NCBI RefSeq assembly: GCF_030296835.1
Contig: NZ_AP027922.1
Span: forward strand, 1,984,001 to 2,048,000
Direction of reading: 5' to 3'
Length of the DNA: 64,000 nucleotides
Origin: Pseudoalteromonas sp. MM1
GTDB lineage: Bacteria; Pseudomonadota; Gammaproteobacteria; Enterobacterales; Alteromonadaceae
Of the stretch, positions 1-64,000 are shown one piece after another (within the stretch, counting starts at the first letter, position 1; each line of letters opens with the position of its first letter). Below the pieces are notes generated by a model that worked only from the letters and a program-made list of their open reading frames with translations, was not told where the DNA came from and made no database searches. A program made the translations under genes and the position numbers.

Positions 1-2
1 CC

Positions 3-758
3 AAAGCCACCTTTAATGGCACTGACTTTTCAAAGCCTAACGTTATTTATAAAGTAGCGACTGATAAAAACACTCCACAGCATTACGCTGGCCGCGCCCT
101 TATTTTACCCGACAACACCCTACTGTTTTCAACCGGTGATGGCTTTGATTTTAGAGAGCAAGCACAAGTGATAACCAGCCAACTAGGCAAACTATTGCGT
201 ATAAATCTAGATGGCACTATCCCAAAAGATAACCCGTTTATTAATCACAAAAACCCCAATGCACACGCTGTTTACTCGCTCGGTCACCGTAACCCACAAG
301 GCTTAGTATATGATTACGATACAGAGCAAATTGTCAGCCACGAGCACGGCCCCGCCGGTGGCGATGAGCTAAATTACTTAACGCCAGCTACCAACTACGG
401 CTGGCCGGTGATCACCTATGGCAAAGATTACTCGCAAGCACGTATTTCACCCTTTACGGAATATAAAGGTATGCAAAAGCCAAACGTAGATTGGACGCCA
501 TCAATCGCCCCATCGGGTATGGCGTATTACGGCACTAAACACACTGCATTTCCTTCACTTGCACAACATGTACTCATCACCACACTCGTTGATAAAAAGC
601 TCTACAGCATTAATTTAGCTAATGGAAAATTCACCCAGTCTCACGTATTTCCACAAGCAGCAGGAAGATTAAGAGATGCTTATGTAACCACGCAAGGTAA
701 TGTAGCAATATTAACCGATGGGAAAGATGCTGAACTTATATTGTTTAAAGCTAATTAA
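3..758 (+). CDS. PQQ-dependent aldose sugar dehydrogenase, C-terminal part
   Basis: The reading frame is open from the first bases of the window, so the N-terminus lies outside; 251 residues are visible of a family usually around 370. The six-bladed propeller signatures of the soluble glucose/aldose dehydrogenase (GSDH) family are clear: GHRNPQGLVYD, HEHGPAGGDELNYL and NYGWPVITYG. Family knowledge: these periplasmic enzymes oxidise aldoses to lactones using PQQ and pass electrons to the respiratory chain. The last codons (ELILFKAN) are echoed in the duplicated sequence just downstream. The gene marks the left edge of the cassette array. Family is confident; substrate is unknown. Confidence 0.85.
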   Translation, partial: KATFNGTDFSKPNVIYKVATDKNTPQHYAGRALILPDNTLLFSTGDGFDFREQAQVITSQLGKLLRINLDGTIPKDNPFINHKNPNAHAVYSLGHRNPQGLVYDYDTEQIVSHEHGPAGGDELNYLTPATNYGWPVITYGKDYSQARISPFTEYKGMQKPNVDWTPSIAPSGMAYYGTKHTAFPSLAQHVLITTLVDKKLYSINLANGKFTQSHVFPQAAGRLRDAYVTTQGNVAILTDGKDAELILFKAN

Positions 759-1015
759 TACACAAAGAAGGTTAGAGGCGCTTCGCTTTTAGATAAATAT
801 ACCGGGTTATATTAGGACGGTTTAGGTATTTGTAATTTAATGTCTGAAGTCAATATTTGATCCCCCTTTATTTGAGCTGATGTTGTTTAAAGCGGATTAA
901 TTCACAAAGAGGACTAGAGGCGCTTCGCTTTTAGAGAAATATAATGGGTTATATTAGGACGCTTTAGCTATTTGCAATTTGATGTCTGAAGTCAAGATTT
1001 GACCCCCTTTATTCC
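732..1015. repeat. Imperfect tandem duplication, two copies offset by 142 bp
   Basis: Copy 1 (about 732-873) starts within the last codons of the sugar dehydrogenase; copy 2 (about 874-1015) repeats that tail as ELMLFKAD plus stop, then the same non-coding tract: GAGGCGCTTCGCTTTTAGA, a GGGTTATATTAGGACG stretch and TGTCTGAAGTCAA followed by a CCCCCTTTATT motif. The copies differ at many positions, so this is not a recent duplication. The tract abuts the RAYT transposase remnant and may be its REP-like end sequence, duplicated or brought in by recombination from another strain. Confidence 0.75.
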
Positions 1016-1359
1016 TGACCCCCTTTATTCTCTTTTGCGTAAGTACGGTGCCTTTGCACAGCTTGTGCCACCGAATACCGAATAACAATCGCTTTATCAT
1101 TTAGCCTATTCGCTTTTTTATTATCAACATACAACACTAAGTGCGTATGATTGCTCATGACTGCAAAAGCACACACGTCAATACAAAATATCTTGGCTAA
1201 TTCAAGCAACTTATCTTCAACCCACCCTCGTCAATGCTCGTAAGATTGACCTGTAATGTGGTCTTCGCCACATAGAAAGGCTCGACGAACACAGCGCGAG
1301 ATACAGTGGTAATATTTTGTATCAACCAAACTTATTTGTCGCTTTCTTGCAATTGCCAT
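1009..1359 (-). pseudogene. REP-associated tyrosine transposase (IS200-like Y1 fold), broken
   Basis: Reading from ATG at 1359, the frame starts MAIARKRQISLVDTKYYHCI and continues with CVRRAFLCGEDH, typical of RAYT proteins, then meets TGA after QSYEH where family members have Arg (CGA to TGA). After the stop it resumes as RGWVEDKLLELA and the metal-binding motif VMSNHTHLVLY. A 7-base duplication (TATTCGG twice, near 1076-1089) then shifts the frame; read without it the sequence gives WHKLCKGTVLTQK, matching the family WHxLFKGT motif. The rest of the roughly 240-320-residue family length is gone. It is inactive. Its insertion appears to have cut off the cassette gene upstream. Confidence 0.85.
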
Positions 1360-1378
1360 AAGACATCCTGCTTGTTTT

Positions 1379-1696
1379 TTATACTGATAAAAGCCTAGTA
1401 CTACGTTTGCTAAACTGCAAAATTAAGATGGGTGTCTTGTTTATTTTTGGGTGACTAATATCTTTTATACAACATTGAAGATCGGCATACGATTCTAAAG
1501 CTGAACGAAGGACAATAGGAACCGATGACATTCTATGATTATTCAAAAGTATTACTGCATCTAAGCATAATTCAGTAACTCTTATACACAAAGCGAGAAT
1601 GTATTTCTCTTGCAAGTTACTATGGCTTAAAGACTTAAATTTTTCATCTCGAAACTTTAGTAAACCTACCCAATCATCTACCTTACCAGAACTCAT
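1379..1696 (-). pseudogene. Truncated cassette gene, DUF5677-like N-terminal part
   Basis: The visible protein has 105 residues. The first 80 resemble the helical N-terminus of DUF5677-type proteins (ALCIRVTELCLDAVILL, then VLRSALESYADLQCCIKD). The last 25 residues (after KDISHPK) look out of frame. Such proteins are usually well over 200 residues, so the gene is truncated, directly beside the RAYT remnant that starts 20 bases downstream. An AAGG ribosome site precedes the ATG. It lies distal to the last recognisable attC and is probably the final, damaged cassette of the array. Function unknown. Confidence 0.55.
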
Positions 1697-1705
1697 AGCT
1701 ACCTT

Positions 1706-1819
1706 GCTTTATAGCTTTTAAATAAGGGGCGCAGGCATGTGGGGCATAATGGCGAAGCCGCCCCGCATGTATGCGTCCCAACGAACGAAGTGAGTGACTT
1801 AATTTTTTTGTTATGTGCT
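1706..1819 (-). other. attC recombination site (H)
   Basis: On the minus strand the site runs from the simple site CACATAAC, which contains the stop codon of the upstream cassette gene, to a degenerate end GCTATAAAGC. Inside are complementary arms (GGGACGCATACATGC against GCATGTGGGG, and GGGGCGC-type arms) with a variable centre. It resembles sites F and G in its GGGGCGCA...GCGTCCC arms. It is the last recognisable site of the array. Confidence 0.75.
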
Positions 1820-2257
1820 ACTTTGTTCTTCAAAAGAGAACCCCTTAAAAACAACCTTGAAGATAGAGCCTGAACGCATTTCAATTATATGGTTGTAAGC
1901 GTCGCCAGTAATACTAATGCGATGATCCAATATATCTCCATGGAAAGTGTCATTTGGGTTAAACCTATTTTCTGAACCTAAGAACTCATAGGCGACAACA
2001 TCTGAATAGATTAACACTAGTGTTCTATCATGTTGTTGACCAAGTAGCTTTAATGTCACTCTTAACGCGCATTCAAATGGCCGTGTATTGTTTCTAAGTT
2101 CTTCTGTACACAGCGAAGATACCCATGAATCGTGAAGTGATTGAGGGTGATTCAATTCGTAGTGGTCTTCGTTTGATGCAAAAGAAAATAGCTCTGGAGG
2201 CATAGACTTCCTGTTTGCCTTAATTGAATCCATATAATCATCGAAGCTAATATTCAT
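1811..2257 (-). CDS. Cassette gene, unknown protein (148 aa)
   Basis: A longer frame reaches 2281, but that start lies inside the preceding attC core; the second Met (MNISFDDYMDSIK) at 2257 follows an AAGGAAAG ribosome site and is preferred. The product is soluble, acidic, with no signal peptide or membrane segment. It contains PPELFSFASNEDHYELNHPQ and SLHDSWVSSL, then a predicted mixed alpha/beta part. I recall similar hypothetical proteins from integron cassettes but know no function. The stop codon overlaps the attC core, as is usual for compact cassettes. Confidence 0.75.
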   Translation of the reverse strand: MNISFDDYMDSIKANRKSMPPELFSFASNEDHYELNHPQSLHDSWVSSLCTEELRNNTRPFECALRVTLKLLGQQHDRTLVLIYSDVVAYEFLGSENRFNPNDTFHGDILDHRISITGDAYNHIIEMRSGSIFKVVFKGFSFEEQSST

Positions 2258-2274
2258 TACACAGTACTTTCCTT

Positions 2275-2395
2275 GGCACATAACTTTTAAATAAGGGGCG
2301 CAGGCATGTGGGCTAAAATCCGAACGAAGTGAGCAGCCAAGATGTTTGCGTCCCAGCCCGTGCAGCGGGCGAACTTAATTTTTTTGTTAGGTGCC
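2275..2395 (-). other. attC recombination site (G)
   Basis: Minus-strand ends are GGCACCTAAC and GTTATGTGCC, which match each other as inverted core sites. Internal arms pair (GGGACGCAAACATCTTGGCTG with the GGCTAAAAT/ACATGCCTGCGCCCC side), leaving a central GCTCACTTCGTTCGG loop region. Arms are closely similar to sites F and H, indicating one attC subfamily. Confidence 0.85.
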
Positions 2396-2782
2396 ATAAT
2401 ACCGCCGAACTTCATTAAATGAAAAAAGATAAATCGCAGCGATAACTGGAACAATCAAGAAGAATACTAATGCGTAAAAGTCTCTTTCTTCTAACGCTGG
2501 CATAGAAACTGCGACAGCTAAGGCGAAGCAATAGAAATGTCTAGAATACTTTTGTTTTAAAAGAACTGATACGCCAGAGAGAGGCATCAAAAGACCGATT
2601 AGAATTAACGGCACTCCAAAACCACGCTCCCATATTTCATTAAATTCTAGAACTTCACCATTGTACGTGAAAGTACCAAACATTCCGGGGATCGTGGCTT
2701 TAAAAAAAAGAAATATAAAGAAAATTGCCATCCCAGTTAAAAATTTTAAAACAGGCGGCATTTCTTTAAATGATGCATACAT
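2387..2782 (-). CDS. Cassette gene, small membrane protein (131 aa)
   Basis: An upstream Met at 2803 would put the start inside the attC core (GGTAGGTGCC), so I place the start at the next Met (MYASFKEMPP), with the core's AGG serving as a possible ribosome site; a third Met at 2761 is also possible. The protein has four likely membrane segments: LTGMAIFFIFLFF, VPLILIGLLMPLSG, YCFALAVAVSMPA and YALVFFLIVPVIAAIYLF. It ends in a short basic tail. No family recognised. Position between two attC sites shows it is a mobile cassette. Confidence 0.75.
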   Translation of the reverse strand: MYASFKEMPPVLKFLTGMAIFFIFLFFKATIPGMFGTFTYNGEVLEFNEIWERGFGVPLILIGLLMPLSGVSVLLKQKYSRHFYCFALAVAVSMPALEERDFYALVFFLIVPVIAAIYLFSFNEVRRYYGT

Positions 2783-2787
2783 ACTTT

Positions 2788-2901
2788 GGCACCTACCTTC
2801 CAAATATGGGGCGCAAATACGTGTACGAAAATGGCGAAGCCGCGCACGTGTTTGCGTCCCAGAGAGCGGCAGCGAGTGCCATAATTTGTTTGTTATGTGA
2901 C
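2788..2901 (-). other. attC recombination site (F)
   Basis: Minus-strand ends are TCACATAAC and GGTAGGTGCC; the second differs from the expected GTTAGGTGCC by T to G in the nearly invariant GTT. Arms GGGACGCAAACACGTG and CACGTATTTGCGCCCC are complementary, with a GCGCGGCTTCGCC centre. The altered core could lower recombination of this junction. Confidence 0.8.
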
Positions 2902-2907
2902 TTTACC

Positions 2908-3315
2908 CTAAATAAGAGCATGCTTTTTATACTTTTTAACAAACACTTTAGCTTCTGCCAACGTTGAAGGGTAAGAAACGTTGCAATAGCTATTTTTGAT
3001 AGGCCTGATTTTTTGAAAATAGAAACCATGGTGGACGAGGTATGCCACCTTTTTCCATTGGGCGAAATCAGACTTTTTTGGTGCTTTGAAATGCCGGCCT
3101 AAATTATAAGTAACACCACCACAAGAAACACACTGGCCGTGCAATGGATAATCGCATGGAGCACCAGGAAAGCTACGTTGAAAAGAGGTTTTGCAGTCGA
3201 GGCAAGCATACGCCATAGAATACTTGCCACTTGAAAAGGAAGCTTTGTCTGGTTTGATTGGTTTAGTTCTGTAACCAGAATCCCATCTCAGTGCTTTTTT
3301 AGTGTTTCTATCCAT
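2908..3315 (-). CDS. Cassette gene, zinc-ribbon-like protein (135 aa)
   Basis: The protein has two cysteine pairs, CLDCKTSF and CVSCGGVTYN, about 24 residues apart, which probably bind one zinc ion. The N-terminus is basic (RNTKKALRWDSGYRTKP) and the C-terminus is lysine-rich (FVKKYKKHALI). No signal peptide. The gene starts at ATG 3315 with an AGGA ribosome site. Its upstream leader, normally joined to an attC core, is now separated from attC E by the IS1111-like insertion, so its cassette is split. The zinc ribbon is inferred from cysteine spacing only; function is unknown. Confidence 0.75.
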   Translation of the reverse strand: MDRNTKKALRWDSGYRTKPIKPDKASFSSGKYSMAYACLDCKTSFQRSFPGAPCDYPLHGQCVSCGGVTYNLGRHFKAPKKSDFAQWKKVAYLVHHGFYFQKIRPIKNSYCNVSYPSTLAEAKVFVKKYKKHALI

Positions 3316-3441
3316 GAATATCCTGAGTCACATAGACATAATGACTCCCACACGGTGTTAGCCTCCGCTTTTCGTGGGTTAGCTTAATTCAAAGCCAGAG
3401 CCATAATTAGTTTGTCAAATAACTAAATAGCAGAGGCTAAC

Positions 3442-4596
3442 ATGAACAAACATAGCATACTTTTTATCGGACTTGATACACATAAAGAATTCAATGAAGT
3501 CGCCTATATTGAAGAACATAGAGGCGCGCAACCCGTTCATCTTGGCCGAATTTCTTCTTCCAAAGTGGCCGTTCAAAAGCTTGTTCGTCAGTTTGAATCC
3601 AAATACCCTGGCGCAACGCTACACTTTGTCTATGAAGCAGGCCCTTGTGGTTATTGGATTTACCGATTAATTACCAGCCTTGGCCATTGCTGTTATGTGG
3701 TTGCACCCTCTCTTATTCCTAAAAAGCCAGGTGAGAAGATTAAAACCGATAAACGTGATGCCCTTAAGCTTGCTAAATTACTCAAATCTGAAGATTTAAC
3801 ACCTATTTATGTTCCTGAGCCTGAAGATGAAGCTGTACGCGATTTATCTCGTGCTCGCGAAGTAGCCATGAAGGATTTAAAAGATGCTAAATATCAGTTA
3901 AAAGCGTTGCTGCTTCGCAATAATATTAATTATAAAGGCACCGCAAATTGGTCACAAAAACATTTACGTTGGCTCACTGAGCTTGTGTTGCCACATCCCG
4001 CGCAGCACATCGTCTTACAAGAGTTTTTACACACAATTACTGAACGAATAAGCCGACTTGAGCGGCTAGACAATGAGCTAACACATCACGTCCATCAATG
4101 GCGCTATTATCCTGTAGTAAAAGCAATACAAGCTATGCGAGGTGTTCGCTTGTTGGTCGCCACCGGCGTTGTTGCTGAGCTTGGCGATTTATCGCGCTTC
4201 GACCACCCCCGCAAATTAATGAGTTATCTTGGTCTTGTACCTAGTGAGCACTCGAGTGGTGGCAAACGCCATATTGGCGCCATCACAAAATGCGGAAACG
4301 GCCGAGCGAGGCGCCTTCTCGTTGAAGGTGCACACACTTATCGATATGCAGCAAATATATCAACAGATATGCAAAAACGACAAGAAGGTTTACCAAAAGA
4401 CATTATTGATATTGCATGGAAAGCACAGCTTAGGCTCTGCAAGCGCTATAAAAAAATGATAGCCAAAGGGAAACATTCCAACCTGGTTGTCACCGCCATT
4501 GCTCGAGAAATGATTGCATACATATGGGCAATTGCAAAAGAAGTGGTGCTAACGCCAGTAAATACAAAACTTAGATTGGCAAGAGTACCCGCATGA
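3442..4596 (+). CDS. IS110/IS1111-family transposase (DEDD)
   Basis: The 384-residue protein has the N-terminal RuvC-like DEDD domain: FIGLDTHKEF (D12), VYEAGPCGYW (E65) and KTDKRDALKLAKLL (D103, D106). The C-terminal transposase_20 domain includes GVRLLVATGVVAELGDLSRF, GLVPSEHSSGGKRHIGAIT with the conserved Ser region, and GNGRARRLLVEGAHTYRY. The length is right for an intact enzyme. Family knowledge: the protein acts with an RNA made from the non-coding end of the element, which sets target choice. A 13-base inverted repeat (GTTAGCCTC near 3357 and GAGGCTAAC ending before the start codon) lies in the leader. Confidence 0.93.
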   Translation: MNKHSILFIGLDTHKEFNEVAYIEEHRGAQPVHLGRISSSKVAVQKLVRQFESKYPGATLHFVYEAGPCGYWIYRLITSLGHCCYVVAPSLIPKKPGEKIKTDKRDALKLAKLLKSEDLTPIYVPEPEDEAVRDLSRAREVAMKDLKDAKYQLKALLLRNNINYKGTANWSQKHLRWLTELVLPHPAQHIVLQEFLHTITERISRLERLDNELTHHVHQWRYYPVVKAIQAMRGVRLLVATGVVAELGDLSRFDHPRKLMSYLGLVPSEHSSGGKRHIGAITKCGNGRARRLLVEGAHTYRYAANISTDMQKRQEGLPKDIIDIAWKAQLRLCKRYKKMIAKGKHSNLVVTAIAREMIAYIWAIAKEVVLTPVNTKLRLARVPA

Positions 4597-4600
4597 TAAA

Positions 4601-4834
4601 CGAATTAGAGTTAATGCATAGGATCAAGCATCAGGTGTGGCACAACCACCGACGGCGTTAGGATGGCAATGTAGCTAACGCTTCATTGAACCACGAACAT
4701 AGACTGAAGACAGGTGCCACGACGAAATAAGTAAGGTCTGCTCTGTTACTAGAGATAGTAATAACCAACGAATATCAGCAAGATAACCGACGACATTACT
4801 TGCTTCATCCTATGTATTAACTCGCTCTAATTCG
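4601..4834 (+). ncRNA. Candidate seekRNA/bridge RNA of the IS1111-like element
   Basis: The tract lies 3' of the transposase, where IS1111-type guide RNAs are encoded. A near-perfect closing stem joins 4601-4624 (CGAATTAGAG...GCATAGGAT) with 4807-4834 (ATCCTATGTATTAA...TCTAATTCG). Inside, GTGGCAC (4637-4643) pairs with GTGCCAC (4714-4720), and TTACTA/TAGTAA (4746-4761) forms a GAGA-loop hairpin. The first inner domain displays GGCGTTAGG (4654-4662), an attC core consensus, and ACATAGAC (4697-4704), identical to the left flank of the element (3330-3337). After the hairpin, ACCAACG (4764-4770) equals the right flank (4903-4909). RNA boundaries are inferred. Confidence 0.65.
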
Positions 4835-4903
4835 AGCTGAAGTAATTATGGCTTAAAAAGTTAAGCAAGGATCAGTGTGTTTAACTTGACAATGGGAGTC
4901 ATA

Positions 4904-5000
4904 CCAACGCCTACTTAAGCGGAAAAATATAGTTGGCTAAAATGTTGAACGGAGTGAAAACAGCCAACTGTAATTTTTCCGTTTGATGTTCTTGTTAGCA
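4904..5000 (-). other. attC recombination site (E), host of the IS insertion
   Basis: Minus-strand ends are TGCTAACAAG and AGGCGTTGG. Arms CGGAAAAATTACAGTTGGCTG and CAACTATATTTTTCCG are complementary around a short TTTTCACTCCGTTCAACAT centre. It is most similar to site A (shared GTTGGCTAAAATGTTGA and AACAGCCAAC). The IS1111-like element ends directly at its 3' core. Confidence 0.9.
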
Positions 5001-5001
5001 T

Positions 5002-5316
5002 TTATTTGCACTGAATTTCGGCTTTTAACCAAGGATGATCTATAGAAGTGATACCACCAAGGAAAATACCTCCATCCGTTTTTCCTTTATTTTCACTCAC
5101 TACATCATAACCATTAGGACACAATTCTGAAGCGCGTTTACTCCAAAAGGTTTTAAGCATTTCGGTTGAAGTTGTGCCATTCCCATAGTACTCAACCATA
5201 TAATTATTTTCGCCTAGCTCTTTATCTTTGTAACCGCCAGACCAAGTATGTGCTTGATAACCTGTTGCACATCCCGTTAATAATGCACATCCTGTAATTA
5301 AGGCTAAATACTTCAT
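5002..5316 (-). CDS. Cassette gene, CC0125/CC1285-type lipoprotein (104 aa)
   Basis: A lipoprotein signal is clear: MKYLALITGCALLTGCATGY, with lipobox LTGC (Cys16). The mature part has WSGGYKDKELGENNYMVEYYGNG followed by TTSTEMLKTFWSKRASELCPNGYD, the pattern of the CC0125/CC1285 lipoprotein family: a GGY start, a YxVxFxGN strand and a helix with a conserved RAxELC. Two more cysteines (in ELCPNG and the terminal IQCK) may form a disulfide. The protein would sit on a membrane facing the periplasm; its role is not known. It is a cassette between attC D and attC E. Confidence 0.8.
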   Translation of the reverse strand: MKYLALITGCALLTGCATGYQAHTWSGGYKDKELGENNYMVEYYGNGTTSTEMLKTFWSKRASELCPNGYDVVSENKGKTDGGIFLGGITSIDHPWLKAEIQCK

Positions 5317-5340
5317 TTGTACTCCATACTTGTTTTGAAT

Positions 5341-5442
5341 GCTAACGCCTTACTAATGGGCGCATAAATGCTTGGCTAAAATTAGCGACGAAGGAGCACA
5401 AGCCAAGCGTTTTGCGTCCTTTTGAGTAACTTGTTATATAGC
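5341..5442 (-). other. attC recombination site (D)
   Basis: Minus-strand ends are GCTATATAAC and GGCGTTAGC. Arms pair as AAGGACGCAAAACGCTTGGCTTG with CTAAGCATTTATGCGCCC, with a TGCTCCTTCGTCGCTAATTTTAGCC centre. The upstream gene's stop codon lies in the core. Ending GGCGTTAG is close to the Vibrio repeat ending, supporting the stated orientation. Confidence 0.88.
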
Positions 5443-5853
5443 ACTTTTGCACTGACTATCATTGTAGAAAGTGAGACGTGCATCAAAGGTTTTAAATAGT
5501 TTATCCTTCAGTTGATGAGCTAATTCTAACGCCTGCTTTTCGTTGTTTTTATCAAAATCATAAGCTGCGGCGAAAAAGCAATCATGATCTAAATAGTTTT
5601 GAACGTAAATATGAATACTTTCATCTAAAGAATATTTGGCGGCAACTAAAACAGCAGCTTTTTCTGGAAGCATTTTCTCTCCGCCTTCGTAATTTTTTAC
5701 CAAATTATTGTCGAGTGCAAATGAGTCTAAATGCGTTATTAGTTCTGCTTTACTCAAGCCTTCAATTGAGAACTGCATTCCACCTATCGCTGGATGATGC
5801 TCCCTTGAACAACCTGACAACAAAACAACTAACAATAGTAAAAGATAACGCAT
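5434..5853 (-). CDS. Cassette gene, unknown lipoprotein (139 aa)
   Basis: A longer frame opens at 5952 but its first 33 residues are a translation of attC C. The ATG at 5853 has an AAGGA ribosome site and begins MRYLLLLLVVLLSGCSREHH, a lipoprotein signal with lipobox LSGC. The mature region of about 123 residues is predicted mixed alpha/beta, with SKAELITHLDSFALDNNLV, then KAAVLVAAKYSLDESIHIYV, then paired cysteines (DHDCFFAAAY and NDSQCKSAI). No family recognised. Its cassette lies between attC C and attC D. Confidence 0.78.
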   Translation of the reverse strand: MRYLLLLLVVLLSGCSREHHPAIGGMQFSIEGLSKAELITHLDSFALDNNLVKNYEGGEKMLPEKAAVLVAAKYSLDESIHIYVQNYLDHDCFFAAAYDFDKNNEKQALELAHQLKDKLFKTFDARLTFYNDSQCKSAI

Positions 5854-5864
5854 GACTTCCTTGT

Positions 5865-5941
5865 GCCAACGCTCAGCTAAACGGCGCGAGCTTGCGAGCG
5901 TCCGGCAGGCGAAGCCTGCGTATTTGAGCTGCTTGTTACAT
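5865..5941 (-). other. attC recombination site (C)
   Basis: A short site of about 77 bp. Minus-strand ends are ACATGTAACAAGC and GAGCGTTGGC. Inner arms pair as CAGCTCAAATACGC with GCGCCGTTTAGCTGAG, and a compact GCAGGCTTCGCCTGC hairpin lies within the centre. The upstream gene's last codons and stop (AACATGTAA) run into it. Confidence 0.82.
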
Positions 5942-6304
5942 GTTGGCGCCATTAATAATCTCCCAAACTCCGTCCATGATTATCCCAGATGCATTGTCGG
6001 GGTGCATGTCTTGCTCTCCAATCGATTTAGCGCAAGATTTTCTAATTGGGGAGTTTTCCGACCACAAGCCATAGCTATTTCTTATCCCCATGCCCCAGGA
6101 CATATGAAACAAAATCAAATCTTCCTTTTTCGTTTCCTTGAGAGTCTTGATGCTATCGTCATCGAGGCTTTCAGCCACTTTCTTAATTGCGCCTTCACAG
6201 GTTTGTGGGATCTCAGAATTATTAATGGCTTCCACTTCTTTGGTTGGCTTCGAAGCACAGCCAACAAGGATAAATATTAGTAACGATGCAACTAAAAATT
6301 TCAT
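5936..6304 (-). CDS. Cassette gene, DUF6794-like lipoprotein (122 aa)
   Basis: The lipoprotein signal MKFLVASLLIFILVGCASKP has lipobox LVGC (Cys16). The mature part holds AIKKVAESLDDDSIKTL, LFHMSWGMGIRNSYGLW and MHPDNASGIIMDGVWEIING. This resembles the DUF6794 pattern (a helix, then an H-G-G-IRN-W/YGLW motif, then HPDxxSGIIL), a family of unknown function that I recall in mobile DNA of many bacteria. The assignment rests on motif memory only. The start has GGGGAA upstream. Its stop overlaps attC C. Confidence 0.75.
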   Translation of the reverse strand: MKFLVASLLIFILVGCASKPTKEVEAINNSEIPQTCEGAIKKVAESLDDDSIKTLKETKKEDLILFHMSWGMGIRNSYGLWSENSPIRKSCAKSIGEQDMHPDNASGIIMDGVWEIINGANM

Positions 6305-6321
6305 CAGTTCCCCTAAGACAT

Positions 6322-6390
6322 GTAACGCTTACAGCTGGGGCTTGTGGGAGCGCAGCGAGTACAAGTCCCTAGACTTGACTTGTTAGCAGC
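6322..6390 (-). other. attC recombination site (B)
   Basis: The shortest site here, about 69 bp. Minus-strand ends are GCTGCTAACAAG and GTAAGCGTTAC. Arms GGGACTTGTA and CCCACAAGCCCC pair around CTCGCTGCGCT. The stop codon of the upstream cassette gene touches its edge. Confidence 0.82.
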
Positions 6391-6692
6391 TATGTCCACA
6401 AGGCCCACCTTATTTTAATTAAACGGATTAGCATATTATTCTCTAACTCAAAGCTATCCTCTTCAGGTGTATCTGATTCGGTATAGCTAATCCACCACTT
6501 ATACAATTCGTCTATCTCAGCTTTGGCTAGTCGATGCTTTTCATCTGAATTCCAATCCGTATTTCCAAGGGCTAAGTCTTCTTTCTCTACGAAGTCTTTT
6601 AGCAGCTGAAAACAGGCATGTAAAAGTATGGAGTCTTTATCCCGCCAATCATCATTTAATGATTCAATTTTTAACAGATTACTTGGTTGCAT
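6390..6692 (-). CDS. Cassette gene, unknown helical protein (100 aa)
   Basis: The product is soluble, acidic and probably all-helical, with no signal peptide. The stretch WRDKDSILLHACFQLLKDFVE is a pattern I have seen in hypothetical proteins of integrons and phages, where a Trp-Arg-Asp start precedes a helix that reads LHAxFQxLxDFVE. Later segments, AEIDELYKWWISY and NMLIRLIKIRWALWT, are Trp-rich. No function is known. The cassette is bounded by attC A upstream and attC B downstream. Confidence 0.75.
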   Translation of the reverse strand: MQPSNLLKIESLNDDWRDKDSILLHACFQLLKDFVEKEDLALGNTDWNSDEKHRLAKAEIDELYKWWISYTESDTPEEDSFELENNMLIRLIKIRWALWT

Positions 6693-6709
6693 GATGGTAA
6701 CTTCTGGCT

Positions 6710-6809
6710 GCTAACGCCCTAATAATGGGCAAAAAATTGTTGGCTAAAATGTTGAGGAACGAAAACAGCCAACTGTTTTTTGTCCTTATTAATTAGCTTG
6801 TTATACGCC
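6710..6809 (-). other. attC recombination site (A)
   Basis: Minus-strand reading starts GGCGTATAACAAGC and ends AGGGCGTTAGC. Arms AATAAGGACAAAAAACAGTTGGC and CCAACAATTTTTTGCCCATTATT are complementary. The TAACAA start and GGGCGTTAG end match the architecture of Vibrio chromosomal attC repeats, which fixes the cassette orientation as minus strand. Confidence 0.92.
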
Positions 6810-6812
6810 ATT

Positions 6813-7229
6813 TTACCCATCCAAAGACTCTGAAACAGCTACCTCAGCCTCAATAATAGCTCGATGTGCTTTTAAACCTATGTTACTAGAATAAAAGTCT
6901 GCTGCAATTTTTAACTCTTCAGCTGTTAATAATGAGAGAAGTTTAGTTTTAAATACAACCTTGGCTGCATTTATATTGATAGGATCAGTCATCATTTTTG
7001 AAGGCATAGACTCGATGAAAATTCTTTTCTGGTTTTCAGATAAACCACTTAGCGTGTCTGAAAAAAGTTTTTCGGGGCTGATATTTATTTCACCACCAAA
7101 AGAGCTCAATATTTCTTCCATTCCAAGAGCAACATAAAGCCGTTCAAATTCAGCGTTTGCATCAAGTTTAGGTGTTGAAGAACATGCGAAAAGCGAAAGT
7201 GATATTAATATTAAAAGAGTTTTTTTCAT
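6813..7229 (-). CDS. First cassette gene, DUF2059-like lipoprotein (138 aa)
   Basis: Three consecutive ATG codons follow AAGG; the third (7229) gives the best ribosome spacing, so the protein begins MKKTLLILISLSLFACSSTP with lipobox LFAC. The mature part is helical. Near the C-terminus, LLTAEELKIAADFYSSNIGLKAHR matches the hallmark of DUF2059 (a T-x-E-EL-x-x-x-x-x-FY-x-S-x-G run), a family of unknown function found in periplasmic proteins. It is the cassette nearest serS, where an attI site would normally lie. No promoter is identifiable with confidence. Confidence 0.78.
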   Translation of the reverse strand: MKKTLLILISLSLFACSSTPKLDANAEFERLYVALGMEEILSSFGGEINISPEKLFSDTLSGLSENQKRIFIESMPSKMMTDPININAAKVVFKTKLLSLLTAEELKIAADFYSSNIGLKAHRAIIEAEVAVSESLDG

Positions 7230-7235
7230 CATCAT

Positions 7236-7590
7236 CCTTAATTTTACACCAAACTATAGTGGCGTATAACAACTTTGTATCCGACATTTGTCGCTTTATA
7301 AACCGACAAATGTCCAAATATTACGAAGCATCTAATTTAACCAGCGAATAAGCACATGTAAACAATTAGTTAGCTCTCGTATAAATTTACTGGATGTAGA
7401 AAAACACCAAAATGGTAGAGATCAGTAATATCGGACAAAAGAGTAATACACTAATAAACAACAAAACTTAAACTTTTCTTTCGCCTTGAACCTTTTACCT
7501 TTAACTTTTTACCCACAAAAAAGCCGCTGTTCATTACAAACAGCGGCTTTTCTACTTAAAGCTGATAGCTAAAAACTGACAGCTTGTATT
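7236..7590. other. Intergenic boundary of the cassette array
   Basis: This 355-bp gap separates the first cassette from serS. On the minus strand GTTGTTATACGCC (7261-7273) repeats the core of attC A and marks the array edge. Next to it is an 11-bp inverted repeat, GACATTTGTCG (7283-7293) and CGACAAATGTC (7304-7314). This could be a remnant attI or a degenerate attC. No integrase or integrase fragment is present here. The serS terminator lies at the right end; the rest shows nothing I recognise. Confidence 0.55.
7517..7552 (-). terminator. Rho-independent terminator of serS
   Basis: On the minus strand AAGCCGCTGT and ACAGCGGCTT form a 10-bp stem with an eleven-base loop, followed by a T run, about 40 bases after the serS stop codon. 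Confidence 0.9.
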
Positions 7591-8904
<1,314 letters not shown>

Positions 8905-9285
8905 TTAACCTTTTTGCATTACCAGCTGAAGGCCCAGCCAAGCCATAAAAATACAGATCATCACATTTAAGATGATATTGAGGGCCATTTTAATAAAGTG
9001 ACCTTGTTGTAACAACAACAACGAGTCCATTGAGAATGTTGAGAAGGTGGTTAACGCACCTAAAAAGCCAATACCAATAAGGGTTTTGGCGGGGCTTGCG
9101 GTGATAATTTCTTTATCTATCAAACCGTACAAAATGCCCATTAACAATGAACCCAGAATATTAACCGTCAACGTGCCAAAAGGGAATCCCCTACCGAGGA
9201 GTTTTAGCATGGTTTCGCTAATAAAAAACCGTAAACAGGCTCCTGAGGCGCCGCCAAGGGCAATCATCATATAAAGTTTAATCAT
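8905..9285 (-). CDS. crcB: Fluoride channel CrcB/FluC
   Basis: This is a four-helix membrane protein of 126 residues that exports fluoride as a dimer. Typical motifs are [14 protein letters not shown] near the N-terminus, [16 protein letters not shown] with the conserved Asn, and [15 protein letters not shown], which carries the Phe and Thr residues lining the pore and the central sodium region. A longer frame begins at 9315, but the Met at 9285 gives the usual family length; the gene then overlaps the end of rarA by 8 bases. I see no fluoride riboswitch upstream, as that sequence is coding. Confidence 0.93.
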
Positions 9286-10621
9286 TTTCGTACCGTTTAA
9301 GTGGGCTTTGCGCATCGCGCTCTTTTAGGTAATCGAGTTTTTGTTTAATTTTTTGCTCAAGGCCGCGATCGCTCGGTAAGTAATATTCCTTAGTGTCCAT
9401 TTCTGGCGGTAAGTACTTTTCACCTGCGGCAAAGGCACCCTCTTCGTTATGCGCATAGCGGTACTCAGCGCCGTAACCTAAGTCTTTCATTAAGTTGGTT
9501 GGTGCATTGCGTAGATGCTCTGGCACCGGGTAACTTGGCTCGTTTTTGGCGTCAGCCTTTGCTTGGTTAAATGCCATATAAACCGCATTACTTTTGGGTG
9601 CGCTGGCTAAATATAAGGTGGCTTGTGCAATGGCGCGCTCGCCCTCACTTGGGCCTACACGCTGAAATATATCCCATGCGTTTAACGCCACTTCCATTGC
9701 GCGGGGGTCGGCATTACCTATGTCTTCTGTTGCAATGGCAAGTAACCGCCTTGCTACATAAAGTGGGTCGCCACCGCCGGCTAAAATACGGCAATACCAA
9801 TACAGCGCACCATCGGGGGAGCTGCCGCGTACTGATTTATGAAAAGCCGATATTAAATCGTAAAATTCATCGCCGCCTTTATCGTATTTAGCTAAATGCG
9901 TGGGAAGTACTTGGCTTAATACGTGCTCGTCTAGGTTGTATGTGCCGTTTTGCTCGGTGGTTAAATCAACAGCTTGTTCAAGCAGGTTTAACACTTTTCG
10001 CGCATCACCGCCGCTAGCTTGGCACAGTGCCTGTTTGGCGTTATTAGCAATAACTATGTTTTTTTGGTTTAGTTGCTCATCTTGCAAAAGTGCGCGCTCT
10101 ATAACTGTGTATAGATCGCTCTCTTGTAATGACTTTAAAACATAAACCCGTGCGCGCGATAAAATAGCGTTATTAAGTGCAAACGAGGGGTTTTCGGTTG
10201 TGGCGCCTACAAATATAAAAGTGCCATCTTCTATGTGAGGTAAAAATGCATCTTGTTGCGATTTGTTAAAGCGGTGCACTTCGTCAACAAACATAAGCGT
10301 GCGTTGCCCGCGGCTTTGAAGGTTATCGTGCGCTTGCGTTACGCTGTCGCGAATATCTTTCACGCCTGCGGTAACAGCCGACATTTGTATAAGCTGGGCA
10401 TCGGCATGGTTTGCAATAATTTGCGCAAGAGTTGTTTTACCCACACCAGGCGGGCCCCACAAAATTAAGCTGTGGCAACGCCCTGCAACAATGGCTTGGT
10501 GCAGGGGTTTATCGTCACTAAGTAAATGTTGCTGACCTATATATTCGTCAAGTGTTGTTGGGCGCATTCGCGCCGCAAGTGGGCGTACATCGGGCCCAAA
10601 GTTAAAGCCTAAATTATTCAC
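9278..10621 (-). CDS. rarA: Replication-associated recombination protein RarA (AAA+ ATPase)
   Basis: The 447-residue protein is an AAA+ clamp-loader-like ATPase acting at stalled replication forks. It shows [16 protein letters not shown], Walker [15 protein letters not shown], Walker [20 protein letters not shown], sensor GATTENPSF, and the C-terminal tetramerisation part with [17 protein letters not shown] and YLPPEM. It starts 8 bases inside the end of lolA and ends inside crcB, so translation is probably coupled. Position after lolA is the normal gammaproteobacterial order. Confidence 0.96.
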
Positions 10622-11240
10622 CGTTACTCTGATCGTCTATTTCAACACCCTCTGGTGGGGTAAATTCAAAGGTACTTGTATCAAGCTCGGTATTTACTTG
10701 TGCATCGCTAAAGCTAAATGATGAAAGCTGACCAGAGTTATCTGTCACTACTAATTTAGCAAGGCCTTGCTCGTTACCTGCAAAGGTAATATCAAGCTGT
10801 TCTACTTGGCTCTCTACGCCTTTATTTGGTGTTACACTAAAGCCAGAGTTAGTAGCTTGTACGATGTATTTTTCCCACTGTGCGGGATCTTTTGAAGTAA
10901 GCAATACAAACGGCGTTGAATCTATAAGGCTATGGGTATCCATAATAGTTACTTGCTCAGCGAAGCTATCGAAGTAATAAGTTTTGTCGCCATTTGATAC
11001 AAATAAGGTATCGTCTGGGTTTGTTTGCTGCCAGCGGATCATCATAGGCTGTTTAAGGGCTATGGTGCCCTCGCCTTGCATAACTGCTTGGCCTTGGGAG
11101 TCAGTTACGGTTTGTGAAAACTGCGCTTTAAAACTTTTAAGTGTGGCGAGTTTGTCTTGCAGTGCTTGGCTGTCGTCAGCAAAGCTAGGCGTGGCAATTA
11201 AACCGCCAAGCACTAATAATAAACTGTTTAATTTTTTCAT
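10614..11240 (-). CDS. lolA: Outer-membrane lipoprotein carrier protein LolA
   Basis: The 208-residue periplasmic chaperone carries lipoproteins from LolCDE to LolB. It has a Sec signal peptide ([21 protein letters not shown], cleaved after the AFA-like site) and the family motifs FKAQFSQTVTDSQGQAVMQG, KQPMMIRWQQTNPD and FVSNGDKTYYFD. The start codon overlaps the ftsK stop by one base, so translation is probably coupled. The many lipoproteins in this window, including several cassette products, would depend on this pathway. Confidence 0.95.
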   Translation of the reverse strand: MKKLNSLLLVLGGLIATPSFADDSQALQDKLATLKSFKAQFSQTVTDSQGQAVMQGEGTIALKQPMMIRWQQTNPDDTLFVSNGDKTYYFDSFAEQVTIMDTHSLIDSTPFVLLTSKDPAQWEKYIVQATNSGFSVTPNKGVESQVEQLDITFAGNEQGLAKLVVTDNSGQLSSFSFSDAQVNTELDTSTFEFTPPEGVEIDDQSNGE

Positions 11241-13768
11241 TAATTTGCTCCATTAGGTACTAATACATCGCGAGCGCCGTTATGGCCTGGGGAACTCACG
11301 ATACCCGATGTTTCCATTTGTTCTACTAGTCGTGCTGCGCGGTTATAGCCAACACGTAATTTACGTTGTACAGACGATACTGATACTTTGCCGGTTTCGA
11401 TTACAAATGCTACGGCTTCGTCGTAAAGCGGATCTGACTCGTCATCTGCGTTTTCACTGGTTTCACCTGGTAATAAAACATCTTCTGTTGCATCACCATT
11501 TAAAATTTCATCAATGTAATTAGGTTTACCACGTGCTTTCCAATCGTTAACTACCGCATGTACTTCATGGTCGTCAACAAATGCGCCATGCACACGCTCT
11601 GGTACGCTTGTGCCTGGCGGTAAATAAAGCATGTCACCCATACCTAATAGGTTTTCAGCGCCTTGCTGGTCCAAAATAGTACGCGAGTCTATTTTGCTCG
11701 ACACCTGAAACGCCATTCTCGTAGGTATATTGGCTTTAATTAAGCCGGTAATTACATCTACCGATGGGCGTTGTGTTGCAAGTACTAAGTGTATACCTGC
11801 GGCACGTGCTTTTTGCGCAATACGGGCAATTAGCTCTTCAACTTTTTTGCCTACAATCATCATCATGTCGGCAAATTCGTCAATTACTACTACTATACTT
11901 GGTAGTTTGTCTAGCTCATCGGGGCCTTCTTTCATGCCGTCGGTGTCTTTAAATAATGGGTCAAGAATTGGGTAACCCGCCTCTTTGGCTTCCATTACTT
12001 TTTGGTTGTAACCTTTCAAGTTACGCACACCCAACGCCGACATTAATTTATAGCGGCGCTCCATTTCGCCTACACACCAACGCAGCGCGTTAGCGGCTTC
12101 TTTCATGTCGGTAACAACTTCACACAATAGGTGCGGAATACCTTCGTAAACCGAAAGTTCCAGCATTTTCGGGTCAATCATGATCATACGAACATCATCT
12201 GGGCCCGATTTGTACAGTAAGCTTAATATCATTACATTAACGCCCACTGACTTACCAGAACCCGTGGTACCCGCTACCAGTAAATGTGGCATTTTACCTA
12301 AATCGGCACACACAGGTTGACCGGCAATATCTTTACCTAACACCATGGTAAGTGGTGATGGGTTTTGCTCAAATTTAGGGGCGTTAATTACCTCAGATAA
12401 ACGTACTATTTCACGGTACTTGTTAGGCAGCTCAATTCCTATATATGTTTTACCTGGGATCACCTCAACCACACGTACGCTAATTGCCGAAAGTGAACGG
12501 GCTAAATCTTTTGATAAACCCGTAATTTTAGACACCTTTATACCCGGCGCTAAATCAAGCTCAAAACGTGTTACAACTGGCCCTGGGTATACGCCTACTA
12601 CAGTGGCTTGTACGTTAAAGTCGAGTAATTTTGTTTCAACAAGGCGCGAAACACTTTCGAGCTCTTCTTGTGATATTGGGTTTTTTGCTTTATCAGGTCT
12701 ATCGAGTAAATCAAGTGACGGCAACGGTCCTGGTGGTGGCTCCTTATCAAGTAATTCTTCAAACTTTTCTTTTGCTGTTGGCGGTGGCTGATACGCAGGT
12801 TTTGGCTTAGGCATTGGCCTTGCTGGCGATACAACTGTGGTCACCGGTTTTTCAGGCTCAACAACTTGACTTTGATCCAGTGCATTTAACGCAGCGGCTG
12901 TATCCATAGGCTCATCGTCTATGGCGCTAAAGCCAATTTCTTGGTCGAGTATATCGTCTAGCTCATCAAATGGGCTGTAGTCATCACTAATTTGCGGCTC
13001 GCTAAAGGTTGGCTGCTCTTTAGTAATGGCTTTTTGTTTAGCTGGTTTTTTACTTTTTGCAGGCGCTTGTTCAAATTCTGATGATTGCTCGTGTGTGGTA
13101 TCGCTTTGCTCATAATCGTCAGGGTCATCATTAAATTGCGCATCGGCTTGTACCGGATTTGCCGCAATACGCTCTCGTTGCATCCAACCTTGGGCGTAAT
13201 TAAAAGCATAGCGGTAGCCTCTAACCACTAAATCACCAAGGTAGTCTACAAATTCAACCCATGACACACCGGTTAGCAAAGTAAGCCCAGCAAAAAAGAA
13301 GCACAATAATAAAATAGAGGTACCGGTAAAGTTAAATGCCGGCATCATGGCCGATGCAATCACATCGCCCACTACCCCACCGGATGAAAAATTATAAATA
13401 TCATCAAAGTTAATACTGCTTATTGCCGTTGCTGAGGTAATAAATAAAGCAAAACCAATAACACGCAAGGCAAGTGTGGTGTAATCGAGCTGTAAAATAC
13501 GATGTGGTTGCTTAAACAGTAAATAGCCAAATAGCTGAATTGCAGCCGGCACTAAATAAGCAAGCCAGCCAAATGATAGTAATAATATATCGGCCACCCA
13601 AGCACCGGCAGTGCCTGTAATATTTTTTACGTTTCTAAATTCACCCGTTTGCGACCACGCGGGGTCTGCGGGATCAAAGCTGATTAAAGCACATAAAATA
13701 AATATTGCCGCAAAGGTGCTGATGATCAGCCCTGTTTCTAATAGTCTTTGCACACCATTTAGGCGCAT
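11240..13768 (-). CDS. ftsK: DNA translocase FtsK
   Basis: The 842-residue protein couples chromosome segregation to division at the septum. The N-terminal part has four to five membrane segments (about residues 12-30, 55-90, 100-118 and 150-170). A Pro/Glu/Asp-rich linker (200-350) follows; it is much shorter than in Escherichia coli. The motor has Walker [14 protein letters not shown] (G500-S507) and Walker [13 protein letters not shown]. The C-terminal gamma winged helix ([20 protein letters not shown]) recognises KOPS sites. The gene heads the run ending with serS. A gap of 154 bp separates it from lrp. Confidence 0.97.
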
Positions 13769-13922
13769 AACTTCCTATCCCTCTTTATTGTTCTATTGGC
13801 ACTTGCTTGCAATCAAATACCTTAGCAGGAAATGCAATTTGATGCACTTTATCTTAATGTGTATGGCCTGATTATGAACAAGTTTTTATAAATAAGAGCG
13901 TGTTTATCTTTTGCGGTTAAAT

Positions 13923-14402
13923 TTACGCAATGTAAGGGCGAATAATTACGCCGTCTTCACCTTTTACTTCTTCCATTACTACATAGGTGCGGCTTTCACT
14001 CACATTTGGTAGTTTTAAAAGTATGTCTCCTAGTACACCTCGGTATTCTGACATATCGTTTACACGGGTTTTTAATAAAAAATCAAAATTACCCGATACC
14101 AAGTGACACTCAATTATTTCTTCGTGCTGTTTAACGGCTGCACTAAATTCGTCAAATACATCGGGAGATGTTTTAGTGATGGTTACTTCAACATACACAG
14201 ATAAGCCTTGGCCAAGCTTTGCTGGATCAACCACCGCTTTGTAGCCAAGTATGTAGCCTTCTCGCTCTAACTTTTTTACGCGTTCCAGACAGGGCGTGGC
14301 GCTCAGGCCAACTCGTCGGGCCAGTTCCACATTCGACAAGCGTCCATCATGCTGTAATTCCATTAAAATTTTACGGTCAATCCTATCTAATAACTGATGC
14401 AT
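13923..14402 (-). CDS. lrp: Leucine-responsive regulatory protein Lrp
   Basis: The 159-residue protein is a global regulator with an N-terminal helix-turn-helix (RIDRKILMELQHDGRLSNVE, then ARRVGLSATPCLERVKKLER) and a C-terminal RAM/AsnC ligand domain (VSGNFDFLLKTRVNDMSEYR). The length is close to the 164 residues of the enterobacterial protein. It is divergently placed next to ald, a common arrangement in which Lrp controls alanine dehydrogenase; the 142-bp shared gap is a likely control region. Confidence 0.93.
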   Translation of the reverse strand: MHQLLDRIDRKILMELQHDGRLSNVELARRVGLSATPCLERVKKLEREGYILGYKAVVDPAKLGQGLSVYVEVTITKTSPDVFDEFSAAVKQHEEIIECHLVSGNFDFLLKTRVNDMSEYRGVLGDILLKLPNVSESRTYVVMEEVKGEDGVIIRPYIA

Positions 14403-14544
14403 ACACCCAACTAGTTTTATATTCTGTTTATTTTATTTTTTTAGATGATAACACTAGACTGGCTTTTAAAAAAGGTGAGACACACTGCCATATGATGAAT
14501 ATAATAGTGAAAAATGTTAATCCGTTCTTAATAAGGCAAATTTT

Positions 14545-15666
14545 ATGATTATTGGTGTACCTAAAGAAATTAAAAACCATGAATACCGTGTAGGTATGGT
14601 TCCTGCGAGTGTTCGTGAATTAGTAAATCACGGCCACCAAGTGATTGTTGAAACTGATGCGGGTATGGGCATTGGTTTTACTAACGAAGATTACACTCAA
14701 GCTGGCGCTGAAATTTTAGCAACTGCAGCTGATGTTTTTGCAAAAGCAGACATGATCGTAAAAGTAAAAGAGCCGCAAGCTGTTGAGCGTGCAATGTTAC
14801 GTGAAGACCAAATTTTATTTACTTACCTTCATCTTGCACCTGATCTTCCGCAAACTGAAGACCTTGTTAAAAGCAAAGCAATTTGTATTGCGTACGAAAC
14901 AGTGACTGATGCACGTGGCGGCTTACCTCTTCTTGCACCAATGAGTGAAGTAGCTGGTCGTATGTCTATTCAGGCCGGTGCACAAGCGCTTGAAAAATCT
15001 AACCACGGCCGTGGTATGCTACTTGGTGGCGTACCAGGCGTTGAAGCAGCTAAAGTTGTTGTTATTGGCGGCGGCATGGTTGGTCGTAGCGCTGCACAAA
15101 TGGCTGTTGGCATGGGCGCAGACGTGGTAGTACTTGATCGTAACATTGATGTACTTCGTGCATTAGACGCGCAATTTGGTAATAAAGTAAAAGCGATTTA
15201 CTCAACTGCCGATGCACTTGAAAAACACGTACTAGAAGCTGACCTAGTAATTGGTGGCGTACTAATTCCTGGTGCAGCGGCACCTAAGCTTGTTACAGCT
15301 GAACACATTAAAGCCATGAAGCCAGGCGCTGCAATTGTTGATGTTGCTATTGACCAAGGTGGTTGTATTGCAACGTCTAAAGCAACTACGCACGCTGATC
15401 CTACTTACATTGTTGATGAAGTTGTACACTACTGTGTTGCTAACATGCCAGGTGCTGTTCCACGTACATCTACGTTTGCACTTAATAATGCAACATTGCC
15501 GTTTATTATTAACCTTGCAAACAAAGGCTACAAAAAAGCTCTACTTGATGACGCGCACTTCTTAAAAGGCTTAAACGTAATTAAAGGCCAAGTAACTTAC
15601 AAAGAAGTAGCAGAAGCGTTCAACATGGAATATGTTGACCCACGTACTGCAGTAGAAAACGCATAA
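14545..15666 (+). CDS. ald: Alanine dehydrogenase
   Basis: The 373-residue enzyme interconverts L-alanine and pyruvate with NAD. The N-terminus MIIGVPKEIKNHEYRVGM and the motif EIKNHEYRVG with catalytic Lys and Arg are typical, as are the KVKEPQ segment, the active-site region FTYLHLAPD, and the Rossmann motif VVIGGGMVGRSAAQMAVGMG. The length equals family members. Strong codon bias toward GCA/GTA/CTT suggests high expression. It is read divergently from lrp and ends with a strong terminator. Confidence 0.97.
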   Translation: MIIGVPKEIKNHEYRVGMVPASVRELVNHGHQVIVETDAGMGIGFTNEDYTQAGAEILATAADVFAKADMIVKVKEPQAVERAMLREDQILFTYLHLAPDLPQTEDLVKSKAICIAYETVTDARGGLPLLAPMSEVAGRMSIQAGAQALEKSNHGRGMLLGGVPGVEAAKVVVIGGGMVGRSAAQMAVGMGADVVVLDRNIDVLRALDAQFGNKVKAIYSTADALEKHVLEADLVIGGVLIPGAAAPKLVTAEHIKAMKPGAAIVDVAIDQGGCIATSKATTHADPTYIVDEVVHYCVANMPGAVPRTSTFALNNATLPFIINLANKGYKKALLDDAHFLKGLNVIKGQVTYKEVAEAFNMEYVDPRTAVENA

Positions 15667-15726
15667 TTTTGCGGTTAGTCGTTAGTTGTTATTAACCAAA
15701 TAGCTACCTAACTAACTACAAGCAAT

Positions 15727-15757
15727 AAAAAAGCAGCTAAAATTAGCTGCTTTTTTT
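15727..15757. terminator. Bidirectional terminator between ald and pssA
   Basis: AAAGCAGCTAA and TTAGCTGCTTT form a stem with T runs on both strands, between the stop codons of the convergent genes ald and pssA. Confidence 0.9.
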
Positions 15758-15786
15758 GTATCTAAATTTTGTCTATATAAAATAAT

Positions 15787-17112
15787 TTATATAAAACGCT
15801 TAATTATAAAATCTACTTTTACGCGTTTAGCCTGACCAAGTAGCTTTTTAACCGGTTGCGGGTAATTTTCTACTGTTTCTAAATCATTTGGCCCAGTTAA
15901 ACGGCGGCAGTGTTTTAAAATTTCCTGCTTTTCGTTATCTATGGCTTGCATAATACTTTGCTGTGGGTCTTCAATTAAAATACCGTTTTCGATATCAAGC
16001 CCCCACGCTCGCGGATTAAGGTTATGGCCGCTTAATAAGTGACGTTGTCTATCGGCACAAATACCTTTTAAGTGAAACGAGTTACTTTCGTGCTTCCATA
16101 AGTACACGTTTAAATTACCGTTATCAATATGGCGCTTTTGCGATTTTACAAATTTATGCAAAATAGTTTCGTATAAATACGGTAATGCGCCAATTTTACT
16201 AAATGGCTCACTAGGCGGAAGATAAAAATCGTTCGCAGTTTTATCGCCCACAACAATGGTTACCTGCTTACCTTGTTTTAATAATCGACGCAATGAGCGC
16301 ATAAGCGGCGCCGGAAAATTAAAATACGGTGTATAAAGCACAAGCTCTTGTTCTGTTGTATCAAACAAGTTTTTAATTAATCGGTTAAGGCTATTATTAC
16401 GACGCCCTAAACCTAAAAACAAACGCACACCGAGTGGGTCGGTATTGGGCGTAGTTGAATTGGCATAACTGGCCGACTTTAGCTCGCGCATAAGTTGCTT
16501 TTGTTCAAATTTAAAGTCTATTAAGCGCTTGAGCGGGCGTGTATCAATGCGTGGTACGGCATGGGAGCCAATGAGCTTAGACTCAATAAAATCAACCACA
16601 GAGTCACATAGCGCTGCTTGGTTAATTAAAAAGTAGCGGTCGAGCCTGTAGCGTTCGTTGTATTGTAGGTACACGTTATTTAAGCTAGCGCCGCTGTATA
16701 ACAAAGTATCGTCTACAACAAAACCTTTTAAATGTAATACACCAAAGAGCTCTTTTGCTTTAACGGGTACACCGTAAACTTGTACGTTTGATTTAAATTT
16801 TTCTAAATAGTCACAATATAAACTTGCGTTACCGTCTGATTTTGCCGCCCCAATAAGACCACGTTGAGCACGATGAAAATCAACCAACACTTTTATTTCA
16901 AGGTTGGGGTTTGCCAACGATACACGATGCAGCGCTTCAAGTATTTCTCGCCCGGCTTCGTCATCTTGTAAATAAAGTGCCGTAATGTAGATTCTTTTTT
17001 TTGCATTGCTAATTAAACGTAGCAATTGCGTACGGTACTCTTGTGCGTTGGTTAAGACGTTAACGTCTTTTGAAGTCAACCCAAATGCGGGTTTTTCCTG
17101 CCAAAATAACAT
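15787..17112 (-). CDS. pssA: CDP-diacylglycerol-serine O-phosphatidyltransferase (PLD superfamily)
   Basis: The 441-residue enzyme makes phosphatidylserine, the precursor of phosphatidylethanolamine, at the cytosolic membrane face. It has the two HKD motifs of the phospholipase D superfamily: VLHLKGFVVDDTLLYSGASL and SFHLKGICADRQRHLLSGHN. Length is close to the 451 residues of the enterobacterial protein, and there are no membrane segments, as in the soluble PssA type. It is transcribed alone, convergent with ald. Confidence 0.95.
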   Translation of the reverse strand: MLFWQEKPAFGLTSKDVNVLTNAQEYRTQLLRLISNAKKRIYITALYLQDDEAGREILEALHRVSLANPNLEIKVLVDFHRAQRGLIGAAKSDGNASLYCDYLEKFKSNVQVYGVPVKAKELFGVLHLKGFVVDDTLLYSGASLNNVYLQYNERYRLDRYFLINQAALCDSVVDFIESKLIGSHAVPRIDTRPLKRLIDFKFEQKQLMRELKSASYANSTTPNTDPLGVRLFLGLGRRNNSLNRLIKNLFDTTEQELVLYTPYFNFPAPLMRSLRRLLKQGKQVTIVVGDKTANDFYLPPSEPFSKIGALPYLYETILHKFVKSQKRHIDNGNLNVYLWKHESNSFHLKGICADRQRHLLSGHNLNPRAWGLDIENGILIEDPQQSIMQAIDNEKQEILKHCRRLTGPNDLETVENYPQPVKKLLGQAKRVKVDFIIKRFI

Positions 17113-17390
17113 AGTTGCCTATTCACTAAGGTCACATAATCTTTCAGTGACAAATAAAATTAGGTAAAACATATCAAAAAAATACTAACGGGTCATGAAT
17201 TAACGAAGCTTTGTTGTTCATCTGTTTGTTTTTTAGCCTTTACACGGGCTTTTTTATCGTTCAATGCAAAGTCAGTACATAATATTGCACAGCTTTTAAA
17301 TTTGTCAGAAAAAAATAATCACATAATTTGTTTACTTGTGCCTTGTTTTTCTTAGAATCGAAGCCATTAAGTTCAGTATTAAACGTTTAG

Positions 17391-18350
<960 letters not shown>

Positions 18351-18369
18351 TCGCGCTAAATATTTTAAA

Positions 18370-18395
18370 AGAGGCTGATAATTCAGCCTTTTTTT
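18370..18395 (+). terminator. Terminator of trxB
   Basis: AGGCTGA and TCAGCCT form a stem with a four-base loop, followed by seven T residues, 20 bases after the stop codon. Confidence 0.9.
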
Positions 18396-18446
18396 ATGCC
18401 TAAAATATAGTTACACTTTTATGATAATTAATAAGTTAAGTCCTCT

Positions 18447-19163
18447 ATGAGAAACCAGCTATACCAACTAAGTGAAACCGATATAGTATTTCCAAACCCC
18501 GAATATGCACTCACCTCTCCCGATGGACTGCTTGCCATAGGCGGCGATTTATCTGTAAAGCGATTAAGTAACGCCTACAAAATGGGTATTTTCCCGTGGT
18601 TCAGCGAAGGTGAACCCATTATGTGGTGGTCACCAAGTGAGCGTGGCATTGTAGAGCTAAATGACTTTCATATAAGTAAAAGCTTGCGTAAACATTTAAA
18701 AAAGCACCCTGTCAAAGTAACTGTTAACAATGCCTTTGCTGAGGTGATAGAAGCGTGCTGTGAGCAACGAATAGACACCGAAGGCACATGGATAACAAAC
18801 GACATGTTAAACGCTTATATTGCTGCGCATGACGCTAATATTGCGCATAGTGTTGAGGTATGGCAAAACGGCGAACTTGCCGGTGGACTTTATGGCATTA
18901 TGCAAAATGGCGTTTTTTGTGGCGAGTCAATGTTTCATCATCAAACCAACTGCTCTAAGCTTGCAATGTGGGCGTTAGTAAATTGGCTAAAGCGCCATAA
19001 CGCACATTTTATTGACTGCCAACTAGAAAACCCCTATTTAACCTCTTTAGGCGCAAAAGTGATCCCTCGCTCAGAATTTTTGACTAAACTTAAACGAGCA
19101 AATGCTTACACCCTCAACTCAACCATGTGGCAACCACAGGAGTTATCAGCAATTTATGAGTGA
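18447..19163 (+). CDS. aat: Leucyl/phenylalanyl-tRNA-protein transferase
   Basis: The 238-residue enzyme adds Leu or Phe from tRNA to N-terminal Arg or Lys of proteins, marking them for ClpAPS in the N-degron pathway. Motifs include FPNPEYALTSPDGLLAIGGD, YKMGIFPWFSEGEPIMWWSP, GGLYGIMQNGVFCGESMF and FIDCQLENPYLTSLGA. It overlaps bpt by 8 bases. Its neighbours bpt, clpA and clpS serve the same degradation pathway, which is a coherent functional cluster. Confidence 0.96.
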   Translation: MRNQLYQLSETDIVFPNPEYALTSPDGLLAIGGDLSVKRLSNAYKMGIFPWFSEGEPIMWWSPSERGIVELNDFHISKSLRKHLKKHPVKVTVNNAFAEVIEACCEQRIDTEGTWITNDMLNAYIAAHDANIAHSVEVWQNGELAGGLYGIMQNGVFCGESMFHHQTNCSKLAMWALVNWLKRHNAHFIDCQLENPYLTSLGAKVIPRSEFLTKLKRANAYTLNSTMWQPQELSAIYE

Positions 19164-19860
19164 ACATATTCCTGCACGCGTTGGCCTTAGCCAAGAGTTT
19201 GCTTGTAGCTATTTACCTGACAGGCAAGAACAATTATTAGTAATACTTGACCCAACCTGTTACAGCACGCATAAATTTGAAATGCTTTTATCACTCGGCT
19301 TTAGGCGCAGTGGTAATCAAATTTATCGACCACACTGCCCTTCGTGTAGCGCCTGTAATTCTGTACGCGTGTTAGCCCAAGAGTTTGTCCCTTCAAAGTC
19401 GCAAAAAAGAAAATTAAATAAAGTTAAAGCAAACTTTGCAGTTAAATACACGCAGGCTAAGCGCGAGGAATATTACCCACTTTATAGTAAATACATTTCA
19501 ATGCGCCACAGTGATGGCACTATGTTTCCGCCTAATTTAGAACAGTTTCAAAGTTTTTTATTTTGTAGCTGGTTAGAAATAACGTTTATTGAGCTTTGGC
19601 ACCAAGACACTTTAGTGGCTGTGGCCGTAACAGATTGCATGGATAACACTGTTTCGGCTATTTATACGTTTTTCGATCCCGACTTTGAACACTACAGTTT
19701 AGGGACGGTAATGATTTTACAGCAGCTCGAATTTGCCAAACAACAAAATAAAGAATTTGTGTATTTGGGCTACCAAATCGATGAATGCACCAAAATGAAA
19801 TACAAAACTCAGTTTTTACCCGCGCAAAAACACGTTAATGACCAGTGGTTGGCTATTTAA
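19156..19860 (+). CDS. bpt: Aspartate/glutamate leucyltransferase
   Basis: The 234-residue enzyme leucylates N-terminal Asp or Glu, feeding the N-degron pathway together with Aat. I start at ATG 19156, within the end of aat, because the 18 extra residues of the longer frame only translate aat sequence. Diagnostic motifs are CSYLPDRQEQ, GFRRSGNQIYRPHCPSCSAC with paired cysteines, ISMRHSDGTMFPP, SAIYTFFDPDFEHYSLG and FVYLGYQIDECTKMKYK. Translation is probably coupled with aat. Confidence 0.95.
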   Translation: MSEHIPARVGLSQEFACSYLPDRQEQLLVILDPTCYSTHKFEMLLSLGFRRSGNQIYRPHCPSCSACNSVRVLAQEFVPSKSQKRKLNKVKANFAVKYTQAKREEYYPLYSKYISMRHSDGTMFPPNLEQFQSFLFCSWLEITFIELWHQDTLVAVAVTDCMDNTVSAIYTFFDPDFEHYSLGTVMILQQLEFAKQQNKEFVYLGYQIDECTKMKYKTQFLPAQKHVNDQWLAI

Positions 19861-19932
19861 TTTGCAAAAATGCCCGCTGCGCCTTTACTTATTGGCGTAT
19901 TTTGGGCAAAATCTGCAGCGTTTAACTATTAA

Positions 19933-20169
<237 letters not shown>

Positions 20170-20193
20170 GTGCGTAAACGAGATTTAGTTTTT

Positions 20194-20266
20194 GGCTAGT
20201 GTAAACTAGCTTAAAGCGTTTATTAAATGTAATTGATGGTACTGACTAGCAATTACATTTAATAAA
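20194..20266. repeat. Inverted repeats between infA and its terminator
   Basis: TTTATTAAATGTAATT (20219-20234) and its exact complement AATTACATTTAATAAA (20251-20266) form a perfect 16-bp A/T-rich stem around a 16-base loop. A smaller stem GCTAGT/ACTAGC lies just before it. Neither has a T run of its own. Confidence 0.8.
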
Positions 20267-20267
20267 C

Positions 20268-20298
20268 AAAAAACCCAGCTTTTGCTGGGTTTTTTGTT
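20268..20298 (+). terminator. Terminator of infA
   Basis: AAAACCCAGC and GCTGGGTTTT form a stem with a short TTTT loop and a following T run. Confidence 0.92.
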
Positions 20299-20348
20299 GC
20301 CTATTAAAAAGCACAAAAAAGCCCACGCGTATGGCGCAGGCTAGTTTA

Positions 20349-20398
20349 TATACCCATTCACATAATTAAGTTATCTATTTTGCGGATGGGTATTATAA
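20349..20398. repeat. Imperfect inverted repeat downstream of clpA
   Basis: TATACCCAT at 20349 and ATGGGTATTATA near 20386 are complementary around a 30-base centre. It lies just after the clpA stop codon on the minus strand and may help end that transcript, although there is no clear T run. It could also be a small dispersed repeat. Confidence 0.5.
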
Positions 20399-20412
20399 GT
20401 AAATACACTGAT

Positions 20413-22674
20413 TTAAGCGGGTGTTAAATTACTTTCATAGTCAAAGTTAATTTTCTTATCTTTAACAGATACTTTAACAGTACCGCCATCAACCAGTTCA
20501 CCAAAGAGTATTTCGTTAGCCAATGGCTTTTTAAGCTCGTCTTGAATAACACGTGCCATAGGACGTGCACCCATTGCTTTATCGTAGCCTTTATCTGCTA
20601 ACCACTCTCGGGCCTTAGAGGTCAGCTCAAGATTAACTGACTTCTTATCTAATTGAGCTTGCAGCTCAACTACAAATTTATCGACCACTTGCAAGATAAC
20701 GTCTTTTTCAAGGTGGTTAAACCAAATAATATTATCTAAGCGGTTTCTAAATTCAGGTGAAAATACCTTGTTAATTTCACTCATTGCATCGTGCGTATGA
20801 TCTTGCTCGGTAAAGCCAATCGATTTACGCGTGGTTTCTTGCACACCGGCATTGGTTGTCATAACCACCACGACGTTTCTAAAGTCAGCTTTACGACCAT
20901 TATTATCGGTTAACGTACCGTGATCCATTACTTGCAGTAGTATGTTGTAAATATCTGGATGGGCTTTTTCAATTTCATCCAATAATACAACGGCATGTGG
21001 GTTTTTAATAACAGCTTCGGTAAGTAAGCCGCCTTGTTCAAAACCAACATACCCAGGAGGCGCGCCAATTAAACGGCTTACTGCATGGCGCTCAACATAC
21101 TCTGACATATCAAAACGGATAAACTCAACGCCCATACATTTTGCAAGCTGTTTTGTAACCTCGGTTTTACCTACACCCGTTGGCCCCGCAAATAAGAACG
21201 AGCCTACTGGCTTATCTTCGTTAGCAAGTCCAGAGCGAGATAAACGAATCGCAGATGTTAGCGCGTCGATAGACTGATCTTGGCCAAACACTAACATTTT
21301 AAGATTACGATCAAGATTTTTAAGCGTTTCTTTGTCGGTAGAAGACACGCTTTGAGCTGGGATACGCGCCATTTTAGCAATAATCGATTCAATATCTGAT
21401 ACGCCAATGGTTTTTTTGCGTTTAGAGCTTGGCTGCAAACGCTGGTTGGCGCCGGCTTCATCTATTACATCAATGGCTTTATCAGGTAAGTGGCGCTCAT
21501 TAATGTATTTAGCACTTAGCTCAGCAGCTGCTTTTAATGCTTTTTGCGTGTAACGAATTCCATGGTGTTCTTCGTAACGCTCTTTTAAACCATTTAAAAT
21601 TTTAGTGGTATCGGCCACACTTGGTTCAAGTACATCAATTTTTTGGAAACGACGCACTAATGCACGATCTTTTTCAAAAATATTTTTGTATTCATTGTAA
21701 GTGGTAGAGCCCATACAACGTAACTGCCCGCTTGAAAGCAGCGGTTTTAGTAAGTTAGATGCATCCATAACACCGCCTGATGCAGCACCTGCACCAATAA
21801 TAGTGTGTATTTCATCAATAAATAAAATTGAGTTAGGTTTTGCTTGTAACTCTTTTAGTAAGCTTTTAAAGCGTTTTTCAAAGTCGCCGCGGTACTTAGT
21901 ACCAGCAAGCAATGCGCCCATATCAAGCGAGTAAACAACAGCATCGGCAATTACTTCAGGCACTTGTTCATTAACAATGCGGTATGCAAGGCCCTCTGCA
22001 ATGGCTGTTTTACCAACGCCTGCTTCACCTACAAGTAATGGGTTGTTCTTTTTACGACGACACAATACTTGTACCGTGCGCTCTACTTCGCTATCGCGCC
22101 CTACTAATGGGTCAATGTTACCGTCTTTGGCTTGCGCATTTAAATTAGTGGTAAAGCTATCTAACTTACTCGCCTCTTCGTTTTGAACTTCTTGTACTTC
22201 TTCATGAATATCGTCAGTGTCATCACCTAACTCATCATCAGATTTAGAAATACCATGGGAAATAAAATTCACTATATCTAAGCGAGAGATATCACTTTTC
22301 TTAAGTAAGTAAACTGCTTGGCTTTCTTGTTCAGAAAAAATAGCAACCAGCACGTTAACACCGGTCACTTCGTTTTTACCTGATGATTGAACATGAAAAA
22401 CCGCACGTTGAAGCACGCGCTGAAAGCCCAATGTTGGTTGGGTTTCGCGTTCTTCTTCTAAATCGGGAATAACCGGTGTGGTTTCGTCTATGAATTCTAA
22501 TAGTTCGGTTTTTAAACCTGAAATATCAACACCACAGGCGTTTAGCGCTTCGCCTGCTGAAGGGTTATCTAAAAGCGCAAGTAAAAGGTGTTCTACCGTC
22601 ATAAACTCATGGCGGCGTGTACGCGCTTCACGAAACGCGGCATTTAACGTTAGTTCTAAGTCTTTGTTTAGCAT
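20413..22674 (-). CDS. clpA: ATP-dependent Clp protease ATP-binding subunit ClpA
   Basis: The 753-residue AAA+ unfoldase feeds proteins to ClpP. The first in-frame start is TTG at 22680; the ATG two codons later gives the family start [14 protein letters not shown] with AAGGGG upstream. Domains: Clp N domain (1-145), acidic linker ([19 protein letters not shown]), D1 with Walker [19 protein letters not shown] and Walker [16 protein letters not shown]2 with Walker [17 protein letters not shown] and [12 protein letters not shown]. clpS lies just upstream in the same direction. Confidence 0.97.
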
Positions 22675-22742
22675 TGGCAACCCCTTACTGAGATAATTAT
22701 TTTATACCACAACAATGAGATGATTGATCACCTAATTGGTAT

Positions 22743-23060
22743 TTATTCCTGCTCACAACTACAAAGCAGTGGATGCTCGTTATCACGTGCATAACGGTTA
22801 ACTTGTTCCGCTTTGGTATGGGCTACATCGGCGCTAAATACACCGCATATCCCCTTCCCTTTTTCGTGAACTTGTAGCATCACATCAGTTGCTCTATCGC
22901 TATCCATATTGAAAAACGTCATTAGAACTTCTATTACAAAGTCCATTGGCGTGTAGTCGTCGTTATTTAAAACAACTTTGTATTTTCGCGGTGGCTGTAG
23001 CTTTTGCTTTTCACTATCGCGAACTGTGTCTATGACACCTGAATCTTTCATACCACTCAT
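22743..23060 (-). CDS. clpS: ClpA adaptor protein ClpS
   Basis: The 105-residue protein binds N-degron substrates made by Aat and Bpt and hands them to ClpA. The conserved core [20 protein letters not shown] has the Asn-Asp-Asp motif that binds the free amino terminus, and [19 protein letters not shown] carries the conserved His. Length matches the family. It is followed by clpA after 68 bases and is divergent from cspD, as in Escherichia coli. Confidence 0.97.
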
Positions 23061-23260
23061 AATTAAATATAGTCTTGTCTTTAGAACTCAAGCAAACTTG
23101 AATAAAAAATAAATTAAATGTTAAAAAAATACCACAAAACACTTGACTGACTGGCCAAATAAACTACAGTCAGAAGTAGATTGATTAATCCTTAGTCAGT
23201 CTAGCAAATTATACGGTTTAGAATAACTAAATTAGTCAACTTATAGAAGGATGTAGAAGT

Positions 23261-23479
23261 ATGGCTTGTGGTAAAGTCAAATGGTTCAACAACGCCAAAG
23301 GTTTTGGTTTCATCGTAGAAGACGGCTGCGAGAATGATATTTTCGCTCATTACTCAACGATTGTAATGGACGGTTATAAGACACTTAAAGCTGGTCAGGA
23401 TGTAACATTCGAGCTAGAACAAGGCCCTAAGGGCTTACACGCTAAAAACATAGCCCCTAACGGCGACATTTTAGAGTGA
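23261..23479 (+). CDS. cspD: Cold-shock-like protein CspD
   Basis: The 72-residue OB-fold protein has RNP1 KGFGFIVEDG and RNP2 NDIFAHYST. Divergent position beside clpS-clpA is the same as enterobacterial cspD, which inhibits DNA replication in stationary phase; the symbol follows this context and the low basic content. The 200-bp gap from clpS holds the start of an A/T-rich leader and AAGGATG before the gene. A weak stem (GCGAG...CTCGC, 23500-23527) follows the stop. Confidence 0.9.
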   Translation: MACGKVKWFNNAKGFGFIVEDGCENDIFAHYSTIVMDGYKTLKAGQDVTFELEQGPKGLHAKNIAPNGDILE

Positions 23480-26148
<2,669 letters not shown>

Positions 26149-26163
26149 TTTTAGATTAAATTA

Positions 26164-26199
26164 AAAAACCGCTTACGTTTAAAGTAAGCGGTTTTTTTG
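26164..26199 (+). terminator. Terminator of icd
   Basis: AAACCGCTTAC and GTAAGCGGTTT form a stem with a short loop and a long T run, 15 bases after the stop codon. Confidence 0.93.
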
Positions 26200-26215
26200 T
26201 GTCTTTATTTTATAT

Positions 26216-26254
26216 AAAAAGGCCGCTACTTTAACTTTAAAGTAGCGGCCTTTA
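26216..26254 (-). terminator. Terminator of the amidohydrolase pair
   Basis: AAAGGCCGCTACTTTA and its complement TAAAGTAGCGGCC form a strong stem. On the minus strand it is followed by a T run, downstream of the gene ending at 26294. Confidence 0.88.
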
Positions 26255-26293
26255 ATAATTAACCTGAATTCTGGATAATTATAGCTATATTAA

Positions 26294-27538
26294 TTATTTT
26301 GTATAAGCTCGCGGCATTGTTGAATCTGTAGTATAGCGCTCTCGTAGTTTATCTTGGCGTGACTGTGTAGATACTTCTTCACCGTTAATAATCATTTTAC
26401 TAACGTGCGAGCTTAGTTCAAACGGGTCGTTGCTCCACATAACTACATCAGCGGCTTTACCCACTTCAATGCTGCCGGCATTAATATTAAACACACTCGC
26501 GACATTAGATGTAACGGCCTTTAATGCACCTTGTTGGCTCATTCCATATGATACGGCATTGCCTGCATCAAAACGAAGTTGGTAAATATTATGACTGGCA
26601 TCGCCGCCCACAGTTAAAATAACTTTTACCCCTGCTTTTTCAAGCGCGGCTGCGTTATCTAAACTGGCATGTAATGAGTCAAAGCTTGAAGGCAAGCTAT
26701 CCATAGCACTCATAATTACGGGTACTTGCGCTTTAGCAATCTGTTCTTTAACTACAACGGCATCTTGTGCGCCATTGAGTACTAAATTTATGCCAAATTG
26801 CTCTTTAACTTTAATTAGCTCTATAATATCAGCCGCACGAGATACACCCACTACAAGTGGCATATCGCCGCTAAGTACTTTAACCATTACTTTGTCTTCA
26901 GTACTTGGAGTGCTGTCGTCGTCTTTTTTAGGCTTTTTAGCTGCTTTTGTTTGGTGCTCTTCAAGCTTATTAATTAGCGTTTGCAATGTAAATGCGCGCG
27001 AGCCCTTACTGCGCTCACCTAAATAAACCACTAATGCAGCTTGTTTTTGTATATTGCCTTGTAAATCACCGCTTAAATCAACAACACTTGCTAAGCCCGA
27101 AAAAATACTATCGCCACCGTGCGGGGTAATTACATCGCGGGTTACACCGCCTTTGCGTGCATACGGGATAAGGCTTGAATGAGCGTTGTAAGCAAGGCTT
27201 ACATCAAAATCAATGCCTGCTTTTTCTTCGCCGGCATCGCGTGAGCCTGCAACTGCACTTACCTCAACTAAGCCAAGTTGATTAATGCTAGCAATAAAAC
27301 CTGGGGTTACAATTTGCCCATTAGCATCAATAACTTTATCTGCTTGTACTTGCTGTGGGTTAATAGCAGTAATTTTACCGTTATCCATAACAATGCTGGC
27401 GTTTTCTAAAACGCCTTGCTCGGTGGCTGTATGCAGCGTTGCATTAATAATTGCAAGCGATTGTGCATTGGCTACACCTGAGGCTAATAGTCCGGCAGCA
27501 ACCAGAGATAGCGAAAACGAACGTGATAAATTTTTCAT
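26294..27538 (-). CDS. Periplasmic amidohydrolase-fold protein lacking the HxH metal site
   Basis: The 414-residue protein has a Sec signal peptide ending ASGVANAQ. The amidohydrolase frame is visible: an N-terminal beta-sandwich half (IINATLHTATEQGVLENASIVMDNG), ITPGFIASINQLG where active members read PGxIDxHxH, and the C-terminal ALKAVTSNVASVFNINAGSI and GKAADVVMWSNDPFELSS. The usual first two metal-binding histidines are absent. It sits 10 bases after a full amidohydrolase lipoprotein and may act as its non-catalytic partner. That partnership is inferred from the pairing only. Confidence 0.85.
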   Translation of the reverse strand: MKNLSRSFSLSLVAAGLLASGVANAQSLAIINATLHTATEQGVLENASIVMDNGKITAINPQQVQADKVIDANGQIVTPGFIASINQLGLVEVSAVAGSRDAGEEKAGIDFDVSLAYNAHSSLIPYARKGGVTRDVITPHGGDSIFSGLASVVDLSGDLQGNIQKQAALVVYLGERSKGSRAFTLQTLINKLEEHQTKAAKKPKKDDDSTPSTEDKVMVKVLSGDMPLVVGVSRAADIIELIKVKEQFGINLVLNGAQDAVVVKEQIAKAQVPVIMSAMDSLPSSFDSLHASLDNAAALEKAGVKVILTVGGDASHNIYQLRFDAGNAVSYGMSQQGALKAVTSNVASVFNINAGSIEVGKAADVVMWSNDPFELSSHVSKMIINGEEVSTQSRQDKLRERYTTDSTMPRAYTK

Positions 27539-27548
27539 TCTGGGCTCC

Positions 27549-28931
27549 TTATTGTTGGCCTAACATAAAATCACTTTGTGCTTGAAATGCACTATCGTTT
27601 CTATCGTAAACTTTTGCGCCATCAATAAATACTTGTTCAGCTTTTGCGTAAACGCTAAATGGGTTTTGGTTCCAAATAACCACATCACCTTGCTTACCAG
27701 CTTCAAGCGAACCAGTTTTATCTTCAATACCTAATGATTTAGCAGCATTAGACGTGATCCACTTAATTGCGTGCTGCTCCGAAATATCAAAACCATTTTC
27801 GTTTGCACGATACATTACTTTACCCGCTTCTTGGTTTAAGCGCTGAATAGTGGTGTCTGAGTCAGAATGCACAATGGCACACGAATTTTTTACCGCATCA
27901 ACAATAGCTACGTTTTCTTGAACCATGTCGTAGGCTTCCATTTTAAAGCCCCACCAATCTGGCCAAAGTGCTGCACACGAACCATTTTCAGCCAGTAAAT
28001 CTGCAATTTTATAAGCTTCTACGCCGTGATGGAAAGTACCTGCGTGATAGCCAAATTCTTTTGAAAGGTCGATCATCATCGCCATTTCTTCAGCTTTATA
28101 ACAGTGATTATGAATTAATACTTCACCTTCAATAACCGCTTTTAGTGTATCGTGCTTAATATCGCGAGCTGGTGCTTGTGGGTTTAAGCCAGCTTCATAA
28201 TCGGCGTCGTACTTATCCCATGCACGTTTGTACTCTTGTGCTTCTGCCCAAGCCATTCTATAACCGGCCATGTTACCCATACGGGTTGAAGGCAAAGTAC
28301 CTTGGCGACCATATACGCGTTTAGGGTTTTCACCACAGGCCATTTTTAAGCCATTTGGCGCATCAGGAAATTTCATTGCTTGCATGGTATGCGCAGGAAT
28401 GTTTTTAAGTGTTACACCACGGCCACCAAATAAGTTAGCTGAGCCAGGTAAAATTTGTAGTGAAGTAATACCACCTTCGCGCGCACGGTTAAAGCCAGGA
28501 TCTTGAGGCCATACAGAATGCTCTACCCACACCTCAGCAGTATTTGGGCTAGTCATTTCGTTACCGTCTTGATGAGACTCAACCGATGGGCTTGGGTAAG
28601 CACCTAAGTGAGAATGTACATCAATAATACCTGGGGTAACCCACTTGCCTTGTGCATCAATGGTTGCATCTGTATTGGCCGATAAGTCTTTACCTACTTG
28701 TTGTATTTTGCCATCAACGAGTAACACATCGGCGTCATCTAAGCGCTCGCCAGTGCCAGTTAGTACTGTTGCATTGGTAATTAAAGTGCTTTTACTTGCA
28801 AGTGGTGTGTAAGTGCTTGGGTATGGGTTTTTATTAATGGTAATTTTTGCATCTTGTGGGCCGTTTTCTTGACAGCCAACAAGGGCAGCAGCTAAACCAA
28901 CTGCTAACAATGAAGGTGCAAATTTTTGCAT
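27549..28931 (-). CDS. Amidohydrolase lipoprotein
   Basis: The 460-residue protein has lipobox LVGC (Cys20). It keeps the metal residues of the amidohydrolase superfamily: GIIDVHSHLGAYPSPS (HxH), LIHNHCYKAEEM, GTFHHGVEAYKIADLL, and HSDSDTTIQRLNQEAGKVMY with the catalytic Asp. It closes with WITSNAAKSLGIEDKTGSLE and GDVVIWNQNPF. These features suggest an imidazolonepropionase- or dipeptidase-like hydrolase in the periplasm; substrate unknown. It precedes the metal-free paralogue in an apparent two-gene operon. Confidence 0.9.
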   Translation of the reverse strand: MQKFAPSLLAVGLAAALVGCQENGPQDAKITINKNPYPSTYTPLASKSTLITNATVLTGTGERLDDADVLLVDGKIQQVGKDLSANTDATIDAQGKWVTPGIIDVHSHLGAYPSPSVESHQDGNEMTSPNTAEVWVEHSVWPQDPGFNRAREGGITSLQILPGSANLFGGRGVTLKNIPAHTMQAMKFPDAPNGLKMACGENPKRVYGRQGTLPSTRMGNMAGYRMAWAEAQEYKRAWDKYDADYEAGLNPQAPARDIKHDTLKAVIEGEVLIHNHCYKAEEMAMMIDLSKEFGYHAGTFHHGVEAYKIADLLAENGSCAALWPDWWGFKMEAYDMVQENVAIVDAVKNSCAIVHSDSDTTIQRLNQEAGKVMYRANENGFDISEQHAIKWITSNAAKSLGIEDKTGSLEAGKQGDVVIWNQNPFSVYAKAEQVFIDGAKVYDRNDSAFQAQSDFMLGQQ

Positions 28932-29031
28932 GTTGTTAGGTTCTCCTGTTTTTTTGCTACTTTAGCTAAAGCGGCATAATAAAGCTAAAAAAACAGGTAA
29001 AAAAGCGATTAAATGAGTTAAACGGCTGTAA

Positions 29032-29817
29032 TTATTTTTTTATATAATTGTTATATAGCTTTTCGAGTGCGCCTTCGGTTGTAAGCGATGGGTCTTTGTT
29101 TATAAAGTGTTTTACGGTGCGAGTTACAAAGTCTGAGTTTTGCTTATGTTGCTTAGCAAAATCCTTAATTAAGGTATTGCCATCACTTGCTGCTGTCACT
29201 TTGTCATGACGATGACGGTACTGGCTAAGTGCCCTATTAAAGTCGCCGTTGTAATCCTCAACCAATATTTTGTAAAAGTCACTTTTTTGAACTTTAAGTA
29301 CGTTGATACAGTAATTTAATGCCTCTTTAAAGTCGGTAAAAACGGTGCCTTCTACATCAAACTCTTTGGTTTTTTCGCGCACGGTAACGCGGGCTTCTTC
29401 GGTGGCATATGTAAAGCCTGTAAACGCTAAACGCTCAGATGCCTCTTTACCTAATTTCATACCCGCTTGAATGCTGTGCGCAAATTCGTCACTCATTTCG
29501 CTTAATTCGTTTTCTTCCCACATGTTATAAACACGCAGCGCCTTAGCGTACTTATTAGAGAGCTTTTTTTTAAGTTTTGTAAAACGCTCATCTATCGTCA
29601 TTAGCCTTTCATTATGCAATAAGGCATGGCACTCATAACACGCGGCAATAGAGACAAAGTCAGCCTCTTCGCCTAAGTCAATAATACTCTGTAGCATATG
29701 TAACGGCGGGCAATGATCGCGCTCTGTGGCTTCGCATCCACAATAAAAACATTGGTTAAAATGCTTGTGTTCGCAGGCATACGCTTGCTGGTAATAGCTG
29801 GCTAACGTTTTGCTCAC
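29032..29817 (-). CDS. HNH-like zinc-motif protein (261 aa)
   Basis: Near the N-terminus CFYCGCEATERDHCPPLHML and, about 35 residues on, AACYECHALLHNERL form the CxxC...DHxxP...CxxCHxxxHN layout of HNH-type nuclease domains. The rest is helical and basic-rich (LKKKLSNKYAKALRV; KDFAKQHKQNSDFVTRTVKH). The family is not one I recognise by name, and DNA cleavage is not established. It stands alone between the amidohydrolases and a DUF3718 gene, with weak spacing to both. Confidence 0.75.
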   Translation of the reverse strand: MSKTLASYYQQAYACEHKHFNQCFYCGCEATERDHCPPLHMLQSIIDLGEEADFVSIAACYECHALLHNERLMTIDERFTKLKKKLSNKYAKALRVYNMWEENELSEMSDEFAHSIQAGMKLGKEASERLAFTGFTYATEEARVTVREKTKEFDVEGTVFTDFKEALNYCINVLKVQKSDFYKILVEDYNGDFNRALSQYRHRHDKVTAASDGNTLIKDFAKQHKQNSDFVTRTVKHFINKDPSLTTEGALEKLYNNYIKK

Positions 29818-30067
29818 TGGTTCTCCTAAAAATTAAGCGCGTAAATAATGGGGGCGATAATAGCAGGCTGAGAAAATATGTCAGTAGCTATAAAATAATT
29901 TTGCCTAAGTGTGTCAAAAAACACATTTATTAGGGCTTAAATTCAGTCACCTAGGTTAAGTGTGTATTTTTAAACATACCTGCTTACACCTTGTTGCGTT
30001 TGGTTAACAGCTTTTTAGTTTAAATCGCTCAATAATAAAGCTGAACCACAAACAATGAGGACTAATT

Positions 30068-30433
30068 ATGAACACGTTAAAAGCTACTTTATGCACAACT
30101 ATGGTACTAGGCGCAACTTTACTAATGGCAAAACCAGCATTAGCAACGCAGTTTATCGCGGCCGATTCTTCGCCAGGTACACAGGCTTGTATGGCTGTTG
30201 CAGCTAATAAATCGTACGGTTTGCGTAAAGCGTCACGCGATTTAAATATAAGCAAAGCGGTAATGAGCAAAAAACTGCACTGTAATAACTTATCAATGAG
30301 CGACTTTGTTAGTTTGTATAACCTTGATAAAAGCGCAAATTATTTGAATATTGATACCAGTACTCGCACATCAATTAAAGATTTAGCTAAATCGTACAAC
30401 CCTGAAAAAGTAATCATCACAGGGCCAAAATAG
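30068..30433 (+). CDS. DUF3718 secreted protein (121 aa)
   Basis: It has a signal peptide (MNTLKATLCTTMVLGATLLM, cleavage after KPALA) and a mature part with two cysteines, in GTQACMAVAANKSYGLRKAS and SKKLHCNNLSMSDFV. This is the DUF3718 pattern, a small periplasmic family of unknown function common in Alteromonadales. GAGGAC provides a ribosome site. It ends at a terminator shared with the convergent DUF445 gene. Confidence 0.85.
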   Translation: MNTLKATLCTTMVLGATLLMAKPALATQFIAADSSPGTQACMAVAANKSYGLRKASRDLNISKAVMSKKLHCNNLSMSDFVSLYNLDKSANYLNIDTSTRTSIKDLAKSYNPEKVIITGPK

Positions 30434-30448
30434 TATGGCGTTAAGACA

Positions 30449-30481
30449 AAACTAAGCCTGCTTTGTAAGCGGGCTTAGTTT
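30449..30481. terminator. Bidirectional terminator
   Basis: AAACTAAGCC and GGGCTTAGTTT form a stem between the convergent DUF3718 and DUF445 genes, with T or A runs on each side. Confidence 0.88.
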
Positions 30482-30482
30482 A

Positions 30483-31175
30483 TTAAATAATGGCCGCAAT
30501 TAAGCCAAATAAACCGCCAAACACCCCCCCCCATACTACTAGCCAACCTAAATGTTCACGTATCATAGTTTGAATAATGTCTTTAACCATTTTAGGGGTG
30601 AGTTCATTTAAACGCTCATCAACTAATTTAAGTACCGTAGCATGTAAGCTTTGTGCGCTATTCCCTTGCGATAACGTATCGTTTACTAGCACTTTAAAAT
30701 CGTCTGTTTGGCTAATTTGCGCAAGTGATAGCTGCATTTTTTCAATAAACTTTTCTCGCATTGGCTCTATAGCCGCTGTGCCACCAAACATACCTAACAT
30801 ACTGCCAAACTGCGATTGCTCAATTACTTTTAGTAGGTTGTCGAACGCAGGGTTTAAATCAACCTTAGTAATAATGCCTTCAAAGTCGATATTAGGTTGT
30901 GCTTTGCTAAGTAGGTTATTAATTTTTTGCTCGGAGAAAAACTCAGTCAAAATTAAATTACGAATAGCCACTTTAAAACTTTCAAATTTTAGAGCAATAA
31001 CACCCGAGCCGTATAAAAAAGGCACTTTTTCAAATAACATATGAACAGCCAATAAGTTTGTGACCGCACCAGATAGCGCAAATAACCCCACCGATAACAC
31101 AATAGTGTGGTTAAAAAAGTAGCCTATAACTACACACAAGACAGCAAGCAAATTGGTGATAAAACTTTTGTTCAT
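30483..31175 (-). CDS. DUF445 membrane protein (230 aa)
   Basis: The N-terminus has two membrane segments (FITNLLAVLCVVIGYFF and IVLSVGLFALSGAVTNLLAV, with the family motif GAxTNxLAVHMLFE). A long amphipathic helical region follows, then a C-terminal membrane anchor (WLVVWGGVFGGLFGLIAAII). This is the DUF445 layout, whose function is unknown. It is divergent from the fructosamine-kinase-like gene. Confidence 0.9.
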   Translation of the reverse strand: MNKSFITNLLAVLCVVIGYFFNHTIVLSVGLFALSGAVTNLLAVHMLFEKVPFLYGSGVIALKFESFKVAIRNLILTEFFSEQKINNLLSKAQPNIDFEGIITKVDLNPAFDNLLKVIEQSQFGSMLGMFGGTAAIEPMREKFIEKMQLSLAQISQTDDFKVLVNDTLSQGNSAQSLHATVLKLVDERLNELTPKMVKDIIQTMIREHLGWLVVWGGVFGGLFGLIAAII

Positions 31176-31284
31176 TGTTACTCCATTAGCATTTTTTATA
31201 TCGTTAATTTTACAACGATTAGTTTGTTAAATTAATACTTTTTTGCCATAGTTTAAGTATCTGTTTAAAAGGCGAGCAATTGAT

Positions 31285-32151
31285 ATGTGGAAAACAGTAA
31301 ACGAGCACATTAGCCAAGCCATTCATTATGACTTTAAACATACTTACAAACGCCAGCTGCAAAGTACAAATACCGATAAACTCTATCAACTAACCGATGG
31401 AAAGCACAATTACCTGGTTAAAATTGCCCTTAAAAGCGAACTAGACCGCCTTGAAAGCGAAGCGATAGGGCTAAAGCAGCTCACCCAAAATAGTATTTTT
31501 ATGGTGCCCGACTGCATCGCAACAGGTGCTAATATTGAATTTTCGTTTATTGTGCTTGAATGGTTAGTACTTGATAAACAGCCCCACACACACTGGCACG
31601 ATATGGGTAAACAACTAGCTATGTTGCACCAAAAGCACGACCAAGCAATGTTTGGCTTTGATGTAGATAATTACCTAGCCACCACCGTGCAACCAAACCA
31701 ATGGCATAAAAAATGGGACTTGTTTTTCGCAGAAGAGCGCATAGGCTGGCAACTACAACTATTAGCCGAAAAAGGCATTCAGCTTGTAGAGCCTGAGCTA
31801 TTAATTAACTTAGTAAAAGAGCAGCTACACAGCCATATTGTGGAGCCCTCTTTAGTGCATGGCGACTTTTGGCGAGGAAATATGGGCTTTATTAAAAATG
31901 TACCGACATTATTTAATCCCGCGTGTTATTACGCAGACCGCGAGGTAGATATTGCAATGAGCGAGCTATTTGCCCCTTTACCTGATGATTTTTATAACGC
32001 TTACAATGCACAATACCCACTAAGCGATAACTATAAAAAGCGCAAAGCAATATACCAACTTTACCCTATTTTAAATCACGCAAATATTTTTGCAGGGCAC
32101 TACCTTACTCAGGCTAAGCAGCATATAGATACGTTACTTAACACTCAGTAA
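31285..32151 (+). CDS. Fructosamine kinase family protein
   Basis: The 288-residue protein has the aminoglycoside-phosphotransferase-like kinase fold. It shows YLVKIALKSELDRLESEAIGL with the ATP-binding Lys, SLVHGDFWRGNMGFI as the catalytic HGDxxxxN loop, and NPACYYADREVDIAMSELF in place of the DFG segment, which is the fructosamine-3-kinase signature. Bacterial members phosphorylate glycated amines for deglycation. It appears to be transcribed alone. Confidence 0.92.
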   Translation: MWKTVNEHISQAIHYDFKHTYKRQLQSTNTDKLYQLTDGKHNYLVKIALKSELDRLESEAIGLKQLTQNSIFMVPDCIATGANIEFSFIVLEWLVLDKQPHTHWHDMGKQLAMLHQKHDQAMFGFDVDNYLATTVQPNQWHKKWDLFFAEERIGWQLQLLAEKGIQLVEPELLINLVKEQLHSHIVEPSLVHGDFWRGNMGFIKNVPTLFNPACYYADREVDIAMSELFAPLPDDFYNAYNAQYPLSDNYKKRKAIYQLYPILNHANIFAGHYLTQAKQHIDTLLNTQ

Positions 32152-32354
32152 TTTATTAAAGCAATACACGTAAAATTATTGTCATAATCAGGGGTTCAGC
32201 ACTATATTTATAATGAATGTAGCTAAATTTAAATTAGTAAAAGCATTTATTATTGAGTTCAGTTTTGAGCCATTAAGTTGTTGGTAGTATACGTTAACAA
32301 CTTAAATAATGTGTACCAACACGGTAGCTTCGCCTTGGTACTACTGGAGTGATT

Positions 32355-32558
32355 ATGAAAGATTTTTTATCACAACGTATCACCTGCCCTCACTGTGGCA
32401 ACCACATACACCTAGATATTGACGCAAGTATGGGGGATCAAGACTACGTAGAAGAATGCAGTGCCTGTTGTAACCCTATTCATTTAAATGTGCATATAGA
32501 CCATGCCCATAAAAAATTAGAGTTACACATAGACAGCGACGATGAGCAAATTTTTTAG
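32355..32558 (+). CDS. CPXCG-motif cysteine-rich protein (67 aa)
   Basis: I start at ATG 32355, five bases after TGGAG; a GTG two codons earlier is possible. The protein has two cysteine pairs, ITCPHCGNHIHLDID and EECSACCNPIHLNV, giving a small zinc ribbon, and an acidic C-terminus (DSDDEQIF). It belongs to the CPXCG-motif cysteine-rich family, of unknown function. Its stop overlaps the end of the convergent ribE. Confidence 0.85.
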   Translation: MKDFLSQRITCPHCGNHIHLDIDASMGDQDYVEECSACCNPIHLNVHIDHAHKKLELHIDSDDEQIF

Positions 32559-33181
32559 CTCTGGTGGCGTAAGTAATTTTCTACTGTGTTAACAATGGTA
32601 TAAGTTTGCTGATCAACTTCTATATTTAGTTCATCACCCGCTTGAGCGTTACCTAAATTTGTTATGGCCAGCGTTTCGGGGATCAAGTGTAACCAAAACC
32701 CCTGCTCGTCAATTTCGCCCACGGTTAAACTTGCGCCATTTATAGCTACAAAGCCTTTGTATAAAACGTACTTTTGCCATTTAGACGGTAAATTTAACTG
32801 AATTTTACAGTTATTTTGCTCTTTAACTATTTGTCCTATTTGGGCAGTACAATGAATGTGCCCAGATACAATATGGCCGCCTAGTTCTGTACCAAAAGTG
32901 ACTGAACGCTCATAATTAACTAAACTACCGACTGCAAGCTTGCCTAAATTGGTAAGTAATAATGTTTCATCTATTACATCAAAGTGCACTTGTGCCACTA
33001 CATCGTGGTTACTTAATTCTACTTTAACCACTGTTAGGCAGCAGCCATTAATTGCAATACTGGCACCTAAATCAAGGTGTTTAACGTATTCATCACCTAC
33101 CGATACAACCAAGCGTAAAACCCCTTCTGTATGTGTGGTAGATACAACCGTAGCTTGAGTTTGAACGATTCCTGTAAACAT
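32555..33181 (-). CDS. ribE: Riboflavin synthase alpha subunit
   Basis: The 208-residue enzyme dismutates two lumazine molecules to riboflavin. It contains two similar lumazine-binding halves: MFTGIVQTQATVVS...SIAINGCCLTVVKV and VNYERSVTFGTELGGHIVSG...VAINGASLTVGEI. The MFTGIV start and the catalytic Cys-His pair are conserved. It lies apart from other riboflavin genes and is divergent from the MATE exporter, an arrangement common in gammaproteobacteria. Confidence 0.95.
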   Translation of the reverse strand: MFTGIVQTQATVVSTTHTEGVLRLVVSVGDEYVKHLDLGASIAINGCCLTVVKVELSNHDVVAQVHFDVIDETLLLTNLGKLAVGSLVNYERSVTFGTELGGHIVSGHIHCTAQIGQIVKEQNNCKIQLNLPSKWQKYVLYKGFVAINGASLTVGEIDEQGFWLHLIPETLAITNLGNAQAGDELNIEVDQQTYTIVNTVENYLRHQS

Positions 33182-33309
33182 AAAATCACTTAAAATTATT
33201 ACAAAGTGCTAGTTTAACGTATCAACGGGTAAAATCATTCACTACAGTGATTTTTATTTGAAACACAATCGATTACAATTGCGCCCTGTTTTATCAAATA
33301 GCTGTTTTT

Positions 33310-34659
33310 ATGACCTTTAGTAGCTGGGAAGCCAAACGTTTAATTACCCTTGCCGTACCTGTATTTTTAGCACAAGTAACACTCGTTTTAATGTCGGTGG
33401 TCGACACCATTATGGCAGGCCAAGTAAGTCCTACAGATTTAGCTGCGCTATCGATTGCAACCGGTATATGGAACCCGTTATTACTGGCGCTGCAAGGTAT
33501 TTTGCTTGCGTTAACCGGTATTATTGCCCAATTTGCAGGTGCTAATGATAAAAAAGGAATTAGCCATTATTTTCAGCAAGCACTGTATTTAACCGCTATT
33601 TTAAGCGCAATTGGCTTTGGTATCGCTAACCTAGCCGATATAGTCATTTTAAAACTCAATACAACCCCTGCTATTGCAAGCCTTGCGTATGACTATATCC
33701 ATTTTGTGAAATGGGGAGCCTTTGGTTTTTTAATTTTTACCGTTTATCGCAATATGACCGAAGGCATGGGGATGACAAAACCCGCTTTTTATATCAGCTT
33801 GCTGGGCCTTGCTGTTAATATTCCGGCTAACTATATTTTTATAAATGGTTTATTTGGTTTACCAGCCTACGGCGGTGCTGGTTGTGGAATTGCTACAGCA
33901 TTGGTACTCACTGTAATGGCTGTTGCACAAGTAACGTATTGCCAGTTTAGTAAAAAAATAGATGCAAAAGCTTTGCTGGCAAATTTTGAAAAACCTAACT
34001 TTAAAACCATAGGAATTATTACCAAATTAGGTATACCTATTTCGTTGGCTACCTTTTTTGAAATTACGTTGTTTGCATGCATACCTTTATTTATTGCACA
34101 CTTAGGTGCTGTTGCAGTGTCGGGCCATCAAATTGCGGGAAGCGTGACTGCATTATTATTTATGATGCCACTGAGCTTATCTATCGCTATTAGTATTCGT
34201 ATTGGTAATTTATTTGGTCAAAACCATTTAAGCCAATTAAAAACGGCTATATCGACCAGCTACATATTAGCTATTGCTATAGCGTTATTTTTAGCATTTA
34301 TAACCTTTATTGGCCGCGATTTAATAAGCCAACTTTATACCGATAGCCCAGCTGTTATTGCGTTAGCCAGCTCTATTATGATTTTGGCATGTATTTATCA
34401 AATTCCTGATGCACTGCAAGTCGCTGCAAATGGCATATTAAGAGGTTTAAAGCATACTCAGCCTATATCGTATATAACGTTTATATCTTATTGGTTAATC
34501 GGTTTTGCTTTAGGCTACGTATTGGGAAGAACAGATTTAATTGTGCCCGCCATGGGGCCGCACGGTTTTTGGATAGGTATTATTTTTGGTTTAACCGTTG
34601 CTGCTGTGTGGCTTATGTTCACCGTTAATAAGCGATTAAAGCAGGCGCCATTTGTATAA
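33310..34659 (+). CDS. norM: MATE-family multidrug efflux pump NorM
   Basis: The 449-residue inner-membrane protein has twelve predicted helices in two MATE halves. Typical segments are PVFLAQVTLVLMSVVDTIMAG, LLALQGILLALTGIIAQFAG, GMGMTKPAFYISLLGLAVNI and YQIPDALQVAANGILRGLKH. It exports cationic drugs with sodium or protons. The divergent ribE neighbour is the usual partner. The downstream lipoprotein gene overlaps its end by 8 bases. Confidence 0.92.
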   Translation: MTFSSWEAKRLITLAVPVFLAQVTLVLMSVVDTIMAGQVSPTDLAALSIATGIWNPLLLALQGILLALTGIIAQFAGANDKKGISHYFQQALYLTAILSAIGFGIANLADIVILKLNTTPAIASLAYDYIHFVKWGAFGFLIFTVYRNMTEGMGMTKPAFYISLLGLAVNIPANYIFINGLFGLPAYGGAGCGIATALVLTVMAVAQVTYCQFSKKIDAKALLANFEKPNFKTIGIITKLGIPISLATFFEITLFACIPLFIAHLGAVAVSGHQIAGSVTALLFMMPLSLSIAISIRIGNLFGQNHLSQLKTAISTSYILAIAIALFLAFITFIGRDLISQLYTDSPAVIALASSIMILACIYQIPDALQVAANGILRGLKHTQPISYITFISYWLIGFALGYVLGRTDLIVPAMGPHGFWIGIIFGLTVAAVWLMFTVNKRLKQAPFV

Positions 34660-35698
34660 AAAAGCCCTTATATTATTATCTAGCAAAACATGGTTAAGCT
34701 ATTTATTAGCTTTGTGTTGCGCCGTGCTTGCAGGGTGTTCAAAAGCGCCCAGCAACACTTATCAAACATACACAGAACGCTTAAGTAATACCCTTGAAAC
34801 CCAAGCCCCAAGTTTAAGTAAGCCTGCACCAATTAGCCCGCTATTACCCCCAAATACGCTTTCTGAAGGCAGTACTATCAGCTTGATTGAACTAGCAAGC
34901 TTAAGCCATTGTAAACTCAGCTTACTAATTAGTGAGCACAATAACCAGCTAGGTAAAACGGCCGGCCACGCCAGTATTTTAAAATACCAAATACAGTTTG
35001 TACAAAATGCCCAGCAGTGCCTGGGCACGCTTGAGCCTAGCTCAAACGTTTATAAAACGTTATCAAATGCAAAAGTGCACAAAGAGCAAACACTAAACCA
35101 CTACTTTAATTCAATGTTGTATAACGAATTTGAGCTAAAAAACACGTGGCAAGCTAGCAGCGCAGAGCTTGCTGTTTCCCCTGCAGGGTTTAGTGACACG
35201 GTAGCGGCTATGCAGCAGCTTGCACTCATAAAAAAACACATAATCAATAAACACTACTTAAAAATTAACTCTGCAGATATTTTTAACGCTTTAGAGCAAC
35301 TTAATAAGTACCGTTTTAACCAATTACTCATTTATTCTACACGGCTACAAATAGCGTTTAATAATTCAGCTACGCAATTTATTCAAACGCAATCCATTGA
35401 TGAAATATGCCCAGTAGGTAAAAATAAAAAAGTAGCCACTATCATTAGTAACGTGTTCCAAAAGTATTTCCTTAGAGAAATACAGCCTTATCAGGCTAAT
35501 TTAGCAGGCTACCTTGAAACACTATTACCCTTGTACAATCAACTTTGGTTTGACCAACCTATAACAAATAACCAAATAAATACTTTGATAGCGCTGGATT
35601 CGCAAAACAATCTATTAAACCAGCTTAAAAGCTCAGCCAAAAAACACGTAACCTGGTGGCAAAACTTTTATAAAACGTGTGAAATCAGCCCAATATGA
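34652..35698 (+). CDS. DUF3080 lipoprotein (348 aa)
   Basis: The first codon that allows a signal peptide is TTG at 34652, inside the end of norM; no ATG occurs before the lipobox LAGC (in LLALCCAVLAGCSKAPSN), so a TTG start is likely. The mature protein is helical with repeated Leu-rich segments and several cysteines (in SHCKLSLLI, AQQCLGTL, IDEICPVG, YKTCEISP). I recognise it as DUF3080, known mainly in Alteromonadales, function unknown. Overlap with norM suggests coupled translation. Confidence 0.82.
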   Translation: MYKKALILLSSKTWLSYLLALCCAVLAGCSKAPSNTYQTYTERLSNTLETQAPSLSKPAPISPLLPPNTLSEGSTISLIELASLSHCKLSLLISEHNNQLGKTAGHASILKYQIQFVQNAQQCLGTLEPSSNVYKTLSNAKVHKEQTLNHYFNSMLYNEFELKNTWQASSAELAVSPAGFSDTVAAMQQLALIKKHIINKHYLKINSADIFNALEQLNKYRFNQLLIYSTRLQIAFNNSATQFIQTQSIDEICPVGKNKKVATIISNVFQKYFLREIQPYQANLAGYLETLLPLYNQLWFDQPITNNQINTLIALDSQNNLLNQLKSSAKKHVTWWQNFYKTCEISPI

Positions 35699-35811
35699 AT
35701 AAAAAAACGGCAAATAAACTTAAAAGCAACAAACTTGCTTGATTCACCACTCACCAAGCTATATATTAGCGGCCGCTGATAATTAAATTTATCGCATCTT
35801 AATTAGGTAAT

Positions 35812-35888
<77 letters not shown>

Positions 35889-35933
35889 AATTTATTCTTC
35901 CCTTTGAATAAATATAATTAAGATACTATTTGT

Positions 35934-36010
<77 letters not shown>

Positions 36011-36055
36011 AATTTATTCTTCCCTCTGAATCAATTTAATTAAGATATTATTTAT

Positions 36056-36141
36056 ACGACTGTAGCTCAGTTGGTTAGCGCGATACCTACTCTCTATGAC
36101 CCACGCCGAAATCGGTGGTTCGAATCCACTCAGTCGTACCA
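36056..36141 (+). pseudogene. tRNA-Val-derived relic, copy 3
   Basis: Acceptor stem, D loop, T loop and CCA are kept, but the anticodon arm is replaced by a longer segment (ACCTACTCTCTATGACCC then ACGCCGAAATCGG), giving 86 nt without a usable anticodon stem. The D stem also has a mismatch (GCTC with GCGC). Confidence 0.85.
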
Positions 36142-36185
36142 AATTTATTCTTCCCCTGAATCAATTTAATTGAGATACTATTTGT

Positions 36186-36270
36186 ACGACTGTAGCTCAG
36201 CTGGTTAGCGCGCTACCTACTCTCTATGGCCACGCCGAAATCGGTGGTTCGAATCCACTCAGTCGCACCA
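36186..36270 (+). pseudogene. tRNA-Val-derived relic, copy 4
   Basis: As copy 3, with the same altered anticodon region (ACCTACTCTCTATGGCC then ACGCCGAAATCGG) and one acceptor change (AGTCGCACCA). The shared alteration shows copies 3 and 4 arose from one changed ancestor. Confidence 0.85.
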
Positions 36271-36314
36271 AATTTATTCTTCCTCTGAATCAATTTAATT
36301 AAGATACTATTTGT

Positions 36315-36380
36315 ACGACTGTAGCTCAGTTGGTTAGAGCACTACCTAATATCTGTTCACCTCGCCGAATTTAGAACCGC
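36315..36380 (+). pseudogene. tRNA-Val-derived relic, copy 5, truncated
   Basis: The 5' half is normal through GAGCACTACC; then the sequence follows the altered form of copies 3 and 4 with more changes (TAATATCTGTTCACCTCGCCGAA, read as two parts TAATATCTG and CACCTCGCCGAA) and loses the T arm and CCA. Confidence 0.75.
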
Positions 36381-36428
36381 ATCATTGAAAGATACTAACG
36401 CATTGATTTCTCTTAATATTGTACCAAT

Positions 36429-36466
36429 AAAAACGGCGGTAAAATATACCGACCGCCGTTTTAAAA
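36429..36466. terminator. Bidirectional terminator
   Basis: AAAACGGCGGT and ACCGCCGTTTT form a stem with T runs on both strands, downstream of the minus-strand PhoD-like gene. Confidence 0.88.
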
Positions 36467-36491
36467 AGTACACGAGTAATTTTAACCTGAA

Positions 36492-38855
36492 TTAACTTAA
36501 CAGGTTGTTACCTTTGTTCTCTTGCTGATGAATTGTTATAGGCCAGCCCGAGAACTGGTTACTTGCTTTACCATCGGTTATATCGACTAAAAACTTATAG
36601 GCATCCATTGTGTATGTGAGCTTCTCAGAATCGAAGGTAATAAAACCAAAGCCGCTGCCTTTTTCATGAGCCTTTACATAGCGGTTATTTGATTTTCCTA
36701 CTTCAGGATTCCCTACCGCATAGACATAAATCTTATTACCGAAGGTATCATTATACTCGCCTGTTTCAGCAAGCCCATGTGCAGGGCGGTTTTGATAAGG
36801 CATATTCATTGAATCTGGCTTCCACCACCTTGGCCAACCGGCAGAAATAGCTGGCGTACAAAAAGCCCAGTTACTATCCCTTTGTTGATTGACGCCATAT
36901 TGAGATAAAGACCCTAAGTGGGTATCACCACAAATATGTAACGCCATAGAGTCACGCATTGCATCAATTGCACGATTTCGCGCAGATGCAGGCCAACCAC
37001 TTGAATCGAAATCGTATTTTAAAAAGCGATCAGGTACCGGCTGATGAGTTGAGATAGCCGCAAATACCGTTTGGCTTAACACCGCTTTTAATTTATGCCC
37101 GCGCCAGTCTTTACCCCACGCTTTAAGAAATTGCTCCTGTCGACTGCCTAATAAATCTAAACCAGGCGGATTAAACACAGGATTATAAAAAAGTGGATCT
37201 TCGTCTTGTCCTGTTTCGCCAACCGCAACATTTATGCGTTCAGGACCACTTTTCCATTGTCTGTCAGCAAGAATCGCAAAACCAACACCACCATATAGCA
37301 TAGTGCCATAATACGAGCTAATACCATTAGTTGGCGTTGGATCATAAGGATCAGGGTGATGGTTAAGAGTAGTTTTATGTACCATATTAACCACCCGTGC
37401 TGAATCAATGTAACCACCTAAAACACTTGCTGAAGGGTCTTTCGAAATGTTTTCCATTCTTGCACCACCTTCACCCCACAAATTGCCTTGGAGTACATCA
37501 TGATCATCGGGCAAACAAATTGTAGGTTGATTACGCATGACTTCTTTAAAAGCCCAACCAAATTGATAGAACTTACGTAAATAGTTCAAAATCGCCAAAT
37601 CATCCGGCGTGCGAATTACACCAAACCCACCATGGCTTTCATAAATCTGATCACCAGAAAAGAATACCAAATCGGGGCTTAGTTTTTCGACATTTTGCGC
37701 AACTGGCTGGTACGGAAAACCATAATCATTTTGACACGTGAGCGCGGCCATTCGTAATTTTTCATTTGCGGGGTTCGCTTTTATAACCCCTGAATATATA
37801 TCTGGTGTGTGTGTACCGTCAGTGTGTTTTTCACGATATACAACCCGAAAAGGCGTATCTTGTTTCTCATCCCAATTGGCTATACGAAAAGTCGCCAACC
37901 AGCCATCATGGTCAATACGCTGTGAGTCAATAGCGATCCACTGATTATCACGCTGGATCTGTAGCTCTATTTGCTGATTATCTTGCTCACCTATTGGTCC
38001 TGTGTAAGCACTCAATTTCAGCACAAAACCTTCATGACTCAATGTATCGTTTAACGAATACATAGTCCAAAGTATTGGACCAAATGACTGTTCATCAGTA
38101 ACAGAGAATGCCTCTCCTTGCATAGCCCAGTGGCTAAATTTATAACGTGCGCCTAATTTGTCCTCAGGCACATTTTCATAAGTAACAGATGGAATTGAGA
38201 AATTACTTACTAGCGCCACATTACCTAGTAGCTCTGATACAGGTACCAAATGGGTAACCGTACCGATTATTTTTTCAGTTGATGTTAAACGAGCCGTTAG
38301 CTCTAACGCCATAGCACCTGATTGAGGAGTCCCAGTCAGTGTTAAACTAACGGATTGATTATCTAGCGGAATTTTTAAAGGTACAGTGTTGTTACCCAAC
38401 ACTAAATCGTTATTTTTAATACCAAGGTCGTATCCCTGTTGAACAAAACAGTTACTGCGGTATTCATTGAGTTCACTTTTAGCGCCAAGACGAATACCCG
38501 CGCCACCATCGTTGTTATTTTGCTCTAAACGCGTAACCTCCACTGACATGGAAAAAGCTTGGTCAATATTAGTTATTTGATGAGTTAAAGAGTGAACACT
38601 GCGATTTCCCCCACGAGTTATACATTCAGCCGCACCGTTATTCACACGCCAATCTTCCATCGGATTAGCCCAATACTGTTTGCCAAGCCAAACTCTATTA
38701 TACGTTTTATACCAATTATCACGGTAAGACTGAGTACCACGAGTAACGGTTGAATTCATAACACCTAAATGACGAGTACAGCCAGAAACGCCAGATGCAA
38801 CAACTCCAGCAGCAAACATTTTAAGAACTGAGCGACGAGATATATTTTTATTCAT
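36492..38855 (-). CDS. PhoD-like alkaline phosphatase, Tat-exported lipoprotein (787 aa)
   Basis: I start at the second Met of the frame (38855), which gives MNKNISRRSVLKMFAAGV, a twin-arginine signal, and lipobox SGVSGC (Cys26). Residues 40-240 form a beta-rich region that looks like a jellyroll (GGAGIRLGAK...). From about 365 the PhoD metallophosphatase domain follows: LVFFSGDQIYE (D402), CLPDDHDVLQGNLWGEGG (449-464) and CGDTHLGSLSQYG. PhoD enzymes hydrolyse phosphodiesters or monoesters with Fe/Ca. The long N-terminal domain is unusual. A decayed relative lies at 59.1-61.4 kb. Confidence 0.88.
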   Translation of the reverse strand: MNKNISRRSVLKMFAAGVVASGVSGCTRHLGVMNSTVTRGTQSYRDNWYKTYNRVWLGKQYWANPMEDWRVNNGAAECITRGGNRSVHSLTHQITNIDQAFSMSVEVTRLEQNNNDGGAGIRLGAKSELNEYRSNCFVQQGYDLGIKNNDLVLGNNTVPLKIPLDNQSVSLTLTGTPQSGAMALELTARLTSTEKIIGTVTHLVPVSELLGNVALVSNFSIPSVTYENVPEDKLGARYKFSHWAMQGEAFSVTDEQSFGPILWTMYSLNDTLSHEGFVLKLSAYTGPIGEQDNQQIELQIQRDNQWIAIDSQRIDHDGWLATFRIANWDEKQDTPFRVVYREKHTDGTHTPDIYSGVIKANPANEKLRMAALTCQNDYGFPYQPVAQNVEKLSPDLVFFSGDQIYESHGGFGVIRTPDDLAILNYLRKFYQFGWAFKEVMRNQPTICLPDDHDVLQGNLWGEGGARMENISKDPSASVLGGYIDSARVVNMVHKTTLNHHPDPYDPTPTNGISSYYGTMLYGGVGFAILADRQWKSGPERINVAVGETGQDEDPLFYNPVFNPPGLDLLGSRQEQFLKAWGKDWRGHKLKAVLSQTVFAAISTHQPVPDRFLKYDFDSSGWPASARNRAIDAMRDSMALHICGDTHLGSLSQYGVNQQRDSNWAFCTPAISAGWPRWWKPDSMNMPYQNRPAHGLAETGEYNDTFGNKIYVYAVGNPEVGKSNNRYVKAHEKGSGFGFITFDSEKLTYTMDAYKFLVDITDGKASNQFSGWPITIHQQENKGNNLLS

Positions 38856-39220
38856 AATTTTCAATCTCACACATTGAATATTGTTAACAGTAGACAAACA
38901 GTATATGTTTTCCTTATAAATTTCAGCCTTTGTTTTCATAAAAGCGTTAAGAAATTATAAAAAACTCATTCAAATGTAAGATTACGTAATTTGAAGACCC
39001 CTATCTAACCCACAATAACACACGGTTCAATACTGGTTTAATCCCTCATATTGAACACATTTGCCATTTACTAACGCACCAAGATATAACAATTAACTAA
39101 ACACTGAGCACCCAACTTTATGCTTTGCTTTATTATTACGCTAATTAATGGTTGCTATTTAATCACAATAAAATGTAACCTGACAATTTTGTTAACAATT
39201 AACATTAAGCTTAACTTATT
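38856..39220. promoter_or_regulatory. Intergenic region with TTGTTAACA boxes
   Basis: This 365-bp region separates the PhoD-like gene from the chemoreceptor remnant. It contains TTGTTAACAG (38881-38890) and TTGTTAACAA (39189-39198); the same palindrome occurs upstream of the TonB-dependent receptor (58978-58987). It may be a shared regulator site, but the motif is A/T-rich and could recur by chance. Confidence 0.35.
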
Positions 39221-40340
39221 ATGTCATTCCTAAATAACTATAAAATAAAGACACGAATTTTGGCGCTAGTGCTCATTCCATTACTAATTGCTGGGCTTAA
39301 ATCAGTTAACAAAGTACGCTTCTCTTTGGCGCAGCAGCAAGCGATAAGTAAGGTTAATGCAATACTCGATTACGCTCATGTTACTTACCCACTGATCTCA
39401 AGCTTGTTAGAAGAAGTGTTTTACATAAGGTTGTATTTTGATACAGCTTCAGGTGCACAACAAGCGCAGAAACAGAGGCTCGCTTATCAACAAAACGCGC
39501 TAACAAATGCTAATCGGTTTAAACAATTCGTTACTGAGAACCTGCAGACAATTAAGCAATTTCCGACCTTTAATAACCACGTAGAAATAAAAAATAAACA
39601 ATTAAGTGATCCGCAAATAGCTGAAGAAAAAAATCACCTAAGTAAAGCATACACAGCGCAATTTAGTCGAAAAGTTCACACGATGTATGAAATTAACGAT
39701 CTCATCCGCAAACTATTAATAACATTGAGTGAAATTGAGGTCATCGCCAGTAGCGAACAACTGATAGGAAAAATGTCAAATGCGAACTATTACTTAGTCG
39801 CTAGCAGTATCGAACGCTCATTTCATGATAGCTTTATAAATACTGCAAGCAATACACAATTGGATGTATACATATACGGGGAAACTTTCAGAAGCGCGAC
39901 CGCAGTGCAAACTTATAATAGCCTACTTTATAATTTTACCACTGCAAATGCACAATCTGCGTTTACTCAAATGACGCAAAACGCGAGCTATTTAAAGTCT
40001 GAAGAAGTGGCGCTACAAGCCCGTGCAAACAACTATCAAACAATCAATAAACCGCTAAATATCGCATGAACTTGTACTTAAAGAGCTGATCGACATGGCC
40101 CTGCAAATTGCCAAAGCCACAGAAAAACAAAAATCTGTGCTTAATTTCATCAATAAGCAAATAACCTTGATCAGTACTTACGCTCAATCTGTAACAAGTA
40201 CTACCCAAAGTAACCAACAAACGGTCGATAACTTAACTGATATTGTTGAAGACTTAGAAAGCTACAATTATGAGTTTACTTTGGCTACGCCTACACCAAC
40301 ACCTTATAAGGAGTATTTCTATGAGCAATACAGTATTTAA
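39221..40340 (+). pseudogene. Methyl-accepting chemotaxis receptor remnant with nitrate/nitrite-sensing domain
   Basis: The first 282 residues have an N-terminal membrane helix (RILALVLIPLLIAGLKSV) and a helical NIT-type sensing domain (VNAILDYAHVTYPLISSLL, SSEQLIGKMSNANYYLVAS). The frame then stops at 40069. A short second frame (40095-40340) resembles the last part of a receptor (QQTVDNLTDIVEDLESYNYEF). The second membrane helix, HAMP and signalling hairpin are missing, so at least about 300 residues were deleted. It overlaps the start of the next gene. Confidence 0.7.
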
Positions 40341-42249
40341 ACTCAGTGCTATATCTATTGCACTTTGCATCACAGCTTGCAGTAATCAACACACCAGCAT
40401 GCAAGCTAAACCTAAAATAATGTTCGACGATGTCTCTGTTGAAGTGGGATTAACAACTGATAAAAATTGGAAGTACGGCGGCCCATCCCTATCTGATTTA
40501 AATAATGATGGCCTGTATGATTTATTACTAACTAATCACGACTCTACGCCAGTTCAATTATTTTTATCAAATAGTGACTTTAGTTATACCAAGCAAGCTG
40601 ATATTTACCCACGTGTTGATTTACATGGCATGGCCAGTGGCGATTACGATAACGATGGTGATAACGACATTCTGCTTTCATTAGGCGGTGGCAACGGCCT
40701 TACCCCTCAACCGCAACGATTATTGCAAAACAATAATGGTCAATTTACTGATGTAACTGAGCAAGCTGGCTTATCAAAAATGGGCGCACGAGGCCGCTCG
40801 GTGCGTTGGGTTGATCTAGATAACGATGGCGACTTGGACTTTATGCAAGTTAACGCTGAAAAAATGGTGACAGAGCAGAGCCCTCGTAACATTTTATTTG
40901 AAAATAACGGCAATGGTACATTCGATTATCACCCTTCCCCCGTCTTTGAAAATTTAAATAGCGAGCGCGTGCTTATCACTGATTTTAATAACGATAACAT
41001 TCCTGATATTTTCGGCTTTAATGGTTACAGCCCGTTAGTAATTTTACAAGGCAACAATGATTTTAGTTTTACCGATGTCACAGCTAAGGTGTTGCCACAA
41101 TCACTCGATACAACGGGTACTTTAACTCTTGCCCATGCCGATATCGATAATGATGGAGATATGGACTACTACCTTGCTAGGGGCAAATTACATTACACCA
41201 TCGCCAATAATAGTATCTCATACAATGACCAACTAAAGCGTTTAGACTTACGAGACGAAGGCAATAAAAGTCATGATGGCTTGAACCTAACAACACAGGG
41301 GGATTTGATTCTAAGTGATTTTTATCATTTTCCTCGGGGCAAAAAAATGAAAACTATGCCGGTCTTTTTAGGTGCCGAACAGGTACCCAAAAACACGCCA
41401 GTCTCAGAGCAAAGCATCGCTGCAGATCAAGCCCAAGGATTTGCAAAAAACATCAATAAAACAGGCTGGTATATTGGTCATTTAGGTAACAACAAATGGC
41501 GGGTAGAATGGTATTTAGAGGATAATTTAGCATGGGATGTGCGCGCTTCGTTCAAAAATGTCACTAGCTATAACACAGATTGGACACCACAAAACCTAGC
41601 ATTAAGTGATATTTTACTACGTAACGATAAAGGTCAACTTACGGATATATCAGCGCAATTACCAAAACAAACTATTGATAATAACTGGGGCGTGGTGCCG
41701 GGTGATTTTAATAATGACACTTTAATTGATTTCGTGGTGTATCGATTTGGCCATTTAAAGCAACGCGTGGCTGATGTGATGCTTATTAACCAAGGCAATA
41801 ACCAATTTACTAGCCAGCTATTAAATTCAGCCACCAGCGAGTTAAATCAAGATTCTCATGGTGATATGGGCGCAGCATTTGATTACAACCATGACGGTAA
41901 GCTTGATCTGCTCAGTGGCGATGACGACAACGGTCGTTGGCACTTGTATAAAAACACCTCAGCGATACTTAATAACCATTACAGCTTAGTGCGTATCGGA
42001 TATTCGCCATCAGGGATTGATGCAATGGGGGCAAAGGTTGAAATAAAAACGGCCCAAACGACCCAATATCAAGTTGTCGGTTCGCACAGTGCAAACCACT
42101 CACAAAGTTTAATGAACATTGCCCATTTTGGCTTAGGTAATGATGCTAACATCAAGGAGATTAGTGTCACTTGGCGTGATGGCAGCAATCAAGTATTGCG
42201 TAATCAACCCGCAGACCGTTTAATTGATATAGGAAATATAACGTACTGA
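40321..42249 (+). CDS. CRTAC1-like FG-GAP/ASPIC lipoprotein (642 aa)
   Basis: The frame is longer upstream, but ATG 40321 follows AAGGAG and gives a lipoprotein signal with lipobox ITAC. The body is a seven-bladed-type propeller of FG-GAP/VCBS repeats, with calcium loops such as SLSDLNNDGLYDLLLTNHDS, SGDYDNDGDNDILLSLGGGN, VDLDNDGDLDFMQVN and DYNHDGKLDLLSGDDDN. The C-terminal ASPIC/UnbV domain reads MGAKVEIKTAQTTQYQVVGS...ISVTWRDGSNQVLRNQPADR. Such proteins often accompany polysaccharide loci and may bind glycans. It is read opposite to the agar operon. Confidence 0.88.
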   Translation: MSNTVFKLSAISIALCITACSNQHTSMQAKPKIMFDDVSVEVGLTTDKNWKYGGPSLSDLNNDGLYDLLLTNHDSTPVQLFLSNSDFSYTKQADIYPRVDLHGMASGDYDNDGDNDILLSLGGGNGLTPQPQRLLQNNNGQFTDVTEQAGLSKMGARGRSVRWVDLDNDGDLDFMQVNAEKMVTEQSPRNILFENNGNGTFDYHPSPVFENLNSERVLITDFNNDNIPDIFGFNGYSPLVILQGNNDFSFTDVTAKVLPQSLDTTGTLTLAHADIDNDGDMDYYLARGKLHYTIANNSISYNDQLKRLDLRDEGNKSHDGLNLTTQGDLILSDFYHFPRGKKMKTMPVFLGAEQVPKNTPVSEQSIAADQAQGFAKNINKTGWYIGHLGNNKWRVEWYLEDNLAWDVRASFKNVTSYNTDWTPQNLALSDILLRNDKGQLTDISAQLPKQTIDNNWGVVPGDFNNDTLIDFVVYRFGHLKQRVADVMLINQGNNQFTSQLLNSATSELNQDSHGDMGAAFDYNHDGKLDLLSGDDDNGRWHLYKNTSAILNNHYSLVRIGYSPSGIDAMGAKVEIKTAQTTQYQVVGSHSANHSQSLMNIAHFGLGNDANIKEISVTWRDGSNQVLRNQPADRLIDIGNITY

Positions 42250-42277
42250 TAAAAAGCCCCTATTTTGGGGCTTTTTA
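42250..42277 (+). terminator. Terminator of the CRTAC1-like gene
   Basis: AAAAAGCCCC and GGGGCTTTTT form a stem with a five-base loop and T run immediately after the stop codon. Confidence 0.92.
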
Positions 42278-42300
42278 CTCGTTAACTAAATCAACTCTGG

Positions 42301-42800
42301 TTACTTAATAACATAATTTGGCGTTTGTTTTGCCTGTTCAATATTCTGCATATTTAACTGCTCAAAAAACTTATCTATTTGTGCTTTGTATTCCCATGAT
42401 TGCTGCAATACATTATTTGTATTGTGCTTATTCCACTCATTCCACAGCTTGGCTAATTTCGCTTGTTCAGCGGGTAACGTATCAACCAAGTTATGTTGCT
42501 CGTACGGATCGGCTTTCATATCAAAAAAGCCGCGGCCTACATTCGGTAGTGGTTGGCTCATATATTTATAATCAACAGTACGTACAGCATAAATATTTGG
42601 TGCCTCTTCTAAGCGCCAAAATAACGCCTGATTTGGGCTGCCTTGTTTAGTGCCTTGTAAAAATGGCAGTAAATTAACACCATCTAATTTCTTATTATCA
42701 GCACCCGCTAGTGCAACTGAGATTGCAGCAATATCAAGTGACGATACTAAACCAGTAAACTCTTCGCCTTTAGGAATAACCCCCAGCCTAAGTGCAACTT
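42301..42800 (-). pseudogene. Sulfatase, C-terminal remnant
   Basis: About 165 residues match the end of a type I sulfatase: VIPKGEEFTGLVSSLDIAAI, DGVNLLPFLQGTKQGSPNQA, LFWRLEEAPNIYAVRTVDYK and FFDMKADPYEQHNLVDTLPA. The catalytic N-terminal two thirds, including the CxPxR modification site, are gone. The frame runs on past 42800 (to 42891) only because it enters the neighbouring AraC fragment on the other strand. A sulfatase here suggests the locus once handled a sulfated galactan. Confidence 0.85.
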
Positions 42801-43131
42801 GCCAAATACTAAAGCGTATATTCTTGAGCAATACCGCCATGATATCTCCATTGCAGATTTTGTCAGCGCAGTGGGTGCGAGCCGCTCTCATACAGTGAAG
42901 GTGGTGTTTAAACAGCTTACGGCATCAACGATTAATCAATACCTAGCTGATGTAAGAATAAACCAAGCCAAGTTGCTCTTGCTAACTAAAACAGTCACCG
43001 AAACTGCCTATGCGGTAGGGTTTAATAACTCAGCGTACTTTTCAACGGTATTTAAAAAACACACTCAGTTATCACCTAAAGAATACCAACAGCAAGGTCA
43101 ATTGAAGTCGTCGATAACGACTTCAAAATGA
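42799..43131 (+). pseudogene. AraC-family regulator, C-terminal remnant
   Basis: The 110 residues are an AraC/XylS DNA-binding part: KAYILEQYRHDISIADFVSA, VFKQLTASTINQYLADVRI, QAKLLLLTKTVTETAYAVGF and NNSAYFSTVFKKHTQLSPKE. Only the helix-turn-helix domain remains; the sensor N-terminus is missing. A residue pair in the first helix region (SRSHTVKVVF) looks altered. It begins where the sulfatase fragment ends, on the opposite strand, so both genes lost their 5' parts at one junction. Confidence 0.85.
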
Positions 43132-43133
43132 GC

Positions 43134-45449
43134 TTATTTACTTTTCACGTCACCATAACGATTTTGATACAAGGATTTATGAACTTGTTTAGCCGCTTCG
43201 ACTAACTCTGGGTAGGGAATGTCTGTCGTTGTTACAAATCCAACATTGTAATTTTCACCATCATACGCCCTGCCAGTAATTGGCGAATCAATATATTGGA
43301 ACCAATGAGCACCAATTAAATATGGGTTATCAATTACTGTTTTCATATAAGTTTTATACATATCAGCACGATCGCTTTGATTAGCAGCATGTATGATGCC
43401 AGGATTCGGATGACCTGTATCGCCTGAACCAATATGAAATTCCCCAATAATTGTCGGCATATCAAGTTCTTTCAAAATGTCCCATGTCATCGGGTCTAAA
43501 CCTTCCCGATAATAGTTATAACTGATCACATCAGCATACTTTTTAGCAGACCAACGAGCTTCTGGCGATGTACCCCAAGAAGTAAATCTCGCTCCCATAT
43601 ACAGATGGTTAGGTAATACTGACTTTAAAGAATGGTTTACAACCTTAAAATATTCATCAGAGAAGCGCGTTAACAACCAAGAGAGATCTGCAATCATAGC
43701 ATCATTAAAATGACTGTCGTTTTTATAATTAACGCCAGTATTATCAAATAATTCCCAAGACTGAATAGATCTCTGCCATGCTTGGTTTAGCTGGCTAATG
43801 GTTTTATATTTTTGTTTTAGCATATCGCTGAACACTGATTTGGTCGGGCTATCTGCAGTTTTTTTAGATAACGCATCAAGCACGATACCATAGCGTAAGG
43901 TTGTTGAACCCTCACCTCCCCAACTCATTTCGTTATCAATAAACACCCCAATACACCAAGGGTTATTTTGTACCTCTTGGGCAATAACCTCGGTGGTTAT
44001 TTTCGCTCTCTTAACAAATTCTGGATCGAAAGGGTCAGGCATGGCTCCCCAATAATCAAAACCAGAACTCAGCCTTTTAAAGTCACCGATGATCCAACCA
44101 TTCGCAAAATAAGGAACTTGTTGATTGTTATAAAAACTAGCATCAGTCCAATTTCCAAATGAAGTGAACCCCCAGTCTTGCATTCTTTTTAAAGTTACTT
44201 CTCGCCATTTATCAATATAAGAACCTGGATATTGTTGACCATAGCGGCGTTCTAAATTTGCTTGGTAAAAGCTAAATACTTCACCATGTTGAATTGGCCC
44301 AAGATGAGACGAGCGCTTGTAACTATAATGATTTGCTAATTTATCATTATACTCTGGCAGCCAGTTAAACATGGCTCGTCGCTGTGGATAAGCAGTGTAA
44401 GCTGACTTTTGATATTCAGATAAATTACTATTTAAACCTTTGGAGTCTTCTGGGGTTACATCATCAGGGTCACGCTTTCTGACAGAATCATCACGATAGT
44501 CTATGCCTGTAAATGTTGTTGTGTTCGCCATTCTTGCGTTAGCAATACCAGAGGAAAAAAACAAATAGCCTTCAGGATCAACTAACGCCCATTTACCATT
44601 TACTTTTTCCGTACGAAAAAAGCCCGTTGCCGTTAACTTAGGGCCAAGCTTCCAACCACCAAATTTACTTCTATCAGGCCGTGGAGTTATTTTAGACAGT
44701 TCATTTATTTCTTTTTTTGCGATTGCTCTTAATTGTTGCTCAGAGCTAACTTTTAATGGGTAATTAAACTGTGTAGATTGACCAAACTGATCGACGATAT
44801 TTGCTAAAAATTCAGGGTTTTCATCGGGTATGGTTTCAAATCGAAGATTATCGATGGTTACTGCGGTTGGATTAATTTGTGTTTCTGTATAAATAGCGAT
44901 AATTTCAACTTGGCTAAAATCGACATTGAGTTTAGCGCCTCTCAAAATCATTTTACGTGCAGTTGTTTCAAAACTAGGAGGTGTATCTCTGAGCCCTGTA
45001 TCAACATTTAAAGTCTGGGAGTTGAGCTCAAAATATAATGTAGCATGCTCTTTAGTTGTTAGCCCAATTGTACGTCTTTGGACTTGTTTATCTTTTCCAG
45101 TGATATTCACACTGAGCATCACCGGAAAGTCACCATCATTCGCAACATCAAAAAATAAGGCATTACTACCTAACGAACTCAATTCCCATGGTTCATTTGG
45201 CTTGATTATGATCCCTGAAAACTCATGTTTATTCGAAAAAGTAAGCTGCAACACTTTGCTTTTATTTTGGATCACCTGTGTCGCTATATTTTTATTAGTG
45301 AGTGTATAACTGTTGCTAGCGTGTTCAAAGTCATCAATTAAAATAGTCTTGCTATCGTGCTGCAAGTCAAACTCCCTTGCAGCACCTTCACCGCTTAACA
45401 CTAACGCAGAATAAACAAAGACAGATAAACATCTAATTATTTTTTTCAT
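43134..45449 (-). CDS. GH50 beta-agarase (771 aa)
   Basis: The protein has a signal peptide (MKKIIRCLSVFVYSALVLSG, cut near EGAA) and an N-terminal beta-sandwich of about 180 residues (LIDDFEHASNSYTLTN to VTIDNLRFETIP), CBM-like. The GH50 (beta/alpha)8 domain then runs from about 250 to 765. Likely acid/base E507 lies in VFIDNEMSWGG and nucleophile E670 in PTIIGEFHIGSGDTGHPNPG. Family knowledge: GH50 enzymes release neoagarobiose or neoagarotetraose from agarose. It is the last gene of the operon, 67 bases after fecR, with its own copy of the 43-nt module. Confidence 0.94.
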   Translation of the reverse strand: MKKIIRCLSVFVYSALVLSGEGAAREFDLQHDSKTILIDDFEHASNSYTLTNKNIATQVIQNKSKVLQLTFSNKHEFSGIIIKPNEPWELSSLGSNALFFDVANDGDFPVMLSVNITGKDKQVQRRTIGLTTKEHATLYFELNSQTLNVDTGLRDTPPSFETTARKMILRGAKLNVDFSQVEIIAIYTETQINPTAVTIDNLRFETIPDENPEFLANIVDQFGQSTQFNYPLKVSSEQQLRAIAKKEINELSKITPRPDRSKFGGWKLGPKLTATGFFRTEKVNGKWALVDPEGYLFFSSGIANARMANTTTFTGIDYRDDSVRKRDPDDVTPEDSKGLNSNLSEYQKSAYTAYPQRRAMFNWLPEYNDKLANHYSYKRSSHLGPIQHGEVFSFYQANLERRYGQQYPGSYIDKWREVTLKRMQDWGFTSFGNWTDASFYNNQQVPYFANGWIIGDFKRLSSGFDYWGAMPDPFDPEFVKRAKITTEVIAQEVQNNPWCIGVFIDNEMSWGGEGSTTLRYGIVLDALSKKTADSPTKSVFSDMLKQKYKTISQLNQAWQRSIQSWELFDNTGVNYKNDSHFNDAMIADLSWLLTRFSDEYFKVVNHSLKSVLPNHLYMGARFTSWGTSPEARWSAKKYADVISYNYYREGLDPMTWDILKELDMPTIIGEFHIGSGDTGHPNPGIIHAANQSDRADMYKTYMKTVIDNPYLIGAHWFQYIDSPITGRAYDGENYNVGFVTTTDIPYPELVEAAKQVHKSLYQNRYGDVKSK

Positions 45450-45463
45450 TTTATTACCTTATA

Positions 45464-45506
45464 CTTTAACGAGTAATAGGTAATGTTCTGAAAACTAACT
45501 TTGACA
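45464..45506 (-). promoter_or_regulatory. 43-nt module upstream of GH50
   Basis: On the minus strand: TGTCA, 15 bases, then ACATTACCTATTACTCG and TTAAAG. It aligns without gaps to the module before GH16 (27 of 43 identical). It ends 14 bases from the start codon. It is a candidate ECF promoter or operator. Confidence 0.6.
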
Positions 45507-45516
45507 CATCTTTTTA

Positions 45517-47070
45517 CTAATTTAACTGATTACTTGTCATTAATTGTATTATTTGTTGTTGATTCAATGCAGCTTCCACCACATAAAGCTCATCTAACCC
45601 GCCTCTAAAGAACATTTGTTTTTCATGGGTTGCACCCTCGATGTAACCTATATTTTTGCCGATCGTAAGCGGCCTCGATGCTGGATGCTGTAGATTTGTC
45701 GCAACTTTAGCTATTGATTTCTTTTGAGTTTTTTCAAGCTTTCCATCAACGTATAACAAAACATGTGTGGCAAGATTGCTTTCAACACCACCATATAATA
45801 CCACGGCTATATGATGCCACTCATCATCTCGTAGATCCGTACTACCAACAATTTGAGCGTTATAGGTTCCTATTCTGATCCTACCTAATGGTCCATCGAT
45901 CAACTCAGGATTAGGGGAAATTTGCCACGCTGAATAATCCTGCTGTAATCCCCAGCTCACAATCCCATATGCGTGTTCAGGTAAGAAATCACTGGGGATT
46001 TTCAACCAGAAAGCAACTGTTCTAGGGTTATCACTACCAATTCCGGGATAATGTGTTTCCAGCCAGTTGTTCGTGCCATTAAAGCTAATTGCCTTATCAA
46101 ATACGCCCGCTATGTCTGTTAACGGTTCATCAATAGGAGATTTATCTGTGGCTAAATACTGCTGCCCATCAATACCCCGTCCGCTGGAGGGATAATTATG
46201 CTGCTGCTTTTTATCAAATGACCAATGTAATAAATGAGGCTCTTCTATTGAGTCTCCAGGCAATACACGCATAAAATCAGAGGGTACGCTAACAAAGCTG
46301 GTGACCTGATTATTTAAATCAAATGCTAATGCCTGATCTTTTTTAAGGAGTTGGTAAGACTGCATTTTGTTGCCACGTGCTTTTATTTCACCATCAAGCA
46401 CGTGTACTTGAGATTCACCGCTATTAGACACTTCGACACCAAATTCGGTGCCTAAATCTATAATTTCAGAACTTGGGGTATCAACTCTAAAACCAATTGC
46501 ATTTTCTGGCACTCTCGCCACTAACTTGCCATGATGAAGCGTTACTTTATCTTTGGACTGTAAATTCACTTTAACCGGTGCTTCTAAGACCAGTACCACG
46601 CCATTATCTAATAAAATTTCACTGTAACCATGTTCAAGAATAATGTCTCCTTGACCTAATTCACTGCCAACAGAAAAGTTGGCGTTATAAGAGGCGGTCA
46701 TTTTTGTGACTTCAGCAAACTTATTTGTGTAATCCAAGTGCTGTGCCATAAATATAACACTGACAAAAAGCATAATACTTGCAGCAAGCGCATACGGGCT
46801 TGAAAGCCAACTCATGGTATGTTTGGCCTGAACCGGCTTTTGCTGTTCGCTTAACTGTGCCATGACACTATGGGTAAACTTGTCTGATTGCACAACGGAT
46901 TGATGATGCGCTTTTAATAAACGTTCACTCGTCACATATTTACTGACTTGTGCAAGTAAATTAGCATCATGCTGACAGGCTTCGAGTAACTCATCGGCAA
47001 CATCTTCACCAGCTAAATACGCAGCTAGTAATTGTTGTTGGTGCGTCGTCATTTGTTCAGCCATGCTCAT
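45517..47070 (-). CDS. FecR-family anti-sigma factor with C-terminal LamG lectin domain (517 aa)
   Basis: Residues 1-85 are the cytosolic helical anti-sigma region (QQQLLAAYLAGEDVADELLE). A single membrane segment (89-109, SSPYALAASIMLFVSVIFMA) follows. The periplasmic FecR domain (138-232) reads GYSEILLDNGVVLVLEAPVK and VDTPSSEIIDLGTEFGVEV. Residues 279-515 are a LamG/concanavalin-like jellyroll: HWSFDKKQQHNYPSSG, SFNGTNNWLETHYPG, FWLKIPSDFLPEHAYGI, WHHIAVVLYGGVESNLATH and LDELYVVEAALNQQQI. It overlaps the sigma gene by four bases. The lectin-like domain probably senses a sugar; this is inferred. Confidence 0.92.
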   Translation of the reverse strand: MSMAEQMTTHQQQLLAAYLAGEDVADELLEACQHDANLLAQVSKYVTSERLLKAHHQSVVQSDKFTHSVMAQLSEQQKPVQAKHTMSWLSSPYALAASIMLFVSVIFMAQHLDYTNKFAEVTKMTASYNANFSVGSELGQGDIILEHGYSEILLDNGVVLVLEAPVKVNLQSKDKVTLHHGKLVARVPENAIGFRVDTPSSEIIDLGTEFGVEVSNSGESQVHVLDGEIKARGNKMQSYQLLKKDQALAFDLNNQVTSFVSVPSDFMRVLPGDSIEEPHLLHWSFDKKQQHNYPSSGRGIDGQQYLATDKSPIDEPLTDIAGVFDKAISFNGTNNWLETHYPGIGSDNPRTVAFWLKIPSDFLPEHAYGIVSWGLQQDYSAWQISPNPELIDGPLGRIRIGTYNAQIVGSTDLRDDEWHHIAVVLYGGVESNLATHVLLYVDGKLEKTQKKSIAKVATNLQHPASRPLTIGKNIGYIEGATHEKQMFFRGGLDELYVVEAALNQQQIIQLMTSNQLN

Positions 47071-47651
47071 AGTTGCTGTTCCTGTATTCTTTTATCAATA
47101 CATGTTTTCAATGTTTGACGAATTCTAAATAAACGCATAGTCATAGTAGAGTGTTTATCTTCATATTTACGACACAGCTCGGCTAAGGACACACCTAATG
47201 TGTAATGTTCAGTTAATAAATTACGCATTTTATCGCTTAGTTTTTCAAGGCAAATGGTCAAATTATCAAACATATCAAGCTCACTACCCTCATGTATGTG
47301 TTCATCAATGTGTTGATTTATTAACTGCTCTAATTCATCTGCACTACCTAGTGGAACAGCTCGGTGTTTACGTTGATGATTTTTTAGTAAATAAGCGGCA
47401 ATCCCTCGAAGCCAAGCTAAAAAAGAGCTTTCATTGTTAAAATCAGCAATTTTTTTGAAAGCCACAATAAAAGTTTCTTGCGCTAAATCTTCAGCATCAT
47501 GGGGCGTCTTCAATCGAACGACTAAAAACGCCTTCACTGCAGACTGATAACGGTCAACTAACAGAGCATACGCAGCAACATTCCCTTGTAATATTTCATC
47601 AACTATAAAAGCGTCACTTTTACCATTTATTGGTATTATATTTTCTTTCAA
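47067..47651 (-). CDS. ECF-type RNA polymerase sigma factor (194 aa)
   Basis: Region 2 reads ALLVDRYQSAVKAFLVVRLK, PHDAEDLAQETFIVAFKKIA and SSFLAWLRGIAAYLLKNHQR. Region 4 reads CLEKLSDKMRNLLTEHYTLG and VSLAELCRKYEDKHSTMTMR. It resembles the sigma factors that planctomycetes and verrucomicrobia pair with FecR-LamG proteins (Rhodopirellula/Verrucomicrobium family). It sits inside the agar operon, ten bases after the lactonase, and overlaps its anti-sigma gene. This implies positive feedback, with the operon making its own activator. Confidence 0.93.
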   Translation of the reverse strand: MKENIIPINGKSDAFIVDEILQGNVAAYALLVDRYQSAVKAFLVVRLKTPHDAEDLAQETFIVAFKKIADFNNESSFLAWLRGIAAYLLKNHQRKHRAVPLGSADELEQLINQHIDEHIHEGSELDMFDNLTICLEKLSDKMRNLLTEHYTLGVSLAELCRKYEDKHSTMTMRLFRIRQTLKTCIDKRIQEQQL

Positions 47652-47660
47652 ATCAGCGCC

Positions 47661-48806
47661 CTAATTGAAATAACTGACATAAGATGGGGCATTAATGTGC
47701 AGCTGACTCTGTGTTGAATATAATTTTCCAGATACTGAATCGCGCTTAATAACCACAACATTATTACTATATTGATTAGCTACTAATAACTGTTTCTGTG
47801 ATTTAGAAAAATTAAAATCTCGTGGATGTAAACCACCACTTGAAACTTTATTAATTAGTTGAAGTCCGGGTTCTGCCGTTAATTGATAGCCATAAATAGT
47901 ATCTTCTCCACGTAGTGCCACGTATACATGCCGACCATCCTCACTGATACGAATTGCCGATGCAAGATTTTGTTGCTGGCCAGTTGTGGGCATTATATTT
48001 GTTTGTGAAACGTGTAATAAATCGCCATTTTGCAATATTTTGAAGATACTAATACTGTTACTCAGTTCATTTAAACTAAACACTAATTTTTTAGTGGGAT
48101 GAAAAGCAAGATGACGAGGCCCATCTCCTGGTGTTAATGTAATGCGATGTACTGGTGTAAAATCATTTTTGAAGCTATCAAAAACAATTATCTCGTCAGT
48201 CCCTAAATCCGTTAAATATAAATAGCGGCTTTGCTTATCCCAGCCAGCAAAATGTAAATGAGCACTATGTTGTCTAGGAGTAACACTACTTCCTGTATTT
48301 GTAAATTGACCCCGTAATGTTAATAAACCAGATCTGTCAATATCAAACAACTCACTATTACCTGTTGTGTAATTAACAACTGCTAACTGTTGACGATCAT
48401 CCGAGACATTAATATGACATAGCCCTTCTCCTTCAATTGGGTATGTTTTTAGCGTTGAAAACGCATTACCTTGCCAGTCATACACATTAATAACAGATTT
48501 TTTATCAAGCGTTCTGCCAATGCTATACAATTTGTTTATTGTCGGTTGCCAATTTAGGTAGCTTGGTTCGATTGCCGCCGCCACCACACTTTCGTTAGTT
48601 AATTGTCCATGATATTCGTTATAAGAAACTAAATATATCCCCTGATCAGGCTCATTTGTGTAGCTCCCGACTAAAAAATAACTAAGTTCAGATTGTTCAT
48701 CTCTGATACTTTGACAACCGCCAAGGCAAAAAGTAATAGAGATAAAAACAAACCACTGAGTGCAGTTTTTAAGACGAATATGTAATCCTGTTAACCATAA
48801 GCTCAT
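47661..48806 (-). CDS. Lactonase-family beta-propeller lipoprotein (381 aa)
   Basis: The N-terminus has a hydrophobic segment and lipobox LGGC (Cys31), so it probably faces the periplasm. The rest is the seven-bladed lactonase/6-phosphogluconolactonase-like propeller (PF10282): FLVGSYTNEPDQGIYLVSY, SYLNWQPTINKLYSIGR, PGDGPRHLAFHPTKKLVFSL and SEDGRHVYVALRGEDTIYGY. Family members open aldonolactones, but many have no proven activity. It lies between the FAD oxidoreductase and the sigma factor, 14 and 9 bases from each, and is clearly co-transcribed. Confidence 0.88.
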   Translation of the reverse strand: MSLWLTGLHIRLKNCTQWFVFISITFCLGGCQSIRDEQSELSYFLVGSYTNEPDQGIYLVSYNEYHGQLTNESVVAAAIEPSYLNWQPTINKLYSIGRTLDKKSVINVYDWQGNAFSTLKTYPIEGEGLCHINVSDDRQQLAVVNYTTGNSELFDIDRSGLLTLRGQFTNTGSSVTPRQHSAHLHFAGWDKQSRYLYLTDLGTDEIIVFDSFKNDFTPVHRITLTPGDGPRHLAFHPTKKLVFSLNELSNSISIFKILQNGDLLHVSQTNIMPTTGQQQNLASAIRISEDGRHVYVALRGEDTIYGYQLTAEPGLQLINKVSSGGLHPRDFNFSKSQKQLLVANQYSNNVVVIKRDSVSGKLYSTQSQLHINAPSYVSYFN

Positions 48807-48820
48807 TTATTAAATTCCCT

Positions 48821-51106
48821 TTACTTAATTTGAATTTCAAACAGTGCTGCAGGTACATTGTTTGACGGGTGAGTAAATTCTAGAATTAATTGTTGAGTCG
48901 TGACAGGCTCAGCTAAATCGATTTTATTAATGCTTTGATAATTACCGCTAACGTGTGCGATCACCTCACCTGAATCTGTTTTTATTGTATAGTTTTGAAC
49001 ACAATATGGTATCTGATCTTCATAATGCTCCATTAATACAGTTTCTAAAGCATGGTCAAAGTCACTATCAAAATACAGCACTATTTGACTCATCGTTACT
49101 TTTTCTGGCCATATAAAATTTAGAGTTGGCGACGGATCTGCAAAGTCAGCAACCCAAGCATTAGGTTGTAGCCAAGGCCTCACAAAGCCATTAATGACCT
49201 GTGTAGCTTGGTAATTATGAGCTGCGGGAGAGATACTCATTGCCAAATTTTGCCCATGTGGTCGCCGCGCTGGTGTCCAAAACTCAAACTCTTCAAGACC
49301 ACTATTTGCAGGTACTATTTGTTTGCCTTTATTTGACACCGCTTTATGAACTTTATTGAACACAATCATAGTGCCAGTAATCAGCTGCTCTGAGGTAGCG
49401 AGCTCTATTTCATTATTTTGTAAGAAACAAATAAATCCATATTGTTCCTCTAAACTGCAATCACTAAAATCAAACACGAGCGTACTTTCCCCCGCCCTAA
49501 CAGGCAAACTGATCGTTTTATTTATAACGTCTGGGGTATAGTTTTCATGCTTGATACTAGTGCGTAATTGACACGTTAATTGTGTCTCTTGATGAGCAAA
49601 TATCGCGATGCTAATTGTTGGTCCTTGCCCTTTTACAAAAGCAACCAACTGTGCACACGAGGAATCTAATGGCATTGTGCTGCCACTAGGTTGAAAACCA
49701 TTGAACGCAAGCTCGCTGGATGAAGTAATCGATGCTAGGGCTGCTAAATTATTGTACTTATCTAAACGAACCCCTGGAATACTTTGGCCATTAAGATTTA
49801 ACCTTTGCTGTAATTGAACCATGTGCGCTGGGAGCATCAGTTCTTTGGGCATGACATTGAGTTGGTTACACATAGCTGCAGCTTCTCCCACAGCTTGACC
49901 ACCGTGTGCGCAAGTGATCATAACCCGAGTTGAACCAAATGCCATATGCGTTGCACTGATGATCCGTCCAGCATAATATAAATTTTCTATATCTCGGCTA
50001 ACAAAACAGCGGTACGGAATTTGGTAGACCCCTTTAGAATGATATTGAGAACAAGGTGGTCGTTCACTGTATATACCTTCACTAGGGTGAATATCTATCG
50101 CCCAGCCGCCATAAGAAACAGCATCATTGAACTGCGTTTGCTCAATTATATCTTGCTGCTTGATCATATATTCTCCTTCAAAACGCCTGCTTTCGCGTTT
50201 GCCAGGAATGGTTCCTACCCATTCTAAGGTTAGGTTTTCGACATCATCGAATTTACCACTATTTTTTATGTAGTCCCAAATTCCGTAAACGAGCTTCCAA
50301 AGCTCCCATTTAATATCTTCAGTTTCATAAATAGTATCTCGAATGCCGCCAAACTCTATCCACCAAAATTTACAGCCGGAGTCACTTCCTGCAATATCTT
50401 TACAGCGAGGAATTGCTTCTATTTGTTCATAGGTGTAAGCAAAATCTGGCGCTTTGTAGCTAATCGGCTGATCCATTTTTTTACTGTAGAAAAATAAGGT
50501 GTGTCCGAGTAACTCCATTTTTTCTTCATCAGATGCTAATAGCTCACCAAACTCTGCTTTTGATTCAGCTCCTATCCTAAACCCAGCTCCTGCATTAAAT
50601 GCAACAATACCATCGCCGGTTGCATCACAAAATAATGGCGCGCTGATAATATAGTGCGTTGAATTTTGACTACAAAATGCTTCTACACTCGAGATTCTAG
50701 TGCTGTGCCGTTTATTTACATCAACGACAGAGGTGTTTAACAACAAGGTAATATTTTTCTCGGCAATTACTTTATCAAGCAAAATGGTATCAAATATTAA
50801 TGGGTTACCATGTCTATTTAACTTAAGATTATCCAACATAATTTCATCAATAACCCCTCCTTCCCGTGACCAGCGATTATTGTTACCCATGTGGGAGGTT
50901 GCGCCTAAGGCCCATAATCTTACTTCGCTTGACGCATTGCCACCGAGTACGGGACGATCTTGAATTAACACAACCTTGCTACCCGCTCGCGCCGCACTGA
51001 TTGCAGCACATGTACCAGCTAAACCACCACCAGCAACAACAAACTGAGTATTTAATTGTTGTTTTTTATTTTCGCGGGTAGCGGCATTAAAGTTTTGCTT
51101 AATCAT
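48821..51106 (-). CDS. FAD-dependent oxidoreductase with C-terminal discoidin-like domain (761 aa)
   Basis: The FAD motif VVAGGGLAGTCAAISAARAG (GGGLAG at 26-31) is followed by DRPVLGGNASSEVRLW and FCDATGDGIVAFNAGAGFRIG, the pattern of the PF12831 family. The cofactor domain closes with LYYAGRIISATHMAFGSTRV and MITCAHGGQAVGEAAAMC. Residues about 610-761 look like an F5/8 type C (discoidin) beta-sandwich: QATQVINGFVRPWLQPNAWV and TLNFIWPEKVTMSQIVLYFD. No signal peptide, so it is cytosolic. Substrate unknown. Start overlaps the GH117 stop by four bases. Confidence 0.85.
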   Translation of the reverse strand: MIKQNFNAATRENKKQQLNTQFVVAGGGLAGTCAAISAARAGSKVVLIQDRPVLGGNASSEVRLWALGATSHMGNNNRWSREGGVIDEIMLDNLKLNRHGNPLIFDTILLDKVIAEKNITLLLNTSVVDVNKRHSTRISSVEAFCSQNSTHYIISAPLFCDATGDGIVAFNAGAGFRIGAESKAEFGELLASDEEKMELLGHTLFFYSKKMDQPISYKAPDFAYTYEQIEAIPRCKDIAGSDSGCKFWWIEFGGIRDTIYETEDIKWELWKLVYGIWDYIKNSGKFDDVENLTLEWVGTIPGKRESRRFEGEYMIKQQDIIEQTQFNDAVSYGGWAIDIHPSEGIYSERPPCSQYHSKGVYQIPYRCFVSRDIENLYYAGRIISATHMAFGSTRVMITCAHGGQAVGEAAAMCNQLNVMPKELMLPAHMVQLQQRLNLNGQSIPGVRLDKYNNLAALASITSSSELAFNGFQPSGSTMPLDSSCAQLVAFVKGQGPTISIAIFAHQETQLTCQLRTSIKHENYTPDVINKTISLPVRAGESTLVFDFSDCSLEEQYGFICFLQNNEIELATSEQLITGTMIVFNKVHKAVSNKGKQIVPANSGLEEFEFWTPARRPHGQNLAMSISPAAHNYQATQVINGFVRPWLQPNAWVADFADPSPTLNFIWPEKVTMSQIVLYFDSDFDHALETVLMEHYEDQIPYCVQNYTIKTDSGEVIAHVSGNYQSINKIDLAEPVTTQQLILEFTHPSNNVPAALFEIQIK

Positions 51107-52305
51107 GATTTTTTCTCTTTTTCTTGGTCGTGGGATGAGCGTTTAATTTTTAATTCGGGGCTTAATGACTGCGCAAAATACACACTAGGATGATGAGGTA
51201 CATCCGTAATTTTTAATTCTTTCTCAAGCTCATTTGCCATTAAACTACAGTCAAATCGAGCTAAAAAACTGTGTTTGTTGAGCGCTTTCTTGTCTGAAAA
51301 ATGACATAACCCCCACTCAATACCGTTTTCATTTCCTTCACTATTAAATGCATTGGCAACATAAGGCCCTGCTGCAATTGGCATCAATGAAGTCACCGCC
51401 GCAATCGAAAAATTCACACCGTCAGGTGAATATTGAATAGTGTTACTTTCGTTACCATTTCTGATCGAAAACGCAGCAATGCCGGAGCCAAAGGGAAAAT
51501 AAGTGGTTTCATGACCTGAATTCAAAATAGGGTTCAGAGGGTGTTTTTCAAAAGGCCCTAACGGGTTACTCGCAATTGCTAAACCATTGCCAACTAAATA
51601 ATCTGGCCTATCGCCATAAGCAGCTTTATAATATAAATGTATTTTCCCTTTATAAATCAGTAAATATGGATCATGAATCGAGAATTGATCCCAACTACCA
51701 GGTTCACCATTGTCAATAATCACTTTGCCATGTGGGCGCCATGGCCCCGTTGGTTTATCGGCAACTGATAAGGTAACTGGGCAATGATCGCCTTTTTTAC
51801 CACTAGCTTCATTAAAAGCTTGATAATATAGATAATATTTATTTTCATAAATTAGAATGTCTGGTGTGCTAACCGATCTCCAACCTAGCTGAGGATAATC
51901 AGGTCTTGGCACGGCAATTCCTTGTTCAATCCAGTCAAATCCGTTAATACTGGTGGCATAGCCTATTTCAGATAAATCCCAATCAGTGGAGGGAATCAAT
52001 TCGTTACAGTGCTTCGCCCCTTTTGGTGGGAATTGTGTGCACCGTTTTGTGTACCAAACGTAGTAGAGACCATCAACTTTTATAATTTTAGATGGGTCAC
52101 GTCTTGAAAGAGTGCCATCATCATTATGATAGTCAAAACCTGAAAGTTCAGTGTATTTAAAGCTAGTAAATAAAGGATTGTCTTCAGGACGAGGGGTTAA
52201 ATAACTGTCATATAACCTCGACATTGCAACACTCAATTCTCGTGCTGGTTTTTTAGTTGGAATATCCCACGGGTAACTTTGCTGTTTGGAACTGTTATTG
52301 CTCAT
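51103..52305 (-). CDS. GH117 alpha-1,3-neoagarobiose (anhydro-L-galactose) hydrolase
   Basis: The 400-residue protein is a five-bladed propeller of family GH117. The N-terminal family motif SxAxxR is present as SVAMSR (25-30), used in dimer domain swap. The catalytic motif SRRDPSKIIKVDGLYYVWYT (base D70), later FSIHDPYLLIYKGKIHLYYK and GHETTYFPFGSGIAAFS follow. It cuts the non-reducing anhydro-L-galactose from neoagaro-oligosaccharides. There is no signal peptide, so it acts in the cytosol on imported neoagarobiose. It overlaps the symporter gene by 11 bases. Confidence 0.94.
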   Translation of the reverse strand: MSNNSSKQQSYPWDIPTKKPARELSVAMSRLYDSYLTPRPEDNPLFTSFKYTELSGFDYHNDDGTLSRRDPSKIIKVDGLYYVWYTKRCTQFPPKGAKHCNELIPSTDWDLSEIGYATSINGFDWIEQGIAVPRPDYPQLGWRSVSTPDILIYENKYYLYYQAFNEASGKKGDHCPVTLSVADKPTGPWRPHGKVIIDNGEPGSWDQFSIHDPYLLIYKGKIHLYYKAAYGDRPDYLVGNGLAIASNPLGPFEKHPLNPILNSGHETTYFPFGSGIAAFSIRNGNESNTIQYSPDGVNFSIAAVTSLMPIAAGPYVANAFNSEGNENGIEWGLCHFSDKKALNKHSFLARFDCSLMANELEKELKITDVPHHPSVYFAQSLSPELKIKRSSHDQEKEKKS

Positions 52306-53980
52306 TGCTACACTCCTTTACAGCTTTACTTCTAAACTTAAACACTAAAATACTGCCTAATATAAAAATGCCACTACTTACGATGGTTATTTCCATCTTT
52401 CCTGTGGTAGCAATTGCGGCTAATGCCAGCATGATCGCCCCAGTGGAAAGAATGCCAAACCCTAAGACGCGAATAGCATGATTATTATCTGTGCTTTTTT
52501 CTGGAGTTATTAATTCAACAGTCGGTTTTATTTCACTTAATTCAATTAAGTAGTTTTGATAACATGCAGGTGTTTGGTCTTTTGCTCTTAAATACAATTC
52601 AAATATTGTAAGCATCATTACAGGAAATAACACACCCAACATCATTTCTTGTGCTCTGTCTAAGCTGAAATCAAATAACCATGGACTCACAAATTTGAAA
52701 AGTACATTCACCAGTAAGCTAAACAGTGTCGTTATTAAAATCGTTTTCCCTGTTTGATAACGAGAAAATAACAACCAGATAGGCGGTAAAAATAACGGCC
52801 CGCCTGTCAGCGCAGCCATCGTCATTACCACTTCAACAACACCGCCAAGTAAAGGAATTAGTAACGCAACAATAATAGTAATAAAGCCAAGTACTGCGGT
52901 TGCAATACGACCGATTTTCACTAGCTGAGTTTGAGATGCATTAGGTTTAATTTGTTTATATATGTCATTACTGATCACCCCTGCCGCTATATTTAAAGAG
53001 GTGTTAATGGAGCTTGATGTAGCAAAGACCATACCCGCTAACATTAAACCAAGCATGCCTACCGGCAATACTTCTTTGCACATTTGTAAATAAGCCCCTT
53101 CACTTTCAAACCCTACTAAACTAGGGTTCATCGTTCGGTAAATCATCGGGGCTAACATCCACACTACAGGGCAAATAAGATATAGAATTGCAAATAATCC
53201 TCCGACCTTCTTTGCATCCTTTGGCGTTTTCACACTAGTGAAGCGTTGAATATAGGACCAGTTACCAGCAATAAAAAATAAGTTATATAAGGCAAATGCA
53301 AAAATAAATTCCCATGAATACTCATCACTTACTAAGTTAAAAAAATCATCGGGGGCTTTATCGATAAAGTTCTCAATGCCACCAATCGCCTCAAATGATA
53401 GCGGTACTACAATTAACACAGCTGCCGTGAGCACCACGAATTGCAAAATGTCAGTAATTATAACGGCCCACAGCCCCCCCACAGCAGTGTAAGCTAAGAT
53501 CAATAAGCCTAAAATGATGACGGTATATTCAAGAGATAAACCAGTAGCAACTTCCACTATTTTTGCTACAGGATATAAAAAAGCCCCCGTAGAAAAGCTC
53601 GCTATCAAAAGAAAAATATAGGTATATGTTCTTTGTACATTTAAGCCAAGGCGCTGTTTAATATATTCGGCTGCGGTTAATACACCGGTTTTCTGCCATT
53701 TAGGGGCAATAAATAAAGCAATCAACACGCCAGCTAAACACATAGTCCATTGAATAGTGATCGCCACCCAGCCATGCTTATATGCAATGGCTCCCCAAAC
53801 AACAAATGTTCCTGCCGAGAAGAAACTCATAAAAAGTGACAACCCGCTCATCCACCAAGGTAGCGCCCCTCCCGCAGAGAAAAAGCTTTTCATGCTCTTC
53901 CCTGCGGTTGAAAAGCTTAATCCGCAACCTATGATCAACAAAGAAAATACAGCTATCACAGTGATATCAATGACATGCAT
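52295..53980 (-). CDS. Sodium/solute symporter (SSS family)
   Basis: The 561-residue inner-membrane protein has about 13 helices. Family signatures are VIDITVIAVFSLLIIGCGLSF, SGLSLFMSFFSAGTFVVWGA, GAFLYPVAKIVEVATGLSLE, ILAYTAVGGLWAVIITDILQ and AGMVFATSSSINTSLNIAAG. SSS transporters in agar, alginate and carrageenan loci import mono- or disaccharides with sodium. Position between GH16 and GH117 supports import of neoagarobiose or galactose. It begins four bases after the GH16 stop codon. Confidence 0.92.
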   Translation of the reverse strand: MHVIDITVIAVFSLLIIGCGLSFSTAGKSMKSFFSAGGALPWWMSGLSLFMSFFSAGTFVVWGAIAYKHGWVAITIQWTMCLAGVLIALFIAPKWQKTGVLTAAEYIKQRLGLNVQRTYTYIFLLIASFSTGAFLYPVAKIVEVATGLSLEYTVIILGLLILAYTAVGGLWAVIITDILQFVVLTAAVLIVVPLSFEAIGGIENFIDKAPDDFFNLVSDEYSWEFIFAFALYNLFFIAGNWSYIQRFTSVKTPKDAKKVGGLFAILYLICPVVWMLAPMIYRTMNPSLVGFESEGAYLQMCKEVLPVGMLGLMLAGMVFATSSSINTSLNIAAGVISNDIYKQIKPNASQTQLVKIGRIATAVLGFITIIVALLIPLLGGVVEVVMTMAALTGGPLFLPPIWLLFSRYQTGKTILITTLFSLLVNVLFKFVSPWLFDFSLDRAQEMMLGVLFPVMMLTIFELYLRAKDQTPACYQNYLIELSEIKPTVELITPEKSTDNNHAIRVLGFGILSTGAIMLALAAIATTGKMEITIVSSGIFILGSILVFKFRSKAVKECSNEQ

Positions 53981-53984
53981 GTTC

Positions 53985-55259
53985 TTAGTGCTCGCTATTT
54001 TCTTTTCGGGTGTAGTATCTAACCCAATCTATCGCCATGCTAGTACCATCAATATCATCGCTAACAGGACCGGCTATGGCTGCTTTTAAAATAGCTAAAC
54101 TAAATAACATCGTTGTTTCACTAAAACAGACATCATTTCTCATGGTGTAGTAAAGCTCGCCATCAAAATAAAAGTTAAAGTAGTCTTTATCCCACTCAAT
54201 CCCATAAGTATGGAAATCTTTTGAAAAATCAGCGACGTCTGCAGCATTATATGAGGTAATTTTTTGCCAATTATTACCATCGTGATACTCAATGCTGTAA
54301 TCAGAAATTAAGTTGCGATAAGCACCTTTATCAACGCCATGCTCTTGCAGCCAACCATTTATAAATTGCACAGCGCCAATTTCCTGTGGCTCATCCCAAC
54401 TAAGTTGTAAAAATTTTTCACCATGTTTTTTAGACACCCAACGGGTTTGTGGGTTGCCATCGATTGCAAAAGACTCCTCCGACATCAATTTATTAAATAA
54501 GCCGTTTGTTTTTATTGTCACATTATCGACTTGCGCTAAATTATTTGCGCTGTTTACTTGCTCAACATCAAATGCATTTGGGTAGCTAGCGCTGGGGGGG
54601 AACACTCTAAATTCAGAAATATGAATAGAAGCAGGGTTATTCGATGTTAAACGAATTTTTTTGCTCTTAATTGGTTTCTTAAACACCAGAGTATGATCAG
54701 GTTTACCGATTAACGTATGGTGTAATTGTTTATCACTGTGTGCTACACGCCCATTTGGTAAAGTATAGGTATCAGTCCAATTATGTACGTTGGTATTTAT
54801 GATATTCGGGAAATGGCCTTCATTAACATCAATCTCGCATGCCTTTAAATCACCTTTCACACCTTGTTTTGGCCAAAACCAAAATGAGTTATTCGTACCA
54901 TAAGCGCCAGCATATTTAAAACGAGCTTCAAAATAGCCGTAATGAAATGAACGTTTTGACCATACATTACCGGTCGTCCACTCTTGACCACCACGTGATT
55001 CTTTTTTCGCTATTAAATGCAGTACACCGTCTTTAACTTGTGCATTATCACGCCAACGACTGCTTAGCACCCACGGGTTTTCTGTCGGCCCATTTTGCGA
55101 AATCCAATTTTTATCTAATTCTGAATCAGCATAAGTAAATTCATCACTCCATTGTAATTGCCATATTGATGAGTCAAGTTTGCGAGTTTGCTCAGCACTA
55201 ACACAAGACGATGTGACGACTAATGCTGCGAGGGTACATTTAGAAAATACTTTAAACAT
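53985..55259 (-). CDS. GH16 endo-galactanase with an inserted discoidin-like domain (424 aa)
   Basis: A signal peptide (MFKVFSKCTLAALVVTSSCV, cut near VSA) leads into a GH16 jellyroll. The catalytic motif ACEIDVNEGHFPN gives nucleophile E142, D144 and acid/base E147 (the beta-bulge ExDxxE form). After residue 170 the fold is interrupted. Residues about 190-345 are an F5/8 type C-like domain (AIDGNPQTRWVSKKHGEKF, LQLSWDEPQEIGAVQFINGW). GH16 then resumes as DFHTYGIEWDKDYFNFYFDG and AIDWVRYYTR. Neighbours suggest an agarase or porphyranase; the GH16 subfamily cannot be fixed by eye. Confidence 0.88.
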   Translation of the reverse strand: MFKVFSKCTLAALVVTSSCVSAEQTRKLDSSIWQLQWSDEFTYADSELDKNWISQNGPTENPWVLSSRWRDNAQVKDGVLHLIAKKESRGGQEWTTGNVWSKRSFHYGYFEARFKYAGAYGTNNSFWFWPKQGVKGDLKACEIDVNEGHFPNIINTNVHNWTDTYTLPNGRVAHSDKQLHHTLIGKPDHTLVFKKPIKSKKIRLTSNNPASIHISEFRVFPPSASYPNAFDVEQVNSANNLAQVDNVTIKTNGLFNKLMSEESFAIDGNPQTRWVSKKHGEKFLQLSWDEPQEIGAVQFINGWLQEHGVDKGAYRNLISDYSIEYHDGNNWQKITSYNAADVADFSKDFHTYGIEWDKDYFNFYFDGELYYTMRNDVCFSETTMLFSLAILKAAIAGPVSDDIDGTSMAIDWVRYYTRKENSEH

Positions 55260-55299
55260 ATTTTAACCTTTCTTGTTGTTTTATCGAACGAGTTATAAA

Positions 55300-55342
55300 T
55301 TTTGTCGTATGCTAGGTATTGTCTTGAGAATGAAAAGTGACA
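55300..55342 (-). promoter_or_regulatory. 43-nt module upstream of GH16
   Basis: On the minus strand: TGTCA, 15 bases, then ACAATACCTAGCATACG and ACAAAA. It matches the module before GH50 with identical spacing and ends 40 bases before the GH16 start codon. It lies after the receptor terminator, where the downstream operon needs its own promoter. Confidence 0.6.
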
Positions 55343-55368
55343 CAAATTATTTTATTTTCATGAAAATA

Positions 55369-55400
55369 AAAAAGCCCGCAGCGATGCTGCGGGCTTTGCG
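55369..55400 (-). terminator. Terminator after the TonB-dependent receptor
   Basis: AAGCCCGCAGC and GCTGCGGGCTT form an 11-bp stem with loop GAT and a T run on the minus strand. It separates the receptor transcript from the GH16-led operon, though read-through is possible. Confidence 0.92.
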
Positions 55401-55418
55401 TTTTATTGGATAAGAAGT

Positions 55419-58400
55419 TTAGAAATTAATACGGGTATTAAGTCTAAATGTACGTCCGGTATGATATTGATAAACCGTACGTGACTTAGTTGCTTCGCCT
55501 TCAAGTGGGCTACCTTCATCAAAAGTGACACCGCCCGCTGCTAAAAATCGACTAGTGAAGTACTGACGAACTCCTTCATCTGTTAAGTTAGCGACTTGGA
55601 AAGACACTGAAATCATATCTGAAACTTGATAAGTAGCTGAGAAATCAAGTGTTTGACGACCTTCTTCCCAAAGCGAACCATTCTCCCAAGAACGTTGTAC
55701 TAACTGATCTGTAGTCCCTTGATAAGATAGACGTAATTGGTGACCATTTTTCTCCCAGAAACCCGTTAAGTTGTAGCTGTGTTCAGGTGTATAAGCAACA
55801 GCAAGTGAAGGCACTTTAACGTTACTATCGATAGAAGAAACTTCTTGCTCATATTCGCTATCTTGATAAGTGTAGTTAGCTTGTAAACCTAAACCAGACC
55901 AAATACCTGGTAGGTTGTCGTAGGTTTGCATGTATTGTAGCTCTAGACCTTTGATAGACGCACCTTTACCATTTTTAATACGGGTAGTATTAAATTTGGC
56001 ACACATTTGTTCTAAATCGCCTGAGTACATCCAATCTTCTTGATAATCTGTACTACCTTGAAAACGTTTAGGCATACAGCCTTCTAAACTATCTTGACCG
56101 GCAATCAGAACGAGATCGTTTGGATCATAGGTTTCGCCTTCTGTTAAACCTACATCTCGTAAATCATCCATGTAAGTCACAATGGTTTCTGACTCTTCAA
56201 AGTTAGTCATCTCTTTGTAAAATAACGTAGCAGCTAACAAACCTGACTTGTTAAAGTACCACTCATAAGATAAATCAAGGTTAAATGATTCAAGTGGATC
56301 TAATTTAGGGTTGGTAAGTGTAATAGTGTTATTACGATTATCACCCCCCCATTGTGTTTCTTTTACTTTAAAACCAGGGCGAAGAGAATCTATTTGCGGA
56401 CGCGCCATGGTCTTAGAAGCCGCAAAACGAATAATGGTATCTTCGTCATACAAATAATTTAGATTTAAACTCGGTAGGAATACGTCATATTCATGCTCAT
56501 CAGTTACACTGAAAGAACGTAAACTTCGGTCTTCAGTTGGCAATAAGTTACCATTTTCATCAAACTTACGTTCACCATACACATAGTTTTTCTCTGTTGA
56601 AACATCAGAGTGACGCCATAACCACCATTCTGTCTCATTTGGGTTGCCTTGTATTGCATTAGGATCATGACACGGGCCTTGATCAGGTAACGCAACGTCA
56701 TCGGTTAAATCATTTGTGCCCTTGGTATCGTAGCCTAAACCATCGACACGTGACCAGCGAGATTCAGCATTGTAGTCTGTGCCGTAAAATAAAATAGGTG
56801 CACATTCAGGTAGGCTGGTATCACGTAACTCAGCTAATTTAAATGGATCCATTAAGCGAGCAGCATTTGACGGGTCAAACGCAAATTGCACACCTGAAGC
56901 ACCTTGCACTTCAACTTCAGTTCTCACATAGCGAACACCCACATCACCAGTGATCTTGCCGTCCATTAACTCAAAGTTTAGCTTTGTATAGAGCGCTAAA
57001 TTATCTAATTCTGTGTTACGGGTATTTGAATCATCGGTATTAAATGCGACTTCGCTACTACCTTGAGCAACTTCAAATGCCTTAAATGCAGAGAAACGGT
57101 TCCAGCCATCTGTAATGCTATCACGACCATAACCAAGACCTGCCATAAAGTCATCAACTGGGAACTCTTCACCATCGGTGACCATTTCTCCGGTAATATC
57201 ACGCAGACCGCTTCCCAGTACTGCAGGATTACCAGTGTAAGGATTCAATACTACGACACCCTCACCAACAGTGCTAAATGAACCTACTTGTGCATCAACA
57301 TACTTAGTACGATTAGACCACTTAGCACCAAACTCTATAGAACGAAAGTTATCTGAGTCTAAAACATAATCAAAGTCTACAAATAATGATTTTTGTGTAT
57401 CTTCAACTTCATTTAATGTACGGCTCATATATGAAAGGTGCTGGGCTCTTAACTCATCAGCATTAAAACCTGTAGTACTATAGTTATCCCACACATTTAG
57501 CGGATCACCAAAGTTATCATTTGGGCCATAATCAATTAAACCCTCACCTGAAACTAACGTACATACCGAGCTACTGGTACAATCATAGCCCACAGGCTCT
57601 ATATCTTCTGGCGGTACGTTATTTATTATCCACGCATTAATATTGCCAAAATTTTGTAATGCCACATACACAGAGTTATTGGGGATTTGCTCAGTTTTAG
57701 AGTAACCAACACCTGCTTCCATTGCAAAGGAATCAGTAAAACTATGATTCATATCCAATGAAAGTATTTGATTTTTATTTTCAAAATCACCTTCAGATTG
57801 TACCAACCCACCATTGCCAAAGCGATTTACAAACTTAGTGAATGTATTGGTTTCTAAATCAATGGTACGCCAATCTGCTTCGGGATCTGTAAATAAGGCA
57901 GGTCCTGTCCCACCTAAACCAGGGTCAACACCTTCCACTAAGTTTCCATATTGATTAGAGCGAGTATTAATGCCATGCATAGAGTTATTTATATCTTGCT
58001 TGCCTAAAATCGCATTAAAATTGAACTCAGTTTTTTCTGATGCAATCCACTGCAAACCGATATTAAAATTGGTTCTATCATTTTCACTTTCATGATATTG
58101 ATATTGAGTCGTTTGAGGTGCTATCCCCACAACATTTTCAACAATATTACCGTTGGTATCGGTAGCAAGAGGAGACTCTGTCGCAAACCAATCTATTGCT
58201 GAGTATTGATCTTTACGATAAGCATTGGTTTCTTTAACGGCTGTAACAACCACACCAAACGTATCATCAAAAAACTTACGAGAAAAAGTGCCCGACACTT
58301 TATAATTATCTTCTTCTGATAGGTCGTTGTAACGGCCTTCAAGTGTCATGGTGTTTATTTCATAATTTAAATCAAGTGGCTTAGTGGTAGTTAGGTTAAT

Positions 58401-58886
58401 ATTTGCACCTAACGCCCCTTCTTCATGATCTGCACTTGGAGTTTTTACAACTTCGATTTTAGATAAGATATCTGAAGAATACTGTGATAAATCGACACCT
58501 TGGCTATAACCTGTTGAGCCAAGCTGAACACCATTCATACTGATATTATTTTGTTGTGAATTCGCACCACGTACAGTCACTCGCGCACCTTCACCGTCAA
58601 CTGTCTGCACTGACACACCCGTTACACGTGAGAGTGCATCGGCAATGTTTTGGTCTGTCGATTTACCAATATCCTCAGCGTTAATTGAATCAACTACGTT
58701 TTCAGCAAAACGTTTATCATTAATTGATTTTTTTACACTTGCCGCTAAGCCACTTACTTCAATAATTTCAATATCATCTTCAGCTTTTGTTTTTTCATCT
58801 TCTTGTTGTTGTGCATAAATCAAATTCGAAGCAAATAGCGCTGCTGTCAATGCGCTGAGTTTAAATGTCTTCTTAATCGTCGTCAT
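55419..58886 (-). CDS. TonB-dependent receptor, TonB-Xanth-Caul type (1155 aa)
   Basis: A signal peptide (ALTAALFASNLIYAQQ) is followed by a short acidic stretch and a TonB-box-like IEIIEVSGLAASVKKS. The plug then reads INAEDIGKSTDQNIADALSR, TGVSVQTVDGEGARVTVRGA and QNNISMNGVQLGSTGYSQG. A large 22-strand barrel ends in FRLNTRINF. There is no N-terminal STN signalling domain: only about 20 residues lie between the signal peptide and the TonB box. It would import agaro-oligosaccharides across the outer membrane. A sigma-70-like promoter and terminator frame it. Confidence 0.93.
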   Translation of the reverse strand: MTTIKKTFKLSALTAALFASNLIYAQQQEDEKTKAEDDIEIIEVSGLAASVKKSINDKRFAENVVDSINAEDIGKSTDQNIADALSRVTGVSVQTVDGEGARVTVRGANSQQNNISMNGVQLGSTGYSQGVDLSQYSSDILSKIEVVKTPSADHEEGALGANINLTTTKPLDLNYEINTMTLEGRYNDLSEEDNYKVSGTFSRKFFDDTFGVVVTAVKETNAYRKDQYSAIDWFATESPLATDTNGNIVENVVGIAPQTTQYQYHESENDRTNFNIGLQWIASEKTEFNFNAILGKQDINNSMHGINTRSNQYGNLVEGVDPGLGGTGPALFTDPEADWRTIDLETNTFTKFVNRFGNGGLVQSEGDFENKNQILSLDMNHSFTDSFAMEAGVGYSKTEQIPNNSVYVALQNFGNINAWIINNVPPEDIEPVGYDCTSSSVCTLVSGEGLIDYGPNDNFGDPLNVWDNYSTTGFNADELRAQHLSYMSRTLNEVEDTQKSLFVDFDYVLDSDNFRSIEFGAKWSNRTKYVDAQVGSFSTVGEGVVVLNPYTGNPAVLGSGLRDITGEMVTDGEEFPVDDFMAGLGYGRDSITDGWNRFSAFKAFEVAQGSSEVAFNTDDSNTRNTELDNLALYTKLNFELMDGKITGDVGVRYVRTEVEVQGASGVQFAFDPSNAARLMDPFKLAELRDTSLPECAPILFYGTDYNAESRWSRVDGLGYDTKGTNDLTDDVALPDQGPCHDPNAIQGNPNETEWWLWRHSDVSTEKNYVYGERKFDENGNLLPTEDRSLRSFSVTDEHEYDVFLPSLNLNYLYDEDTIIRFAASKTMARPQIDSLRPGFKVKETQWGGDNRNNTITLTNPKLDPLESFNLDLSYEWYFNKSGLLAATLFYKEMTNFEESETIVTYMDDLRDVGLTEGETYDPNDLVLIAGQDSLEGCMPKRFQGSTDYQEDWMYSGDLEQMCAKFNTTRIKNGKGASIKGLELQYMQTYDNLPGIWSGLGLQANYTYQDSEYEQEVSSIDSNVKVPSLAVAYTPEHSYNLTGFWEKNGHQLRLSYQGTTDQLVQRSWENGSLWEEGRQTLDFSATYQVSDMISVSFQVANLTDEGVRQYFTSRFLAAGGVTFDEGSPLEGEATKSRTVYQYHTGRTFRLNTRINF

Positions 58887-58940
58887 CTGTGTGTGTTTCC
58901 TGTTGAAGGTTTTATTATGTTGTCAAATTGTTATCTTGTA

Positions 58941-58987
58941 AACATAGTATGAACGGCAATTCATTGTCAACTGTATTTTGTTAACAA
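58941..58987 (-). promoter_or_regulatory. Putative promoter and palindrome of the TonB-dependent receptor
   Basis: On the minus strand TTGACA (58970-58965), 18 bases, then TATGTT (58946-58941) form a plausible sigma-70 promoter. The palindrome TTGTTAACAA (58987-58978) lies just upstream of the -35 box and could bind a regulator. It lacks the 43-nt module seen before GH16 and GH50. Confidence 0.5.
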
Positions 58988-59095
58988 TATAAGATTAATT
59001 AAAAAAGCAAAACCGTTTTCATGCTTGCTTCGCACTCGTTATCACCGTTTTGCTAAATAAAATAGATTCAATATTCTTTTAAAAAGCCACTTAAA

Positions 59096-61391
59096 TTATT
59101 TGTTAGATTTTTTAACATAAGGCCAACCTGAAAATTGTTTACCTGTTGCAGGGTTGGTGCGCCACTCCAAATACTCTAATTGATAGTGCTGCTGGTGATT
59201 AACCTTGATATGTCATAGCCTTCACTTTTGAGCTTTCGGTCGGCCAAGAATTTGCCCCAGCTGTTATTTTGTTTAGCAAACTCTTGGTGGCTAATTTTTG
59301 GATTTGCCACCGCTAATACACGCATTTTATTACCAAAAGTATCAATAAATTTTCCCGTATTTCTATCGTTATTGCGTTGATTAGAGAAATCTGCTTTAGG
59401 CTCAAACTAACGTTGCCAAAATGCGGCACTGGCAGGAAAGGCAAAAAAATAAACTACCATCATCGTAATCCTCAATTCCTGATAAGCTAACAAGCCCATA
59501 TACCGATCACCGGCAATAACCAATGCATTGGCTTCACTGACCAACTTAACTGCCCGCGTTCTGCCATCCGCTGGGTAACCATTTGAATCAAAGTCAGTGA
59601 GTACATCCCCTTTTTCATCTGTCTGTGGTGACCCCCATATTGATGCTGTAATAAAATTTAGGTTTACCAGGGTGCATGCTTTGCCAAGCTTTTAAAAATT
59701 CCTCTTGGCGTTGACCTAATAGTTCACCCGTTGTTGCAAGTTTGTCTGCTTAATAACCCGGTGGAGATTTAAATTTACGATCCTCTACAATGGCAAAACT
59801 AATTCCACCATATTCATATGTGGCGTAAGCCACTGGAATGCCATATTTAATTGGTTTAGGGTCGTACGGATCAGGGTTATGCCCATGTTGAATGCGATAA
59901 ACCATTCTGATCAAATCTTTATCCCACTTAAAGCCACCATCTCCCCACAAGTTACCTTGCAATACGTCATGGTCATCAGCAAGGATGATGCTTGGTTTGT
60001 TTTCTATGCTGTCGGCAAATGCCCAATACCGGAAATACCATTAATATAGGGTATCTAGCTTGGCATCAGGTGTGTGGCGGGCATACTGAGTTGGGAAAGT
60101 TTCATAGTATCGGTCACCACAAAAAACATACATATCAGGATTATGATAAGTAGTATTTTCTATCAGTTCAGTATGGGGAAATAAAATATTGTCTTTAGTG
60201 TAGCGTCCAGGTTCTCGCTCTGTGGCGATAAGCTTAGTGTAATAGGTATTATCGAGGCTTTTCGATGTAGGAATAATGCAAGAATACAGTGCAATAGCAA
60301 ACTCTTTACTATTTTGTGGCTCCTTCGCCACGGTGCCTAGGTATAAACTATCGCGCGAATTATTTGGGCCAACTATACGGTATATGTGAGTGTGCAAATA
60401 ATCCCAGCCAGTGACTCTAAAGCGGCTATGTTGCCATCTTCATTCTTTGCATTGGCAGCTAATCGCCAATTTTATCACCTTGCATTTTATATTCTAAGCT
60501 TACGGCTGACAAAGCCTGTGTATCAAGCGGCATTAATTGGCACGTTAACTTTAGTACCTCCTTATTTACTGTATACATGTAACCTACAACGGGCTCTAAT
60601 GTATTACTAATATTTTTAGTTTTTTTTGCTCCACCAGTTTGAATCTCACTAAAACCCCAACGCGCGCCTTCTCCTAGTGATTCAGACGAGCTTAATAAAG
60701 AAATGCCGCCTTGTAATTGCTCGCTTGGTACTTTGTGAAGTAAAGCAAAACCCAGCTCTTGACCACTCACTGCATCAGTAGCCACTAAACGTATATCAAA
60801 ATACTCACTTTCTATGGGATCTATATGGCAATCAAGCGTTATTTTTTCCATCTTGATACTGCTTTAAGGTGAGCAGGTCTCTATTAATTGTTTCAAATTT
60901 AAGGGGCTTATTTTCATCATCAAAGCGTCGAAACGAAAGCTTACCACTACTTTCAAATGCTGCAATTATCTCGCCATTAACTCCTCCCGCTCGCTGAGCC
61001 TACGCAGCTCCTTTCGCGGTTAACTCCCCTTTGCCAACACCAAGTAAAAATCAACAGAGCCCATTTTCACCCGGGGTTAAATTACGTACGGTAGTTTTTA
61101 GGCAAGCGCTTTGTAAAGAGCTATTGAGCTGCCTAGTTAATAACGAGACGGTGCGTACTTCAAAGCTTTTACCTTCTCGTATACATTTGAGATCATTTCC
61201 TTCGCACTGCCAATTTTGAAGTCTGTTTCCCCAAAAGTGCGCTCCTAGCCATACTTACTCAGCATGTTGTTATCTATAGGTGCTGTTGATGCTAAATCCC
61301 CTCTGTAAGAGGCAAATAACCCTGCACAACCACTTAACATACTTGAGCCAATTAAGCCGGCACTGAGTTTTAAAAAACTTCTCCCCTTCAT
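59096..61391 (-). pseudogene. PhoD-like phosphatase, decayed
   Basis: The start MKGRSFLKLSAGLIGSSMLS with lipobox LSGC and the end TGKQFSGWPYVKKSNK resemble the intact PhoD-like protein at 36.5 kb. Between them the reading frame is broken by stops and frameshifts; conserved pieces appear in different frames, for example MQGNLWGDGGFKWDKDLIRM and GHNPDPYDPKPIKYGIPVAY. One disruption is a 43-base insertion bounded by direct repeats TCGCCATTAACTCC (60971) and TCGCGGTTAACTCC (61014). Divergence from the intact gene indicates a distinct paralogue, not a recent copy. Confidence 0.88.
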
Positions 61392-61456
61392 TTAATCACC
61401 TGTAATATTGTGTGAGTTAAACTGCGTTGTATAAAAAGTGTTTATACAAAAGGGAG

Positions 61457-62485
61457 TTATACACCTAAATAGCCATTAGGATTATTGCTTTGCCAACGCC
61501 ATGTATCTTTCATCATATCTTCGAGAGTATAGTTGCAGTGCCAACCTAAAACAGTCTTCGCTTTCGTAGAGTCAGCCCAAAACGCGGCAAGGTCGCCATC
61601 GCGTCTTTTGACTATGTTAAACTTAATATCAACCCCCGTATGGCGAATAAATGCTTTTACTATGTCAAGCACAGAATAAGGCGCGCCTGTACCTAAGTTA
61701 AATGCCTCATAAAGGCTATGCTTTTGCTCACCTAGCCATACAAGCGCTTTTATATGTCCTTCGGCTAAGTCGCTCACATGTATATAGTCACGCTCACACG
61801 TGCCATCTTCTGTAGGGTAATCACCACCAAAAATAGCGAGTTTGTCACGTTTACCTACAGCTACCTGAGCAATAAAAGGCATTAAGTTGTTAGGAATACC
61901 TAATGGGTCTTCTCCTATTTGGCCACTAATATCTGCACCTATAGGATTAAAATATCGTAGACTTGCCACTTGTAGAGCTGTGTTCGAGGCAACGATTTCT
62001 TGCAATATTTGTTCGATCATTACTTTGGTTTGCCCATATGGGCTTGCTGCGCGTCCAAGCGGTAAATCTTCGGTATACGGGACTGAAGCCCCTTGACCAT
62101 AAACCGTAGCTGAAGAGCTAAAAACTAGCTTATTAACGTTAAATTTAAGCATGCACTGACATAAGTTTAAGGTAGATACCAAGTTGGTATAGTAATATTC
62201 AAGTGGTTTTTTTATTGATTCGCCAACCGCTTTTAAGCCTGCAAAGTGAATAACGGAATCAAACTTGTGCTCGCAAAACGTGGCAGATAACTTGTCAGTA
62301 TCGAGTAAACTGGCGTGAATAAATTCAACTTTTCGCTTTGATAACGCTTCTACGCGAGTTAGCGATTCGCGACTCGAGTTACTTAAATCGTCTATTACTA
62401 CTACGTCAAAACCATCTTTTAATAAGCTTAAAACAGTGTGGCTGCCAATATAGCCCGCGCCTCCTGTTACCAGTACTTTTTTCAT
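61457..62485 (-). CDS. galE: UDP-glucose 4-epimerase
   Basis: The 342-residue enzyme interconverts UDP-galactose and UDP-glucose with tightly bound NAD. It shows VLVTGGAGYIGSHTVLSLL, FSSSATVYGQGASVPYTEDL, the YxxxK motif in SPYGQTKVMIEQIL, and CERDYIHVSDLAEGHIKAL. It follows galK after ten bases as the last gene of a galT-galK-galE run. Beside the agar operon it would process galactose freed by GH117 and GH50. Confidence 0.96.
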   Translation of the reverse strand: MKKVLVTGGAGYIGSHTVLSLLKDGFDVVVIDDLSNSSRESLTRVEALSKRKVEFIHASLLDTDKLSATFCEHKFDSVIHFAGLKAVGESIKKPLEYYYTNLVSTLNLCQCMLKFNVNKLVFSSSATVYGQGASVPYTEDLPLGRAASPYGQTKVMIEQILQEIVASNTALQVASLRYFNPIGADISGQIGEDPLGIPNNLMPFIAQVAVGKRDKLAIFGGDYPTEDGTCERDYIHVSDLAEGHIKALVWLGEQKHSLYEAFNLGTGAPYSVLDIVKAFIRHTGVDIKFNIVKRRDGDLAAFWADSTKAKTVLGWHCNYTLEDMMKDTWRWQSNNPNGYLGV

Positions 62486-62495
62486 TAGATTGTCC

Positions 62496-63650
62496 TTATG
62501 CTCTTATGAGTGATACACCAGCTGAAGGTACGCTTGTGTAAATCGTTTCTTTTAATCCTGTTTGTTGCTCGTACTGCGTTTCAATAGCACTAATTACATT
62601 CTCTACCAAATAATTAGGAACAAACGCCACTACACAACCACCAAAGCCACCGCCCGTCATTCTTACCCCGCCGTGTTCATTAATTACTTTTGCGATAATA
62701 TTCACAAGAGTGTCGATTTGGGAGGTGGTTATTTCGAACAAATCACGCATAGAGGCATGGCTTTGTGCCATTAGTGTGCTTAGTTTGGTTACATCGTTAT
62801 TACTAAAGGCTTGCATGGCTTCTAATGTTCGCGCATTTTCATACACTATATGTTCAACACGTTTAGCTACATTTGGATCAAGGGTATGCTTTTTACTTTC
62901 GTACTCATCAATGCTGACTTCGCGCAAGCTTGGTTTGGACAAAGCTTCTGCTCCTGCATAACATTGTTCTCGGCGTAAATTGTATTCACTATCTAGCAAG
63001 CCACGTTTAACGTTTGAGTTAACCATTAAAATTGTCATCTTTGGGTCAATACTCACCTCAATTAAATCAAGTGAGCGGCAATCTATACCCAATGCTTGTC
63101 CTTCTTGTCCACATGCTGATATAAGCTGATCCATAATTCCACAGTTGCAGCCCACAAAATTGTTCTCTGCAGCTTGCGCAATTTTGGCTATCTCTTTTCG
63201 CTCAATAGATAAATCACATAAATGATTAAACGCATAGGCAATACCTACCTCAAGGGAGGCTGAAGAACTAAGGCCTGCGCCCTGGGGCACATTACCGCTA
63301 ATACAGATATCGCAACCACTTAGTGTATAGCCACATTGTTGTAATTCATTTACTACACCGCGCACGTAGTTACTCCACGTTTGAGTGCTGTGGCTATTAA
63401 GCTCAGTATTAATAAAAAACGAATCAGTTTGATTATTACAATCTAGTGCAAGTACATTTACTTTATCGTCATCTCGCGCCGACACCGCAATAAAAGTGGC
63501 GTATTCAATAGCGCAAGGTAGTACAAACCCGTCATTATAATCTGTGTGTTCACCAATTAAATTGACGCGTCCAGGAGCTTTAACTGTAAAGTCTGCTTCG
63601 CGTCCATAGTGATTAATAAAAGCTAAACGTACGCTATGCTCAACATTCAT
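62496..63650 (-). CDS. galK: Galactokinase
   Basis: The 384-residue GHMP kinase phosphorylates galactose at C1. The galactokinase signature GRVNLIGEHTDYNDGFVLPC, the ATP loop GNVPQGAGLSSSASLEVGIA, and CGIMDQLISACGQEGQAL with the catalytic Asp are present, as is MTGGGFGGCVVAFVP. Its ATG overlaps the galT stop (ATGA), indicating coupled translation. Length fits the family. Confidence 0.97.
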   Translation of the reverse strand: MNVEHSVRLAFINHYGREADFTVKAPGRVNLIGEHTDYNDGFVLPCAIEYATFIAVSARDDDKVNVLALDCNNQTDSFFINTELNSHSTQTWSNYVRGVVNELQQCGYTLSGCDICISGNVPQGAGLSSSASLEVGIAYAFNHLCDLSIERKEIAKIAQAAENNFVGCNCGIMDQLISACGQEGQALGIDCRSLDLIEVSIDPKMTILMVNSNVKRGLLDSEYNLRREQCYAGAEALSKPSLREVSIDEYESKKHTLDPNVAKRVEHIVYENARTLEAMQAFSNNDVTKLSTLMAQSHASMRDLFEITTSQIDTLVNIIAKVINEHGGVRMTGGGFGGCVVAFVPNYLVENVISAIETQYEQQTGLKETIYTSVPSAGVSLIRA

Positions 63651-64000
63651 TTCTTGTTCTCTTTATAATGAGTGAGTGATTGTTTTTTTAATATAGTTGC
63701 GGCTTGCTCTGGGGTTATATCGCGCTGCGCTTCAGCCATCATTTCATAACCCACCATAAACTTTTTAACAGTTGCAGAGCGTAACAGTGGCGGGAAGAAC
63801 TGGCCGTGTAATTGCCAACATGAGTCATCTTGGTCATCATATGGCGCACCATGCCAACCCATTGAATAGGCAAATGAACATTGAAATAAATTGTCGTATT
63901 TGATCGTAATTTGTTTAATCAGCTCTGCTAGACTCTCTTGCTGGGCTGTTGTTAAATCAGTCATTCTAGTTATCGCAAAGCGCGGTAATAGTAGCGTTTC
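63647..64000 (-). CDS. galT: Galactose-1-phosphate uridylyltransferase, C-terminal part
   Basis: The frame is open to the window edge, so the N-terminal two thirds are outside; an apparent Met at 63964 is internal. Visible residues begin ETLLLPRFAITRMTDLTTAQ and include FQCSFAYSMGWHGAPYDDQD and CWQLHGQFFPPLLRSATVKK, typical of the GalT C-terminal HIT-like half. It is the first gene visible of galT-galK-galE. The enzyme transfers UMP from UDP-glucose to galactose-1-phosphate in the Leloir pathway. Confidence 0.95.
   Translation of the reverse strand, partial: ETLLLPRFAITRMTDLTTAQQESLAELIKQITIKYDNLFQCSFAYSMGWHGAPYDDQDDSCWQLHGQFFPPLLRSATVKKFMVGYEMMAEAQRDITPEQAATILKKQSLTHYKENKK

Follow-up and report, generated by a model that had tools for sequence, protein, structure and literature searches.

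A candidate sigma/anti-sigma switch for red-algal galactans, with a FecR-LamG protein, at an agarase locus of Pseudoalteromonas sp. MM1

How is agar sensed when the agarase genes come with an ECF-type sigma factor and a FecR-type protein that ends in a lectin-like LamG domain, and the TonB-dependent receptor next to them has no STN domain? The locus that raises this question lies in a stretch of 64,000 nucleotides from Pseudoalteromonas sp. MM1, hereafter the window. Much has been written on signalling at polysaccharide loci of Bacteroidota and clostridia; for marine Gammaproteobacteria and the PVC phyla the description is thinner. On balance, we lean towards a dedicated sigma/anti-sigma switch for the use of red-algal galactans, in which LamG would be the direct galactan sensor.

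Gene layout and anatomy of the FecR-LamG protein

The features around the pair are given in window coordinates, with the strand in brackets.

43134..45449 (-), beta-agarase of GH50 type (806.7 bits to the solved beta-agarase 4bq2)
45517..47070 (-), FecR-LamG anti-sigma gene (fecR), 517 aa
47067..47651 (-), gene of an ECF-type sigma factor with a Sigma70_r2 match, 194 aa from a TTG start
47661..48806 (-), beta-propeller lactonase
48821..51106 (-), FAD-dependent oxidoreductase (PF12831)
51103..52305 (-), GH117-like enzyme (nearest solved structures 4u6d and 4u6b, then anhydro-galactosidases)
52295..53980 (-), sodium:solute symporter (SSF)
53985..55259 (-), GH16 enzyme with F5/8 type C-like insertion, head gene of the operon
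55371..55397 (-), terminator-like hairpin of 12 pairs, in the gap between TonB receptor and sigma operon
55419..58886 (-), TonB-dependent receptor lacking STN, probably transcribed on its own
58941-58970, sigma70-like site TTGACA-N18-TATGTT, 5' of the TonB receptor

The coordinates confirmed two points of the initial annotation, the four-base overlap of the sigma and anti-sigma genes and the position of the pair among enzyme genes, in an operon that runs GH16, SSF symporter, GH117, FAD oxidoreductase, lactonase, sigma and fecR. The agarase gene, for which we assume the GH50 family label, lies 67 bp past fecR and carries its own copy of the promoter motif described below. Membership of the TonB receptor in the same operon was rejected as unlikely: the hairpin intervenes, and the receptor's gene cluster is missing at the other orthologous loci, within the stretches fetched. 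Together with the sigma70-like site, the hairpin suggests that the receptor is transcribed separately, probably outside the sigma operon. The sigma70-like site is the weaker evidence, because the region has no excess of such sites (45 found against 53.9 expected). For the sigma protein, the best match among the best 25 of 73 NCBIfam families was TIGR02989 Sig-70_gvs1 (123.6 bits, 0.95 under the cut-off of 124.55).

Several neighbouring genes deserve a mention. The GH16 enzyme retains EIDVNE, presumably its catalytic motif; its F5/8 type C-like domain apparently interrupts the catalytic domain, and the GH16 cluster is present at 10 loci. The GH117-like enzyme is far closer to 4u6d/4u6b than to solved anhydro-galactosidases, so its activity may differ from neoagarobiose hydrolysis. 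Close by (61457-63650, minus strand), galE and a gene of galactokinase type fit galactose release. An FG-GAP/UnbV_ASPIC protein is encoded near GH50 (40270-42249, plus strand), and a gene of the same cluster occurs at locus L085. Three further Agarase_CBM genes on contig C1 (at 2052818, 2067527 and 2089151), 5 to 41 kb past the window end, indicate that the agar region extends beyond the window; the own-genome scan gave no match to the strict promoter motif near them.

The FecR-LamG protein was divided as follows.

46801..47070 (-), residues 1-90: presumed anti-sigma domain in the cytosol (RseA_N sub-threshold, helices in the model)
46732..46797 (-), residues 92-113: predicted membrane helix (helix in the model, hydrophobic as judged by eye)
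46276..46716 (-), residues 119-265: FecR domain in the periplasm
46447..46452 (-), residues G207-T208: putative self-cleavage site within DLGTEFGV
45526..46236 (-), residues 279-515: LamG jellyroll, the presumed sensor

Pfam matches and the AlphaFold model (mean pLDDT 85.0, pTM 0.61) agreed on the order of parts first read from the sequence: cytosolic part, one membrane helix, FecR and jellyroll. FecR (PF04773) was matched at residues 148-230 with 35.2 bits (cut-off 24) and Laminin_G_3 (PF13385) at residues 331-507 with 50.4 bits (cut-off 27.6), while RseA_N at residues 11-84 stayed below its cut-off of 24 (22.5 bits). The model has cytosolic helices, a helix at 92-113 taken as the membrane helix, a beta-rich FecR part at 119-265 and a jellyroll at about 279-515. 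Among 42 family members, PF13385 was found in 42, PF04773 in 39 and RseA_N in 2 (threshold 1e-3). FecR_C, the STN-like C-terminal domain, was matched in 0 of the 42, and LamG stands in its place. The same 42 members gave no match to a DUF4880-type N-terminus, as we presume that type to be named; an RsgI-type N-terminal domain had no Pfam match in the FecR-LamG family and 0 NCBIfam families.

LamG and FecR are well conserved, with a mean identity to 41 homologues of 0.54 and 0.56; the cytosolic part, at 0.29, is poorly so. GT at 207-208 was kept in 20 of 21 orthologues (L095 has GE) and in 18 of 20 paralogues; it aligns with LGT of a second FecR-like protein of the same genome (L016), in a weak alignment (E 0.51). 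Passages of a FoxR report describe self-cleavage at GT (PMC11637429), and by analogy the FecR domain here probably cleaves itself at G207-T208. Sigma distances correlated with LamG distances (r 0.85) and with distances of the cytosolic part (r 0.87), as expected for a co-inherited unit and not by itself proof of contact. Only five LamG positions separate orthologues from paralogues by criteria set in this analysis, and 40 of the 65 invariant LamG positions are common to verrucomicrobial paralogues too.

Distribution and genomic neighbourhoods

A protein search scored 7999 candidates and gave 679 relatives. Among the 120 matches listed, all had PF13385 and all but nine PF04773; the closest relative listed was from Pseudoalteromonas fuliginea (91% identical), and the list held several species named after agar, together with Lentisphaera, Pontiella and verrucomicrobial bins. 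It also names orthologues from Vibrio, Cellvibrio, Gilvimarinus, Marinimicrobium and Thalassotalea. A single-sequence search of genome contigs gave 15 loci at only 24-35% identity. A 42-row profile matched 13 of the 395 genomes sampled from the window's taxonomic family at 1e-30, and 12 of these hold 15 orthologues above 680 bits; other genomes of the same genus in that sample did not match the profile. In a class-wide sample of 274 genomes, the window's own was the only match at 1e-60. Of 387 genomes from the phylum to which a Pedosphaera bin belongs, 19 matched at 1e-60, with six loci above 630 bits. Few candidates per genome were scored (mostly three in the family search), so the family and phylum counts are lower bounds. 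For comparison, 20 of 22 and 20 of 29 places were taken, omitting the window's own one and otherwise low-scoring ones. Loci above 630 bits were treated as orthologues (21 with the window's own) and the other 20 as paralogues.

The sigma gene lies directly upstream of fecR-LamG at all 21 orthologous loci. Of the 15 own-family loci, 10 have genes of the GH16-type cluster, 9 of the GH117-type, 12 of the FAD oxidoreductase and 7 of the GH50-type cluster. The proposed link to agarolysis was strengthened, in that all 12 carriers fall among the 34 of 395 family genomes with Agarase_CBM (PF17992). The overlap has a hypergeometric probability of 2e-14; counted in genera (all 6 carrier genera among the 11 of 52 with such genes), it is 2e-5. 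The genomes are not independent, 7 of the 12 carriers coming from one genus. Strict agar specificity was not supported: the six verrucomicrobial-phylum orthologues adjoin sulfatases (4 of 6), GH2, GH29, GH95 and a protein of ~810 aa, without the GH50 cluster among the genes scanned.

The ~810-aa proteins form cluster c4 (L102-L108, L112, L114, L116-L119), which lies directly 3' of fecR-LamG at six loci and stands behind the promoter motif at L102, L104 and L106. A role as agarase was considered for it and rejected: the member tested had no Pfam or PDB match, and the cluster had no profile similarity to the GH50, GH16, GH117, GH2, GH95, sulfatase or c15 clusters. A plasmid origin of the pair was likewise rejected; two plasmid records match, one of them over the full length (Catenovulum adriaticum), and this one is apparently among the loci counted above.

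Promoter motif and predicted regulon

In upstream regions, a motif of GTGTCA, 15 or 16 bases and ACAWT was spotted by eye before the operons and GH50. The window has two copies at this locus.

55318..55344 (-), predicted sigma-dependent promoter TGTGTCA-N15-ACAAT, 5' of the GH16-to-fecR operon
45482..45508 (-), predicted sigma-dependent promoter TGTGTCA-N15-ACATT, 5' of GH50

Matches to GTGTCA-N15/16-ACAW were counted from -200 to +40, with block shuffles and reversed and swapped patterns as controls. The loci counted are those where the motif was first seen, which makes the counts a description with controls rather than a held-out test. Own-family loci had 21 matches, at 13 of 15 loci (182 upstream windows, shuffle mean 0.19), and nine came from 5 of the 6 verrucomicrobial-phylum loci (75 upstream windows, shuffle mean 0.02). 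The 20 paralogue loci gave a single match (252 upstream windows, shuffle mean 0.08), and reversed or swapped patterns 0 or 1 per locus group. Four of the 30 matches at orthologous loci are doubtful (L094 c1, L103 c4, L085 c8 and L107 c12); the strict motif is missing at L089, L090 and L105, and two of these, L089 and L105, are one base off. Genes of the GH50 cluster are preceded by the motif at L082, L084, L087 and L093. Searches of 43, 177 and 8 genomes for further orthologues, for a held-out test, found none; one region unread when the motif was defined (L133, genome G225) has it 53 bp 5' of the GH16 ATG.

The window's own genome holds eight matches. Six fall inside open frames (stop to stop, 100 codons or longer); the remaining two are exactly the two sites of this locus. 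The total was not raised relative to 39 congeners (1 to 15) or to the reversed control (8). With the number of motifs at background, it is their placement that supports the predicted regulon, a local one, and a large regulon was rejected. That the sigma factor amplifies its own operon, as had been suggested, stands as a prediction, since the shared motif precedes the sigma operon.

The sole paralogue match precedes the sigma gene of L100. The FecR-like protein there (L100:8224-10134, minus strand) has a weak CBM_4_9 match, below the Pfam cut-off, replacing LamG, the only other sensor swap seen; it adjoins the sigma gene and a sulfatase-cluster gene. At four distant paralogue loci (L096, L097, L099 and L101), the neighbours of the FecR-LamG/sigma pair include DUF1592 and DUF1552 (planctomycete-type) genes, and the operons are preceded by a site of their own, TGAAAC-N16-ACAWT. 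This second motif, also first spotted by eye, was found only there among 509 upstream windows. A -35 that varies with the sigma type beside a constant -10 supports sigma-specific promoters.

Sensing mechanism, alternatives and known systems

The proposed switch builds on what was computed: the anatomy, the gene linkage, the motif with its placement, the co-occurrence with agarases and the lack of a detected STN receptor. In the unstimulated cell, the FecR-LamG protein would keep the sigma factor at the inner membrane through its cytosolic part. Its FecR domain would probably have cleaved itself at G207-T208, with the LamG half staying on non-covalently. A galactan fragment in the periplasm, of agar or porphyran type, would bind LamG directly, and ligand-bound LamG would expose the FecR half to periplasmic and intramembrane proteases, freeing the sigma factor. 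The freed sigma would then drive two GTGTCA-N15-ACAWT promoters, those of its own operon (GH16 to anti-sigma) and of the GH50 agarase.

Structure comparison bears on the sensor. Residues 279-515 were predicted as a jellyroll, in line with the initial annotation, and their best structural match was domain 4 of the arabinanase AbnA, solved with an arabino-oligosaccharide; direct sugar binding by LamG is plausible. Laminin LG and pentraxin PTX3 domains were also among the matches, and several folds of this kind bind protein. LamG might then touch a periplasmic or outer-membrane protein, a pathway enzyme or transporter, that reports the substrate as STN does for FecA, leaving the rest of the switch unchanged. 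FecR-type proteins are normally read this way, according to passages of PMC11637429. However, the sigma factor is the only gene cluster common to all 21 loci within ~10 kb on each side, the cluster of the window's receptor is absent at the other loci (the L082 and L085 stretches end near the operon head), and the best LamG match is sugar-bound. We consider protein contact unlikely, though the most probable of the alternatives. The classical form of such a relay, with an STN receptor encoded elsewhere, was rejected as barely credible. In its favour, the FecR part matches PupR, and the genome has a second FecI-FecR-like pair (L016, contig C1, about 1487-1490 kb), whose FecR-like protein has a sub-threshold FecR_C match. 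Yet a Pfam scan gave no STN match in receptor 55419-58886, as the initial annotation had stated, and a search of the genome (two contigs, completeness 100) for STN-bearing TonB receptors gave none. Its only two STN matches are PilQ- and MshL-like secretins by reading, which, with the neighbouring receptor lacking STN and FecR_C missing from the family, makes a FecA-type relay unlikely.

Somewhat less probable than protein contact is a sugar sensor in which fragments of sulfated porphyran or carrageenan, and not agarose oligosaccharide, are the ligand. Pointing that way are genes of the sulfatase cluster (named from one member), present at four of the six verrucomicrobial orthologous loci and six of the 15 in the window's own family, the GH29 and GH95 genes seen at some loci, and the structural neighbours of the GH117-like enzyme. 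Against it stand the motif-bearing beta-agarase gene here, the motif-preceded GH50-cluster genes at four other loci and the Agarase_CBM genes in every own-family carrier. We give little credit to LamG as a passive or envelope-stability module in a pair responding to some general envelope signal, with agar sensed by a different regulator. The distant paralogues beside DUF1592/DUF1552 genes do suggest that LamG need not mean polysaccharide, but the predicted two-promoter regulon is restricted to this locus, and the narrow spread is tied to agarase genomes, with the own genome alone matching in the class sample.

As a concept, the galactan switch is a variant of RsgI and FecR. Passages of two reports on RsgI/SigI of Clostridium thermocellum describe a cytosolic inhibitor, a membrane helix, a self-cleaving periplasmic domain and a C-terminal sugar-binding sensor, with SigI autoregulated and driving polysaccharide-degradation genes (PMC4711584, PMC12203970). 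The order of parts (with inhibition, self-cleavage and sugar sensing presumed here), an autoregulated sigma (predicted here) and polysaccharide genes are shared as far as those passages go, here built from FecR parts. Of the earlier claim of a one-protein trigger distinct from the FecA-FecR relay, the distinction was supported, with no STN relay found, whereas novelty of the principle was not, given clostridial RsgI (PMC4711584). The anti-sigma domains differ and the sigma class probably does too, RsgI is Gram-positive with its sensor on the cell surface whereas FecR and LamG are presumably periplasmic, and the regulon predicted here is local, with two promoters. FecR, FoxR and PupR share the FecR beta domain with its GT site and the sigma partner. 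Unlike them, this system has no detected STN receptor and no matched DUF4880-type N-terminus, and LamG replaces the STN-like C-terminal domain that passages on FoxR place at 248-328 (PMC11637429).

TIGR02989 sigma factors are those of Rhodopirellula/Verrucomicrobium, yet the host here is gammaproteobacterial. To our knowledge, no polysaccharide locus is known for the Leptospira pair LIC_12756/LIC_12757, likewise a FecR-like regulator with an ECF sigma factor. The Leptospira paper reports receptors lacking the N-terminal extension, and the word 'carbohydrate' does not occur in it (PMC12155086).

Full-text searches turned up no paper on FecR-LamG, while public databases already contain the domain arrangement, labelled generically. 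As far as the literature searches reach, the promoter pair, the regulon of two local promoters and the linkage across phyla are undescribed. The locus would offer a concrete switch in which the promoters and the sensor domain are named and the regulon is predicted to have two promoters; a swap of one domain could turn a receptor-relay protein into a direct receptor, and the pair would also provide a sigma/promoter system responsive to seaweed sugars. More tentatively, FecR anti-sigmas with exchangeable lectin domains (LamG, perhaps CBM4_9) may be widespread one-protein polysaccharide receptors of Gammaproteobacteria and PVC phyla, convergent with RsgI. Each would have a private -35 (GTGTCA, TGAAAC) and a shared ACAWT -10, wire one glycan to a few promoters of its own locus, and move between phyla as module and promoter together. 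LamG on a signalling protein was also seen at L104:13358-16399 (minus strand), near the fecR-LamG pair, in a Ser/Thr protein kinase with leucine-rich repeats, a kinase and not an anti-sigma factor.
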